A stretch of 53,526 nt of DNA. Origin: an uncultured Verrucomicrobiales bacterium (GTDB lineage: Bacteria; Verrucomicrobiota; Verrucomicrobiia; Verrucomicrobiales; Akkermansiaceae). Positions 1 to 53,526 of this stretch are shown piece after piece. The translations under genes were made by a program, and so were the position numbers. The stretch is taken from assembly GCA_937944055.1 (NCBI GenBank), contig CALDZJ010000019.1:1-53526 (forward strand). Direction: 5' to 3'. The notes under the pieces are model-generated. The model saw only the letters and a list, made by a program, of their open reading frames with translations. It did not search any database and was not told where the DNA came from. The first letter of the stretch is position 1; every line of letters begins with the position of its first letter.

Positions 1-720
1 TTTGGGATCTCGGCCGCGCAGGCGACGTCGGATTTGCAGAAGTATTTTGAGCTGAATGAGGGGGCGTGTTTTTATAGCACGAATCGGAAGAGGTATGAGG
101 CGGCACAGGAGATGAGCTGTGTTTTGCACGAGCCGATTTTGGAGGAGGGACTCAGCTTGGCCTTTGGGGAGATTGTGGGGGATCGTTGGCAGCGGGAGCG
201 GGTGTGGGATGGGCAGAAGCCAGGTCTGCTGGGGGCGGTGAATTTACCGGTGAGAGAGGGTGAGCGGTGGGTGGAGCGGGTGATGGTTTTGGCATCGCAG
301 GGACTGCGGAGGGTGCGGGTGAAGTATGTTTCGGTGAAGTCGGGGCGAGCGAGTTGGCGGGAGATGGTGCCGCGAACTTTTGGGTGGGATGGGCGGCGTT
401 GGCACGTGCGGGCTTTTTGTTTGGAGAATGAGGATTGGCGAGATTTTGTGTTGGGGCGAATGGATGAGGTGGAGTGGCCGGGGGGGGAAGTGAAGGTGCC
501 GGTGGATGAGGCGTGGGAGAAGTGGGTGGTGGTGAAGTTGAAGGTGAACCCGGAGCTGGATGCGGTGCAGAGACGGGCGCTGAAGATGGATTATGGGCTG
601 TCGAGCAATACGCTCAGGGTGCGGGTGCGGGAGGCGATGCGGCCGTATTTGTTAGCGGAGATGTTTTTGGAGGGGGAGAGCGGGGTGAAGGTGCCGAGAC
701 ACTTTACAGTGAGCGAATGA
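1..720 (+). CDS. BrxR/CapW-like WYL-domain transcriptional regulator (5' end outside window)
   Basis: The reading frame is open from base 1, so the N-terminus lies outside the window and the TTG at position 34 is not a credible start. The first visible residues (FGISAAQATSDLQKYF) look like the recognition helix of the winged HTH in BrxR/CapW repressors, followed by a KRYEA segment typical of the HTH-WYL linker. A WYL-like domain follows (PRTFGWDGRRWHVRAFC, then FVLGRM), with WHV in place of the classic WYL triplet, then a WCX-like C-terminus. Known BrxR and CapW proteins repress BREX, CBASS and other defence operons and respond to a nucleic-acid-like ligand. The next gene downstream converges on it, so any target operon would lie to the left. 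The family call comes from motifs remembered from homologues. Confidence 0.75.
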   Translation, partial: FGISAAQATSDLQKYFELNEGACFYSTNRKRYEAAQEMSCVLHEPILEEGLSLAFGEIVGDRWQRERVWDGQKPGLLGAVNLPVREGERWVERVMVLASQGLRRVRVKYVSVKSGRASWREMVPRTFGWDGRRWHVRAFCLENEDWRDFVLGRMDEVEWPGGEVKVPVDEAWEKWVVVKLKVNPELDAVQRRALKMDYGLSSNTLRVRVREAMRPYLLAEMFLEGESGVKVPRHFTVSE

Positions 721-780
721 GCGACTTGAAGTTTGCGAGATTTCAGGGTGTCAGTTTTCAGGCTGGGTTGAGGGGGGAGC

Positions 781-815
781 AATGAACGAATGAACGATTG
801 CAGAATGGACGATTG
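781..815 (+). repeat. 35-bp intergenic repeat, copy 1
   Basis: It matches the copy at 4400-4434 at 32 of 35 positions and contains AATGAACGAATGAACG followed by a GAATGGAC core. It lies between the WYL gene and the sdhB terminator. A third copy lies inverted at 4713-4747 and a 13-bp fragment lies at 1744-1756. Confidence 0.7.
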
Positions 816-900
816 GCTTGGCTGGGGGGGAGGTTGAGGGGAGGTTGAGGGGAAGCGGGCTGGAAGCCCACTCTCCATATTCTTTGCTTGGGGAGGGCGT

Positions 901-935
901 AAAAAAGCCGGGCCTTTTTTAAGGGGCCCGGTTTT
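901..935. terminator. Bidirectional rho-independent terminator after sdhB
   Basis: A 7-bp GC stem (CCGGGCC at 908-914 pairing with GGCCCGG at 925-931) has a 10-nt loop. It is flanked by six A on the left and four T on the right. Read on the minus strand it ends the sdh operon with a run of six U. On the plus strand it could end the WYL gene. Confidence 0.8.
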
Positions 936-951
936 GTGGGTTTGATTTTTT

Positions 952-1713
952 TTAGGAGACGGAGTCTCGGGCGCTGGCGGCGAGGTAGTCTCGGTTGAGT
1001 TTGGCGATGTGCTCGGCGCTGATTTCTTTGGGGCAGACGGCTTCGCACTCGAACTGGTTGGTGCAGTTCCCAAAGCCTTCTTCGTCCATCTGTCGGACCA
1101 TGCCGAGGACGCGTTGATCTTTTTCAGCCTGGCCTTGAGGAAGGTGGTTGAGGTGGGAGGCTTTTGCGGAGACGAAGAGCATGGCGGAGGCGTTCTTACA
1201 GGCGGCGACGCAGGCTCCGCAGCCGATGCAGGCGGCGGCATCAAAGGCGGCATCGGCATCGGCTTTTGGGATTTGGATGGCGTGGGCATCGGGCGCGGAG
1301 CCGGTGCGGACGCTGATGTATCCGCCTGCGCCGATGATGCGGTCGAAGGAGGAGCGGTCGGTGACGAGGTCTTTTACGACGGGGAAGGCGTTGGCGCGGA
1401 AGGGCTCGATCCAGATGGTTTCGCCATCGGAGAATTTGCGCATGTGGAGCTGGCAGGTGGTGATGCCGCGTTCTTTGGAGTGTGGGACGCCGTTGATGGT
1501 CATGGAGCACATTCCGCAGATGCCTTCGCGGCAGTCGTGGTCGAAGTGAATGGGCTCTTCTCCGTCTTTAATGAGGCGTTCGTTAACGATGTCAATCATC
1601 TCGAGGAAGGAAGCCGAGGTGGGGATTTCCTTGGCTTCGTATGTTTCGATGCGGCCCTCGGAAGTGGCGTTCTCTTGACGCCAGACTTTGAGTGTTAAGT
1701 TGAGTAAAGGCAT
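952..1713 (-). CDS. sdhB: Succinate dehydrogenase/fumarate reductase iron-sulfur subunit
   Basis: This is the electron-transfer subunit that carries electrons from the SdhA flavin to quinone. All cluster ligands are visible: [10 protein letters not shown] and a later Cys for [2Fe-2S], [12 protein letters not shown], and [15 protein letters not shown] for [4Fe-4S] and [3Fe-4S]. Its 253 residues fit the B-type enzymes of Bacteroidetes and relatives. It is the last gene of the sdh operon, transcribed C-A-(nucleotidyltransferase)-B, and is followed by a strong hairpin terminator at 901-935. About 45 bases separate it from the nucleotidyltransferase gene, and they include a 13-bp fragment of the local repeat. 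Confidence 0.96.
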
Positions 1714-1743
1714 AGGAGCGGGCGGTGTTTTAAAGGTGGGTCG

Positions 1744-1756
1744 GAATGGACAATTG
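1744..1756 (+). repeat. 13-bp fragment of the 35-bp repeat
   Basis: GAATGGACAATTG is identical to 4422-4434. It lies between the nucleotidyltransferase gene stop and sdhB, and may be a scar of the same repeat family. Confidence 0.45.
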
Positions 1757-1760
1757 ACTA

Positions 1761-2417
1761 CTAGGTGTTGTCACTTGGACGCTGAAAGCGAGAGAGTTTG
1801 TGAGAGATTTCGTCGAGAATCTTTGAGACTTCGTGGAGGTCAGACTCGGTGAGGTGGCTGGAGAGGATGGGTAGGATTTCTTCTGGGGAGGTGAGATGGG
1901 TGTTTTGGAGTGCCGTGATGTCGGACTCGTAAATCGAGGCTCTGGTGATGTCGCCCTGACGGTAGAGCGAGGGGAGGGCGTATAGTTTTAGGATGATGAG
2001 GCCTCGAGGGGAGACTGTTTGGAGCGAATGCCTGCCAAAAGTGGAGGTCGTGCTTTCAGTTTCTAAAATGTGGCGGAAGAGTGGGTTTGCTGGCCGAAGT
2101 AGGTCGACTTGGAGGTCGCCGAAGTGGGCTTGGGCAAAGAACTCATTGCTGTCGTTGATTTCTAGACCGGCAATTTTTTTGGCGTCATCGAGAGCGAGGA
2201 TGAAGTCGATGTCTTGGGTGTTACGAGTGTCAACGTATTGCAAAAGGGCGATGCCGCCGACGAGGAGATGGGGGACGTCTGCCGCCACTAAGGCATCGAG
2301 AAACTTCTCGGTGTCCTTTGGGATGGAGGCGGGGTTCATGGGGTGAGACTGCTCTTTTGCGGTCCATCGCGATTGCGTGGCACCGGTGATGACGCGGGCA
2401 ATGTCGACGGTGACCAT
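1761..2417 (-). CDS. Nucleotidyltransferase-fold protein inserted between sdhA and sdhB
   Basis: The segment [11 protein letters not shown] followed by [11 protein letters not shown] is the GG...DxD signature of the AbiEii/MNT nucleotidyltransferase superfamily. Such proteins transfer nucleotides to RNA or protein, often as toxin or antitoxin, but no HEPN or antitoxin gene is adjacent. The C-terminal half has [13 protein letters not shown] and YESDI, usual in this group. The ATG at 2417 lies 2 bases after the sdhA stop. An internal ATG at 2339 ([13 protein letters not shown]) is equally possible, because the first 26 residues do not look like part of the fold. The gene sits inside the sdh operon on the same strand, so it is probably co-transcribed, but nothing suggests a role in respiration. 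Its substrate is unknown. Confidence 0.75.
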
Positions 2418-2419
2418 GG

Positions 2420-4390
2420 TTATTTATAAGAGCGGATGGAAGGTTGGACTTCTTCGTAGACGAGTTCTTCTTTGTGAAGGATGGGTGGGGTGCCGGGTTC
2501 GGTGTGTTCCCAGGCGGCGACGTATTGGTATTGGTCGTCGTGGCGTTTCGCTTCACCGGATTGGGTGGTGCCGTCTTGGACTTCTGGGTCGGCTTCGGTG
2601 AATTGGTGCTCGGAGCGGAAGTGGCCGCCGCAGGATTCTTCACGGTTGAGGGCATCATGGCAGAGGACTTCGGCGAAGTCGATGAAGTCGGCGACGCGGC
2701 CGGCTTTTTCGAGTTCGACGTTGAGGCCGTTTGCGGAGCCGGGGATGCGGACGTTGGTCCAGAATTCGTTACGGATTTCGGGGATGCGTTGAAGGGCGTA
2801 TTGGAGGCCTTCTTTGTCGCGAGCCATGCCGCATTTGTCCCAGATGAGGAGTCCGAGTTCGCGGTGGAAGGAGTCGACGGACTTGTTGCCTTTAATTTCT
2901 ATGAGGGATTTGAGGCGGTCTTTGACGGTGTTTTCGACTTTTTTGAACTCGGGGTGGTCGGTGGTGACGGCTCCGGGTTTTTGTTTGGCGAGGTAGACGG
3001 CGATGGTGGAGGGGATGACGAAGTATCCGTCTGCTAGGCCCTGCATGAGGGCTGAGGCTCCGAGGCGGTTGGCGCCGTGGTCTGAGAAGTTGGCTTCTCC
3101 GAGGACGTGGAGTCCGGGGAGGTTTGACATGAGGTTGTAGTCTACCCAAAGGCCGCCCATGGTGTAGTGCACGGCGGGGTAGATCTGCATGGGCTGCTTG
3201 TAGGGGTCGTCACCGGAGATCTTCTCGTACATTTGGAAGAGGTTTCCGTAGCGGGCGCGGATGGCGTCTTCACCGTCGCGAGCGATGGCGTCTGCGAAGT
3301 CGAGGAATACGCCGAGTCCGGTTGAGGCGACGCCGCGGCCCTCGTCACAGCATTCTTTGGCGGCGCGGGAGGCGATGTCACGGGGGCAGAGGTTACCGAA
3401 GGAGGGGTACTTCCGCTCGAGGTAATAGTCGCGCTCGTCTTCAGGGATGTCGAGGGCGGTCTTTTTGCCTTCGCGGATCGCTTTGGCGTCGTCTGCGGAT
3501 TTGGGAACCCAGATGCGGCCATCGTTCCGGAGGGACTCTGACATGAGGGTGAGCTTTGACTGGTAGTCGCCGCTGACGGGGATGCAGGTGGGGTGGATTT
3601 GGGTGTAGCAGGGGTTGGCCATGTAGGCTCCGCGTTTGTGGGCGCGGAAGGCGGCCATGACGTTACAGCCCATGGCGTTGGTGGAGAGGTAGAAGACGTT
3701 TCCGTATCCGCCGGTGGCGAGGATGACGGCGTCGGCGGCGTGGGAGTGGACTTCTCCGGTGACGAGGTTACGGACGACGATGCCTTTTGCCTCGCCATCG
3801 ACGACGACGAGGTCGAGCATCTCGGTGCGGGGGTGCATTTTTACGCCGCCTTTTGCGATTTCTTTTTCGAGGGCTTGGTAGCAGCCGATGAGGAGTTGTT
3901 GGCCGGTTTGGCCGCGCGCGTAGAAGGTGCGTTTGACTTGCGCACCGCCGAAGGAGCGGTTGTCGAGAAGGCCGCCGTATTCGCGAGCGAAGGGGACTCC
4001 TTGGGCGACGCATTGGTCGATGATTTCGGTGGAGACTTCGGCGAGGCGGTGGACGTTGGCTTCGCGTGAGCGGAAGTCGCCGCCTTTGATGGTGTCGTAG
4101 AAGAGGCGGTGGACGGAGTCGCCGTCGTTCTGGTAATTTTTGGCGGCATTGATGCCTCCTTGCGCGGCGATGGAGTGGGCGCGGCGCGGGCTGTCTTGGT
4201 AGCAGAAGCAGTCGACTTGGTAGCCGAGTTCGGAGAGGGTGGCGGCAGCGGAGCCTCCGGCGAGACCAGAGCCTACGACGATGATCTTAAATTTCCGCTT
4301 GTTGGCGGGGTTGATCAATTTGGAGTCCATTTTGTGGGACGTCCACTTTTGGGCTAAGGGTCCGGTTGGAATTTTAGAATCTAATGACAT
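2420..4390 (-). CDS. sdhA: Succinate dehydrogenase/fumarate reductase flavoprotein subunit
   Basis: It oxidises succinate to fumarate at the cytoplasmic face of the membrane complex. The dinucleotide-binding motif GSGLAG is at residues 40-45, and the covalent-FAD histidine region ([15 protein letters not shown]) puts the attachment at His72. Substrate and active-site blocks are present ([61 protein letters not shown]). The length of 656 residues fits the B-type family rather than the roughly 590 of proteobacterial SdhA. It is separated from sdhC by a 352-bp insert holding a decayed four-helix-bundle gene, which is unusual for an operon that is normally tightly packed. Confidence 0.97.
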
Positions 4391-4399
4391 GGCGGGGAA

Positions 4400-4434
4400 A
4401 ATGGACGAATGAACGAATGCAGAATGGACAATTG
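4400..4434 (+). repeat. 35-bp repeat, copy 2 (left arm of an inverted pair)
   Basis: It matches the reverse complement of 4713-4747 at 29 of 35 positions and copy 1 at 32 of 35. With the right arm it brackets the four-helix-bundle pseudogene, so the sdhC-sdhA transcript could fold a long imperfect stem here. Confidence 0.7.
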
Positions 4435-4710
4435 CTTAAGAGTTGTCGCGAGCGGTTTTTGATAGAGGAGAGAAAGATTCGAGTGAGTTCTTCGGCTTCT
4501 TGTTTGAGAGGTGATACGAAGTTTGTTAATGAAGTTTTTGGGGGATTTAGCAATGGAGGCTGCGCGGTAGTTTGCTGAAACGGAAGTGCTGGAGCGAATG
4601 GTTTGGGCTGCGATGGTGCGAGAGGCAAGGTCTTGAGCCATCGCCTTGACCAGGCGGATAATTCGCAGGGGAAACTGCTTGGTCCGATTTTTAAGGTCAT
4701 CTCCTTCCAT
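4433..4710 (-). pseudogene. Decayed four-helix-bundle (S23/IVP-like) protein gene
   Basis: From the ATG at 4710 the frame reads MEGDDLKNRTKQFPLRIIRL, then SSTSVSANYRAA, AKSPKNFINKLRI. This is the first half of the four-helix-bundle family found in 23S rRNA intervening sequences and as stand-alone genes. After LRI the family continuation is lost. A different frame gives the family C-terminus (KQEAEELTRIFLSSIKN). The middle, about 35 residues in normal members, is missing, so the gene has an internal deletion with a frame shift. It lies between inverted copies of the 35-bp repeat. The protein is very unlikely to be made intact. Confidence 0.7.
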
Positions 4711-4712
4711 TT

Positions 4713-4747
4713 CATTTGTTCATTCAGCACTTGTTCATTCGTTCATT
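4713..4747 (-). repeat. 35-bp repeat, copy 3 (right arm, inverted)
   Basis: On the minus strand it reads AATGAACGAATGAAC..., matching copy 2 at 29 of 35 positions. It overlaps the last codon and stop of sdhC by a few bases, so the insert abuts sdhC directly. Confidence 0.7.
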
Positions 4748-5429
4748 TTCCCTGGCCGAATCCGAAGAGGAGGATGGCGAGAGGGATGGAGATGAAGCCG
4801 AGGTAGATGACGAGGGCGTATGCGTTTGAGATGAATTTGATGGGACCGGCGGTTTTTTTGGAGCGAAGGCCAAGGGTCTGGAAGATGGAGGCGACGCCGT
4901 GCCCGAGGTGCGAGCAGAGGCAGGTCATGGCGATGAGGTAGAAGATGACGACGAGGGGATTTTGGAAGCCGAGAATGACCATTTTCCAGGGGCTTTCTGC
5001 GCCGAGGGTGGCGAGTTCGCAGTCGGTGCGGACGGTGAAGTGAAGAATGTGGAAGATGACGAAGGCGAGGATCGTGAGTCCGCTCCAGATCATGAGGCGG
5101 GATGATTTTGGCGCTTGGACGGTGGCTTCGTGGGCGTATTTGGGCCGGGCTGCTTTGTTTTCCCGTGTGAGGAGGATGGTGAACCAGATGTGGATGACGA
5201 AGCATGCGAGGAGGCCGATGCGGGCGATCCATACGCCCATGCCGTGAAGGAAGGTGTGGAGGAATTCAGCGTATTCGTCGAAGGCTTCTTGCCCGGCAAA
5301 GATGAGAAGGTTTCCGGAGAGGTGGCCAGCGAGGAAGAGGACTAGGGCTAAGCCGGTGAGGGCGACGATGATTTTGCGGCCGATGGAAGATTTTAAAAAG
5401 GCGCAGAGGGAGCAGGTTGAGGCACTCAT
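4743..5429 (-). CDS. sdhC: Succinate dehydrogenase cytochrome b subunit (B-type)
   Basis: This is the membrane anchor that binds haem b and quinone. Its 228 residues hold five hydrophobic helices, with histidines spaced for two haems (GHLSGNLL, FLHGMGVW, FVIHIWF, FHILHF, SHLGHGV). This fits the single-anchor SdhC of B-type trimeric enzymes, so no sdhD is expected and none is seen. It is the first gene of the operon, starting at the ATG at 5429. A short inverted repeat lies just upstream (5441-5457). The C-terminus overlaps the inverted 35-bp repeat, suggesting the insert landed at its very 3' end. Confidence 0.93.
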   Translation of the reverse strand: MSASTCSLCAFLKSSIGRKIIVALTGLALVLFLAGHLSGNLLIFAGQEAFDEYAEFLHTFLHGMGVWIARIGLLACFVIHIWFTILLTRENKAARPKYAHEATVQAPKSSRLMIWSGLTILAFVIFHILHFTVRTDCELATLGAESPWKMVILGFQNPLVVIFYLIAMTCLCSHLGHGVASIFQTLGLRSKKTAGPIKFISNAYALVIYLGFISIPLAILLFGFGQGK

Positions 5430-5440
5430 GGTTCACACAA

Positions 5441-5457
5441 ACACCCTAAGTGGGTGT
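5441..5457. promoter_or_regulatory. Short inverted repeat upstream of sdhC
   Basis: ACACCC at 5441-5446 and GGGTGT at 5452-5457 form a 6-bp inverted repeat 12-28 bases upstream of the sdhC start. It could be an operator or a leader hairpin. No regulator is identified. Confidence 0.3.
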
Positions 5458-5540
5458 GGCGGCAAACTATTGCGGGAAGTAGAAAAGACAAGTGTAGAAA
5501 GGGGGAGGGGGGAGTTTTTTTACGAGCTATCTTGGGGCCC

Positions 5541-5573
5541 AAAGAAAAAGAGGCGACTTTTAAGGGTCGCCTC
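5541..5573 (-). terminator. Rho-independent terminator after the prepilin gene
   Basis: GAGGCGAC at 5550-5557 pairs with GTCGCCTC at 5566-5573 in a perfect 8-bp stem with an 8-nt loop. On the minus strand it is followed by a T-rich tract, ending transcription from 5611-6390 before sdhC. Confidence 0.85.
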
Positions 5574-5610
5574 TGGATGAGGAGGTTAAGAAGGGAGTTA
5601 GGAGGTCGTG

Positions 5611-6390
5611 TTACTCGGGGTTGTTCGAGTAGTTTTTATCTTCGAACTGGGTGTAGTAGTCGAAGGAGCCTCTTTCCTTAAGGTGGATGTTTTTGATAAG
5701 CTTGATGTTTCCTCCGACCATGCAGCAATGGGCGCTGTCTTTGTAGTTGCCTTGAGGGGCGTTGGCCATGTTTTTAAAGACCCATCCTGCGGTGTCTTGA
5801 TTGTCATCTGCTTCGCCGAAGTAGATGGTGTTGTTGGGATCTTCGATGGCGCTGAGGCGGACGCGGTAGGCGTTTTCGTCTTGGTCTTCTGAGCTGATGT
5901 CACCGCCCAATTCAGCGTTATAAGCATAGCCACCGTGGCTGAGTTCTGGGTCGTTGTAGAGTGAGTCGAAGGTGGTTTTTCCGGCTCCGAGTTGTTTTTT
6001 GGAGAGGGGGTTTTGGAGTTTGGTTTCCGAGTAGGCGCTGATCCAGCGGTAATCGCCGCTATCGCGATCTGCGAGGTCCATTTTCTCGGCGACTAGGTCC
6101 CACCAGACGAAGGATGCTTCTTGCCCGTCTTGGAGGCTTCCTTTGTAAGGAGGGAGGGTGCCGGGGGCATGGAGTCCGGTGTTGACGCCTTCGGCGGAGA
6201 TGGCGGAAAGGGAGCCGTAGATGTCCTTCATGTTGGTGGAGGTGGAGGCGGCATCGGCGGCGCGGAGGCCGGTGCGCACTCCGACGATGGCGAGGCCAGC
6301 AAGGGCTGCGATGATGGCGATGACGACAAGGAGCTCGACGAGGGTGAAGCCTCGGCGCTTTTTTGAGAGAGTGTGGCGGTGTGTTTTCAT
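5611..6390 (-). CDS. Type IV prepilin-like / pseudopilin secreted protein
   Basis: The N-terminus KKRRG|FTLVELLVVIAIIAALAGL is a classic class III signal. Prepilin peptidase would cut after Gly and N-methylate Phe, with Glu at mature position 5. The rest is a roughly 225-residue soluble domain. Near the C-terminus SAHCCMVGGNIKLIKN resembles the H-x-GG-N-x-x-F end of the DUF1559-like pseudopilins that are abundant in Planctomycetes and Verrucomicrobia, often in dozens of copies per genome. It stands alone with its own terminator, and no pilus assembly gene is nearby. A structural or surface role is likely; the exact function is unknown. Confidence 0.85.
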   Translation of the reverse strand: MKTHRHTLSKKRRGFTLVELLVVIAIIAALAGLAIVGVRTGLRAADAASTSTNMKDIYGSLSAISAEGVNTGLHAPGTLPPYKGSLQDGQEASFVWWDLVAEKMDLADRDSGDYRWISAYSETKLQNPLSKKQLGAGKTTFDSLYNDPELSHGGYAYNAELGGDISSEDQDENAYRVRLSAIEDPNNTIYFGEADDNQDTAGWVFKNMANAPQGNYKDSAHCCMVGGNIKLIKNIHLKERGSFDYYTQFEDKNYSNNPE

Positions 6391-6698
6391 GTGACTGAGG
6401 GGAGCTTGGAGTTCTGGCGGGATGGATCAAGCAGATTTCATGGAGGGGGGAGCTTTTGGCTGCGCGCGGTCCTTTGTGCTTGGTCTATGAACTTTATCTG
6501 GGAGGGGTGGTGGGTGAAAGATTTTTTGAGCTTCGGGCGTTTTGGCTGGGGTGGATGTTTTGCACGCCGAAGCGGTTCCTGAAAATAAGGCGCTCGCTTT
6601 CTTAGAAAAGGTGGTTATCGTCGCGCCGATTCGGGCGGGCAAACTCGGCCAGCCTTAGTCACTTTTCATTTCTCACCTCATTTTTCCATTTAGCGATC
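6391..6698. other. 308-bp divergent intergenic region
   Basis: It lies between the divergently transcribed prepilin and desaturase genes and must hold both promoters. I see no RNA gene, terminator or convincing promoter hexamers. Confidence 0.4.
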
Positions 6699-7808
6699 AT
6701 GAATCTCAATATCCCCTTCGATAGAGTCAACTGGGTCAATACTTCCTTTCTGTTTGTCATTACGCTTCTCGGTGTGGTTGCAGCGCCAGTTTTTCTGTTT
6801 CTGCATGACATGAACTGGATCATGTGGAGCTTGTTCGCTTTCTATATGATTTCTACGGGTTTGAGCATTACGCTGGGATACCATCGTCTTTTTTCTCATT
6901 TGTCGTTTAAGGCAAAGTGGCCTGTGCGCCTTTTCACCTTGGTTTTTGGAGCCTGTGCTTTTGAAAATTCTGTTCTTCACTGGGCCTCGGACCATCGCCG
7001 CCATCACAAGCATACGGATCACGATGATGATCCCTATGATATTACGAAGGGCTTTTTCTGGGCGCACATTGGCTGGATTCTTTTCAAGTTAGATGCGGAG
7101 CAGCCGATGGATAATGTGAAGGATTTACGTAAGGATCCTCTGGTGCGTTTCCAAGATCGTTTTTACGTGGCGATCGCCTTTACGGTCGGGCTGATTTTCC
7201 CGGCGATTGTGGGTTATCTGACGATTGGCGGAGTGGTCGGAATCTTGGCGGGTGTTCTGGTGGTAGGTGCTCTGCGGGTGGTTCTGGTCCAGCAGTCGAC
7301 TTTCTTTATTAATTCTCTCTGCCACTGCATTGGTGAGCAGCCTTACTCGACTCGTTGCAGTGCGCGGGATAGCTGGATTATGGCCCTTGTGACTTATGGG
7401 GAGGGGTATCATAACTATCATCATGAGTTTCAGCATGATTACCGGAATGGGGTGAAGCCTTGGAACTTTGATCCTACGAAGTGGTCGATCATGATTCTGC
7501 ACAAATTGGGCCTCGTGAGTGATTTGCGCCGGGTTCCTACGAGTAAGATCGTGGGAGCAGAGATGAAGGAGGCGCAGCGTAAGGCTGAGGCGAAGCTGGC
7601 GGAGCTAAAGGGGGCGGAGGCCTCGATCAGTGAGGCGACTTTAACGCGAGTGAATGAACTCCTGGCAAAGTTGAAGGAGAATATGAATGAGCTAGAGACG
7701 ACCTTATCAGAGTCGATCGAGGCTTCTAAGGAGAATTTAAAGCGCTGGGAGCGTGAAACTCGTGAGCTGGTCCGGAGGTTGGGCGATCTCCGCGTGGCTA
7801 GCGCCTAG
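6699..7808 (+). CDS. Delta-9-type acyl-lipid/acyl-CoA fatty acid desaturase with coiled-coil tail
   Basis: This membrane di-iron enzyme introduces a double bond into fatty acyl chains. All three histidine boxes are present: HRLFSH at 62-67, HRRHH at 99-103 and HNYHH at 238-242, with hydrophobic hairpins between them. After about residue 285 there is an extra tail of about 85 residues, rich in Glu, Lys and Leu (EAQRKAEAKLAELKGAE..., NELLAKLKENMNELE), predicted as coiled coil. Typical bacterial desaturases lack it. No ferredoxin or reductase gene is adjacent. The small gene at 7819 begins 10 bases after the stop and is probably co-transcribed. Confidence 0.93.
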   Translation: MNLNIPFDRVNWVNTSFLFVITLLGVVAAPVFLFLHDMNWIMWSLFAFYMISTGLSITLGYHRLFSHLSFKAKWPVRLFTLVFGACAFENSVLHWASDHRRHHKHTDHDDDPYDITKGFFWAHIGWILFKLDAEQPMDNVKDLRKDPLVRFQDRFYVAIAFTVGLIFPAIVGYLTIGGVVGILAGVLVVGALRVVLVQQSTFFINSLCHCIGEQPYSTRCSARDSWIMALVTYGEGYHNYHHEFQHDYRNGVKPWNFDPTKWSIMILHKLGLVSDLRRVPTSKIVGAEMKEAQRKAEAKLAELKGAEASISEATLTRVNELLAKLKENMNELETTLSESIEASKENLKRWERETRELVRRLGDLRVASA

Positions 7809-7818
7809 ACGACGATTT

Positions 7819-8190
7819 ATGAGTGAAGAACGTGACTTCGGCCCGCAGCCTTTGGCGACTCTCTTGGAGCGCTGGGGGCTCTCTCATCATGATATGGTCG
7901 AGGTTTCTCCGGAGCAACTTACCTATAAGCAGGTGCAACGGGCTGCGATGGGGCGGAAGCTGACTTTGAAGATGAAGCAGAAGCTGGCGCGGACTTTAAA
8001 CTTCGCGATCTGGGGCCGCTTTACGAATGAGGAAAGGGAGGAATATGTGGAGTATTTTCCGAAGCATCTTTTTAATTACTCGAAGGGTTTCAATGGTGAA
8101 GCTCCGGAGCTGAATGAGGGCTTAATTCAGTCTTTGGAGGAGCGTAAGGTGAGGCGGGATTTCCTCCTTGAGTTGGGTAAAATTCAGTAG
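7819..8190 (+). CDS. Small conserved-looking protein of unknown function
   Basis: The reading frame is open from 7753, but the ATG at 7819 (MSEERDFGPQP) removes the overlap with the desaturase and gives 123 residues. The middle (YKQVQRAAMGRKLTLKMKQKLARTLNF) could be a helix-turn-helix, and FTNEEREEYVEYFPKHLFNYSKGF follows. I do not recognise the family. The tight spacing suggests an operon with the desaturase. Confidence 0.6.
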   Translation: MSEERDFGPQPLATLLERWGLSHHDMVEVSPEQLTYKQVQRAAMGRKLTLKMKQKLARTLNFAIWGRFTNEEREEYVEYFPKHLFNYSKGFNGEAPELNEGLIQSLEERKVRRDFLLELGKIQ

Positions 8191-8342
8191 GAGTGCGTGG
8201 AGCTTGCGCTTTTTGCGATTTCAGGCTTGTGAAAGAATGAGATGATTCGGGATTGGGCGCTTCTCATCTCAGAAAAGCGATGCTAGCGTCCCGCCGCAGT
8301 CCGATTTTATTCTTTTTCTTTGGACTCTTACCCCCAATTGAC

Positions 8343-9365
8343 ATGTTTATGAAAAAATTTTCTCCCGTGGCGCTTTCGTCTATCATTGGTCTGACAGCGC
8401 TTTTGGCGTCTTGCGGCCCGAAAGAAGAATCTCCGGTGGATCAAGGTGGGGCTCTGAGTTCCACGGCGGACCTTGCCCGTGAGGCTCGTTTTTCGCCTTG
8501 GACGAGTAAGGCTGGCTTACAGTTTAAGATGGAGCAGCTCCCGAGGGATGAATACTTCGCGATGGTGGAGGGGCGACTCAAGGATGGTGCGAATCAATAT
8601 CGTGCGATTTCGGAAAAGTTCGATCGCGAGATTTATCGAGATTTTGCGGTGGTTTGGGGCCTTGGTGAAGAGGAGCTTTTCGGGCATGAGCTGAGCCATT
8701 TACGGGTTGGTTTTCATCGCCATCATTCTCAGGTGTTTACGGACTCATCTGGGGTGGCCCTCCATCAGTTGACGATGCTGCGCCGAGTGGGAGAGGTGGG
8801 TTCTTTGCCAGCTCCAATTTCAACATCATCGACTTCTGCTCTCAGTCCGGAGGTGATTGTTGCTGCTGCGGAGGAGCAGGAGGTGCCTCCGGTGGATTTT
8901 ATTCAGCCGGAGCTGAGAAAGATTGATGAGCCGGAAATTTATCGTGGGAAAGTGCCTGCGGTGACGCCCGCTTCGGGAGCTGCTAAGGCTACTGAGGCGG
9001 CCGGTTCTGCCGGAGAAGAGAAGCAAGGTGCGCTTGAGATTTCTGATGAATCTCTTCCGGGAGTGAAGGAGGGGGTGCAGGCAACTGAGGCTGTTGCGGC
9101 AAATCCTGAGTCGGTGGCGGATGTGAAGCTGGCACTGAAGGCTGATCCTGAAACGAAATCTGAAACGAAATCTGAGGCGAAATCTGAGGCGAAACCTAAA
9201 AGAAAGCCCGCGCCGAAGGTGCTGAGGTATCGGGTGGTGAGTGGAGACACTCTGAGCGGGATCGCTCGGCGTCATGGGGTGAGCGTGCGGAGTCTGAAGA
9301 AGGCGAATGGCCTCCGATCAGATGTGATCCGCTTGAGGCAGGTTTTGAAAATTCCTAAGGCTTAG
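8343..9365 (+). CDS. LysM-domain lipoprotein
   Basis: The reading frame opens at 8253, but the lipoprotein signal MKKFSPVALSSIIGLTALLASC places the start at the ATG at 8343 or 8349. Cys of LLASC would be lipidated. The mature protein has a charged N-terminal region of about 120 residues of no recognised fold, and then a long Ala/Glu/Lys-rich linker with short repeats (ETKSETKSEAKSEAKPKRK). A C-terminal LysM domain follows (YRVVSGDTLSGIARRHGVS..., LKKANGL, LRQVLKIP) and should bind peptidoglycan. It probably tethers an outer or inner membrane to the cell wall. No enzymatic domain is visible. Confidence 0.82.
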   Translation: MFMKKFSPVALSSIIGLTALLASCGPKEESPVDQGGALSSTADLAREARFSPWTSKAGLQFKMEQLPRDEYFAMVEGRLKDGANQYRAISEKFDREIYRDFAVVWGLGEEELFGHELSHLRVGFHRHHSQVFTDSSGVALHQLTMLRRVGEVGSLPAPISTSSTSALSPEVIVAAAEEQEVPPVDFIQPELRKIDEPEIYRGKVPAVTPASGAAKATEAAGSAGEEKQGALEISDESLPGVKEGVQATEAVAANPESVADVKLALKADPETKSETKSEAKSEAKPKRKPAPKVLRYRVVSGDTLSGIARRHGVSVRSLKKANGLRSDVIRLRQVLKIPKA

Positions 9366-9417
9366 GAAGCTCTCAGGAGAGGGGAGTTTGCAAGAGTGGG
9401 AGCTTGCAAGGGCGAGT

Positions 9418-10872
9418 TCACTGGGGGTCGTAGAGCCGTTTTAAGATGGGGAGGCCTCGTTTTAGGAAGTCGGCATCGACTTGGTCGGCGAGATACTCGT
9501 CGAGGAAGATTTGGTAAGGGGCTTTATCGGTCTCGATGATGTGGATGCCACTTGCGGGGGTTTGCTCAAGGGCGGCAGCGAGTTCTGGGAGTCCGGCGAT
9601 GGCTTGGCCGTTTACTGATTCGATGATTTGGCTGGCGATGCGATCGTAGCCGATGGTGGCTTCAGTCGCGACTACGCGGGTGAGGATGACGACTCGGCGG
9701 CGACCTTCTTCGTAATCTTCTGGGCTGCTGAGGACATCGAGCAAGTTTAGCGGGGCGCGGGTGGCCCAGTCTTTACCGTATGCTTCAAGATAGGGCTTAG
9801 AGAGTTCTTGGAAGACGAGGCCGCCCTTGATGAAGAAGGGGGGAGCTTGGTCGAAGCGGTGGGTGGGGACGAGGGGTGAGGGGCTCTTTTTCAGGGTGAC
9901 TTCGATGGTTTTTTGTTCGCCTTCGCGGAGGATTTGTAAGGGGATTTTTTCATCCATGATGGGGGCTCCTTTGACGAGGTGTGGCCAGAAGAGGGTGCCA
10001 TATTGGGGGTGCTGGAAGTAGCCTCGGCGGTCTAGGTCGTTTCCGCTGATGTTGAGGATGACGTCGCCTTTCTTGAGGCCGGCGAGATCACCAGAGCCTC
10101 CGGGGAGGATGCGGGTGATGTAGAGTCCGCCTTTGTCTTCAGGTAGCTTTAGCCAGCCTCGGAAATGAGGGTCCTCGGTGGTGGTGGTGCCGACTCCGAG
10201 GCTGGGGAATCCTTGGTAGCTTCCATCGGCCGCGTCTTTGAGGAAGGCTGAGATGATGTCTAGGGAGATGAGGTCTGAGATTTGGTCATTGGAGTTATAG
10301 CTGGTGAGGATCCCGCTGAGTTTATTGTTGATAAAGGCGGGGAGGGTGAAGGAGTTTCCGGAGGTCTGCATGGAGGCTTTGACGGTGTAGCAGAGGAAGA
10401 AACGACCGGGCACGAAGGTGCTGAGGAGTTCCATCGAGCGGATGGTGCCGAGGGTGCTGAGGGGGGTGCCATTGTTTTCAAATTGGAAGAGGGAAATCTG
10501 GTCACCGGGCTTTGGTGGGTTGGCGATTGTGGCGGGGGTGAGGGCGGAGAGAAAGCCGGGCTGATCTTCTGGAACGAGGAGCGCGAGGTTGGCGTCGTAG
10601 TCGATCATGCTCACTTTGGCGGTGACGGTCTCTGTGCGGTCGGCGGATTGGAGCTCGATGTAGGTGGCATCAGTGGCCATGGCGGCGGTGGTGAGGATGC
10701 GGTTTCCGGCGAGGAGGGTGCCAAGTCCCTGCCGTGAGCGTGCGGGAGATTTTTCCCAGGGCTGTGAGGCGCTGTAGGTCTGAATGGTGGAGTTGATGCG
10801 GACTACGGATTTCTCAGGAGCAGCGAGGGCTGGGAGAGTGAGAGTGAGGATGAGAGTGAGGAGGAGTTTCAT
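9418..10872 (-). CDS. Catalytically dead HtrA/Deg-like PDZ protein
   Basis: A signal peptide (MKLLLTLILTLTLPALA) precedes a trypsin-like fold aligned throughout with the neighbour at 10936-12426. The catalytic triad is broken: the histidine motif TNAHVV has become TTAAMA (Ala64), the aspartate motif DCDLALI has become DANLALL (Asn95), and NPGNSGGP has become TSGNSFTLP, keeping Ser174 without the oxyanion glycines. A PDZ domain follows (GGLYITRILPGGSGDLAGLKKGDVIL), and then a second PDZ-like region beginning IKGGLVFQELSKPYL. It lies 63 bases downstream of the active paralogue in the same direction, so it is probably co-expressed. It may be a regulatory or substrate-binding partner. Confidence 0.85.
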   Translation of the reverse strand: MKLLLTLILTLTLPALAAPEKSVVRINSTIQTYSASQPWEKSPARSRQGLGTLLAGNRILTTAAMATDATYIELQSADRTETVTAKVSMIDYDANLALLVPEDQPGFLSALTPATIANPPKPGDQISLFQFENNGTPLSTLGTIRSMELLSTFVPGRFFLCYTVKASMQTSGNSFTLPAFINNKLSGILTSYNSNDQISDLISLDIISAFLKDAADGSYQGFPSLGVGTTTTEDPHFRGWLKLPEDKGGLYITRILPGGSGDLAGLKKGDVILNISGNDLDRRGYFQHPQYGTLFWPHLVKGAPIMDEKIPLQILREGEQKTIEVTLKKSPSPLVPTHRFDQAPPFFIKGGLVFQELSKPYLEAYGKDWATRAPLNLLDVLSSPEDYEEGRRRVVILTRVVATEATIGYDRIASQIIESVNGQAIAGLPELAAALEQTPASGIHIIETDKAPYQIFLDEYLADQVDADFLKRGLPILKRLYDPQ

Positions 10873-10935
10873 GGAAGGAGAGGTTCCTGAGAGTGTGAGA
10901 GAGGCTGGGTGAGTGGGTGCTTTTTCTTTTCTGCG

Positions 10936-12426
10936 TTAGTCGAGCTGGGCGGCTTTGGTGATGGCGTTCTGGGCCATGATGCGTTTTTGCGCGGCGGGGA
11001 CCTCGGCGGAGGGGATGACGAGAGGGCGGTTCGCGCCGTTAAATTTAATGACGTGGTACTCGGGCGGCTCGGCGGCGTTTAAGATGTCGTGCAGTTGGCG
11101 GAGGGTTTTGATTTTTTGGCCGTTGACTTCCTTGACGACGAGTCCGGTGAAGCCGCCCATGCGGGTGGTGAGCCGGTCTTTTTCGACGCGAGTGAGGACG
11201 ACGACGTCTGGCATTTCTCGGAAGAGGCCTTCTGAGATGTAGTCGGCGTAGATTTGGCGGAGGCGACGGTTGTTAAATTTGTAGCTGGCGAAGAGGTTAA
11301 GGTCTAGGGGTTGGAAAACGAGCCCGGCGAAGAATGTGAAGCGGGGAGTTTGCTCATATTGAATGGAGTAGATCCGAGCGTAAGGGAATTCCTTGAGAGT
11401 GAGTTCTGTTTCGATTTTTTCACCTTTGCGAATGAGGGTGAAGGCGACTTTATCGCCCGCGAATTTACGCTCTACAATCTCGTTCATATCTACGAACTCG
11501 CCTGCGATGCTGATGTTGCCAGCGCTGTCGATGCTGTTTCCGTCGATGCTTAGAAGGACGTCGCCTTTTTCTAAAACTCCATCAGCGGGGCCAGCTGGGA
11601 CGACATTGGCGACGAGGACTCCTTTCCCGTCTTCTGGGAGGTTGAAGGCGCGGCGCATCGCGGGGTTAAAGAGCGGGAAGGGGGAGATGCCGAGGTCCAT
11701 GTAGTGATCATATTTCCCATCTTCGATGTCGGTGAGGAAGCGCTTTACGACGGGCGTGGGGATGATGTAGCCGACGTTGTCTGCTTGGGTGTTCCCTTGG
11801 AAGGCGACGCCGACGACTTTTTGATCTTGGATGACGGGGCCGCCGGAGTTCCCGGGGTTAATGGCGGCGTCAATCTGGATGACGAGGTGGGAATCTGAGC
11901 GGGAGTGGCTGTAACTGCTGAAGTCGATGCGGGAAACGACGCCTTGGGTGACGGAGAGCCGCTCTCCGCCGACGGGGTATCCGATGGCCGAGACGCGGGA
12001 TTCTAGCTTGGGCATGCCGCCAATGGTGAGATGGGGGAGGCCCTCGAAGGGGGTGAAGTCTTGGAGTTCAATGAGGGCTAGGTCGCAGTCGTGGGCGATG
12101 TGGCGCACGCGGGCGACATGTTTCTGGGAGGAGCCTCGGCGGGTGACGAGGAGGCGGCGGCTGTCTGAGACGACGTGGGCGTTGGTGAGGATCTGGTTCG
12201 GCCCGATGATGAAGCCGGTTCCGGTGCCACTAGAGAAGCGCCCGCTATTCCAGGGTGTGCGGTAGTCGGGCACTTGGGTGGCGACTTCGATCTTTACTAC
12301 GGAATCGTAAAGGGTGGGTGCGGGAGGGGTGAGGCTTTGTAAGGGGTGTTCTTTCAGCTGAGCGAGGAGAGAGCTGGGGAGAAGGAGCGAGAGGGAGAGG
12401 GAGAGAAGGAGGGACAGGAGTCTCAT
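10936..12426 (-). CDS. Periplasmic HtrA/Deg-type serine protease, Deg9-like
   Basis: A signal peptide (MRLLSLLLSLSLSLLLPSSLLA) is followed by a trypsin-like domain with an intact triad: His84 (TNAHVV), Asp115 (DCDLAL) and Ser194 (NPGNSGGP). A PDZ domain (GVLVANVVPAGPADGVLEKGDVL) and a second, degenerate PDZ follow. The latter has the FFAGLVFQPLDLNLFASY block that I associate with plant Deg9-like proteins and their bacterial relatives. It should degrade or chaperone misfolded envelope proteins. It is transcribed just ahead of an inactive paralogue, and the pair looks like a tandem duplication. Confidence 0.92.
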   Translation of the reverse strand: MRLLSLLLSLSLSLLLPSSLLAQLKEHPLQSLTPPAPTLYDSVVKIEVATQVPDYRTPWNSGRFSSGTGTGFIIGPNQILTNAHVVSDSRRLLVTRRGSSQKHVARVRHIAHDCDLALIELQDFTPFEGLPHLTIGGMPKLESRVSAIGYPVGGERLSVTQGVVSRIDFSSYSHSRSDSHLVIQIDAAINPGNSGGPVIQDQKVVGVAFQGNTQADNVGYIIPTPVVKRFLTDIEDGKYDHYMDLGISPFPLFNPAMRRAFNLPEDGKGVLVANVVPAGPADGVLEKGDVLLSIDGNSIDSAGNISIAGEFVDMNEIVERKFAGDKVAFTLIRKGEKIETELTLKEFPYARIYSIQYEQTPRFTFFAGLVFQPLDLNLFASYKFNNRRLRQIYADYISEGLFREMPDVVVLTRVEKDRLTTRMGGFTGLVVKEVNGQKIKTLRQLHDILNAAEPPEYHVIKFNGANRPLVIPSAEVPAAQKRIMAQNAITKAAQLD

Positions 12427-12501
12427 GGATAGGGTTAAGCTAAGGCTGGCTGAGTCTTTTTAAAGGAGGAAAATGGCGCGGGGCGGCAAGGAGGGGTGGA
12501 G

Positions 12502-13617
12502 TTAGACGTTGAAGCGAAACTCGATCACGTCTCCGTCTTGCACGGTGTATTCTTTTCCTTCAACGCGGAGTTTTCCTGCTTCCTTGCAGGCGTTTTTGCT
12601 GCCGAGGCTGACGAAGTCATCGTAGTGGACGACCTCGGCGGCGATGAAGCCACGCTCGAAGTCTCCGTGAATGACGCCGGCTGCCGCGGGGGCCTTATCA
12701 CCTTCGGTGATGGTCCAGGCGCGGGTTTCTTGCTCGCCGGTTGTGATGTAGGTGCGCAGGCCGAGGAGGTGATAGACGGCTTTGATGAGGTCGGAGACGC
12801 CGGAGTCCGTGACGCCCATATCGCCAAGGAACTCGCTCGCTTCTTCAGTGGAGAGCTCGACGAGCTCTTCTTCGATTTGAGCTGAAATGACGATGATCTC
12901 TGCGCCGTGGGATTCTGCGGCATAGGCTTTCACCTTGGAGACAAGGGGGTGTGAGTCAGGATCGGCAACGGCGGCGGCGAGGTCTGACTCATTGACGTTA
13001 CAGGCGAAGATGGTGTGCTTTGAGGAGAGGAGGAAAAACTCCCGCATTAGGGCGCGCTCGTCTTCATTGAGTTCTGCGGTGAGGGCGGGTTTCCCGGCAT
13101 CGAGATGGGGGAGAAGTTTGAGGATGAGCTCGAGCTCTGCCTTGGATTCTTTATCACCAGATTTTGCCTTTTTTTCACGTGATTGCTTACGTTTTTCTAG
13201 TGCGGCGAGGTCGGCGAGGATGAGCTCGGAGTTAATGATCTCGATGTCGCGGGTGGGATCTACGGTGCCGAGTTCGTGGATGATGTCATCATTTTCAAAG
13301 CAGCGGACGACTTGGACGATGGCGTCGACTTCACGGATGTTGGCGAGGAATTTGTTACCAAGGCCGGCGCCTTCTGAGGCTCCCTCGACCAGTCCTGCGA
13401 TGTCGACGAACTCGATGGCGGTGGGGATGACTTTGGTGGAATTTGACATCTTGGAAAGAATTTCCAAGCGGGTGTCGGGAACCGTGACCATGCCCACGTT
13501 CGGGTCGATGGTGCAGAAGGGGTAGTTGGCAGCCTCGGCGTTGCGAGTGCGCGTGAGGGCATTAAAGAGGGTCGATTTCCCGACGTTTGGCATTCCTACG
13601 ATTCCGGCCTTGAGCAT
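12502..13617 (-). CDS. ychF: Ribosome-associated ATPase YchF/OLA1
   Basis: This universal Obg-related P-loop protein hydrolyses ATP rather than GTP and associates with ribosomes in translation and stress responses. G1 is GMPNVGKST at residues 8-16, G3 is DIAGLVEGASEGAGLGNKFL, and the usual NKxD is replaced by NVNE (FACNVNESDL), the mark of the YchF branch. A coiled-coil helical domain (ALEKRKQSREKKAK) and a C-terminal TGS domain (LRTYITTGEQETRAWTI, then GSKNACKEAGKLRVEGKEYTVQDGD) follow. The length of 371 is normal. It appears monocistronic. Confidence 0.97.
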   Translation of the reverse strand: MLKAGIVGMPNVGKSTLFNALTRTRNAEAANYPFCTIDPNVGMVTVPDTRLEILSKMSNSTKVIPTAIEFVDIAGLVEGASEGAGLGNKFLANIREVDAIVQVVRCFENDDIIHELGTVDPTRDIEIINSELILADLAALEKRKQSREKKAKSGDKESKAELELILKLLPHLDAGKPALTAELNEDERALMREFFLLSSKHTIFACNVNESDLAAAVADPDSHPLVSKVKAYAAESHGAEIIVISAQIEEELVELSTEEASEFLGDMGVTDSGVSDLIKAVYHLLGLRTYITTGEQETRAWTITEGDKAPAAAGVIHGDFERGFIAAEVVHYDDFVSLGSKNACKEAGKLRVEGKEYTVQDGDVIEFRFNV

Positions 13618-13682
13618 GATGCGGAGGCTTTAGCGCAGGATGGCGGGTGTGGGAACTCTCAAGTCACGAGAGAGGGAGATTT

Positions 13683-14270
13683 TTACTCCTTGGTCTGGAT
13701 GGCGGGAACGGGGCCGGCGGGTTTTAGGTAGTCTGGGACGGTGGAGAGGTCTGGCGCGCTGCTGGGGGTGGCGGGGCTGGGGATGTTAGGGAGGCTGGGG
13801 ATGGAGGGGAGGTTCGCGACATCGGCAGGGAGGATGGCGCTGTCTTCAATGTCCTCGATGGAGGTGCTGCCGCCGTCTGGATTTAGTGAGGGAAGAATGC
13901 CGTATGAGGGGAGCTGGCCGTCGACGTCAAGGTCGGCGGGGTCGAAGTCTTTTGGGACGAGGGCTTTTCCTTTTTTGGGAGTCCATTTCGCTTTGCGGGC
14001 TGCTTTTTTGCGCTTCCAAGCGAGGAGGTCAGCTTTGGAGACTTTCTTTTTGGCGGTTTTTTTTGCCGGTGGAGTGTCTTTTTTGACTTCGACGATGGGC
14101 GGGGTTTTACGGACGAGTTTGCGGAGAGAGAATGTGGAGGATTTGAGCTTGGCGAGCGGGGTCTTCTTGGGGGTGTTGGCCTTTGAGACGGGGGTATGGA
14201 GCGAGGTGCAGGAGGCGAGGCCCAGAGCTAAGATCGCGAGGAGAAGGGGGGGGAGAAGATTTTGCTTCAT
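13683..14270 (-). CDS. Lys/Pro-rich lipoprotein of unknown function
   Basis: The signal MKQNLLPPLLLAILALGLASC marks a lipoprotein cut before Cys21. A very basic stretch (KKDTPPAKKTAKKKVSKADLL, WKRKKAARKAKWTPKKG) is followed by a Pro/Ser-rich, low-complexity C-terminus (LPSIPSLPNIPSPATPSS). There is no recognisable domain. It sits between ychF and the divergent methyltransferase gene. A cell-envelope structural role is possible but not shown. Confidence 0.65.
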   Translation of the reverse strand: MKQNLLPPLLLAILALGLASCTSLHTPVSKANTPKKTPLAKLKSSTFSLRKLVRKTPPIVEVKKDTPPAKKTAKKKVSKADLLAWKRKKAARKAKWTPKKGKALVPKDFDPADLDVDGQLPSYGILPSLNPDGGSTSIEDIEDSAILPADVANLPSIPSLPNIPSPATPSSAPDLSTVPDYLKPAGPVPAIQTKE

Positions 14271-14413
14271 GAGGGGAGGGGCGGCACTTTCTGCTCTGGT
14301 AGGACTGATTTCAAGAGTCTTTGTTCAAAGAAGTATGGATTTTTTTAGATTCGGGTGGGCTTGGTGAGCCTTCAGCCTAGACATTGGCGGTTAAGAAGCT
14401 TGATTGGTTCGCG

Positions 14414-15136
14414 ATGTCAGAAGTTTACGAGTCCGAGCGATATGTGGGCGAATATCTCCTTTTTCATTACGGAAAAGCTAAGGAAATTCTGCCTTGGGAG
14501 ATGGGTCCGGTGGGGGCTCTTGATTTTCCGGTCAGGACGGTGGGGTATTTTTCGGAGGGAAGGGTGGAGAGGTCTCTTGATGTAGGGTGTGCGGTGGGGA
14601 GGTCGAGTTTGGAGCTGAGCCGCGAGAGTGATGAGGTGGTGGGGGTTGATTTTTCAAGGGCCTTTATTGATGCGGCTGAGGAGATGAGAGGTGGTGGTCA
14701 GATGATGTGTCGGCGGCTCGAGGAGGCTTCAGATTATAGTGCAGTGGAGGTTTCAAGACCGGAAGGGGTCGATGGAGTGGGGGTGAGCTTTGAGGTGGGG
14801 GATGCGATGAATCTGCGGGAAGATCTGGGGAGTTTTGATCGGGTGCATGCTGCGAATCTGTTATGCCGATTGCCTGAGCCGCGGAGGTTCCTAGAGCGTT
14901 TGCCGGGCTTGGTGAAGCGGGGTGGGGAGCTTGTGTTGGCGACGCCTTGCACTTGGTTGGAGGAATTTACGGTGAAGGAAAATTGGCCGCAGGGGAGGAC
15001 GCGGGATTGGTTAGAGCAAGAGCTGGGCGGAGATTTCGCGCTGATTGAGGCGGCTGATGAGCCGTTTTTGATCCGTGAGACCGCGCGGAAGTTTCAGTGG
15101 ACGGTGTCTTTGGTGACGAGGTGGCGGCGGGTTTAG
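14414..15136 (+). CDS. Putative 4-mercaptohistidine N1-methyltransferase (OvoA C-terminal type)
   Basis: The ATG at 14414 (MSEVYESERYVGEYLLFHYG) fits the family start better than the upstream TTG. The protein follows the C-terminal methyltransferase of OvoA along its length: YLLFHYGKAKEILPW, ALDFPVR, SLDVGCAVGRSSLELSR (SAM motif I), VVGVDFSRAFI, HAANLLCRLPEPRRFLERLP, ATPCTWLEEFT, and EPFLIRETARKFQWTVS. In ovothiol synthesis this domain methylates 4-mercaptohistidine to ovothiol A. Here it stands alone, about 240 residues, and no sulfoxide synthase domain is in the window. It converges with the gene at 15171. Confidence 0.85.
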   Translation: MSEVYESERYVGEYLLFHYGKAKEILPWEMGPVGALDFPVRTVGYFSEGRVERSLDVGCAVGRSSLELSRESDEVVGVDFSRAFIDAAEEMRGGGQMMCRRLEEASDYSAVEVSRPEGVDGVGVSFEVGDAMNLREDLGSFDRVHAANLLCRLPEPRRFLERLPGLVKRGGELVLATPCTWLEEFTVKENWPQGRTRDWLEQELGGDFALIEAADEPFLIRETARKFQWTVSLVTRWRRV

Positions 15137-15170
15137 GCGATTAATGCCGAGAAGGTGAAGGATGGTTTTT

Positions 15171-16739
15171 TTAACGAGCTGGATCGTCTTCTTCGCTGAC
15201 TTCGAGGAGTCTGAAGAAGTGTGAGGGGCCGCCATCTGGGATGCCTGCGCCCATGATTTGGCCGTTGCCGGTGAAGGTTCCGCTGAGGTCGGTGAAGTGA
15301 TCGAGGTCTTCTGATTGCTGAGCACGATAGCGAACGCCGATGCGGGTGAGTTGGGTGATGCCGATGCCAGGCTCGCTGGTGGTGGCGAGATTGATCGGGG
15401 TGCTGGGGCTACCGGGGGTGAGGCGGATGGCGTCGATGAGGACTTCGCCACGAGCTTCGAGATTAGAGGAGACGCCGGTGGCGCCGAAGATTTGGATAAA
15501 AACGCCGTTAGCGCTGGGCGGGGCGACGAGGCTAGGCTCGATGATCTCGTTCCAAAATCCGTTCCCTCCCTCGAAGGAATTAAAGCCGACATCTGCGCCA
15601 TTGATCGGAGCTCCGTTAATATCGAGCCACTGAAGGCGGTACATTTGGACGTAGCTTTCTCCGGCGCTGAGCTGCATTGCTCGGAAGGAAAATGTGTAGG
15701 TGTCACCTCCTATGATGAAGCCTCCGGCTGCGAGGAGGTTTTGTTGAATTTCCGATTGGTTCGGCGCGCCGCCTTCATCGTTTTGGACGGCGATGCTGAC
15801 TGAGGCGGATCCTGAGAATGCGCGGCCCTCGACGCGACGTGGAAATTGTCCTGAGGTGGAGAGGCAGGACCAGTTTCGTGGGCAGCTCGGGTTGTTAGGA
15901 TCTGCGTTTTCAAAGTCACCGTTAATGATGAATTGCTCACCTAGGGGTTCCCTTTCCTGAACGCGGTGAAAAGGTGCGGAATTTGGGTCGAGGATGCTGG
16001 TGGTCTCAGTCCCGGGGAAGGCGGGCCCGAGGTCTGTCCAAGTGCTGCCATCTTGTGAGCTCTGCGGTTGGTAGATTCTCTCGGCCTGATCGGGCTGCCA
16101 AGAGATGAGGGTGCCTTCGCTGAGCTGAGCCGCCGTGCTGGGGGGGGTGGGAGGATCGACTGGAGGTTCAGTGGGTGGGTTCAGCGGTGATTCTAGGGGA
16201 TTGGGATCAAAGCAGAAGTTGTCGTAAGCGATTGAGGAATTTGGACCCCAGAGAGGGACGATTTTTAGACCATCGACCTCGGCGGGAATCTCAATCGGGA
16301 AGGTGTAGGTTTCCCAGCTGCTGCCATCGCCAATGAGCTGAGGGTAGAGATCGCCAGTGCTGAGTCCTGAGTTTTCACCAGCGTTTGTGAAGTCGATTTT
16401 AAATCCTCCAATGCTCGATCCTGAGAGGATCATCATGTCTTGGGTGAAGTTGTAAGTGTTACCTGCGGTCAGGCCGAGCTCTGAGAGGCTGAGTGCGGCA
16501 CCGCCATTTCCGACCCAGATTCCAAAGCCGCCATCCGCTTCGCTGTGATCGATGATGCCGAAGGCAGCGGGATTTCCGCCGGTCGCCGGGTAGCTGAAGG
16601 CGAAGCTTCCTCCCTCAGCGACTTCAAGCCAGGAGCTGGCTCCGTCTTCAAAGTCACCATTTGGCAAGAGTTCGGCAAGGCTGCTTTGGTTCAGGAGAAG
16701 GCAGGTGATGGGGAGGGAGATTTTTATTGGAATAGACAT
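15171..16739 (-). CDS. Secreted protein with two carbohydrate-binding-like modules
   Basis: A Sec signal peptide (MSIPIKISLPITCLLLNQSSLAE) starts the protein. Two modules begin with the NGDFE...W pattern of CBM4/9/16-like jelly-roll folds, at about residues 27-180 (LLPNGDFEDGASSWLEV) and 270-435 (IINGDFENADPNNPSCPRNW). They are joined by a Pro-rich linker (PPTEPPVDPPTPPS) and followed by short FN3- or propeller-like stretches. No catalytic domain is recognised. A putative LacI-type operator lies 51-64 bases upstream of the start, shared with the glucan locus, so it may bind laminarin-type polysaccharide at the surface. The binding specificity is inferred from context only. Confidence 0.7.
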   Translation of the reverse strand: MSIPIKISLPITCLLLNQSSLAELLPNGDFEDGASSWLEVAEGGSFAFSYPATGGNPAAFGIIDHSEADGGFGIWVGNGGAALSLSELGLTAGNTYNFTQDMMILSGSSIGGFKIDFTNAGENSGLSTGDLYPQLIGDGSSWETYTFPIEIPAEVDGLKIVPLWGPNSSIAYDNFCFDPNPLESPLNPPTEPPVDPPTPPSTAAQLSEGTLISWQPDQAERIYQPQSSQDGSTWTDLGPAFPGTETTSILDPNSAPFHRVQEREPLGEQFIINGDFENADPNNPSCPRNWSCLSTSGQFPRRVEGRAFSGSASVSIAVQNDEGGAPNQSEIQQNLLAAGGFIIGGDTYTFSFRAMQLSAGESYVQMYRLQWLDINGAPINGADVGFNSFEGGNGFWNEIIEPSLVAPPSANGVFIQIFGATGVSSNLEARGEVLIDAIRLTPGSPSTPINLATTSEPGIGITQLTRIGVRYRAQQSEDLDHFTDLSGTFTGNGQIMGAGIPDGGPSHFFRLLEVSEEDDPAR

Positions 16740-16789
16740 GGGAATGGTCTCCCTGTTTAAGCGAGATGAGCTTCAAAGCAAGAATAGAG

Positions 16790-16803
16790 TGCATTAAATT
16801 GCA
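16790..16803. promoter_or_regulatory. Putative operator 1 of the glucan locus
   Basis: TGCATTAAATTGCA, with inverted TGCA ends. It differs at one position from the reverse complement of the TGCAATTTTATGCA core in the operator upstream of the GH81 gene. It lies 51 bases upstream of the CBM-like gene. Confidence 0.55.
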
Positions 16804-16857
16804 TTATTTTCCCAATTGGTTTTTTGGGGCTTGCTAAGAGGGGCTGGAAGTCCGTAG

Positions 16858-16876
16858 GTTGCATAAAGTTACAGGC
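16858..16876 (-). promoter_or_regulatory. Putative operator 2 of the glucan locus
   Basis: On the minus strand it reads GCCTGTAACTTTATGCAAC, matching 17 of 19 positions of the site at 22901-22919. It lies 68 bases upstream of the phosphorylase-like gene and fits control by the LacI-type regulator at 21770. Confidence 0.6.
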
Positions 16877-16943
16877 AGAGCGGTGCTGATGGGATCGATC
16901 TTTCGTAATCTGTGGTGGAATTTTTCTCAAGATATTGAGCCTT

Positions 16944-19900
16944 ATGATAGAAGCACTCGAAAAATCCAAAAAGCCGATGACTGTCCCTGAGGCGGACTTT
17001 TCCGCTGTGAATGAGTGGGTGCAGCTTGATGGGCGTGATTATGTGGTGATCCGTGGCCTTGAGAGCTTGGATCCCTTTTTCTTGAGCTTGGTGAGTGCGA
17101 GCGAGCAGTGGTTTTTTTGTAGTAGTAATGGCTCGCTCAGTGCGGGGAGAAGATCGCCAGATACCGCGCTCTTTCCCTATCTTACGGTTGATAAAATCCT
17201 CGATAACTGGAACTGCAGCGGTGCGCTGACGGCGATCAGTTGTGAGGGGCATCTCTGGCATCCTTTTTGGCCAGTCGCGACGCACTTTGCTCCGGTGAAG
17301 CGCCGCCTTTTAAAGAGTCTTTTAGGTGAGGAGTTAATCTTCGAGGAGCGGCATGATGCGCTGGGCCTCGTCTTTTCTTATCGTTGGCAACTTTCTGATG
17401 AATTCGGCTTCGTGAGGAAGGTGGAATTGATCAATGAAGGAGATGAGACACGTTCTCTGAGAATGATTGATGGGCTGCAAGATCTCTTGCCCTCTGGCGT
17501 GAATCACGGGCTGCATTTGGAGCTGAGTTGCCTCGCTGATGCCTATAAAATGAGTGAACTGGTCTGCGGGGGCGCGCTCATGATTCATCGTCTCGCCTCT
17601 GGAATCGTGGATGCGCCGATTCCCTTAGAATGTCTCAAGGTGACCACGGTCTGGACTTCTGGATTCGAGGGTGGGCACACTTTTTTATCCCGCACTGAGG
17701 CTGAAAATTACCTGAAACGCGGACAGGTCACCGGAGGGCAAAAAAGCCGCGGGCAGCGTGGGGCCTTCCTGCTGGGAGGGGAAATGACCCTTGCTGCTGG
17801 AGAGTCACGCAAGTGGACGATGGTGGCTGAGATTGAGCAAAGTCATCAAGCCGTCGCCAAGCTGGCGACTCAGCTAGAGGACCCGGTCTCCCTTCTCGCT
17901 GCGGTGGAAAATGATCTCCGCAAGGAGCGTGAGCGCCTGTACGCGCTGGTGGCTTCAGTGGATGGCTTTCAGGTCACGGCAGACCGGGATGTGGCGCACT
18001 ATCATTATTATAACACCCTTTGTAATTACTTGCGTGGAGGGTTGCCGGAAGATCATGCCAAGCTGGGCCGCGAGTCCTTCATTCATTATCTGGCACAAAA
18101 TAATCGCCCCCTTTTAGAGAAGCATCAAGATGCCCTAGAGTCCCTGCCAGTGAGCGTTCAGCGTGCTGACTTGATCGACTGGGCCGCGCAGCAAGGGAGC
18201 CCTGATCTGCTCAGATTAGCGGAAGAATATCTGCCCCTCATTTTAGCTCGCCGTCATGGTGATCCGAGTCGCCCATGGAATAAGTTTCACATCCGCCTGA
18301 AGGATGAAAAAGGCGATCCGGTTCATCACTTTGAAGGAAACTGGCGTGACATCTTTCAGAACTGGGAGGCACTCGCTTGGACTTACCCCGTCTTCCTAGA
18401 CGGTTTTATCAATAAGTTTCTTAACGCCTCCACGCGCGATGGCTTTAACCCCTACCGCGTGACCTCATCTGGGGTGGATTGGGAGGTGCCAGATGAGGAT
18501 GATCCTTGGGTCTCGATCGGGTATTGGGGGGACCATCAAATCGTCTATCTCTTGAAGTTCCTCGAGCTAAAAGAGAAGATGCAGCCTGGTTATTTTCAGG
18601 CGGAATTTGAGGATGCACGTTATGTTTTCTCAGATGTTCCTTATCGTTTTAAGAAGTGGGAAGAGATTTTAAGAGATCCTCGCAATACGATTGATTTCGA
18701 CTCCGAGAAGCATGAATCATTGATGGCCCTGAAGGAGAAAATGGGCGGTGATGCTCTGCTCCTGCGTGATCAATCCGGCGAGCCTGTGAAGGTGAACTTG
18801 ATCGAAAAACTTCTCATCCCCGCCGCTATCAAATTAGGCCAGCTCGTGCCTGGCGGGGGCGTGTGGATGAACACCCAAAAACCGGAATGGAATGATGCGA
18901 ATAATGCTCTCGCTGGCTCTGGTCTTTCCGTCGTAACCTCGAGCTATCTCTTGCGCTACCTCAGCTTAATCGAGCGGATTTTAACAAAAGTCCCCGCCAA
19001 GGAGTTGCAGATTTCTCAGGCTCTCGCGCGCTTGTTAGAAACACTCGCGGAGCTCTTAAAAGCGGAGCAAGAGAGGAAAGAGGACCTTTCTGATCACGCG
19101 CGTTTCCGCTGGGTCAGTGCGGCGGGGCGCGGTCTGCAAGATTACCGGGAGGCGGAATCGAGGGCTCTTCAGCGATTCGCGACTGAGAAGGCTCTTTCTT
19201 TCGTGCAGTCTGCGAAGGCAGCTTTGGAGAGGGTCTTGGCATCGAACCGCCGCGCCGATGGTCTCTGGCATTCTTATAACATTCTTGAGATTCGAGAGAG
19301 TGAAGAAGCGATGGGGATCCGCCATCTTCCGGTCATGTTAGAAGGGCAAGTTGCGGTTCTGAGCTCTGGTTTTTTATCCTCTAATGAGACGGTGAACATC
19401 TTGGAGTTGCTTGAAAAAAGCGAACTGCGCTCGCAGCGCCACCCGACGTATTTACTCTATCCGGATCGTGAGCTGGCGAGCTTCATGGAGATGAATCTGC
19501 TGTCTGAAAGCTCGGTGATGAATGTGCCGATCCTGAAAAAGATGGGGGAAGTGGGGGACACTCGCCTCGTTCTCCAAGATGCGCAGGGGTGCTGGCGCTT
19601 TCGCGAATCTCTCGTGAATTCATACGCGCTCGCAGATGCCCTAGAGGCCGTCGAAGAACTGCCTCCCGAGGAGCGCCGCCAGATCGAGAAACTTTATGAA
19701 GAGGTCTTCTGTCATCAATCATTCACGGGCCGCAGTGGATCGATGTTTGGCTACGAGGGCTTGGCTTGTGTTTATTGGCACATGGTTTCTAAGTTACTTC
19801 TTGCCGCGCAAGAGGTGGTGAAGGGGGCCTTCGATTCCGAGGCTCATATTGACTTTAAAAAACGGGCTGTCGCCGCTTACTACTCAGTCCAGCGCGGTTT

Positions 19901-20339
19901 GGGCTTCCGCCAAACTCCGGCGCAATACGGAGCCTTTCCCTCCGAGCCCTACTCGCACAGTCAGGGGCAACGCGGCGCACAACAACCTGGCCTGACCGGG
20001 CAGGTGAAGGAGGGCATTCTCTGCCGCCTTGCTGAACTCGGGCTTGATTTCAAGGAAGGCTGTTTGAGCTTCCGACCTCGTTTTTTACGACGAGCGGAAT
20101 TCGCTGAAGGTGATCTTTCTTTCACTTATGCGCGCTGCGCCGTGAGCTATCAAATGGTTTCAGATCTAGAAGAGGCGCAGGCCTCGGTTCACCTAAGTCA
20201 GGGAGAGATTCGCAAGTTTGAAGGAGCGATTCTGGATCTGGAGACGAGCTCCCAGCTTGCTTTTCAAGAGGGCATTATTCAGAAGGTCGAAGTCCAGATT
20301 CCAGCACATTGGCTCATTGAGTCAGCTCTAAATTCTTAA
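16944..20339 (+). CDS. Large cytoplasmic beta-glucan phosphorylase-like protein (clan GH-Q type)
   Basis: This is a protein of about 1130 residues without a signal peptide. The start is uncertain: TTG 16935, ATG 16944 or ATG 16977. Segments such as GNWRDIFQNWEAL, GYWGDHQIVYLLK, WNDANNALAGSGLSVVTSSYLLRYL and GLTGQVKEGILCRLAELG recall the (alpha/alpha)6 core of inverting glycoside phosphorylases (GH94, GH149, GH161). The N-terminal part looks like their beta-sandwich (LFPYLTVDKILDN). The length matches GH149/GH161 beta-1,3-oligoglucan phosphorylases better than GH94. With the GPH transporter 5 bases downstream and a secreted GH81 enzyme nearby, phosphorolysis of imported laminari-oligosaccharides to glucose-1-phosphate is a reasonable model. 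Family membership is unproven. Confidence 0.6.
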   Translation: MIEALEKSKKPMTVPEADFSAVNEWVQLDGRDYVVIRGLESLDPFFLSLVSASEQWFFCSSNGSLSAGRRSPDTALFPYLTVDKILDNWNCSGALTAISCEGHLWHPFWPVATHFAPVKRRLLKSLLGEELIFEERHDALGLVFSYRWQLSDEFGFVRKVELINEGDETRSLRMIDGLQDLLPSGVNHGLHLELSCLADAYKMSELVCGGALMIHRLASGIVDAPIPLECLKVTTVWTSGFEGGHTFLSRTEAENYLKRGQVTGGQKSRGQRGAFLLGGEMTLAAGESRKWTMVAEIEQSHQAVAKLATQLEDPVSLLAAVENDLRKERERLYALVASVDGFQVTADRDVAHYHYYNTLCNYLRGGLPEDHAKLGRESFIHYLAQNNRPLLEKHQDALESLPVSVQRADLIDWAAQQGSPDLLRLAEEYLPLILARRHGDPSRPWNKFHIRLKDEKGDPVHHFEGNWRDIFQNWEALAWTYPVFLDGFINKFLNASTRDGFNPYRVTSSGVDWEVPDEDDPWVSIGYWGDHQIVYLLKFLELKEKMQPGYFQAEFEDARYVFSDVPYRFKKWEEILRDPRNTIDFDSEKHESLMALKEKMGGDALLLRDQSGEPVKVNLIEKLLIPAAIKLGQLVPGGGVWMNTQKPEWNDANNALAGSGLSVVTSSYLLRYLSLIERILTKVPAKELQISQALARLLETLAELLKAEQERKEDLSDHARFRWVSAAGRGLQDYREAESRALQRFATEKALSFVQSAKAALERVLASNRRADGLWHSYNILEIRESEEAMGIRHLPVMLEGQVAVLSSGFLSSNETVNILELLEKSELRSQRHPTYLLYPDRELASFMEMNLLSESSVMNVPILKKMGEVGDTRLVLQDAQGCWRFRESLVNSYALADALEAVEELPPEERRQIEKLYEEVFCHQSFTGRSGSMFGYEGLACVYWHMVSKLLLAAQEVVKGAFDSEAHIDFKKRAVAAYYSVQRGLGFRQTPAQYGAFPSEPYSHSQGQRGAQQPGLTGQVKEGILCRLAELGLDFKEGCLSFRPRFLRRAEFAEGDLSFTYARCAVSYQMVSDLEEAQASVHLSQGEIRKFEGAILDLETSSQLAFQEGIIQKVEVQIPAHWLIESALNS

Positions 20340-20344
20340 AAATC

Positions 20345-21724
20345 ATGCCTCGCTCAATCTCTTCCAAGCTCTCGATTAAAGAGAAAGTAGGCTACGGCCT
20401 TGGTGATACTGCCTCGAACTTTGTGTTCCATATCGTGAACGCATTTTTGATCACCTACTACACGGATGTGATGGGATTAAACCCGCTGGCGGTGGGCACG
20501 CTCTATGCGGTGGCAAGGATCTGGGATGCCATTTCTGATCCGCTCATGGGGGGGCTGGCCGACCGGACGCAGACGCGATTTGGAAAATACCGACCCTATC
20601 TTTTATGGATTGCGCTGCCCTATGGCCTGATCGGTTTTCTGGCATTTCTCGGGCCAGACTTCAGCCCCACGGGAAAGTTAATTTACGCCTACATCACTTA
20701 CATTGCCTTGATGACGGTCTACACCGCGATCAATGTGCCCTATTCTGCGATGATGGGGACGATCACTTCTGAGCCCTCGGAGCGCGCATCTCTCTCGAAC
20801 TTCCGCTTTGCGGGGGCTTTTTCTGCGCAGGTTATTATCGGGCTCGCCCTTTTCCCGATGCTGAAGGAGTTCGGCGGGCGGGATGATCCGGGCGCTTGGC
20901 GAAACACGATGGTGGTCTTCTCGCTGCTGGCCACTTTTCTCTTTCTCTACACCTTCGCCACCACGCGCGAGCGGATCGCGCCGCCCAAAGAGCAGCGGCA
21001 AGGTCTGGCGGCGGATCTTCGCTTTCTGGGTAAGAACCGCCCCTTGGTCGTGATGTTGATCGTGGCCTTTATTACTCTGACCTTCTCTGGTTTACGCTGG
21101 GGGATCACTTATCCTTATTTAAAATACGTCGCTAATTTTAGTGGGGAGACCTACTTTTGGTATTTGGACCGAGTGTCGATTTTTTATGCGACTGCTCCCA
21201 TCGCGCTCGTGATTGGCCTCTTGATGACGAAGCCGCTGATTCGCCGCTTTGGAAAACGGAATTCCTTGATCGGGCTGACAATGGTGAACGCCCTTTCTGT
21301 GATCGCTTTTTACTTTGTTCCGGCGACTCATTTTGAGCAGATTTTCTGGCTAAATATTTTTAGCGCCTTTGTTGCGGGGCCGATGCCTGCGATCGTTTGG
21401 GCCATTTATACGGATGTCGTGGACTACGGGGAATGGAAATTTGGACAAAGGAGCACCGCTTTGACTTTCGCCGCGGCAATGTTCGTCCAGAAGGCTGGCT
21501 TGGCTCTCGGCGGGTGGTCAGTCGGCGTGCTCTTGGCCTACTTTGGATACGTGGCCAATGTGACCCAATCCGAGCAATCTGCTCATGGGATTTTACTCAT
21601 GTTTTCGCTCATCCCGGGCCTTCTTACGATCCTCTCCGGCATCGTGCTTTTCTGGTATCAGCTCAGTGATGATGAGGTTGAAAAAATCGCGGTAGATTTG
21701 CGCGAGCGCCGAGCTGAGGTTTAA
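20345..21724 (+). CDS. GPH-family sugar:cation symporter
   Basis: This MFS-type transporter has 459 residues and 12 predicted membrane helices. The MelB-like hallmarks are KVGYGLGDTASNF, AFLITYYTDVMGL, ARIWDAISDPLMGGLADRTQTRFGKYRPYLLW and, after the midpoint, VWAIYTDVVDYGEWKFGQRST. It starts 5 bases after the phosphorylase-like gene and is surely in the same operon. It should import the sugar that gene uses, most likely gluco-oligosaccharides with Na+ or H+. The substrate is inferred from context. Confidence 0.92.
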   Translation: MPRSISSKLSIKEKVGYGLGDTASNFVFHIVNAFLITYYTDVMGLNPLAVGTLYAVARIWDAISDPLMGGLADRTQTRFGKYRPYLLWIALPYGLIGFLAFLGPDFSPTGKLIYAYITYIALMTVYTAINVPYSAMMGTITSEPSERASLSNFRFAGAFSAQVIIGLALFPMLKEFGGRDDPGAWRNTMVVFSLLATFLFLYTFATTRERIAPPKEQRQGLAADLRFLGKNRPLVVMLIVAFITLTFSGLRWGITYPYLKYVANFSGETYFWYLDRVSIFYATAPIALVIGLLMTKPLIRRFGKRNSLIGLTMVNALSVIAFYFVPATHFEQIFWLNIFSAFVAGPMPAIVWAIYTDVVDYGEWKFGQRSTALTFAAAMFVQKAGLALGGWSVGVLLAYFGYVANVTQSEQSAHGILLMFSLIPGLLTILSGIVLFWYQLSDDEVEKIAVDLRERRAEV

Positions 21725-21769
21725 GCCCCGGGCGTTTATTTCATAGGCATTTTCAGAGCCTTGTGTGCC

Positions 21770-22825
21770 TTACTTCTGGGGCGCGGCGACGGTCTCGCCC
21801 TTGTTCAGCTCCCCGGAGATGTAGATGTGCTGGGCCCCGCCGAAGCGCTTGTGGATGCGTGAAGCTAGTCGCTCAGCGCCCGTCATTCCGATCGCGCGGA
21901 AGGGGATCTGAATGGTGCTCAGTTTAGGGTCAGAGTGGCTTCGCTGGATGCCGTCAAACCCGGTGACTGAGACCTCACTCGGGATCTTGATGCCGAGTTT
22001 TTGGAAAGCATGAATCATGTCGAAGGCCTGATGGTCAGCGGCGCAGACCCAGGCTGTGACTCCATCGCGAGTTTGCTGCGCGGCGGCCGCGAGATTGGCG
22101 GCGGTGCTCTCAAAGGTGCGCGGGTGAATGCCGATGATGTCCTCAGGCCGAATCTTCATTTTCAGGCGGGCCATTTTTTCAAGGAAGGCACTGTATCTAC
22201 GAAATGACCAACTGGCCGAGACGGCATAATCACGGGTCGAAAACCCGATGCGCTCATGACCGGCGGCGATGAGGTGCTCAATGCTGGCGGAGATTCCGGA
22301 GTAGTGATCCACGTCGACGCAATCGATCAAAGCATGCTGCTGCTGGTCCACGAGCGAGACGAGAGGGAAGTGCAGTGAAAGTTTTTGGACGATGTCTTTA
22401 TGGAAAGGGTAGATCAAGAGGATGCCTCGGTCTTTGCGATCCTTAAGACCGGGCACGCCATGGAAAGAAGGGTGATTAAGATCTGTGGCATCCGGTGAGA
22501 TGAAGCTCACATCCACTCGGGATTTGTGAAGCTGCCCGTATTCTGCCACTCCCTCTAGAATTTGGGCGCCGGGGCTTTGGTAGTCTCCTTTAAAATACTC
22601 CTCTTTCTCGCTGCAGATTAGGACCGTGAAGTTCACGTTCTTTTTCGTCTTCCGCGCGCTAGGGCTTCTGTTCTCGAGATGGACATAGCCGATCTCAGCT
22701 GCCAGCTCGAAGACCTTGGCCCGAGTCGCTGCGCTAATTCCCGCATGGTTCGTGAAGCACCGTGATACGGTGGCGCGGGATAAACCGAGCCGGTCTGCGA
22801 TGACTTGTTGATTAACTTCTGACAT
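21770..22825 (-). CDS. LacI-family transcriptional regulator
   Basis: The N-terminal LacI HTH is clear: NQQVIADRLGLSRATVSRCFTNHAGISAATRAKVFELAAEIGY. A periplasmic-binding-protein-like sensor domain follows (GILLIYPFHKD, HLIAAGHERIGF, AWVCAADHQAFDMIHAFQKLGIKIPSEVSVTGFDG). It is encoded between the transporter and the divergent GH81 gene. Three similar palindromic sites in the flanking regulatory regions (16790, 16858, 22901) are its likely operators. It is probably released by a glucan oligosaccharide. Whether it represses or activates is not visible. Confidence 0.93.
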   Translation of the reverse strand: MSEVNQQVIADRLGLSRATVSRCFTNHAGISAATRAKVFELAAEIGYVHLENRSPSARKTKKNVNFTVLICSEKEEYFKGDYQSPGAQILEGVAEYGQLHKSRVDVSFISPDATDLNHPSFHGVPGLKDRKDRGILLIYPFHKDIVQKLSLHFPLVSLVDQQQHALIDCVDVDHYSGISASIEHLIAAGHERIGFSTRDYAVSASWSFRRYSAFLEKMARLKMKIRPEDIIGIHPRTFESTAANLAAAAQQTRDGVTAWVCAADHQAFDMIHAFQKLGIKIPSEVSVTGFDGIQRSHSDPKLSTIQIPFRAIGMTGAERLASRIHKRFGGAQHIYISGELNKGETVAAPQK

Positions 22826-22900
22826 CTTTTTCGTTGCCGAGCGAATGTGCCTGAGTCGCTATTTTATGGCAAGATTAAGGCGGATACTTAGAGTTTGAAT

Positions 22901-22919
22901 GCCTGCAATTTTATGCAAC
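22901..22919 (+). promoter_or_regulatory. Putative operator 3, between the LacI and GH81 genes
   Basis: GCCTGCAATTTTATGCAAC contains TGCAATTTTATGCA with TGCA ends. It lies in the divergent spacer 13 bases upstream of the ATG at 22932. If the upstream ATG at 22899 were the true GH81 start, the site would be coding, so it supports the later start. Confidence 0.6.
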
Positions 22920-22931
22920 AGTCTCAATCTC

Positions 22932-25172
22932 ATGACGCTGCAATTCACGATTCAAAAAATCTCAGGCCTATTTTTGCTGCTGCTCATATTGAGCGCTTCC
23001 TCGAGTGGAGAGGTCATCACCCTGGGGGCCGGATCTTACCTGAGCGAGCGCCCTGAGACCTGCCGCCCTCTTCCGGATGAAATCTCTAAGATCAAAAGCC
23101 TGACCGGGCCCACGCCCACCAATCAATGGTGGAGTTCCTTGCTCTGGGAACGCCACTCGCAAAACCTTTTCCCCCATCCGCTCGGGATGCGCTGCCATGA
23201 GGGAGGGCTAGCGGTGACTTATCCGGGAGCTGGGATCGATGGCCGCTCGGGAAATATTATGGGAGGTGGAGTTTCTAAAGCGGGGGACTTTGTGATCCAT
23301 CACAGTGGCGTCCCGCACTTTCCTTCCGCTAAGTTAGCGAGCTATTCCGAGTGGTTTGTGACAGCTGAATTCCGCGAGGGCTCGGCTTCCTTGCGGACGA
23401 GTTTTGGGCATGGCAGCCCTTATGTGTATGGCCGGATCCAAGGAGGTGATCCGCTTTTGATTTTTTCAGAGCGGCCCCTGATCTGGAGTGGGGGAGATGG
23501 GGAGGCGACGCTCGGTGTGACTGTGAAGGGAAATCATTACGGACTATTTGCCGCCAGCGGTACAAAATGGACGGGTCTGGATTCCTTAAAGTTCCGCAAC
23601 GCCGGATCGAAGGGGTATTTTTCGATCGCTCTCCTCCCTGATCGCGAACTCGACACGCTAAGGTTCTTTGAAAAATGTGCCCATCGTCATGTGGTCGATA
23701 CTCATATTTCAACGAGCCTTAAAAACGGCTCCTTAGAAACAAATTACCGCTTTGAAACGGAGGCCCTAGAAGGGGGAGGCAAGGACACGGTTTACGCACT
23801 CTATCCCCATCAATGGAAATACACGGAGGCGAGTCTGAGCGCTCAGAGTTACCGTTCGGTGCGAGGGGAAATGAAACTTGCCCAGGGACGAGGCTTTAAA
23901 ACCTTAATTCCCATTCAGGGTCTCTTGCCGATGCTCCCCGCCGAGGGCATCGCAGATCGTGAACGCCTGCGCAGCTATCTGCAAAGGGAGGTGTCAGCGC
24001 AGAAGTCTCTGGAGTTTAAAGACACCTACTGGGAAGGAAAGCAGCTCGGTAAGCTCGCCACTCTGAGCGGGATCGCGGAGGTGCTAGGCGAGTCTGAAAT
24101 GCAAATGAGCTTCGTCGCGGAGATGCAGGCGCGGCTAGAGAATTGGTTCACTGCTTCAGAAGGGGAGACTGCTCCTCTCTTCTACTACAATGAGCGCTGG
24201 GGGGCCTTGATCGGGAGCCTGCCCTCTTATGGTAGTGATGATCAAATCAATGATCACCATTTTCACTATGGGTATTTTATCAGAGCCGCGGCCGAAGTGG
24301 CCCGTCTGACTCCCGGCTGGGCTGAGAAATGGGGGGCAATGGTCAATCTCCTCATCCGTGATATTGCCGCGACTGATCCGGAGGATCCCCTCTTCCCTCG
24401 CTTGCGGGGCTTCGATACTTATGCAGGGCATTCTTGGGCCTCAGGGCATGGGAAATTTGGCGATGGTAATAATCAGGAGTCTTCATCGGAGTCGATGAAC
24501 GCATGGTATGGTCTCATGCTGTGGGGTGAGGTGACTGGAGATGCCGCACTCCGTGATACAGGAATCTTCCTCTATAATACAGAGCGCACCGCAGTGGAGG
24601 AATATTGGTTTGATGTTTCAGGGACCAATTTTCCGAAGGATTTCCCAAATGTCGCACTGGGGATGATCTGGGGTGGTAAGGGGGCTTTTGCCACTTGGTT
24701 TTCCGGAGAGATTGACTGCATTCATGGGATCAATTGGCTTCCTTTTACTCCGGCTTCTATCTCGATGGGACGTTTCCCTGACTACGTCAAAAAGAACCAC
24801 GCCCGCATTGTGCAGAAACGTGAGAAAGGAGCTGATTATAACAATGGTTGGGGTGATCTGATCGTGATGTTTAATGCACTCCAAGATCCTGCGATGGCGG
24901 TCTCTTATCTCGATAAAAATCCGGATTGCAGCTTAGAAGGAGGGAATACCCACGCCTTCATGTATCACTGGATTCATACGCTAGATCGTCTAGGCCGTAA
25001 TGAAGTTGCCGTGACTTCTGCCTATCCCTTCGTGAATGTCTACCGCAAGGAGGGGCGCAAAACCTACGCTGCATTTAACTTCCAAGACGCGCCGCGCAAG
25101 GTCTCGTTCTCAGATGGCTTTCAGATGACGGTGGGGGCGCGGAAGATGGCGGTGGAGACGGAGTCTGATTAA
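22932..25172 (+). CDS. Secreted GH81 endo-beta-1,3-glucanase
   Basis: The ATG at 22932 gives the signal peptide MTLQFTIQKISGLFLLLLILSASSSGE; the frame is open further upstream. The protein of about 746 residues shows GH81 hallmarks: PTNQWWSSLLWERH near the N-terminus, then YGSDDQINDHHFHYGYFI with the acidic general-acid region, and YAGHSWASGHGKFGDGNNQESSSESMNAWYG with the Glu base region. GH81 enzymes cut internal beta-1,3 bonds in laminarin or fungal glucan by inversion. It is the extracellular entry point of the local pathway: products would be imported by the GPH transporter and handled in the cytoplasm. It is divergent from the LacI gene. Confidence 0.93.
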   Translation: MTLQFTIQKISGLFLLLLILSASSSGEVITLGAGSYLSERPETCRPLPDEISKIKSLTGPTPTNQWWSSLLWERHSQNLFPHPLGMRCHEGGLAVTYPGAGIDGRSGNIMGGGVSKAGDFVIHHSGVPHFPSAKLASYSEWFVTAEFREGSASLRTSFGHGSPYVYGRIQGGDPLLIFSERPLIWSGGDGEATLGVTVKGNHYGLFAASGTKWTGLDSLKFRNAGSKGYFSIALLPDRELDTLRFFEKCAHRHVVDTHISTSLKNGSLETNYRFETEALEGGGKDTVYALYPHQWKYTEASLSAQSYRSVRGEMKLAQGRGFKTLIPIQGLLPMLPAEGIADRERLRSYLQREVSAQKSLEFKDTYWEGKQLGKLATLSGIAEVLGESEMQMSFVAEMQARLENWFTASEGETAPLFYYNERWGALIGSLPSYGSDDQINDHHFHYGYFIRAAAEVARLTPGWAEKWGAMVNLLIRDIAATDPEDPLFPRLRGFDTYAGHSWASGHGKFGDGNNQESSSESMNAWYGLMLWGEVTGDAALRDTGIFLYNTERTAVEEYWFDVSGTNFPKDFPNVALGMIWGGKGAFATWFSGEIDCIHGINWLPFTPASISMGRFPDYVKKNHARIVQKREKGADYNNGWGDLIVMFNALQDPAMAVSYLDKNPDCSLEGGNTHAFMYHWIHTLDRLGRNEVAVTSAYPFVNVYRKEGRKTYAAFNFQDAPRKVSFSDGFQMTVGARKMAVETESD

Positions 25173-25256
25173 GGGTGAAGGGGAAGGGGAAGGGTGAAAG
25201 GGAAGGGTGAAAGGGAAGGTTGAAGGGGAAGAGTGAGGGGGAAGAGTGAGGGGGAA
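25173..25256 (+). repeat. 13-bp purine-rich tandem repeat
   Basis: It begins directly after the GH81 stop codon. There are about six units of the form GGGTGAAAGGGAA with drift to GAGTGAGGGGGAA, plus one 6-bp partial unit. One strand is all purine apart from T at unit position 4 and sometimes 3. It fills the spacer between convergent genes. Confidence 0.85.
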
Positions 25257-25285
25257 GAGGGCCCGAAGAGGGCTGGAAGAAGGGA

Positions 25286-26434
25286 TTAGCGAACGAGCGG
25301 ATTTCTCGGAATGCGGCGATCAGGCACCGTGCCAAAGGGGACGGTGGTGGGCTTCTTTTCAGCAGGGATCACTTTGATTTGTTTGATGATCGCTAGGGTC
25401 CGCTTATAATCCTCTTGCATCAATTTTGCTTGGCGAGTCTTTGGGAACTTGCGGGAGAGTTGCAGGTAGGCTGCATTCACTTTGCGGAGGGTCTTCGCGC
25501 TTTGGTCAGTGATTTCTTGGTGGTGGAGGCGGCGGTGTTCTTTGTAGAGGCGGACCTCGTTCACGAGAGCGGGGGAGGCCTCCAGCCGACTTAGGGCTTC
25601 CTTGAATGTCGTTTGCCAGCTTGGTGAGGTGAGCGCGAAGTACGGCATTCCCTGAACTTCGCGTAGGCGATCCCACTGCGCGATGAGCGGCAGTGATTTC
25701 GCCTCTTGCAGGAAGGCGCTGAGTTCCTTTTGCGCGGTGGGGGCGAGTGTTTGCGCGGTGCTTACTCGGAGCTTCAGCCACTGCCGCATGGAGTCTGAGC
25801 CATCTCGTGGATAAGCATGGGCAAGATTTGGCCAGACTTCCATGCTGAGCTCGCCTCCTAGCTTGCGATGATGCAGGAAGGCCCGCAGGGCAAAGAGGTA
25901 ATTTGGATCACCGCGCCCCACCCCAATGTGGACTGATTTTTGGTCCGCGTATTTGCTCAGCGCTCCTGGCGGTCTGCGGGCGTGGCCGGCTCCCAGAATG
26001 ATGCCGCCGCGCAGACTGGGCACAGACTGAAGCATGAGGTCGCTGTGCCAACCCCCGAGTGAGAAACCGCCGACGTAGAGTCGATCCGGATCACTTGCAT
26101 GCTGGCGGAGCAGTTGCTGGCGCACCCTTTGGAAAGCCTTGATCTCTTCTGTGAGGGGCTCTTGTGAAAGGGTCGCTCTCCCTCCATCGGTATAGGTCAT
26201 GCCGACGATGATCCAATCATCCGGCCCGGTTTGCCGCCGCATGAGCTCGGTGGTCGGGCGTCCACCGGAGCCGTGATAGTAGAAAAAGGTGGGATGTTTT
26301 TTAGATGGGTCGAAGTTTTCAGGAAGGGAGATTTTGACCGGATGGGGAAGGAGGGGGATCTCCAGGTTGAGGTCCTTAGCGCTCGTGACGAGAGGACCTA
26401 AAAAAAGGCTAAGAAGACTAAGAAGGCGGATCAT
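25286..26434 (-). CDS. Secreted alpha/beta hydrolase (esterase-like)
   Basis: A signal peptide (MIRLLSLLSLFLGPLVTSA) precedes an alpha/beta-hydrolase domain with an oxyanion block (FFYYHGSGGRPT) and a nucleophile elbow GGFSLGGW (Ser in GFSLG). A later NLAHAYPRDG gives the likely catalytic His. The fold resembles secreted polymer esterases (PHB-depolymerase or feruloyl-esterase like). The last 150 residues are helical and charged and match nothing I know. It precedes no obvious partner, but ends beside the glucan locus and starts 4 bases after the stop of the YheT-like gene, forming a two-gene operon. Confidence 0.8.
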   Translation of the reverse strand: MIRLLSLLSLFLGPLVTSAKDLNLEIPLLPHPVKISLPENFDPSKKHPTFFYYHGSGGRPTTELMRRQTGPDDWIIVGMTYTDGGRATLSQEPLTEEIKAFQRVRQQLLRQHASDPDRLYVGGFSLGGWHSDLMLQSVPSLRGGIILGAGHARRPPGALSKYADQKSVHIGVGRGDPNYLFALRAFLHHRKLGGELSMEVWPNLAHAYPRDGSDSMRQWLKLRVSTAQTLAPTAQKELSAFLQEAKSLPLIAQWDRLREVQGMPYFALTSPSWQTTFKEALSRLEASPALVNEVRLYKEHRRLHHQEITDQSAKTLRKVNAAYLQLSRKFPKTRQAKLMQEDYKRTLAIIKQIKVIPAEKKPTTVPFGTVPDRRIPRNPLVR

Positions 26435-26438
26435 TGTA

Positions 26439-27398
26439 TTAGAGGGTATTTAGAAATTCGGCACAGCGGGTTTCAGACCAATATTCCTGACCGGAGCTGA
26501 CAAAGCCAACATGGCCCCCGTGAGCGGGAGTCTCAAGTGAAAGGAAGGCGCTTTTTTCGGCAATTTCTCGGGGAAAGCAAGCGGCGGGGAGAAAGGGATC
26601 ATTCAGCGCCTGCACCATCAGGGTGGGAATCGCGATGGCAGAAAGGAGGGGCTTGGAGCTGGCGCGGGTCCAGTAATCATGGGCACCAGCGAAGCCATTG
26701 AGCGGGGCGGTGAAGCGGTCATCGAAGTCCGCGAAGGTCTTGATTTTTTGAATCCCGCTCAGGTCAAGTCGGCCGGGGAATTTCTTATTTTTCTGAATGA
26801 CCTTTTCTTTCAGGCCATCCATGAAGCGCGCCATGTAGATTTTATTATCCCACTCCCCGAGGCGTAATGAACTGGAGCTGAGGTCGCAAGGGGTGGAGAA
26901 AGCCACGCCGCCCTTCACCCTAGGATCAAGATGAGAAGCCTGCTCTCCGAGATATTTTAGGACGATGTTCCCGCCGAGACTGAAGCCAATGAGGGCGATT
27001 TTTTGGTAAGCGTGAGTCTGAGCGATCGCGTGGTCGACCACATGACCGAGGTCACCGCTCACGCCAGAATGATAGGAACGCAGAAGGCGATTTGGCTCAC
27101 CAGAGCAGCCGCGGCAATTCCAAGCAAGGGTATCCCAAGCGCGTTTTTGCAAGGCGAGGGACATGCCGCGAATATACTTGGCCGAGGACTCGCCCTCTAA
27201 TCCGTGGCCAATGATGGCGAGACTTCGATGGCGACGAGGCGACCAATCGAGATCCAGAAAATCACCATCAGGGAGCTCCAGCCGCTCACGGGTGACGGGT
27301 AGAGAAGCCACTCGCCGAAAAAGGGTGGGGTAGATCGTAGCAAGGTGACCATTACGCAGGGGAAAAGGGGCGTGATAGTTGGAGGGGATGAGGGGCAT
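26439..27398 (-). CDS. YheT-family alpha/beta hydrolase
   Basis: This cytoplasmic protein of 319 residues follows the YheT/EMB8 pattern: FPLRNGHLATIYPTLFRR at the start, LPDGDFLDLDW, IIGHGLEGESSAKYIRGM, WNCRGCSGEPNRLLRSYHSG, IALIGFSLGGNIVLKYLGE (nucleophile Ser in GFSLG), ALNDPFLP and HGGHVGFV (catalytic His). It is a predicted esterase or hydrolase of unknown natural substrate. It is the first gene of a likely operon with the secreted hydrolase at 25286. Confidence 0.92.
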   Translation of the reverse strand: MPLIPSNYHAPFPLRNGHLATIYPTLFRRVASLPVTRERLELPDGDFLDLDWSPRRHRSLAIIGHGLEGESSAKYIRGMSLALQKRAWDTLAWNCRGCSGEPNRLLRSYHSGVSGDLGHVVDHAIAQTHAYQKIALIGFSLGGNIVLKYLGEQASHLDPRVKGGVAFSTPCDLSSSSLRLGEWDNKIYMARFMDGLKEKVIQKNKKFPGRLDLSGIQKIKTFADFDDRFTAPLNGFAGAHDYWTRASSKPLLSAIAIPTLMVQALNDPFLPAACFPREIAEKSAFLSLETPAHGGHVGFVSSGQEYWSETRCAEFLNTL

Positions 27399-27567
27399 GG
27401 AGCGAATGAGCAGAGCTTCGAGGTCTCTGGCAGAGAGGGTAGCTCAAACTCGGAAGCAAGCCCACACTGCGTTTCGGAGGAAGAGCTTGGGCGGGGGGCT
27501 TCATTTTTTCCGGAGAGAAAGTGTTTTTGCTCGCTTGTGAATTTGGCTAGGCTTGGTCTGAAACGAG

Positions 27568-28491
27568 ATGAATATGAACTCCCTAAGCCGTCGTCATTTT
27601 ATCAGTGGAGCTTCGGCAGCCATTGGGTCAGCCATCTTACCGACTACGGCGGCAGAAGAGGAAGGGAAGTCCCAAGCTTACGAATACTGCACCTTTATTA
27701 AGTTCTTGCAGGACTTATCTTATGAGGAGTTGGCAGTGCAGCTGGCTAAGATGGGTTTTGATGGTGCTGAGGTGACGGTTCGTAAGGGGGGCTACATTGC
27801 GCCCGGATCGGCTGCTGAGGAGCTGCCGAAGCTTGCGGAGGTGTTCAAAAAGCACGGCTTGAAGATTCATATTTTAACGACAGATCTCACGGGGCCGGCT
27901 TCTCCCCATGCGGAGTCGATCATTACTACGGCCTCACAGCTCGGCATCCAGCGCTATCGGATGGGGTTTTGTCGCTATAATCTTAAGGCTGCGATTAAGC
28001 CGCAAGTGGAGGCTTTGAAACCGCAGTTCAGAGAGCTGGCCGCGATGAATCGGGAGGCTGGAGTTACGGGGGTTTATCAAAATCATGCGGGGGCGAAGTA
28101 TATGGGGGCCACGCTTTGGGATCTGGCGCAGATTTTACGGGGAATTCCGGTGGAGGAAATTGGCTGTATTTTTGATATTCGTCATGCGGTGGCGGATGGT
28201 GGCTCGGCTTGGCCGATTTATTACGATATTATCAAACCGCACATTTCTGCGCTTTCGGTGAAGGATTTTAAGTGGGGCTTGAAGAAGGAGGGCGATGAGC
28301 GCCTTTCCCATGTGCATGTTCCTCTTGGAAGCGGGCAGGTGGATTTGGAGGCCTTTATAAGGAGCTTCAAAAAGGACTTTCAATCAGCTGTGGTGACCCT
28401 GCACATCGAGTATCTGAGGCGTGAGGGCTTGGCCGCGAATCTTGCGGCGATCGAGCGTGATTTCCGAGTGCTGCGCTCGGCGATGGATTAA
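27568..28491 (+). CDS. Tat-exported sugar phosphate isomerase/epimerase-like TIM-barrel protein
   Basis: The N-terminus has a twin-arginine signal (SRRHFISGASAAIGSAILPTTAA), so it is folded before export. The body is a xylose-isomerase-like TIM barrel (LAKMGFDGAEVTV, HGLKIHILTTDL, YQNHAGAKYMGATLWDL, EIGCIFDIRHAVADGG, ALSVKDFKW, VPLGSGQVDLEAFI, LHIEYL) with the His, Asp and Glu residues usual for a divalent metal site. Such exported members are very common in Planctomycetes and Verrucomicrobia and probably act on sugars or sugar derivatives in the periplasm. The next gene begins 16 bases later, so they are likely partners. Confidence 0.88.
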   Translation: MNMNSLSRRHFISGASAAIGSAILPTTAAEEEGKSQAYEYCTFIKFLQDLSYEELAVQLAKMGFDGAEVTVRKGGYIAPGSAAEELPKLAEVFKKHGLKIHILTTDLTGPASPHAESIITTASQLGIQRYRMGFCRYNLKAAIKPQVEALKPQFRELAAMNREAGVTGVYQNHAGAKYMGATLWDLAQILRGIPVEEIGCIFDIRHAVADGGSAWPIYYDIIKPHISALSVKDFKWGLKKEGDERLSHVHVPLGSGQVDLEAFIRSFKKDFQSAVVTLHIEYLRREGLAANLAAIERDFRVLRSAMD

Positions 28492-28507
28492 TCCCAGATA
28501 GAATCCT

Positions 28508-31126
28508 GTGATGATCCGTTTTATTTATCTCAGTCTTTTGAGCCTTGGCCTGTTTCATTTCTCCGGTCATCCGAGTGAGGCTGAGGAGCCGGATGATGCG
28601 CATTTTTTAGAGAGGGGCTTTCCTTTTTGTGAGATTACGGTGGATGGGCGTAAATTAGGAGAGGGATTTCCTAAGGATAATCTCACGCCGCGTGGTCTGG
28701 TGGTGCGGCTCGCTGAGGAGACTTATCTGGCTTATGATACGGATCTTTGCCGGGTTGCGCTGGCTTGGACAGGTGGTTTTTTGACGGAAGAAAGTCTTGC
28801 TCTGAAATCTTACCGAGAGCCAAAAGCGAAGAAGAATGGGGGGCAAAAATCTCTTCCTTCTCCAATTGGTCAGCCTCTCTTTGCAAATGGCCTTTATGCG
28901 GGAGTTCAGCGTGGGAGGGAGGCTCGTTTACGTGACCCGCGGCCGCCGGGTAAGAACCCTAGAGAGATCGGGAGGGGCGCCTTGGCAGAGGGCATGGCGC
29001 GCTGGGTTTCTAGCACGGTGCTGGGGGAGCGAGTGAAGGTGAGTTACGAGATTGGCGGCGTGATGATTCAGGAAATCCCTGCCGCTCTTAGCGGTGATGA
29101 GGAGGGCGCTTCCCGCGAGCCAGCGATCGTTCGTTATTTCCGAGTGAGCGCGCATCCGGAGGTGGCTTTAACGATTGTGTTGGGGACTCAGCATTGCCAA
29201 GTGGTGGGTGCGCCAGTCGGGAGCCAGCTACAAAAGCGAAGGGGGATCCATTCCCTGAGCATCGAGCCGAGTGACGCGGTGCAGGAATTTGCGGTGGTGC
29301 AATCTCTTCACAAATTCGAAGGCGCGCTCCCTGCTCACACCGCCCCAAAGGAATGGGAGCAAAGCCCGCCGGGTGGGCATTGGCCAAAAAAAATCATGAC
29401 CTCTGGCAAGTTGGCCCCAGATGAGGCCGCTTATGTGATCGATGAAATCCCGCTCCCGCTCGCTCATCCTGCTGGGCGAAATGTGCGCCCGATTGATCTT
29501 GCCTTCGCTGAGACTTACGCCGTTATGGTAACCTTTGATGGCGATCTGTGGAAGGTGCGGGGATTGGAAGGCGATCTTAAAAAGATCGAGTGGCAACGCA
29601 TCGCGAGTGGACTGCATGAGCCTTGCTCGGTGCGGGTCCGTGGGCATGAAATCTTCGTCTTCAGTCGCAATGGCATCACCAAGGTGCGCTCGGATGGTGC
29701 TGCACTCGTCTATGAAAATTATAGTAGCGATTTTTGGCAAAGTGCCGACTCGCGGGACTTTGCGCATAGCTTCGACTTTGATGATGAGGGGAACATTTAC
29801 CTGAGTAAGGGAGGGCAGCAGAACGACTTCCCCTCGAAGCATAGTGGGCGTGTCTTAAAGATCGACCAAGAGCGGAAGGTGAGCGTCTTTGCAAGTGGCC
29901 TGCGCAATCCCTATCTCTCGGTCCGGCCTGGCACTGCGGAGATCTATGCCAGTGATCAGCAGGGGCACTGGGTTCCGGCGACTCCGGTGCACCGCATCAC
30001 TCCGGGTGCTTACTACGGTTTTCGCCCCTCCGCGCCATGGGGGCTGCCGGAGCCGCCGCTCACGCCGCCACTCTGCTGGATCCCGCACACGGTTGCCAGT
30101 TCTGGCCTCGGCGTGATCTGGGCGGATGATGAGCGATTTGGCCCGTTGAGTGATTCTCTGATCTACCTTGACTACACCGGACCTCAGATCATGCGGACCT
30201 ACCTGCATGAGCGTGAGGGGCAGGCTGCTACGCTGCCGCTCCCTCTGACTCCCACATTTCCGCTGCTCAAGGGCGCGGTAAATCCTGCGGATGGGCAGCT
30301 TTACCTCGTGGGTTTTCAAATCTGGGGATCAAGAGCGGGAGCGATTCGCGGCATGGGCCGTCTGCGATTCACGGGGAGGGCCTCGCAGCTTCCCTCTCGG
30401 GTGCTTGCTGGAAAAAATGCGCTTAGCTTGCGCTTCGATGAGCCGCTTGATCCCTCCTTCGCCAGCCTGACGGCCCGGCGGTGGAACTATCAACGCAGCG
30501 GGATCTATGGCTCCGGCCACTATCGACCAGATGGGAAAGCGGGGGAGGAATTACTGCCGCTGAGCCGCGTAGAATTTTCCAAAGATCGCCGAGCGATTTT
30601 AGTCGCCACTCCTGAACTGCAGCGCGTGGATCAGCTGGCCTTCACTTACGAGCTTAAGACCGCAGCGGGGAAAAAATTTACCCACTCTGTTTACTTTACC
30701 TTACATGAGGTCACGCCGCTGGACCTCGCTCAAGAAGGCTTTCCGGAAGTCGATCTGGCCAAGCTGGCGGCCACTGCGGATCAGCCTGAGGCGCAGAATA
30801 AATCCAGCGTGGTGCAGCCCACAATCGAGCGCGGAGTGCATGTTTATAAGACGATCGGCTGTATCGCATGTCATTCAGTGGATGGGACGAGCAATGGCCG
30901 GAGTGGTCCGACTTGGAAAAATCTCGCCGGTTCGCAGCGGGAGTTGCTAGATGGAAAGCGTGTTGAGGTGGATGCGGCCTACCTGCGGGAGTCCATCCTA
31001 GATCCAGCCGCCAAGGTGGCGAAGGGTTATCATCCGAAGGACGTGGGCATGCCTTCCTATCGGGGCATTCTCCCTGATTCGGATATCGATTCACTCGTTC
31101 TCTACATTCAATCGCTCGCGGAATAG
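28508..31126 (+). CDS. Secreted propeller protein with C-terminal cytochrome c domain
   Basis: This 872-residue protein has a signal peptide. The N-terminal region (RGLVVRLAEETYLAYDTDLCRVALAWTGGFL) resembles the domain I know as DUF6797 in PVC-group proteins. The middle looks like a PQQ/sorbosone-dehydrogenase-type beta-propeller (GITKVRSDG, FDDEGNIYLSKGG, GRVLKIDQ, GLRNPYLSVRPG, APWGLPEPPL, LKGAVNPADGQLYLVGF). The C-terminus is a cytochrome c of cox2 type with haem site CIACH and RSGPTWKNLAGSQRELLDG, plus YHPKDVGMPSYRG giving the Met ligand. It may oxidise a sugar and pass electrons on. It is probably co-expressed with the Tat TIM-barrel protein. Confidence 0.82.
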   Translation: MMIRFIYLSLLSLGLFHFSGHPSEAEEPDDAHFLERGFPFCEITVDGRKLGEGFPKDNLTPRGLVVRLAEETYLAYDTDLCRVALAWTGGFLTEESLALKSYREPKAKKNGGQKSLPSPIGQPLFANGLYAGVQRGREARLRDPRPPGKNPREIGRGALAEGMARWVSSTVLGERVKVSYEIGGVMIQEIPAALSGDEEGASREPAIVRYFRVSAHPEVALTIVLGTQHCQVVGAPVGSQLQKRRGIHSLSIEPSDAVQEFAVVQSLHKFEGALPAHTAPKEWEQSPPGGHWPKKIMTSGKLAPDEAAYVIDEIPLPLAHPAGRNVRPIDLAFAETYAVMVTFDGDLWKVRGLEGDLKKIEWQRIASGLHEPCSVRVRGHEIFVFSRNGITKVRSDGAALVYENYSSDFWQSADSRDFAHSFDFDDEGNIYLSKGGQQNDFPSKHSGRVLKIDQERKVSVFASGLRNPYLSVRPGTAEIYASDQQGHWVPATPVHRITPGAYYGFRPSAPWGLPEPPLTPPLCWIPHTVASSGLGVIWADDERFGPLSDSLIYLDYTGPQIMRTYLHEREGQAATLPLPLTPTFPLLKGAVNPADGQLYLVGFQIWGSRAGAIRGMGRLRFTGRASQLPSRVLAGKNALSLRFDEPLDPSFASLTARRWNYQRSGIYGSGHYRPDGKAGEELLPLSRVEFSKDRRAILVATPELQRVDQLAFTYELKTAAGKKFTHSVYFTLHEVTPLDLAQEGFPEVDLAKLAATADQPEAQNKSSVVQPTIERGVHVYKTIGCIACHSVDGTSNGRSGPTWKNLAGSQRELLDGKRVEVDAAYLRESILDPAAKVAKGYHPKDVGMPSYRGILPDSDIDSLVLYIQSLAE

Positions 31127-31174
31127 CCTCCTTCGTCTTGACCCACCGGCCTCCTCCGCTTACTTCCCTGAACC

Positions 31175-31984
31175 ATGGCCAAGCGTTCTAAGATTCCCAT
31201 AAAGACGAAGCAGGAGATTGAAAAGATGCGGGAAGCGGGCAAGGTCGCGAGCGATGTTCTTCAGCGAACCGCAGCATTCATCGAGGCGGGCAAGACGACG
31301 CGCGAGGTGGATGAATACGCGCTGGCTTTAATGGAGGAGCACGGTGTGAAGAGTGCCTTTCATAAATACCGGGACTTCCCGGGTTACACTTGTATCTCAA
31401 TGAATGAGGAAGTGGTGCACGGGATCGGTGGGGATCGCGTGATTGTGGAGGGGGATCTCGTGAAGCTCGACGTGGGGATCAAGCGGCAGGGCTGGATCGG
31501 GGACAATGCGCTCACCGTTCCGGTTGGCAAAATTGATGGGGAGCAAAAGCGCCTCATGGCAGTGACGGAGGAGTCACTTTTCATCGCGATTTCACATGCG
31601 CGGGCCGGTGAGCCGTTGCATAAACTTTGTGCTTCAGTGGAAGACTATGTGACGCGTTTTGGATTTACGGTGGTGCGGGATTTAGTGGGACATGGAGTGG
31701 GCCGTCAACTGCATGAAGAGCCTCAGGTGCCGAACTATGATCCGGGTGGGAAATCGCCGATTTTAAAGGCGGGCATGATTTTAGCAATTGAACCGATGAT
31801 CAATGCCGGGGTGGGCACGGTGGATTGGTTTGATGACGGATGGACTGTCGCGACTTCTGATCGTCGGCCCTCAAGCCACTTCGAGCACACTGTCTTGGTG
31901 ACGAATGGTGATCCTGAGATTTTGACTTGGAGACCGCGGACCGCCCTGCCGGAGCAGTTGGGGATTCCGCCGATGCCTGCTTAG
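31175..31984 (+). CDS. map: Methionine aminopeptidase, type I
   Basis: It removes the initiator Met from nascent proteins. Metal ligands are visible in order: DVGIKRQGWIGDNA (two Asp), GHGVGRQLHEEP (His), AIEPMI (Glu) and HFEHTVLV (Glu). Its 269 residues fit the bacterial enzyme. The last 23 codons before the final Ala are duplicated exactly at 40769-40837, where the copy ends in Pro and an immediate TGA. The gene therefore ends at the left edge of the defence island, and its final Ala and TAG are supplied by island DNA. The ancestral protein probably ended IPPMP. Confidence 0.97.
   Translation: MAKRSKIPIKTKQEIEKMREAGKVASDVLQRTAAFIEAGKTTREVDEYALALMEEHGVKSAFHKYRDFPGYTCISMNEEVVHGIGGDRVIVEGDLVKLDVGIKRQGWIGDNALTVPVGKIDGEQKRLMAVTEESLFIAISHARAGEPLHKLCASVEDYVTRFGFTVVRDLVGHGVGRQLHEEPQVPNYDPGGKSPILKAGMILAIEPMINAGVGTVDWFDDGWTVATSDRRPSSHFEHTVLVTNGDPEILTWRPRTALPEQLGIPPMPA
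31910..31978 (+). repeat. 69-bp direct repeat, left copy (3' end of map)
   Basis: It is identical over 69 bp to 40769-40837 by direct comparison. It spans map codons for DPEILTWRPRTALPE and onward. As the left boundary of the island it looks like an att-type site. Confidence 0.9.
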
Positions 31985-31986
31985 CT

Positions 31987-32988
31987 TTAGTGGCGGTGAG
32001 CCAGAGGGGAGACGAATTGATTCCAGAGTGATTCGGTCGGAGTTGCCGCTTCTGCTCCGAAGGATGAAATGGCGAGGGAGCTAAGTTTTGGAATGAGGCC
32101 CTCGGACGATTCCTCGATTGTGAGCCAGCCGCTGCAGGTGCTTTCGGAAGAGTGGGAGATATTACGACCGAGGTGGTAGCTGATGCCGTTGGCTCCTCCT
32201 CCGAAACCACCGCGCCAGATGACGATTTCGTGGATCAGTTTACCATCACGATAGAGGGCGGCGGCGAAGCGTTGGGAGGTGATGTCGCTGAGTTCTGCAG
32301 AGGTGGCGGCAGGGTCGGCTTCGACAAGTGAAATTCCTTTTTTGAAGAATGAGCGGATTGTCTGAAACTCGGCGTCGGCAGCGCGGCGTTTGTCGAGGTC
32401 GGTGAAGGTCTTTGGGACCTGGGGAAGAGTTGGGGTGGGGCCGAGCGATGAGGTCGGGCTGGTGAGCGGTGCGATGGGGATGGGTGGCCCGACGGGAGTG
32501 GGTGGTGGGAAGGGTGTGGGCAATGCTGAGGACGTGGGTGAGTTTGGTGGGGAAGAGGCGGTGGCGAGGGCGCGGCGGATTTGGGTGACGACGTCTAGGA
32601 AGGCTTCGTTTTGATTTGGCCAGGCCGCGATGGGTTTTCCGTCTTTTGGGGTGGCGAGGCGTTGGGGAATCTCGGTGGCTGTCCAGTCGCAGTGGTCGAG
32701 AATGATGGGGATGATGCGGGCTTCTCCGGCTTTGGCGCGGGCGATGGCGGTTTTAAATTCAATCTCGAAGCAGTAGTAGGAATTAAGGAAGTGGTGGCTG
32801 ATGAGAAGGAGGATGAGGTCGGCGCTTTCGAGTTCCTTTTTGATCTCGGGATCCAGTTCGTCTCCTGCGATGAGCATGCGGTCGTGCCAGATGTGGTTCC
32901 CCTCACGACGGAGGTTGGCCATGTGCGCGAGGAGCTCATCCTTGAGAGCTTCGTCAGCGTGTGAGTAGGAGAGGAAGATGCGAGCCAT
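31987..32988 (-). CDS. TIR-domain protein with Pro-rich linker and unknown C-terminal domain
   Basis: An N-terminal TIR domain of about 140 residues is clear: ARIFLSYSHADEALKDEL (box 1), SADLILLLISHHFLNSYYCFEIEF (box 2, with Glu75 as probable catalytic Glu), and ARIIPIIL. Bacterial TIR enzymes often cleave NAD+ or make cyclic ADP-ribose signals during infection. A linker of about 55 residues rich in Pro, Thr and Ser follows. The C-terminal domain of about 130 residues (TDLDKRRAADAEFQTIRSFFKKGISL, QRFAAALYRDGKLIHEIVIWRGGFGGGANGISYHLGR) I do not recognise; it may sense a signal. It is the last gene of the island operon, 2 bases after the methyltransferase stop. Confidence 0.85.
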   Translation of the reverse strand: MARIFLSYSHADEALKDELLAHMANLRREGNHIWHDRMLIAGDELDPEIKKELESADLILLLISHHFLNSYYCFEIEFKTAIARAKAGEARIIPIILDHCDWTATEIPQRLATPKDGKPIAAWPNQNEAFLDVVTQIRRALATASSPPNSPTSSALPTPFPPPTPVGPPIPIAPLTSPTSSLGPTPTLPQVPKTFTDLDKRRAADAEFQTIRSFFKKGISLVEADPAATSAELSDITSQRFAAALYRDGKLIHEIVIWRGGFGGGANGISYHLGRNISHSSESTCSGWLTIEESSEGLIPKLSSLAISSFGAEAATPTESLWNQFVSPLAHRH

Positions 32989-32990
32989 GT

Positions 32991-35900
32991 TCAGGAGGCA
33001 AGGGTGGATTCGATGAGGGCGATCTCATCGTCGGTGAGATCGAAGAGGCGATAGACGATCTGGTTGATGGCGTCTTCGTGCGCCGCGAGGGAGTCGAGGT
33101 CGTTGTCGGTGGTTGCTTGGGCGCATTGCTCGGCGAGGGTTGCGAGCAAATTTTGAGCCTCTTCGTCTAGATCTGGGATAGGAAGTTTGTCTAATACTGC
33201 CGGGAAAAGCTCCAAGGCTTTGCCTTTAAGTCTACCTTGCTCACGCAGCCAAAATGTAGAACACAAGCTGTTAATTATTGCTTCTAAGGACCTTAGGGTA
33301 ACCGGGCATTGCTGAGTAAGGTGAAATAAATAGCAATCAGATCGACAGTAAAATGGGGGTGAAAACACTGAGCAGACTGACAGTGGGGCTCGATAAGGAA
33401 ATACCAAGCCAGGTTTAAGGAAGATTCTTTGATCTCGAGGCCAGTGGAGCTGATACCAAGGAAGTTTTCCGTCTCTGAATTCACGTCTCAGTTCTAAGAT
33501 TTTTTTGTAAGGTTTTAGGTGTTCTAGAATGACGGAAGAAAGGGCCCGTTCGTCGGTTCCCCTGGGTAAGTAGAGGACAACCTTTGTGTGAGGTGTTATT
33601 ACGCCAAACTTGTGAATTGATGAATTTTTGTAAAACGGTTTTAGAAAACTCTTTCCATCCGTGTTAGATATCTTTTCGACGAGTAATCTATCTTTATCTC
33701 TCGTTAGGTCGAATACATAGACAGGGTCTCCTGCTTTTGCTTCGCCACCAATGAGATGGAGCTTTGCTTTGCTAACTGTGTCGCATCCGCTAACCAGCCC
33801 TTGGGTGAAATTCCCTATGGTTTCCAGTCGATGATGTTGTCGTAATTTTTCAATTACAGAGTTGGCGACCCCACCTCCAGCGGTATTGGCTAAGCTCGCT
33901 TTTCGAATGAATGAAGTTTCAGAGTCGAAGACGTTACCGGACGGGATTGTCAGATAGTGGGTGTCGGGATCATTTCCACCGAGTATCGAGTGGATAGTGC
34001 TATCGGTTGATGAGCCAGATCTTGTGGTGGCAGAAAGCTTGGTGCGACCGGTCGAATGTGAAGATCTTAAGAACCCATAAAGCAAATTGTGCTGGCCTGA
34101 AGCCGATTGGAAAATCTTGAGTTCTCCAAAGTCAATTAACTCAATAAAAGAGCATTCTTCTTTAAGGTGATTTCTAAGTTTGCTGGCGCCCGTGGCGCTA
34201 CGAAAATAAGATGTTGTAATTAAGTAGGCTACGCCTTTGTTTTTTAATAATTTCCCTAGTGTGAGGTGGATGAAGTAATAAAAGAAATCCATTTTCCCTT
34301 CAGAGTATTTAGATAATTTATCTGGCAGTATCTCGTCGAAAGTGGGTTTATTGCCGTCTTCTCCTAAGTAGGGGGGGTTCTGAATGATAATGTCGAATCC
34401 GCCTTCGGCGAAGACGTCTTGGAAGATGAGGTGCCATAGGAAGAAGGGGCGTTCGGGTTGGCGGGCGACAGCTTCGAGTTGCTGGTGGCTGGCCTCGATG
34501 TCGGTTTTTTGTTTTTGGAGGGCGGCGAGTTTTTTAGGAGCGCTGCGGGCGTTCCAGCCTTTGGGCTTGGGGAGGGTGCCGTCGGTGATTTTTTGGTGTT
34601 GGTCGATGAGGTTGCGGACTTTATCGAGGTCGAATTCGAGGCAGGTGCGGATGTGGTTGATGACTTCGCGGTCGATGGTGTCGCGGAGTTCGGCTTTGCG
34701 CTCGGGCTTGCGAGCGTTGAAGTATTTTTGGCGGGCTTCGAGGATGGCGGAGCGGTTCTCGGAGGAGACGGCGTGGAATTCTTGTTGGTCTTGGTCGAGG
34801 AGGTTGAGCTCGGCCTCGCCGCCGGTGACTTGCCGGATGGTCATGGAGCGGGGATCGGCTTCTTGCTCGATGCGGGAGAGGTCGACCCCGCCGAAGCTCT
34901 CGAGGAGGGAATTTCCCTGCATAATTTTATAGTCGAGATTGGGGAGAGGTGAGGGGGTGACTTCATCGACGACGAGGGCGAGCCAGAAGCGGAGGCGGGC
35001 GATTTCGACGGCGCCGAGGTCGAGGTCGACGCCGTAGATGGACTTTTGGATGATGGATTTTTTAAGGGCGGCGCGTTCGGCGGGATCGTGGAACTCAGAG
35101 TTCAGAAGAGTGCGGATGTGGACGATCTCATTGAGCATGCCAATGGGGAAGGCCCCGGAGCCGATGGCGGGGTCGCAGATTTTGACCTTTTCGAGGAGGG
35201 TGGCGATTTTCTTGGCATTCTGATGGCACCAGCTGTCTGGGTCCTCTGGGTCGCCTGCTTTGTGAAGGGTGACGAGCTCACTGAGTTCGGCCCGCTCGCC
35301 GAGGTGGGTTTGGAGGTAGTGCAGGAGGGACTGCTGGCACATGTAGGAGACGACGGGCTTGGGGGTGTAGTAAGCGCCTTTGTCTTTGTTATCCTCGAGG
35401 AGGTTCTCGAAGATGTGTCCGAGCATCTCGGGGTCGATGCCGACTTCTTTGTTCAGGGGGTCGTTTTCATCGATGGTGAAGTTGTATTGGCCGAAGAAGT
35501 CGAGAAGGGTGGCGAAGAGGGCAGGTGGGAAGTCGATGGTCTGGAGAGGGGCGGGATCGGAGTCGAAGAGTCCGCCATTAAGGTAGGGAATTCGGGTGTC
35601 GGTTTTCTCAAAGAGGTCGTCGGGTCGTTCAGTGTTGAGTGCCTCGAAAAAGAGGCTGGTGAGGAAGTCGCTGTGGAAGGCTACGGCGTCATCGGACCCA
35701 CCGGCTTGAGCGAAGTAGTCCTGAAGAAAAGTGCGTTTACCCTCGGTCCAGTCGGTGCTGTCAGCGGGGCAGCCGAGCCAGCCTTTTTTCTCGAGGAAGG
35801 TGAGGAAGACGAGGCGGCCGAGTAGTTTTTTCACAAAGTCGCGGATGGGCTTGTCGGCGATCTTTTGGGCAGTGGGGGTGGCTTCAGTAGCGATGCTAAA

Positions 35901-36641
35901 GAGGGCGCGAGTGGCGTTGGCTTGATCAAGGTTTTCCTCTGATGGGATGTGTTGAGGGTAGGGAGTGGCGCGGCCGTTGGAGCTGTCTTTCTCTTTTTTA
36001 AAGGGATGCTGGGCTTGAAGGAGGTAAGGCGTGGTGGGGAGGATGTGGGCGAGGAAGAGAGAGTAGAGTGCCTTGTAGTGGTCGAAGAATTCGTTAGAGA
36101 GTTTCTCGAAGGCGAAGGCGGTTTCTAGTTTTTGGAGGTTGAGGGAGTCTCCGGCTTGTTTGATCTCGGCAAGTTGGCGGGCGGCGGTGCGAGTGGGTTC
36201 GTCTTTGCCGACGAGGAAAGTGAAGCGGCGGGGGGCGGTTTGGATCTCTTCGTGCGTGCCGTCTTCGAGAAGGGAGATGCTGCGTGAGACGTAGCTGATG
36301 CGCCAGTTGGGGTTGTCGTCCTGCTCGAAGACGGCTATGGCGGCGTCGAATTCGGAGTCATCGAGGAGGTCGATGAGGAAGGCGCGGAGGGCGATCTTGT
36401 TCCGGCTGAGGTCGATTTTATTCTGAACCCTGAGGTGAAGGAGGAGGACGTTGTTATCGTCCGCAAGGGAGAGGTCACCAAGTTGGAGGCCACTTAGGAT
36501 GTTTTCTTGGAAGGCCGTTTTGATATCGAGTGGTTTTGCGGTGGGCCGCAGCGAGAGGTGCTCGTAGTGGAAAATCTCCTTAAGGATGGCGAGCCAGGAC
36601 TCGGGGCGGAAGGCTTGCTTGAGGGTGGATTCAATGATCAT
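32991..36641 (-). CDS. Eco57I-type N6-adenine DNA methyltransferase (PglX/type IIG-like)
   Basis: The 1216-residue protein has three parts. The first 200 residues carry a block (NWRISYVSRSISLLEDG...PRRFTFLVGKDEPTRTAARQL) that I recall from the N-termini of large Eco57I-type methylases. The catalytic core has SAM motif ICDPAIGSGAFPIGML near residue 489 and the amino-methylation motif IIQNPPYLG near 754. The C-terminal third should be a TaqI-like target recognition domain. No PD-(D/E)XK nuclease motif is obvious, so cleavage may fall to the PLD helicase. The recognition part (about 33200-34370) is visibly richer in A and T than both flanks, suggesting domain exchange. It starts 11 bases after vapC. 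Confidence 0.85.
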   Translation of the reverse strand: MIIESTLKQAFRPESWLAILKEIFHYEHLSLRPTAKPLDIKTAFQENILSGLQLGDLSLADDNNVLLLHLRVQNKIDLSRNKIALRAFLIDLLDDSEFDAAIAVFEQDDNPNWRISYVSRSISLLEDGTHEEIQTAPRRFTFLVGKDEPTRTAARQLAEIKQAGDSLNLQKLETAFAFEKLSNEFFDHYKALYSLFLAHILPTTPYLLQAQHPFKKEKDSSNGRATPYPQHIPSEENLDQANATRALFSIATEATPTAQKIADKPIRDFVKKLLGRLVFLTFLEKKGWLGCPADSTDWTEGKRTFLQDYFAQAGGSDDAVAFHSDFLTSLFFEALNTERPDDLFEKTDTRIPYLNGGLFDSDPAPLQTIDFPPALFATLLDFFGQYNFTIDENDPLNKEVGIDPEMLGHIFENLLEDNKDKGAYYTPKPVVSYMCQQSLLHYLQTHLGERAELSELVTLHKAGDPEDPDSWCHQNAKKIATLLEKVKICDPAIGSGAFPIGMLNEIVHIRTLLNSEFHDPAERAALKKSIIQKSIYGVDLDLGAVEIARLRFWLALVVDEVTPSPLPNLDYKIMQGNSLLESFGGVDLSRIEQEADPRSMTIRQVTGGEAELNLLDQDQQEFHAVSSENRSAILEARQKYFNARKPERKAELRDTIDREVINHIRTCLEFDLDKVRNLIDQHQKITDGTLPKPKGWNARSAPKKLAALQKQKTDIEASHQQLEAVARQPERPFFLWHLIFQDVFAEGGFDIIIQNPPYLGEDGNKPTFDEILPDKLSKYSEGKMDFFYYFIHLTLGKLLKNKGVAYLITTSYFRSATGASKLRNHLKEECSFIELIDFGELKIFQSASGQHNLLYGFLRSSHSTGRTKLSATTRSGSSTDSTIHSILGGNDPDTHYLTIPSGNVFDSETSFIRKASLANTAGGGVANSVIEKLRQHHRLETIGNFTQGLVSGCDTVSKAKLHLIGGEAKAGDPVYVFDLTRDKDRLLVEKISNTDGKSFLKPFYKNSSIHKFGVITPHTKVVLYLPRGTDERALSSVILEHLKPYKKILELRREFRDGKLPWYQLHWPRDQRIFLKPGLVFPYRAPLSVCSVFSPPFYCRSDCYLFHLTQQCPVTLRSLEAIINSLCSTFWLREQGRLKGKALELFPAVLDKLPIPDLDEEAQNLLATLAEQCAQATTDNDLDSLAAHEDAINQIVYRLFDLTDDEIALIESTLAS

Positions 36642-36652
36642 AGAACAATGTT

Positions 36653-37072
36653 TCAGCGGCGAGATAGGAGAGTGTTGACGTGTGCGTAATCAAGGAGGAC
36701 TTGGTCAGAGGTGAGAAGGGTGTAGTTGCGGAGGCGTGCGGTGGCGGTGATGATCTGATCGGCAGGGTCTTTATGGGGTTTCCCGTCTTTTTCGAAATTT
36801 CCTGGAAGGCGAGTCGCGTCGACGACGATCTGGGGCGTCATTGGAATGAGGATGATTTTACCGGTAGGGATTGCGATGGAGGTAAGCCATTCGTAGCAGG
36901 GCATATTAAGCGTGATTTTTCCAAGGGCTTCCTTGCGAGCGAGTTCGAGGAGGGAAATCGTAGATAAGTGAAGTCGCTCGGGACCGTTGATGATATCAAT
37001 GGTGGCCTGCGAGAGGAGTTCGGGTGCGAGGAGGGCATCAATCCAAGCGCAAGTGTCTAGAAGATAGGGCAT
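36653..37072 (-). CDS. VapC-like PIN-domain toxin
   Basis: This is a PIN-domain ribonuclease of 139 residues with the acidic active-site set in place: Asp6 (YLLDTCAWID), Glu43 (LLELARK), Asp102 and Asp105 (KDPADQII), and Asp123 (LTSDQVLL). VapC toxins cut tRNA or rRNA to halt translation when their antitoxin is lost. The Phd-type antitoxin gene is 18 bases upstream. The pair sits inside the defence operon between helicase and methyltransferase, on the same strand and surely co-transcribed. Confidence 0.9.
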   Translation of the reverse strand: MPYLLDTCAWIDALLAPELLSQATIDIINGPERLHLSTISLLELARKEALGKITLNMPCYEWLTSIAIPTGKIILIPMTPQIVVDATRLPGNFEKDGKPHKDPADQIITATARLRNYTLLTSDQVLLDYAHVNTLLSRR

Positions 37073-37090
37073 AAGTCTGTGAATTGAGTC

Positions 37091-37357
37091 TCAGTCGCCG
37101 GAGTTCCAGTCATTCTCCGAGAAGGCAGGTTCGTGGGGATCGTAGTCGGGGCTTAGGGTGGCAGTGCCTTTTCCAATACCCAAGATGGAGCCGGTAGGGG
37201 GCTCCGGGGTGGGAGCGTGGGCAACGGCAACTACCTTGCCGTGCCGGGTGAGCTCTATGACAAGACCTTCGGTTTCTTCGATGGCGCGAATTTCTTCTGA
37301 GAAGTGAGCTTTAAACTCAGAAACTGGGATTGTTTTGGTTTTCATGTTTTTTATCAT
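37091..37357 (-). CDS. Phd/YefM-type antitoxin
   Basis: This is an 88-residue protein. The N-terminal Phd fold (TIPVSEFKAHFSEEIRAIEETEGLVIELTRHGKVVAVAHAP) would dimerise and bind DNA. The acidic C-terminus (DYDPHEPAFSENDWNSGD) would wrap around and inhibit the toxin. The ATG at 37357 overlaps the helicase stop in an ATGA arrangement, implying translational coupling. A second in-frame ATG at 37345 (MKTKTIPVSEF) is the more usual Phd start. It could also autoregulate the operon. Confidence 0.88.
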   Translation of the reverse strand: MIKNMKTKTIPVSEFKAHFSEEIRAIEETEGLVIELTRHGKVVAVAHAPTPEPPTGSILGIGKGTATLSPDYDPHEPAFSENDWNSGD

Positions 37358-40300
37358 AGCAAATCTGTGGCGGTGAAGGATTCGGAGAGGATGATAGCGG
37401 GTTTAAGGTCAGCAGTGGTGAGGCCGGCAAGAGGATTGTGGGCGGCGAGAGCGGCGCTGCCATCTTCATCCGCACGGAGAGGATACTCTGAGAGGACGGC
37501 GAGGATGGCATCAAGTTGACCAGCAGCGGTCATAGGTTGTTCCTTGTTCTCTTTGATAATCTTCACGATCCGGGAGGGGAGCTTCTGGAAAGTGCCGCGT
37601 CGGATCGCGACCAGAGCGAGCTTCACGAGGTTACGTTCGCCCTCACTCACGAGGGGCGATTGTTTCGAGAAAGGTTCGAGGAATTTATTGGCGCGTTTTT
37701 CGTTGGGGCCGATTTTTTGATCGACGACTTTTTTGTGGGTGAGTTCTTTTTCGACTCCTTTTTGGAAGTGTTCGCAAGCGGAGGTGATGTGAGCGTGGTG
37801 TTCTTCGTGAAGAGGGGCTGGTTTTTCGGCGGCGGTGGCGTGGAAAATACGGGCGGCTTGAATGAAGGAGAGTTCTTCGGGATCCCCTGATTCGTTCAGG
37901 TAGTAGAAGGAGTTTCGTCGCTTGTTTTTCACAAAGGCGATGGTGTGGCCTTTTCGATCGAGGTCGTGACGTCCAGTGCGGGCACGCATGGGGAGGTTAC
38001 GAATTTCACGGAATCGTTCGGGGTTCCTTTTGCGGAACTCGCGGAGCTCGGTGAGGAGGGCTTGTGATTCATCGCGTTCTTCTTCGAGGTCCTTGTCGAA
38101 GAGGCCAAAGTTATCGACTTCCTCGTCGGTGGAATAGATCTGTGAATCTTCTCCGAGGGCAGAGTGGAAGGCTTGGAGCTTAACGAGTGCTTTTTTCTCA
38201 AGCTCGATATTACTCTCAACCTTGGTCGTGGGGAAGAAGTTGAAAACGTGGATGCGGTCGGCCTTGGTTCCGATTCGATTGACCCGCCCGATACGCTGCA
38301 TGAGACGGGTGGAGTTCCATGGGGTGTCGTAGTTTACGATGACATTAGCGCGGTGGAGGTTGACGCCCTCAGCAAGGACTTCTGTGGTGATCAGGATGTC
38401 GTAGTCGTCGAGTTGCTCTTCAAGGGTGGCATTAGCGTCGAAATTGGCTTTGACGTGCGGCATGGCGTCCTTGCGGCTTTTTGAGTCGACCTGAAGGATA
38501 CGGTTGTAGTCGGATTCCTTCATGCGCTTGACGAGGTAGTTTGTGGTTTCAACAGACTCGGAGAAGATGACGAGGCGTGGGGTGTCCTTGGTAGCGGCAT
38601 GGAAATTAATCTCCGGCGAGAGGAGAGTGGTTTCTAGCTGGTGGATGAACTCATCGAACTTTGGGTCTTCCGTATTTTGGGTCCATCGTTCGCAGAGGGA
38701 TTCGAGGAGTTGGAGATCGGTTTGGAGAGAAGGAAGGAAATCGGTAACAAAGTGCTGGGGTTGGCAGATTTCGACGTTTTCGCCAAGGGCTTCTAGTTCA
38801 TTGATTTTTGCGGTTAGTTCGTCTTCGCGTCCTTCAAGAATGTGGCGGGTGACATCAAGATCCGGTGCGATGTAAATTTTTCCATTTTCAAACATCTCTA
38901 CCATGACGCGGGTAGCATCCCGGAAGCGGGAGAGAGATTGGGTGAAGGCGAAGAATGAGCTATCTAGGCGCTTCAAAAGAAGGGTGCGCATGATTTTCTC
39001 CAACTGGGAAGAGACGCGATCCGCATTCTGGTAGCGAAGTTTTTTCTCGGCGATGAGATTACCGATGGCTTGGTAGCGGCTGTAGGTGAGCTGCTTGTCT
39101 AGGACACGGAGGGTTTCATCGTAGAGGGTGTCAAGTGCTGGAGAGAGAGGGTAGAAGAGTTTGTTTGGTCGCCCGACTTCGGGGAAGACAATGCCTTGTT
39201 CGTTGAGGTCGCGTAGGTAATCTGGGGTTTCACGGAGATCAGTGCGGGTGCGGCGTACGGTGACCTGAGTCATGATGTTTTGGCGGATGTCCTCGTAGAT
39301 TTCCTTCACGCGGAGGCGGGATTGTTCAACTGATCCGGCCTTCAGTGCGGCTTCATATTCTTTCTGGTGTGTGGCGAAGTAGTGCTGGAGGTTACGGGTT
39401 TGATCGAGGGTGGAATCCTTGGAGTCTTGGAAGAGGAAAAGGAGGTTAGCGATGTCCTTAGGGCGGTTGTTTAGCGGGGTGGCTGAAACAAGAATGACTT
39501 TCTTGGCGGCGAAGGTGTCATCTGGGAGACGGCGGCGGGTGGGGGTTTTGCAGAGCTTCTGCAGTTGGTCGTAGGCTTCCGAGGTATCGTTTCGGAACTT
39601 GTGAGCTTCATCGACGATGATGAGATCGTATTTGTCAGGGTAGCGGATCTTGTGGAGGGAGCCATTGGTGATGATCCTGACGTATTTGAGCCCGAATTGA
39701 TGAATGACCTCCTCCCATCCTTCTTTGAGGGCGGGTGGGACGACAATGAGAGTCTCAGAGAGGTGGGTTGGGAAGTCATTGTGGAAGAAAAACTTCTTGG
39801 CGATCATGGTGGCGATCATGGTCTTTCCGAGACCGACTACGTCTGAAAGAAAGAAGCCGCCGTGCCGTTGGAGCATAAGGTTACCTTGGGTGACGGCGTC
39901 CATTTGGTAGGCGAGCCGTTTGTAGCCCTCTGGAAGGTCGGTGGCCTTATTAGGATCGTATTCGATGGCTGGGCCGAAGTATTCGATAAGTAATTTAATG
40001 TAGATCTCGAATGGGCTGAGTTCTTCTCGCAGGTAGGTGTCGGCGGTGGCCTCGGTGACGTATTTTGGAAGGATATCTACGGCTTCTTCCCAAAGATCGT
40101 TGAATTCATCACTGGCAAATTTGACGTCGTCGAAGTCACGTAGGAGGACATTGAATTCGTAGTTTTCCTCACGATCTTCTGCGCCTAGTCCGGCAGCGGT
40201 GAGATTAGAGGATCCCGTGATTACGGAGCCGTCTTTGTGTTCGTTATAGTCCGGAGGGAGGAAGATGTAGATCTTGGCGTGAAGACGTTTCGTGGGGTGA

Positions 40301-40683
40301 GCTTTGACCTCAAGCTTGCGGGAGACGATGTCATCGACAAACTGGGTGATGCCTTTTTCGACTTCCGGGGAATATCGGGAGTTTTGAATATCTGCGGTCA
40401 GTTGTTTTTTGAATTCGCGGATACATTTGCCGGTGTCAGCTAGGAAAAGTCGGCCCTGTCGCTGGTATTCTTCTACGATTTCATCGACGTCGATTCCGAC
40501 GAGGATACGGACTTTAGGGACATTTTCTAACTCTGGGCGGATGGCAAAGTAGCCAGAAGCTCGCAGGTAGCCGACGAGAGCATCGAATTGCGCGATATTC
40601 GAGTTGTTTTGAAATACGCCCTGAAATTTGGTGAGTAGGGTGTTCTCGTCGCGGTTGGTGAAGAACTTCGTTGACACTGCCAT
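37354..40683 (-). CDS. PLD-nuclease/SNF2-type helicase fusion
   Basis: In 1109 residues, an N-terminal phospholipase-D-like nuclease (HAK with His135 and Lys137, then GSSNLTAAGL from 157) is fused to a superfamily 2 helicase. The helicase shows Walker A DVVGLGKT at 281-288, the DEAH box (IIVDEAHKFRND), motif III VLVSATPLNNRP, and motifs V/VI ITTEVLAEGVNLHRA and QRIGRVNRIGT. The C-terminal 250 residues include a charged region and match nothing I can name. A single HKD motif implies a dimeric nuclease. It is the first gene of the island operon, coupled to phd, with a palindrome just upstream. It probably moves along DNA and cuts unmodified invaders together with the methyltransferase. Confidence 0.9.
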   Translation of the reverse strand: MAVSTKFFTNRDENTLLTKFQGVFQNNSNIAQFDALVGYLRASGYFAIRPELENVPKVRILVGIDVDEIVEEYQRQGRLFLADTGKCIREFKKQLTADIQNSRYSPEVEKGITQFVDDIVSRKLEVKAHPTKRLHAKIYIFLPPDYNEHKDGSVITGSSNLTAAGLGAEDREENYEFNVLLRDFDDVKFASDEFNDLWEEAVDILPKYVTEATADTYLREELSPFEIYIKLLIEYFGPAIEYDPNKATDLPEGYKRLAYQMDAVTQGNLMLQRHGGFFLSDVVGLGKTMIATMIAKKFFFHNDFPTHLSETLIVVPPALKEGWEEVIHQFGLKYVRIITNGSLHKIRYPDKYDLIIVDEAHKFRNDTSEAYDQLQKLCKTPTRRRLPDDTFAAKKVILVSATPLNNRPKDIANLLFLFQDSKDSTLDQTRNLQHYFATHQKEYEAALKAGSVEQSRLRVKEIYEDIRQNIMTQVTVRRTRTDLRETPDYLRDLNEQGIVFPEVGRPNKLFYPLSPALDTLYDETLRVLDKQLTYSRYQAIGNLIAEKKLRYQNADRVSSQLEKIMRTLLLKRLDSSFFAFTQSLSRFRDATRVMVEMFENGKIYIAPDLDVTRHILEGREDELTAKINELEALGENVEICQPQHFVTDFLPSLQTDLQLLESLCERWTQNTEDPKFDEFIHQLETTLLSPEINFHAATKDTPRLVIFSESVETTNYLVKRMKESDYNRILQVDSKSRKDAMPHVKANFDANATLEEQLDDYDILITTEVLAEGVNLHRANVIVNYDTPWNSTRLMQRIGRVNRIGTKADRIHVFNFFPTTKVESNIELEKKALVKLQAFHSALGEDSQIYSTDEEVDNFGLFDKDLEEERDESQALLTELREFRKRNPERFREIRNLPMRARTGRHDLDRKGHTIAFVKNKRRNSFYYLNESGDPEELSFIQAARIFHATAAEKPAPLHEEHHAHITSACEHFQKGVEKELTHKKVVDQKIGPNEKRANKFLEPFSKQSPLVSEGERNLVKLALVAIRRGTFQKLPSRIVKIIKENKEQPMTAAGQLDAILAVLSEYPLRADEDGSAALAAHNPLAGLTTADLKPAIILSESFTATDLL

Positions 40684-40691
40684 GAAGATAC

Positions 40692-40713
40692 TTTGACCAG
40701 AGTTTTGGTCAAA
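40692..40713. promoter_or_regulatory. Inverted repeat upstream of the island operon
   Basis: TTTGACC at 40692-40698 and GGTCAAA at 40707-40713 flank an 8-bp centre, 9 bases from the helicase ATG. On the minus strand one arm doubles as a TTGACC -35-like element, so binding by a repressor such as Phd would block transcription. Confidence 0.45.
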
Positions 40714-40768
40714 ATAAAAATCATCTTAATAGGGTTGGACCGTTGAGTTTTGGTTGGTGCAGTCGGGG

Positions 40769-40837
40769 ATCCTGAGATTTTGACTTGGAGACCGCGGACC
40801 GCCCTGCCGGAGCAGTTGGGGATTCCGCCGATGCCTT
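40769..40837 (+). repeat. 69-bp direct repeat, right copy
   Basis: It is identical to 31910-31978. In the map frame it is followed at once by TGA, giving the probable ancestral map stop. It marks the right boundary of the island, about 85 bases upstream of the helicase start. Confidence 0.9.
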
Positions 40838-40843
40838 GAGCGT

Positions 40844-41176
40844 TTAGCGATTCCGTAATACAAACACGATGGCAATTAGGGAGATGATCACACAGATGGT
40901 GAGCATATAAGCAAAGCCAGAAGAATGACCTGTTTGGTTTGAAGGGCCGAATTCAAAGGGCTTTTTTGATGGAATGAGTTTTTTTTGATTAGCAGAAGAA
41001 GATTTTTCCTTTCGTCTCCTTCGAATCTTTTTGAGTCGAGGTAAGGAATCGCCCGGAGAAACTGGGCGTTTTTTACTGAAGATCTTAGGAATCCCTCTCA
41101 TAACATGGGAAAGATAGTCAAAAATCGGCCTGATCAGCGATGAGAATGCGGGCTTCTGATTGTAACGAAAAAGCAA
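40844..41176 (-). CDS. Small tail-anchored membrane protein of unknown function
   Basis: It has up to 110 residues. The first possible start is a TTG at 41176, and the first ATG is at codon 26 (MRGIPKIFSKK), which may be the true start. A very basic middle (RLKKIRRRRKEKSS) leads to a single C-terminal membrane helix (YMLTICVIISLIAIVFVLR). No family is recognised. Before the island arrived it would have been the convergent neighbour of map. Confidence 0.45.
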   Translation of the reverse strand: MLFRYNQKPAFSSLIRPIFDYLSHVMRGIPKIFSKKRPVSPGDSLPRLKKIRRRRKEKSSSANQKKLIPSKKPFEFGPSNQTGHSSGFAYMLTICVIISLIAIVFVLRNR

Positions 41177-41270
41177 TTTTACGATCCTCGGGAAGTCAAA
41201 AGCTCGTGCTTCTAGAATTTGGGTTGAGGGGACTCAGGCTAAAGCCAAAGCTCCGCAGTTGACGGGGAAG

Positions 41271-42083
41271 TTACTTTGCGGCGTCCCAGAAGGCGTCCAT
41301 TTGTTCGATGGTGGCGTCTTTTAGGCTGATTTGATCTGCCTTTAGTCCCTTCTCGATCTCGGCGAAGCGGTGGAGGAATTTTTGGTTGGTTCCCTCGAGG
41401 GCGGCTTCCGGATCGATGCCGAGTTTCCGGGCGAGGTTGGTGACGATGAAGAGGAGATCGCCAATTTCGGCTTCCAGTTCAGGGGAGGCGGCTTGGCCTT
41501 CTTGATGTTTCTCTAGTTCTTCTCGTACTTCCGCGAGTTCTTCGTCGATCTTTTCGGTGATTCCCTTGGTGTCGGGCCAGTCGAAGCCGACTTTGCTGGC
41601 CTTTTTCTGAAGCTTGGCGGCTTTGAGGAGGGCGGGGAGGCCTTTACCAACTCCGTGAAGGTAGGGCTGGGCTTCATGGCCTTTTTCGGCGCGTTTGATG
41701 TCTTCCCACTGGCTGAGGACTCCTTCGGTGCTGCCGACGTCTGAGTCGCCATAGACGTGGGGGTGGCGGCGGACGAGTTTGTCCGAGATTCCGCGGGCGA
41801 TTTCATCGAGATCGAAGCTGCCGCTTTCTTGCGCGATTTCGGCGTGGAAGGCGACTTGGAGAAGGAGATCGCCGAGTTCTTCTTGGAGGTTCTCAGGATC
41901 ATTTGCGCGAATTGCGGCGACTGTTTCGTACGTTTCCTCGATGAGGTTGGAGACGAGAGATTTGTGCGTTTGCTCAGCATCCCAAGGGCAGCCGCCGGGG
42001 GCGCGGAGACGATGCATGATGGCGCGGAGTCGTGCGATTTGGCGGCTTGGCTCCGAGCAGTTGATCATTTCTTCATCAGTCAT
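41271..42083 (-). CDS. mazG: Nucleoside triphosphate pyrophosphohydrolase MazG
   Basis: This housekeeping NTP pyrophosphatase hydrolyses NTPs to NMP and PPi. The first MazG domain is complete: LRAPGGCPWDAEQTHKSLVSNLIEETYETVAAI with the EExxE metal site, then ENLQEELGDLLLQVAFHA. A second, similar domain follows (IDEELAEVREELEK, ELEAEIGDLLFIVTNLARKLGIDPE). Its start overlaps the stop of the rhomboid gene by 4 bases, so the two are translationally coupled. Confidence 0.95.
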   Translation of the reverse strand: MTDEEMINCSEPSRQIARLRAIMHRLRAPGGCPWDAEQTHKSLVSNLIEETYETVAAIRANDPENLQEELGDLLLQVAFHAEIAQESGSFDLDEIARGISDKLVRRHPHVYGDSDVGSTEGVLSQWEDIKRAEKGHEAQPYLHGVGKGLPALLKAAKLQKKASKVGFDWPDTKGITEKIDEELAEVREELEKHQEGQAASPELEAEIGDLLFIVTNLARKLGIDPEAALEGTNQKFLHRFAEIEKGLKADQISLKDATIEQMDAFWDAAK

Positions 42084-42976
42084 TTGTCTCGTCGTGCTTG
42101 GTTGAGGGTTTCTTTTTCTTTGGGCGTGAGGGATTGGATTCCTTGGGCGCTAATTTTGTCGAGAATGCGGTCGACTTCTTTCGAGATTTCGAGCGGAGAG
42201 CGCTGGTCCTCGCGGATGATTTTGGCGTCCTGTGTTTTCTGCGAGCGCGGGGATGTTTTTTGCGCGCCGATTTGGGAGAGTTTGATCACGGCGTTTTTGA
42301 GGGGTGGCGATTTGAGGACTGCGAGGCCAAAGATTGCTCCGCCGAGGTGTCCGGCGCTGCCACCGGCATTATGCCAATTAAAGATGACGGCACAGCTTTC
42401 GTAGATGAAGTAGATGATGCCGAGGGTGCGCATCTGAAGAGGGATCACAAAGAAAAGTAGGACGCGGGCATTCGGCGCGACGAAGTAGAAGGCGGCGAGG
42501 ATGCCGAAGAGCCCGGCAGAGGCTCCTACCATGGGGATGCCGGGGTGGTAGCCCTCAAAGAATCCGGGGAGGAAGAAGAGGATGGTGTAGAAAATTGCTC
42601 CCGCAAAGCCGCTGAGAAGATAGAAGGTGAGGAAGACGCGGCTGCTCATCCAGCGCTCGATGTGTGGGCCGAAGAAGAGGAGTCCGAGGCCATTCATGAA
42701 GAGGTGACTCAGATCTGCGTGTAGAAATTGGAAGGTGAGGAAGCGCCAGAGTTGCAATTCATAGATCCCTTCCTGAATACTGAAGTGGCCGAAGCGCTGT
42801 AAAAAAACCTGCTGCCCGGGGTTGGTCATGAGCGCTTGGAGGAAGAGTATCGCGACGTTGATGATGAGAAGCCACTTGGTGACAGGGGCACCTTCAAAGG
42901 GGCCGGGCATGCCGGGGGGGCGGCCTCCGTAGGGGCCTTGCTCTGATTTCATGTAGTCTCGATCGTGATATCCCAC
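42080..42976 (-). CDS. Rhomboid-family intramembrane serine protease
   Basis: Six hydrophobic helices surround the catalytic dyad Ser153 (GASAGLFG) and His210 (GSAGHLGG). The WRFLTFQFLHADLSHLFMNGLGLLFFG block is the usual L1 loop and HxxxN helix. A Pro/Gly-rich N-terminus (GPYGGRPPGMPGPFEGA) faces the cytosol and a charged tail of about 80 residues follows the last helix. Bacterial rhomboids cleave single-span membrane proteins. Coupling to mazG is probably only transcriptional convenience. Confidence 0.93.
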   Translation of the reverse strand: MGYHDRDYMKSEQGPYGGRPPGMPGPFEGAPVTKWLLIINVAILFLQALMTNPGQQVFLQRFGHFSIQEGIYELQLWRFLTFQFLHADLSHLFMNGLGLLFFGPHIERWMSSRVFLTFYLLSGFAGAIFYTILFFLPGFFEGYHPGIPMVGASAGLFGILAAFYFVAPNARVLLFFVIPLQMRTLGIIYFIYESCAVIFNWHNAGGSAGHLGGAIFGLAVLKSPPLKNAVIKLSQIGAQKTSPRSQKTQDAKIIREDQRSPLEISKEVDRILDKISAQGIQSLTPKEKETLNQARRDK

Positions 42977-43055
42977 AGGGGAGAGGTAGCAGTGATTGGT
43001 GACTCATGAAAATGAAACTTTTTCTTAGGGCGAATCCGGTTTGAACTTGTCGCAG

Positions 43056-44159
43056 ATGACTCTTCAAGATCTTGGGTGGAATGATTTCTTTGCGAGCCGC
43101 TTTGCGGAGCTGGCGAAGGAGGGTTGGGTGGCGGGGCGCTTGATCCGGGAGACGAAGATTAATTTTTCAGCCTTGTTGGATGATGGGGAAGAGGTGGATT
43201 GTGTGGTGGGGGGGAAGGTGTGGCATGATGCGACTTGTGATGCGGAGTTGCCAGCGGTGGGTGATTGGGTGGCGATTGAATTAGGAGCAGAGAATGATGA
43301 GCATATCATTCGGGCGTGCTTGCCGCGGCAGAGTTGTTTTTCGAGGAAGGAGCCGGGGAAGAGTAGCCAGGAGCAGGTGATGGCGGCGAATGTGGACATC
43401 GTGGTGGTGGTGACGGATGCGGGGTCAGACTTTAATCTGCGGAGGATGGAGCGTTACTTTACGATCATTCAGAAAAGTGGGGCGAGCTGCGTCGTTTTGG
43501 TCAATAAGTCTGACCTTGAGGAGGATGAGGTGAACGAGAGGGCGCGTGCCGAAATTCAAGAACTCTCGCCGGAGGCTGAGGTCCATGTCACGAGTGCGAC
43601 GCGGCATGAGGGGCTGGAGGTTTTAAAATCTCATCTCAAGCGAGGTGTGACTTTGACGATGGTGGGGTCCAGTGGGGTGGGGAAGTCAACGCTGGTGAAT
43701 CAGCTTCTGGGTGAGGAGTGGCTGTGGACGGGGGAGGTCAATGAGGTCACGGGAAAGGGGCGGCACACGACGGTGGCGCGGGAATTGGTGGTTTTAGAGG
43801 GAGGGGGTATGCTGGTTGATAATCCAGGAATCCGCGAAGTGCAGATGTGGACGGATGAGGATACGCTGCGCGATAGCTTTGTGGATGTGGAGGAGCTGAC
43901 GAACTTGTGTAAATTCCGCGACTGCAAGCATCAGGGAGATCACGGCTGCGCGATCGCGGCGGCGGTGGAGGCAGGGGAGCTGGATCCGGCTCGCTATGAG
44001 GCCTACTTGAGGCTCGATGAGGAAATTGAGGAGTTAAACTTCCGCCGTAAGAAACGCCAAATGATCGTGGAGCGCTGGGGTAAGCGTAATAGCCGGGTGA
44101 AGGCGCGGAATCGGGAAGATCGGATTGAGTTGGAGAAGGAGCAGAGGGGGGAGCTTTAG
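43056..44159 (+). CDS. rsgA: Ribosome small-subunit-dependent GTPase RsgA
   Basis: This is a 30S maturation factor with circularly permuted GTPase motifs: G4 VLVNKSDL precedes G1 MVGSSGVGKSTLVNQLLG, with G3 DNPGIREV after it. An N-terminal OB fold (GRLIRETKINFSALLDDGEEVDCVVGG, PAVGDWVAIEL) and a C-terminal zinc knuckle (CKFRDCKHQGDHGCAI) complete the family plan. The ATG at 43056 (MTLQDLGWNDFF) is preferred over the upstream TTG at 43041. Confidence 0.95.
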   Translation: MTLQDLGWNDFFASRFAELAKEGWVAGRLIRETKINFSALLDDGEEVDCVVGGKVWHDATCDAELPAVGDWVAIELGAENDEHIIRACLPRQSCFSRKEPGKSSQEQVMAANVDIVVVVTDAGSDFNLRRMERYFTIIQKSGASCVVLVNKSDLEEDEVNERARAEIQELSPEAEVHVTSATRHEGLEVLKSHLKRGVTLTMVGSSGVGKSTLVNQLLGEEWLWTGEVNEVTGKGRHTTVARELVVLEGGGMLVDNPGIREVQMWTDEDTLRDSFVDVEELTNLCKFRDCKHQGDHGCAIAAAVEAGELDPARYEAYLRLDEEIEELNFRRKKRQMIVERWGKRNSRVKARNREDRIELEKEQRGEL

Positions 44160-44161
44160 CT

Positions 44162-44342
44162 GGGCTTGGTTGAGGGGTTTTACCGCAGAGGCGCGGAGGG
44201 TGTGGAGTGACGCGGAGGTTTTTTTTGGGGGAGCTTGGGTTGTTGGGGTTTTGAACCGCGAAGACGGGAAGGCGCGAAGTTGTTGGGGCTTGGTTGAGGG
44301 GTTTTACCGCAGAGGCGCGGAGGGTGTGGAGTGACGCGGAGG
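44162..44342 (+). repeat. Pair of 57-bp direct repeats in a 304-bp gene-free stretch
   Basis: 44162-44218 and 44286-44342 are identical over 57 bp, 124 bp apart. Each contains ACCGCAGAGGCGCGGAGG and ends before a T tract. The spacer holds a related unit (AACCGCGAAGACGGG) and 44371-44390 a further weak one. Similar CCGCAGAGGCGCAGAGG sequences are widespread as dispersed bacterial repeats, as I recall. Nothing else is visible between rsgA and 44464. Confidence 0.8.
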
Positions 44343-44463
44343 CTTTTTTTTGGGGGGCTTGGGGGAGGGTTGACCACGGAATATGCGGAGCGCTTGAGTG
44401 GGGGGCTTGGAGTTTTCCTATTTGAATTTGTTTAGAGTTTCAAAATTTAGGAATTAGGATTTT

Positions 44464-44817
44464 TTAGCCTTTGGTGACGCGGGAGATTTTGCCCTTGGTG
44501 ATTTCAAAGTTGAGCCGCTTGGGGCGGTAATCTTTGGTGACGGGGCGGCTTTTTCCGTCGACTCGGGTGACTCGCCAGCGGAGTTGCGCTTGCTCGGCTT
44601 TGGCTTTGGCGTCCTCGAGAGACATGCCTTGGAATCCGCCGTTGTTGGATGATGGAGGCTTCACTTTAAGGGGGCGAGATTGGGAGAAGGGCCGTGAGGT
44701 GGGAGGGGATGACTTGCAGGAAGTCGCGAGGCTGGCCACGAGGGTGGTGGCGGCTAGAAGAGATGAAAAAACCCACGGCCTAGGGAGAAGGCGCGCGGGT
44801 TTGAGGAGATTTTTCAT
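44464..44817 (-). CDS. Lipoprotein with I78-type peptidase-inhibitor-like domain
   Basis: The signal peptide ends in SLATSC, making it a lipoprotein. After a short Ser/Pro-rich spacer comes a domain of about 55 residues: GMSLEDAKAKAEQAQLRWRVTRVDGKSRPVTKDYRPKRLNFEITKGKISRVTKG. It has the RVxRxDG and DYRPxRLN pattern of the I78 (elastase-inhibitor-like) family. I78 members usually end in a Cys-Gly, here Lys-Gly. It lies 7 bases after the preceding Cys-rich lipoprotein gene and is probably co-transcribed. Inhibitor activity is unproven. Confidence 0.7.
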   Translation of the reverse strand: MKNLLKPARLLPRPWVFSSLLAATTLVASLATSCKSSPPTSRPFSQSRPLKVKPPSSNNGGFQGMSLEDAKAKAEQAQLRWRVTRVDGKSRPVTKDYRPKRLNFEITKGKISRVTKG

Positions 44818-44824
44818 GTCGGTC

Positions 44825-45223
44825 TTATTCCGCGAGGACTCTCATGGTCGGGATGGTGCCAATGTGTGGCTCACCGGTGCCATTTTGTGCAGTAGCGCGC
44901 TTTAAGACAGCGGGGCTGACGGTTCCGCAGCAGCCAGGAGCTGGGCAGTAGATCGAGCCACAGTTGCCGCAATCAAGCTTCACGCGGATGGTCTCGGTGT
45001 AAGCGATTTTGTCTTCCACTTCGTAGGGGACGCCACCTTTGGTGCCGGGGTTGACCATGCGTTTTACGATCTTGTATTTGGTGACTTCTTTGGTGGTGTA
45101 GTTTTGGTTCTCGCAGCCAACTCGGGCAAATTTCCCTTTGTTACCGCACTTCCCGAAGCCGCAGCAGGATGGGAGAAGGGTGGCAATGAGGCTGAGGAAG
45201 AGAAGTGGGAGAAGTTTTTTCAT
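44825..45223 (-). CDS. Cysteine-rich lipoprotein of unknown function
   Basis: It has 132 residues with a lipoprotein signal (MKKLLPLLFLSLIATLLPSCC). The mature part holds about ten further cysteines in short clusters (CGFGKCGNKG, VGCENQN, LDCGNCGSIYCPAPGCCG), which could bind metal or form disulfides. A central stretch (EVTKYKIVKRMVNPGTKGGVPYEVEDK) is unmatched. It lies between the pyruvate dehydrogenase genes and the I78-like lipoprotein gene on the same strand. Confidence 0.65.
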   Translation of the reverse strand: MKKLLPLLFLSLIATLLPSCCGFGKCGNKGKFARVGCENQNYTTKEVTKYKIVKRMVNPGTKGGVPYEVEDKIAYTETIRVKLDCGNCGSIYCPAPGCCGTVSPAVLKRATAQNGTGEPHIGTIPTMRVLAE

Positions 45224-45306
45224 GAGTGTGTGCGATGTTTATCTATAGGGAGGAAATCAAATCCCGCAAGGTCTTGTCGAGAGTCGATTTCTGCAAAATG
45301 AGTTTT

Positions 45307-46290
45307 TTAGGCGATGGTGAGGACTTGTTTGACGATGCGTTCGGCGTTTGGGAGTTGGTGCGGCTCGACGTGTGGTGAGTAAATGGCTGGTGCATCGATG
45401 GTGCAGACGCGCTTGATGGGGGCGTCAAGGTAGTCGAAGGCGTATTCCTGAATGAGGGTCGTGATCTGGGCGGAGACGCCGCAGAAGGGTTTTGATTCAT
45501 CAACGAGGCAGGCTTTGTTCGTTTTTTTGACGGATTCGATGATGGCGTCTTGATCGAGCGGGCGGATGGAGCGGAGATCGACGACCTCGGCGCTGATGTT
45601 GTGCTCTTTTTGTAAGATTTCTGCGGCCTCGAGGGAGCGCAGGACGCTGGCGCCGTGGGCGATGAGGGAGATGTCGCTACCTTTGCGCTTAATGTCGGCT
45701 TTGCCAAGCGGGATGGTGAAGTCACCGTCAGCGGGATCTGGGACGGGGCCGAGGTCTCCGTAGAGGGTGGTGTTCTCCATGACGTAGACGGGGTCATTGT
45801 CACGGATCGCGGTTTTCATGAGGCCTTTGGCATCCGCCGGAGTGGCGGGGGAGCAGACTTTAAGACCGGGGAAGGCGGCAAAGAGGCCCTCGGGGGTGTG
45901 GGAGTGAGTGGCTCCGACGTTGGTGCCTCCATTGGCGGGGCCACGCATCACGATGGGGACATTGATGAGCCCGCCGGACATGTAGCGGCAGCAGGCGGCA
46001 TTATTGACGAGTTGATCAAAGGCGACGCTGTGGAAGGACCAGAACATGAGCTCCATGACGGGGCGAATGCCAAGCATGGAGGCGCCGATGCCCATGCCGA
46101 TAAAGCCGGCCTCTGAGATGGGTGTATCGACAATGCGTTTGTCACCCCACTTTTCCCAAAGTCCCTTGGTGACTTTGTAGGCTCCGTTATATTGAGCGAC
46201 TTCCTCGCCCATGAGGACGACGTTTTCATCGCGGGTCAGTTCCTCGTCGAAGGCTTCGTTCAGGGCGTCTCGGTATTCGATTTCGCGCAT
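45307..46290 (-). CDS. pdhB: Pyruvate dehydrogenase E1 component, beta subunit
   Basis: This is the partner of the alpha subunit in thiamine-diphosphate-dependent decarboxylation of pyruvate. Typical blocks are REIEYRDALNEAFDEELTRDENVVLMGEEVAQYNGAYKVTKGL (with the ThDP Glu), DTPISEAGFIGMGIGASMLGIRPVMELMF, RGPANGGTNVGATHSHTPEGLFAAFPGLKV, and EVVDLRSIRPLDQDAI in the C-terminal domain. The length of 327 is standard. It starts 21 bases after pdhA. No E2 or E3 gene is in the window. Confidence 0.95.
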   Translation of the reverse strand: MREIEYRDALNEAFDEELTRDENVVLMGEEVAQYNGAYKVTKGLWEKWGDKRIVDTPISEAGFIGMGIGASMLGIRPVMELMFWSFHSVAFDQLVNNAACCRYMSGGLINVPIVMRGPANGGTNVGATHSHTPEGLFAAFPGLKVCSPATPADAKGLMKTAIRDNDPVYVMENTTLYGDLGPVPDPADGDFTIPLGKADIKRKGSDISLIAHGASVLRSLEAAEILQKEHNISAEVVDLRSIRPLDQDAIIESVKKTNKACLVDESKPFCGVSAQITTLIQEYAFDYLDAPIKRVCTIDAPAIYSPHVEPHQLPNAERIVKQVLTIA

Positions 46291-46311
46291 GGGATCTAGA
46301 TGGGTAAAAAA

Positions 46312-47400
46312 TTAATCGTTGAAAAAGTGGCGGCCGATTTTTGAGGCCTCGGTGTCATTATCGGTCTCCCAGTAAACATCCTCGGTGATGCTTTCGATGG
46401 TGGGAGCGGGGGAGTCTTCCGCAAATTTCACGGAAGCGGTGGCTTGTTTTTTAGAAGCGGTGTCGATTTCTTTGGCAGATTCCTCCGTGAGGACGCCTTC
46501 ATCGAGGAGGCGTTGTTTCCAGAGGTTAATCGGATCATGGTCGCGCTTATATTTCTCGATTTCTTCTGGGGAGCGATATTTCTTATGGTTGGCATCTGCG
46601 ACTGAGTGGCCGTAGTAGCGATAAGTGGTGATTTCGAGAACGGTGGGCTTGTATTCCTTGCGGGCTCGCTCCATTGCGATGTGCATTTTAGCGCGGACTT
46701 CGTAAAAGTCCTCGCCGTTTACGACGTCCCAATCCATGTCGTAGGCGTCGGCACGTTGGGCGAGGCAGTCTTTATAAGCAGAGGAGCGTTTTTGAGAGGT
46801 GCCCATGGAGTAGCCGTTATTCTCGATCACGTAGACGACGGGAATCCCGAAGAGGGCGGCGATGTTTAGTGACTCATGGAAGGCCCCTTGGTTCACCGCG
46901 CCATCGCCTAGGAAGCAGAGAGCTGAGCCGTGGAGATTTTTATACTTCAGCCCGTATCCGAGCCCTAGGCCGAGGGGGGTCTGGCCTGCGACGATTCCGT
47001 GACCGCCCCAGAAGTTCTTATCCGGAGCGAAGAAGTGCATGGATCCGCCTTTGCCTTTCGAGCAGCCAGTGGCCTTCCCGTAGAGCTCAGCCATGCATTC
47101 ATCCATCGTCATGCCTACGGCGAGGGCGTGGGCGTGGCAGCGGTAGGCCGTGATCATGTGATCATGCTCACCCATGAGGGAGGCGGCACCGACTGCGAGG
47201 GATTCTTGACCAATATAAAGGTGAAGGAAGCCGCCCATCGTTCCTTTCTTGGAGTAGTTTTTTAGTGCCGCTTGCTCAAAGCGCCGGATCTGGGTCATCT
47301 GGCGGTAATGCTCAATCTTCATTTCAGATGAGAGCGATTGATTAATGGGCGAGCTCGCAAAATCGAGCGGGGAAATATTTGGGCTGCTGGCAGTTTCCAT
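46312..47400 (-). CDS. pdhA: Pyruvate dehydrogenase E1 component, alpha subunit
   Basis: The ThDP-binding motif GDGAVNQGAFHESLNIAALFGIPVVYVIENNGYSMGT is complete, as are RCHAHALAVGM, GKGGSMHFF, GGHGIVAGQTPLGLGLGYGLKY and the phosphorylation-loop region YRYYGHSVAD. The N-terminus is longer than usual by about 25 residues (METASSPNISPLDFASSPINQ), and an internal ATG before KIEHYRQM could be used instead. It is the first gene of a pdhAB operon, divergent from the FG-GAP protein gene. Confidence 0.94.
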   Translation of the reverse strand: METASSPNISPLDFASSPINQSLSSEMKIEHYRQMTQIRRFEQAALKNYSKKGTMGGFLHLYIGQESLAVGAASLMGEHDHMITAYRCHAHALAVGMTMDECMAELYGKATGCSKGKGGSMHFFAPDKNFWGGHGIVAGQTPLGLGLGYGLKYKNLHGSALCFLGDGAVNQGAFHESLNIAALFGIPVVYVIENNGYSMGTSQKRSSAYKDCLAQRADAYDMDWDVVNGEDFYEVRAKMHIAMERARKEYKPTVLEITTYRYYGHSVADANHKKYRSPEEIEKYKRDHDPINLWKQRLLDEGVLTEESAKEIDTASKKQATASVKFAEDSPAPTIESITEDVYWETDNDTEASKIGRHFFND

Positions 47401-47545
47401 GGCGAGAGTTTATCGGGGGAAGGCATATCTGTCTTGCCGAATCGCCGCAAGACTAATGCAGTTTGAAACAGGAGCCGGGACAGGGGAAATGAGAGAAAAT
47501 GAGATAAAATTGACAAAAGAGCGCTGCTTTGGCCACTTAGGACTG

Positions 47546-48727
47546 ATGAACAAGCAGGTTTTATACATTTTGGGATTGCTTCCCGTGCCCGTTTCCGCAG
47601 CCACATTTGAGGAACCCTATCATTTGAAAGGCGGAGAATCCGGCATTCAAGTAGAGTCTCCCGGATTCGCTTGTCCGGCCTTGTATGATTTAGATGGAGA
47701 TGGGAAAAAGGACCTCCTCGTGGGGCAGTTTGCCGGGGGTAAAATCACGGTCTACCCGGGCCTAGGGGCAGGGAAGTTCGGGGAAGGTGCCGCTTTGAAA
47801 GCAGGAGGAGAAGTCGCGGAGGTCCCCGGTGTGGGATGATGCACCAGCTCGACTCCACAGGTGGTGGATCTTAATGGTGATGGTTTTATGGATCTTCTCT
47901 CCGGATCGTATTCCGGAGCAGTGGGGGAGATTCAGGCAGGTGTTTTCTATGTCTTGTGGGGCGAGGAAGGAGGGACTTTTCGAAAAGCAGAAGCGCTCAA
48001 GGGCAGTGATGGTGCGGTCTTAATCATCGATAAAGCCTCTGACTCAGGTCTAGGGAGCCTTCGTAATATCTGCACGCGGCCCACTGCGGTGGACTACGAT
48101 GCGGATGGTGATCTCGATCTTATCGTCGGGAATATTGAAGGGAACTACTTCCTTTTTCGAGGTGAGGGAAAGGGCAATTTTTCACCGGTCAGTGAGGCGA
48201 TCATGCAGGGAGACCAAGCGCTCAATACCGGTCCTCATGGAGACCCTTTCTTTGTCGACTGGGATGGCGATGGTGACCTGGACTTAATCGCGGGCTCCAC
48301 GGCGGGCGGGGTGATGATGGCAAAAAACACGGCGGGGAAAGGTCAGGAAATGAGCTTTGCGAAGCCCCAAGCGCTGATCCCAGCTCTTGAAAAGATCGGC
48401 CCTCGCTTCGCAGATGAACCCCTGCGCCCGAGTGATTCCACACGGGTTTGCGTAGATGACTTGAATGGCGACGGGAAATTAGACCTCATTGTTGGTGATA
48501 AGCTGACCCTGAGACGATTCGCCGAGGGGATCCAGCGCGCGGAGGGGGAAAAAGAACTCGCCAAATTAGATCAGCAGATCGACGAGATCCGTAGATCTTA
48601 CCAAGAAAAACTCAGCGAGGAGGAGATGCAAAAGAGAACAAAAGCCCTGCAAGAAAGCAGCAGAGCCCGCGCCAAGCTAGTCACCGTGAAATGGACTGGG
48701 CACGTCTGGGTCTATTTACAAAAATAA
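47546..48727 (+). CDS. Secreted FG-GAP/VCBS repeat protein with one in-frame UGA (residue 98)
   Basis: From the ATG at 47546 the protein has a signal peptide (MNKQVLYILGLLPVPVSAA) and FG-GAP propeller repeats with Ca-binding DxDxDG loops (LYDLDGDGKKDLLVGQ, VDLNGDGFMDLLSGSY, VDYDADGDLDLIVGN, VDWDGDGDLDLIAGS, VDDLNGDGKLDLIVGD). A single TGA at 47837-47839 interrupts the frame, and both sides continue the same repeat pattern without a shift: VPGV-G-(UGA)-CTSSTPQVVDL. The UGA is followed by Cys. It is either a selenocysteine codon or a point nonsense mutation. A C-terminal coiled-coil segment (EKELAKLDQQIDEIRRSYQEKLSEEEMQKR) is present. The homologues I remember have Cys here. Confidence 0.75.
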
Positions 48728-48781
48728 GGCGAGCTCATTTTTTTTTGATGGCCGCGCTCCGGTAAAAAAAAGATCCAGTTC

Positions 48782-49579
48782 CTAGCTCGAAAAGAGCGAG
48801 GCTGGGAAGATGATCTGCATGATTAAGGTGAGGAAAAAATTCACCACCAAAATAGCGAGTGAAGAGTAGACCATGGCCTCCGTGGTGCCGCGCCCTACGC
48901 CTACCGCTCCATTGCTAGCCTTTAGCCCGCGATCACAAGAAATGATCACGATGAGGACGCCAAAAGAGAGCCCTTTAATGAGCGCGATCGCCACATCTGC
49001 CAGATCCACGTACGTTTGTGTATTGGCGATCCAGTAAGCCGCCTCGACTTTAAAAACCCCAACTCCTACGAAATAGGAAGCGATCATCCCCAGTGCCGCA
49101 GACTCAGCGATCAGGAGGGGGACTGAAATCACCATGGCAAGGAGGCGAGGAGTCACAAGATAGTCCACTGGGTGGACCGCCATCGAGCGCAGGGCATCGA
49201 TCTGCTCAGTCACCTTCATCGTGCCAATCTCGGCGGCCATCGCCGATCCCACGCGCCCCGCAAGCATCAGGCCTGTGATCGAGGGGCCCAGTTCGCGGAG
49301 CATCGCCACGGAGACCAAGCCCCCAGTGGCTGTTTCTAAGCCGAAGAGCTTAAACTGAAAGAGCGTCTGTGCCGCCAGCACTGCCCCGGTGAAAGCCCCA
49401 GTCACACAAACCACCACCTGTGAGCGTGCCCCAATCTCTGCCACCTGAGCCCACATTTGCCGCCAACGTTTCTGACCTTTTGTCAAAGACGTGAAAATCT
49501 CCCCAGTCAACAATCCGAGCTGGCCCAGATAGTTGATGAAGCTGAGGGCGAGACGCCCAATCGCTTGGAAGAGGTTCAT
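48782..49579 (-). CDS. mlaE: MlaE-family phospholipid ABC transporter permease
   Basis: This integral membrane permease of 265 residues shows the family landmarks: TGAFTGAVLAAQTLFQFKLFG, AMLRELGPSITGLMLAGRVGSAMAAEIGTMKVTEQIDALRSMAVHPVDYLVTPRLLAM, and SFGVLIVIISCDRGLKASNGAVGVGRGTTEAMVYS. It acts with an ATPase and an MCE protein in lipid transport between membranes, supporting a diderm envelope. Those partners are not in the window. It converges with the FG-GAP gene. Confidence 0.94.
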   Translation of the reverse strand: MNLFQAIGRLALSFINYLGQLGLLTGEIFTSLTKGQKRWRQMWAQVAEIGARSQVVVCVTGAFTGAVLAAQTLFQFKLFGLETATGGLVSVAMLRELGPSITGLMLAGRVGSAMAAEIGTMKVTEQIDALRSMAVHPVDYLVTPRLLAMVISVPLLIAESAALGMIASYFVGVGVFKVEAAYWIANTQTYVDLADVAIALIKGLSFGVLIVIISCDRGLKASNGAVGVGRGTTEAMVYSSLAILVVNFFLTLIMQIIFPASLFSS

Positions 49580-49754
49580 GGGCGAAGTTTAGCGCGAGTT
49601 TCCCGCAAGGCTATCTCCAAGATCTCTATCCTCTTGAGGAGCCGTTCAGGGGACTCTTTAGCGATCGCGAGCAAGGATGGCTGCACGGGTTCTGCTTTAA
49701 CTGGCGTTGAGTGGCGTGAGAGAGTTTTGAGAAACAGAGCAGAGAGGGGAGCAG

Positions 49755-49791
49755 AAAAAGAGGAGGCGGCTTTGGAAAGCGTAGCCTCCTC
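49755..49791 (-). terminator. Rho-independent terminator-like hairpin
   Basis: GAGGAGGC at 49760-49767 pairs with GCCTCCTC at 49784-49791, and an inner GCTTT/AAAGC adds five pairs. On the minus strand a T run follows. It would end transcription from the thioredoxin-like gene, although 220 bases separate it from that stop. Confidence 0.65.
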
Positions 49792-49889
49792 TCTGTTCTG
49801 GGCGAGGGATTCGATAAGCTGATATCACGGAGTATTCATGAGTCCGGTGGCATCTTGGATGCGGTGATCTGGGTGAGATCTGGAACTCA

Positions 49890-49920
49890 AAAGTTACGAC
49901 ACCCCGCAAAGTTGCGACAC
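49890..49920 (-). repeat. Tandem 13-mers resembling a transposon end
   Basis: AAAGTTACGACAC (49890-49902) and AAAGTTGCGACAC (49908-49920) repeat with an 18-bp period. Read in reverse they begin GTGTCGCAACTTT, like the repeated transposase sites at ends of IS21/Tn552-type elements. No transposase remains nearby. Confidence 0.4.
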
Positions 49921-50010
49921 TTCACGTCAGCGCGATGATGAGGCGCTCAGTGAAAATCTGTGATACTCAGCGATCGTAGAAGCGTTTGTTGGAAGGACCT
50001 CTGCGAGGCT

Positions 50011-51009
50011 CTACTTCTTTTCGGCGGGGACTTCTTCCTTTTTGTCAGCGTCAGCTTGCGCCTTCTCTTTCTTAAGGTCTTGGAGGCGGGTTTCCTTGAA
50101 TGAGCGCACCATTTTACTGAAGTTTCCTTCAGGATTGATTGCGATGATGTCATCGGCGACTTTTTCGATCCCATCAAGGTCGTTGTTACGCATGAGGACG
50201 TTGATCTTGATGGAGAGAGTTTGTTGCTTTTGCTGACCTTCGAGCTTCTCTTTCACGATGAACTCGTCGATGAGGGACATTGCTTTTGAGGTGTCATTTG
50301 CCTCGATCGCAGTGGAGAGATCCTTCTCAAGCCCAGCCATCTTTTGCTGGAACTCAGCTGCCACTTTTGCGGCAGCTTCTTTTCTAGCCTTTTCTGCCAT
50401 CATGCCGCTTTCGTCATCCGGGTCATTCGCCTTAATGGCCTCGATGGTCTCGCTGTAGTGCTTGTAGTGGTTTTCAGGAACGTTTTTGAGGCCAGCGTAG
50501 AGTGCTTTCGCCTTCTCTGCGCCTTCCGCCTTTTCGGCTTTGGCGAATTCTGCATCACGGGATTCCTTGTTTTTTTGCAGCTCGGCGAGATGAGCGAGGT
50601 AGTCCTCAGGGGTGCCTGGGCGGTGTCCAGTCTGTCCGTAAGGGCGGCCTTGAGCGTCAATCAGAAGGATGGTGGGATAACCTTTGACTTCATAGAGTTT
50701 GAGGAGCTCTTGGTTTTGAGCGCTGATGGCGGGGGTGATCTTTGATTTGTCGTTCGGGAAATCTAGCTCCACGAGGATGTAGTTCTTGCTAGCTTCAGTC
50801 TTGAAGGAGTCCTGCGAGAGGATGCGGGAGCTGAGGTCCTTACAGGGAGGGCACCAATCTGAGCCGGTGAAATCGAGCAAGAGATCTTTGTTCATTTCAG
50901 AGGCTTTGAGCTTAGCTGCTTCAAAGTCCTGCATCCAACCTTCGCCGGCGGCGTAGGAAAATGTGGTCGTGAATAAAGAGGCGGAGGCGAGAAGGAATGC
51001 TTTTTTCAT
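50011..51009 (-). CDS. Secreted thioredoxin-like protein
   Basis: A signal peptide (MKKAFLLASASLFTTTFSYAA) precedes a thioredoxin fold with the active site DWCPPCK (Cys53 and Cys56) and the cis-Pro region (VKGYPTILLIDAQGRPYG). WCPPC is the motif of thioredoxin-like reductases rather than canonical WCGPC. The C-terminal 190 residues are helical and highly charged (KAEKAEGAEKAKALYAG, KARKEAAAKVAAEFQQKM) and end in a Lys/Glu-rich tail. They could be a TPR-like or coiled-coil extension. It probably reduces disulfides in the periplasm; the substrate is unknown. Confidence 0.88.
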   Translation of the reverse strand: MKKAFLLASASLFTTTFSYAAGEGWMQDFEAAKLKASEMNKDLLLDFTGSDWCPPCKDLSSRILSQDSFKTEASKNYILVELDFPNDKSKITPAISAQNQELLKLYEVKGYPTILLIDAQGRPYGQTGHRPGTPEDYLAHLAELQKNKESRDAEFAKAEKAEGAEKAKALYAGLKNVPENHYKHYSETIEAIKANDPDDESGMMAEKARKEAAAKVAAEFQQKMAGLEKDLSTAIEANDTSKAMSLIDEFIVKEKLEGQQKQQTLSIKINVLMRNNDLDGIEKVADDIIAINPEGNFSKMVRSFKETRLQDLKKEKAQADADKKEEVPAEKK

Positions 51010-51103
51010 ATGGTTCTGTTAGGAGAGCGTAACCATTTTTGTATTCCGTGCAATAGTCATTCATTTTCTTGCACTTTTCAAAGGTGTTCATTTGACTCAG
51101 TCA

Positions 51104-53218
51104 ATGACTCCTATCGAACACGCGCGCGCGAAGCTAAAAGAGGTCTTCGGTTTTGAGGATTTTCTCGATGGGCAGGAAGGGGTGATTGGCGAGATTCTCT
51201 CAGGCCGAGATGGCTCCGTGGTCATGCCCACGGGCGGGGGGAAGTCGCTCTGCTACCAGCTGCCAGCACTGTGTCGGGAAGGGGTCACCCTGGTGGTCAG
51301 TCCGCTGATTGCCTTGATGAAGGATCAGGTGGATGCGCTGGAGGAGCGCGGCGTGGCGGTGACTTTGATCAATTCCACCCTCAGCTGGCCGGAGCAGCGA
51401 GAGAGGTTGGAGGGGATGAAAGGGGGGGCTTATCAATTGGTCTACATCGCGCCGGAGCGCTTCCGCGCGGCCTCTTTTATGGAGGCTCTGCGTGAGGTGA
51501 AGATCGAGATGGTCGCGATTGATGAAGCGCACTGCCTGAGTCAGTGGGGGCATGACTTCCGGCCTGATTATATGAGGCTCGGAAAGGCCTTGGAGGCGCT
51601 CGGCCGCCCGCAGTGTGTGGCCTTGACCGCTACCGCCACCCCGATCGTGCGGGATGACATCCGAGGGGTCTTAGATTTACGTGAGCCTTTTGAGAATATC
51701 AGCGGCTTCGAGCGCCCGAACCTTAGCTTCACGATCACGGCGGTGGAGAAGGTGGCACAAAAATACGCCCGCCTGAAAAAAGTGCTGGAATCTCATAGGA
51801 CGGGAATCGTCTATTGCGCAACTCGTAAAAAGGTCGAGGAGGTGGCGGAGACGATCCACTCCTGGGGGCTTAAGTGCGTGGCCTACCATGGTGGGATGAC
51901 TGATCAAGAGCGCGAGCGGACGCAGAATACTTTTATCTCGCGCGAAGCTGATATTGCAGTGGCGACGAATGCCTTCGGGATGGGGATCGACCGTTCAGAT
52001 GTGCGCTTTGTGGTCCATTTTGAGATCCCCGGGAGCGTGGAGGCCTACTATCAAGAAGCAGGCCGTGCCGGGCGGGATGGTGAAGCTTCCTTCTGTGAGC
52101 TGCTCTTTAATTATGCCGACACACGAACGCAGGAGTTTTTTATCGATGGAGTGAATCCCGGTGCGGGGATGATCCGCGATCTTTATCAGTATTTGCTCAA
52201 CGAGGCTGATGATAATTACGAGGTTCATCGTACTTTGGATGATATTAAGGATTCCATCGGAGCGAAGAACGGCATGGCAATCGGCGCGGCGCTGGGTTCC
52301 CTAATCCGAGGGCGCTGGGTGGAGCGCTTTGATGTTGCAGGGTCTCGCGCCAAAGGGACACGCTTGCTGAAGCCTGAGGTGCTGGCAAAAGACCTCACGC
52401 TGAATGAGGCAGCCCTTGAGGAGAAGGAAAGGCGTGACCGCGAGAAGTTAGAGAAGATGGTCCAGCTTTGCTACGCTAATACCTGCCGCCAGCAGTGGGT
52501 TTTAGAATACTTTGGCGAGGAAGATGCTCCGATTTGCGGAAGTTGTGACGTGTGTCGAGGTGAGGAGAACAGTGAACGCCGCGCGCCGACTGATGAGGAG
52601 GATCTGGTAGTACGAAAGTTCTTGAGCGGCGTGGCCCGGATGTCACGACGCACCGCGACGGGCTGGGAGGGGATCTTTGGAAGAGGTCGTATTATTCAAA
52701 TGCTGGTAGGGAGTAAGTCTCAAGATATTTTGCGGACTCGGCTGCATGAGCTCAAAACTTATGGCCTCCTAAAAGAAAACGGAACAGCTTACTTGAATGC
52801 CTTGGCTCGGAGTTTGAATGATGGCGGGTTGATTGTGACACAGATGGGTGAGTATCCCCTCGTCACCCTAACGGTGCGGGGTGATCAAGTGATGCGAGGG
52901 AAGACGAGTTATGCGCTGGAGTGGCCCGGCAGCGATGGGGTGACGAGGGCCACGGAAGAAGGAGTGGCTCTCAAGGAAATGGGCTTTGATGGGCGGCTTT
53001 ACGATCGGCTGAAGGATGTCCGCACCCGTCTTGCAAAGGCGGAACAGGTGCCGGCCTATGTTGTTTTTTCCAATGAGACCTTGGAGCATTTGGCCCGGCT
53101 GCGGCCAAAGACAATGGACGCGGCTTTGTTGGTGAAGGGCATTGGCGAGGCGAAGGCGGGAAAGTACTTGGAGCCCTTCTTAAAGGTCATCCGTGAGGTC
53201 GATGAGGGCGAGTCGTGA
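51104..53218 (+). CDS. recQ: ATP-dependent DNA helicase RecQ
   Basis: This 3'-5' helicase acts in recombination and fork repair. Motif 0 (FGFEDFLDGQEGVI), Walker A (MPTGGGKSLCYQLPAL), the DEAH box with aromatic loop (AIDEAHCLSQWGHDFRPDY), SAT-like ALTATATP and motif VI (QEAGRAGRDG) are intact. A zinc subdomain (CYANTCRQQWVLEYFGEEDAPICGSCDVC), an RQC winged helix and a C-terminal HRDC domain (PAYVVFSNETLEHLARLRPKTMDAALLVKGIGEAKAGKY) follow. The ATG at 51104 gives 704 residues; an upstream TTG at 51092 would add four. Confidence 0.97.
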   Translation: MTPIEHARAKLKEVFGFEDFLDGQEGVIGEILSGRDGSVVMPTGGGKSLCYQLPALCREGVTLVVSPLIALMKDQVDALEERGVAVTLINSTLSWPEQRERLEGMKGGAYQLVYIAPERFRAASFMEALREVKIEMVAIDEAHCLSQWGHDFRPDYMRLGKALEALGRPQCVALTATATPIVRDDIRGVLDLREPFENISGFERPNLSFTITAVEKVAQKYARLKKVLESHRTGIVYCATRKKVEEVAETIHSWGLKCVAYHGGMTDQERERTQNTFISREADIAVATNAFGMGIDRSDVRFVVHFEIPGSVEAYYQEAGRAGRDGEASFCELLFNYADTRTQEFFIDGVNPGAGMIRDLYQYLLNEADDNYEVHRTLDDIKDSIGAKNGMAIGAALGSLIRGRWVERFDVAGSRAKGTRLLKPEVLAKDLTLNEAALEEKERRDREKLEKMVQLCYANTCRQQWVLEYFGEEDAPICGSCDVCRGEENSERRAPTDEEDLVVRKFLSGVARMSRRTATGWEGIFGRGRIIQMLVGSKSQDILRTRLHELKTYGLLKENGTAYLNALARSLNDGGLIVTQMGEYPLVTLTVRGDQVMRGKTSYALEWPGSDGVTRATEEGVALKEMGFDGRLYDRLKDVRTRLAKAEQVPAYVVFSNETLEHLARLRPKTMDAALLVKGIGEAKAGKYLEPFLKVIREVDEGES

Positions 53219-53293
53219 AGTGGCCCAAAAAAACGGAGCCAGAGCCCCGCAGTGTCGCCGTATGCATTTCCACGAAGCGATGCCCAAGAAAAT

Positions 53294-53310
53294 TGTATGC
53301 CAGGCATACA
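53294..53310. repeat. Perfect 17-bp palindrome upstream of a transposase-like gene
   Basis: TGTATGCC-A-GGCATACA has 8-bp arms around a single central base, followed by five A. It lies 43 bases upstream of the ATG at 53353. It may be an operator or a REP-like site recognised by the adjacent transposase. The 1-nt centre makes a terminator unlikely. Confidence 0.55.
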
Positions 53311-53352
53311 AAAAGTTTTGACGGGGTCTGATGGGCTGGGTAGCGTGCTTGT

Positions 53353-53526
53353 ATGAATCGAAAAGCCCTGCAGCATAAGGAGTCCAGCGTTGAGAGGGAG
53401 TGGACTCCGTTGGAGTTGGCGGAGATGAAGACGGGGCGCAGAATTGGGAGGATTTCACGGCCGAAGGGTTTTGCGAGTCGGCGGCGGATGAAGCCGGAAA
53501 AGGGGGCGGCTTGCTTTCATGTGATG
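53353..53526 (+). CDS. Probable REP-associated tyrosine transposase, N-terminal fragment (3' end outside window)
   Basis: The frame is open from the ATG at 53353 to the end of the window (58 codons). The N-terminus is basic (RPKGFASRRRMKPEKG) and ends AACFHVM. REP-associated Y1 transposases typically begin their catalytic domain with a similar F/Y-HV-x-S/T-R segment after a short basic leader, which is the basis of this call. The nearby palindrome fits that family. Only the leader and the first few domain residues are visible, so the assignment is tentative. Confidence 0.5.
   Translation, partial: MNRKALQHKESSVEREWTPLELAEMKTGRRIGRISRPKGFASRRRMKPEKGAACFHVM

Follow-up and report, generated by a model that had tools for sequence, protein, structure and literature searches.

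A candidate cargo-only island with a restriction-modification-like operon at the 3' end of map in an uncultured Verrucomicrobiales bacterium

The end of map, the methionine aminopeptidase gene, is present twice in the DNA analysed here, and the two copies enclose five genes of defence type. This arrangement is probably, though by no means surely, a cargo-only island that has entered the 3' end of map and measures 8,858 bp from the start of one repeat copy to the start of the other. The window, that is the whole stretch of DNA analysed (53,526 bp), is the entire contig C19 of a 2.59-Mb draft genome in 108 contigs with 92% completeness. Judged from the protein families, the cargo is most likely a restriction-modification-like defence system. 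The attachment-site role of map is putative, and the island looks like one clean case of an established class of genomic islands. The features of the locus are the following:

31175-31984, plus strand: map, methionine aminopeptidase (Peptidase_M24), 269 aa, complete (Pfam PF00557, E=4.2e-47)
31910-31978 (72 bp from 31907, with one mismatch), plus strand: left repeat copy, putative attL (repeat search)
31987-32988, minus strand: TIR-domain protein, 333 aa, last gene of the operon (PADLOC PDLC00420, E=3.4e-68)
32991-36641, minus strand: Eco57I-type N6-adenine methyltransferase, type IIG-like, 1216 aa (Pfam Eco57I, E=1e-28)
36653-37072, minus strand: PIN-domain protein, putative toxin, 139 aa (Pfam PIN, E=7.8e-10)
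37091-37357, minus strand: Phd/YefM-like protein, putative antitoxin, 88 aa (Pfam PF02604, E=1e-5)
37354-40683, minus strand: SNF2-family helicase with an N-terminal PLD (HKD) nuclease-like region, 1109 aa, first gene of the operon (PADLOC HKD+Snf2, E=1.4e-48)
40693-40712, no strand: inverted repeat TTGACCA..TGGTCAA upstream of the helicase gene (sequence match)
40768-40836, plus strand: right repeat copy, putative attR, a separate map end with its TGA stop at 40837-40839
40844-41176, minus strand: 110-aa ORF without family match, in the right flank outside the island, convergent to the right copy
41271-42083, minus strand: mazG, start of the right flank syntenic with the related genome G010 (Pfam MazG, E=2e-36)

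The direct repeat extends over 72 nt with one mismatch (31907-31978 and 40765-40836), and its final 69 nt are identical. The perfect 69-bp repeat reported in the initial annotation is therefore confirmed as to identity, but its right copy had been placed one base off, at 40769-40837 instead of 40768-40836. The left copy consists of the 72 nt preceding the last codon and the stop of map. In the map frame it reads into GCT TAG and the right copy reads into TGA, exactly as had been claimed. The accompanying statement that map is complete at both ends holds for the left copy, which lies within a complete gene, but not for the right copy, which is a separate gene end. Two features looked for in a gene-end attB are thus present: direct repeats of the map end flank the insert and map itself remains complete. 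Upstream of the 72 nt the likeness of the copies ends (the anchored alignment was equalled by 254 of 500 shuffles), and a longer degenerate repeat on the 5' side, to which a VLV match in the map frame had pointed, was discarded because its anchored alignment is no better than that of shuffled sequences. No clear recombinase-type dyad or inverted-repeat core is visible within the 72 bp, where 274 of 300 shuffles equal the best candidate.

Repeats like that of the map end are not background. Exactly two full copies exist genome-wide, the third match being partial (27 nt, on C78). No other exact two-copy repeat of at least 25 bp, with copies more than 300 bp apart within one stretch, was found in 415,442 bases, made up of the window and 26 stretches no longer than 20 kb and equal to about 16% of the genome, only two-copy repeats being counted. 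At spacings above 1.5 kb, a single 25-bp repeat (in locus L122) was observed in 44 stretches, each 10 kb long or longer, which amount to 796 kb from the source genome and others and partly overlap.

The DNA between the two copies had been described as one defence-type operon, and this description is borne out by five minus-strand genes set no more than 18 bp apart (gaps of 2, 11 and 18 bp), with an overlap of 4 bp between the Phd-like gene and the helicase stop. The helicase gene starts about 80 bp away from the right repeat; at the other end, the stop codons of the TIR gene and map are 2 bp apart. The helicase carries the Pfam domains Helicase_C and SNF2-rel_dom, with a PLDc_2 match slightly under the cut-off (26.9 bits for 27). 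The methylase matches the PADLOC REase_MTase_IIG model (E=3.6e-80), and the PF02604 score of the Phd-like protein (25.6 bits) is under the curated cut-off of 29.8. The TIR protein fits the PADLOC ThsB model along almost its full length, matches Pfam TIR_2 (E=3.4e-15) and has a TIR protein as top PDB match (E=2.7e-4). From these families, the methylase would mark self DNA and the HKD-SNF2 helicase would attack unmarked DNA, the Phd-PIN pair may punish loss of the island, and the TIR protein might provide a back-up by depleting NAD. The inverted repeat at 40693-40712 is a possible operator, perhaps for the Phd-like protein. Its motif was matched in 4 of 129 loci, every one a copy of this same place.

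A foreign composition of the island was looked for by composition and codon usage and was not found. The codon usage of the five genes is typical for the genome, with ranks 28-122 among 145 reference ORFs (a mechanical set taken from 21 stretches). Outside the island, the ORF at 40844-41176 has a third-position G+C of 0.418, lower than in all 145 reference ORFs, and a codon-usage rank of 9 out of 145. Further into the right flank, two near-identical 78-bp repeats (96%) occur at 44162-44239 and 44286-44363, 124 bp apart, and partly match G010 too.

The initial annotation had also noted that no recombinase is encoded on the island, in agreement with the lack of any recombinase-family match among the five proteins (PADLOC, Pfam). 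The tyrosine recombinase profile PF00589 was detected at 11 places in the genome, 9 of them above the cut-off, and none on C19. With five genes and a contig devoid of PF00589, the island does not have the own recombinase of a gene-end integrative element. Searches for a possible carrier gave little: viral contigs contain no exact match to a degenerate map-end pattern, phage records yield no helicase match at E 1e-50, and among 72,556 plasmid records 2, each labelled Prevotella, match it at E 1e-100. For the mobilisation in trans put forward in the initial annotation, no partner element at map was seen in the genomes searched. On each of two short contigs, L143 (G000:C64) and L144 (G000:C61), a DnaG-type primase gene (CHC2 zinc finger and Toprim) accompanies a tyrosine recombinase, and the contigs resemble two copies of a single type of mobile element.

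Comparison with related genomes supports a recent insertion. The set comprises the source genome, 26 further members of the genus and 31 genomes from the wider family and order, 58 in total; map is matched in 55 of them. Within the genus, the helicase is confined to the source genome (1 of 27 at E 1e-40), and the map end, found in 24 of the 27, is doubled only there. Neither of the two arrangements that the initial annotation had named as contrary to its proposal was encountered: relatives with the same genes at map and no repeat are absent (helicase in 0 of 26 other genus genomes), as is a second map fragment without the island (0 of 23 other genus genomes in which a map end was detected). 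In contrast, two of its expectations did not materialize. The predicted empty site, in which map would end IPPMP-TGA and be followed by the 40844 gene, was not found in the genomes searched, and the use of map as a recurrent attachment site, by this or other elements, found no second case among the matches listed for 27 genus and 145 family genomes. In the family scan, 137 of the 145 genomes gave a match at E <=0.5, and short fragments in distant genera could escape it; the scan returned weak second map matches (E 0.01-0.5), and no other convincing case of an internal second map end stood among the matches listed. Map-end fragments in G029 and G499 were not counted, since each sits at the end of a contig, in G499 as judged from coordinates.

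The nearest relative by map is G010 (protein 99% identical). There, map and mazG (91% identical) lie on one contig, in the same relative order and orientation as in the window, and G010 is colinear with the window from mazG to about 49594. As a candidate unoccupied site, G010 has a single map end and no helicase, island or repeat, yet the gene that follows map is different: map ends PMPV-TAG and is separated from mazG by a single gene, encoding a 126-aa response-regulator receiver. This receiver gene occurs in 5 of 27 genus genomes, directly 3' of map in G010, G016 and G020, and was not found in the source genome at E 1e-15. The 40844 gene has one relative, a distant one, in the other 57 genomes; it lies beside mazG in G016, on a different contig from map. 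The 69-bp stretch, identical between the window copies (69/69), is conserved at 61 of 69 positions in G010; the 17 other genus genomes scored agree with it at 49-56 positions, and the map ends of five further ones fell outside the script threshold or seeds. The alignments show that the identity of the two copies exceeds what separates the species compared. The 69/69 of the copies against the 61/69 of G010 therefore points to duplication from DNA of the same or a very close species.

The surroundings of map are variable. Several different sequence groups are found downstream of the gene among the genus genomes. The left flank is not syntenic with G010, parts of 17442-27408 matching another G010 contig, and the Band_7 genes adjoining map in G010, which we take to be of hflKC type, sit on another contig in the source genome. 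Together with the receiver gene not found there, this shows that the locus has undergone more than one rearrangement. Immediately 5' of map, about 44 bp (31131-31174) are kept in G010, G013, G016 and G026, and the likeness to the window ends there; map therefore retains a leader of its own as its neighbourhood changes.

Sequence around the two joints gives an indication of which map end is resident. The right copy is followed by TGAGC and then GTTTAGCG, and the map end of G010 reads directly GTTTAGCG. Since this sequence is common to both, the right flank is read as resident, which suggests, as a lean, that the GCT TAG of the left copy was brought by the island. However, GCTTAGC at the left copy is one base away from the GTTTAGC of G010, and PMPA is close to PMPV, so that the resident end is not certain. 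The earlier proposal that GCT TAG arrived with the island thus agrees with the right joint, and the likeness of the left end to G010 counts against it.

On the preferred explanation of an inserted island, the incoming DNA, most likely circular, would have brought its own map 3' end (72 bp and GCT TAG). A crossover within the shared map end would then have left the cargo flanked by two copies, of which the left completes map as PMPA-stop and the right retains the resident end, PMP-stop. We infer the crossover, the circular form and the agent, which would most likely be a site-specific recombinase, either provided by DNA outside the island or lost after the event.

The identity of the copies and the missing enzyme would be accounted for equally well, for the last step only, by homologous recombination of the host, in which a circle or fragment from the same species, carrying a map end and the operon, enters through a single, reversible crossover over about 70 bp. 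The copies are identical over 69 bp where the scored genus genomes differ at 8 positions or more, the island is devoid of recombinase and its repeat of a clear dyad, and the 2 bp between the stops of map and the TIR gene leave scant room for integrase arm sites. However, this leaves unexplained how the operon was first linked to a map end. Moreover, placement at a gene end that spares the gene is typical of site-specific integration. Such an entry by host recombination is a serious alternative, though the less likely one.

Alternatively, map might stand at a breakpoint of a local rearrangement, its second end having been left or copied during illegitimate recombination or template switching. 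The non-syntenic left flank, the displaced hflKC-type genes, the receiver gene not found and the several groups of sequences downstream of map are all in keeping with this. It would nevertheless require a duplicated map end and the capture of cargo at the same point, in a locus where the order and orientation of map and mazG are kept in both G010 and the window, and appears unlikely. A short-read metagenome assembly could also have misjoined different strains at the shared 69-bp stretch, and the contig does come from a 108-contig draft of 92% completeness. However, the map end abuts both ends of the operon, which a simple misjoin of two strains would not yield, and 69 bp is below usual read lengths and the largest assembly word sizes. 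We regard such an artefact as very improbable.

Relatives of the operon were found in distant genomes. A search of the phylum with the helicase identified 17 places outside the window (387 genomes, E 1e-150), and the stretches around 12 of them were examined; a scan of genome contigs identified two Deltaproteobacteria contigs. A methylase relative adjoins the helicase relative in 12 of 14 loci, the other two stopping at contig edges near the helicase, and in 10 of these 12 no sizeable gene lies between the pair, as judged by match coordinates. TIR, PIN or Phd relatives were not detected in any of the 14 helicase loci (tblastn, E 1e-3). In the window, the Phd-PIN pair (36653-37357) occupies a slot within the helicase-methylase operon. 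In L121 (13357-14789), a toxin-antitoxin-like Xre/MbcA and RES pair lies between helicase and methylase, and in L125 (12597-14589) two proteins are encoded between them, one with DUF3800 and another whose 23S_rRNA_IVP match stays below the cut-off. In L119 (5952-11283), DUF6577 forms the C-terminal part of the methylase, and an AbiEii gene comes next. The pair is conserved and its neighbours vary; the core is therefore the helicase-methylase pair, which picks up different, partly addiction-type partners. In these gene orders, unrelated modules lie between the two genes or next to them, in what looks like a swappable slot, often for toxin-antitoxin genes, of a restriction-modification-like operon.

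The surroundings of these relatives were compared with those of the island. Of 13 loci searched with three recombinases of the source genome, one, L123, has a tyrosine recombinase some 1.9 kb away from its helicase. Among 8 loci checked for repeats around the operon, four have none listed and four (L120, L122, L124 and L125) have imperfect ones, of which only the tandem-like arrays of L125 exceed the map-end repeat in length. In L122, imperfect intergenic 40-nt repeats (2173-2212 and 15078-15117; 35 of 40 nt, and 91% over 33 nt) lie 12.9 kb apart. They enclose the helicase-methylase pair and other genes, and no duplicated gene end is involved.

Carrying cargo alone, the defence island is very compact; its two edges are known to the exact base, and a relative in which map and mazG stand close to each other is available for comparison. 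It therefore makes recombinase-free movement of defence operons testable on a single block. An island independent of any recombinase would use the 69-72 bp piece of a core gene as homing sequence, enter and leave by host recombination and restore the gene each time, while the Phd-PIN pair selects against its loss. This is rather unlikely. If general recombination does suffice, many integrase-less defence islands could travel likewise.

Several known systems resemble parts of this arrangement. A limited literature search combining the terms found no report of a methionine aminopeptidase gene as attachment site. The TIR protein fits the ThsB model of Thoeris, but no ThsA was recognised among the island proteins (PADLOC). 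The DUF499-centred, BREX-related Type-2 systems (Hma), as outlined in PMC12839542, comprise a SNF2 helicase with N-terminal HKD, an N6-methylase, DUF499 and DUF3780. The island likewise pairs an HKD-SNF2 helicase (with its PLD match slightly below the cut-off) with an N6-methylase. However, no DUF499 ATPase or DUF3780 match was found among its five proteins (Pfam), so that the operon may work like Hma but is not filed as one.

As a mobile unit, the island can be compared with CIMEs (cis-mobilizable elements), summarised in PMC5704250 as decayed integrative elements that retain attL and attR and have lost their integration and transfer genes. It likewise consists of cargo between two copies of a gene end, here putative att sites, and has no integration or transfer genes. 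It differs in its target, map, and in the absence of a recognised integration or transfer remnant. It is not filed as a CIME because a search for a related integrative element located at map turned up none (27 genus genomes, and the matches listed for 145 family genomes). Its 69-bp repeat is also long compared with the 15-30 bp given in PMC11476347 as usual for att repeats at tRNA-gene sites. The ssrA-specific islands of Dehalococcoides, as presented in PMC3146451, have a 20-bp repeat, a recurrent site and a six-gene integration module in sixteen islands, and some of them were proposed as cis-mobilizable elements without integration genes. The map island differs from them by its 69 bp, its single case and its lack of a module, and shares with them a position at the 3' end of a single-copy gene, with that end repeated.
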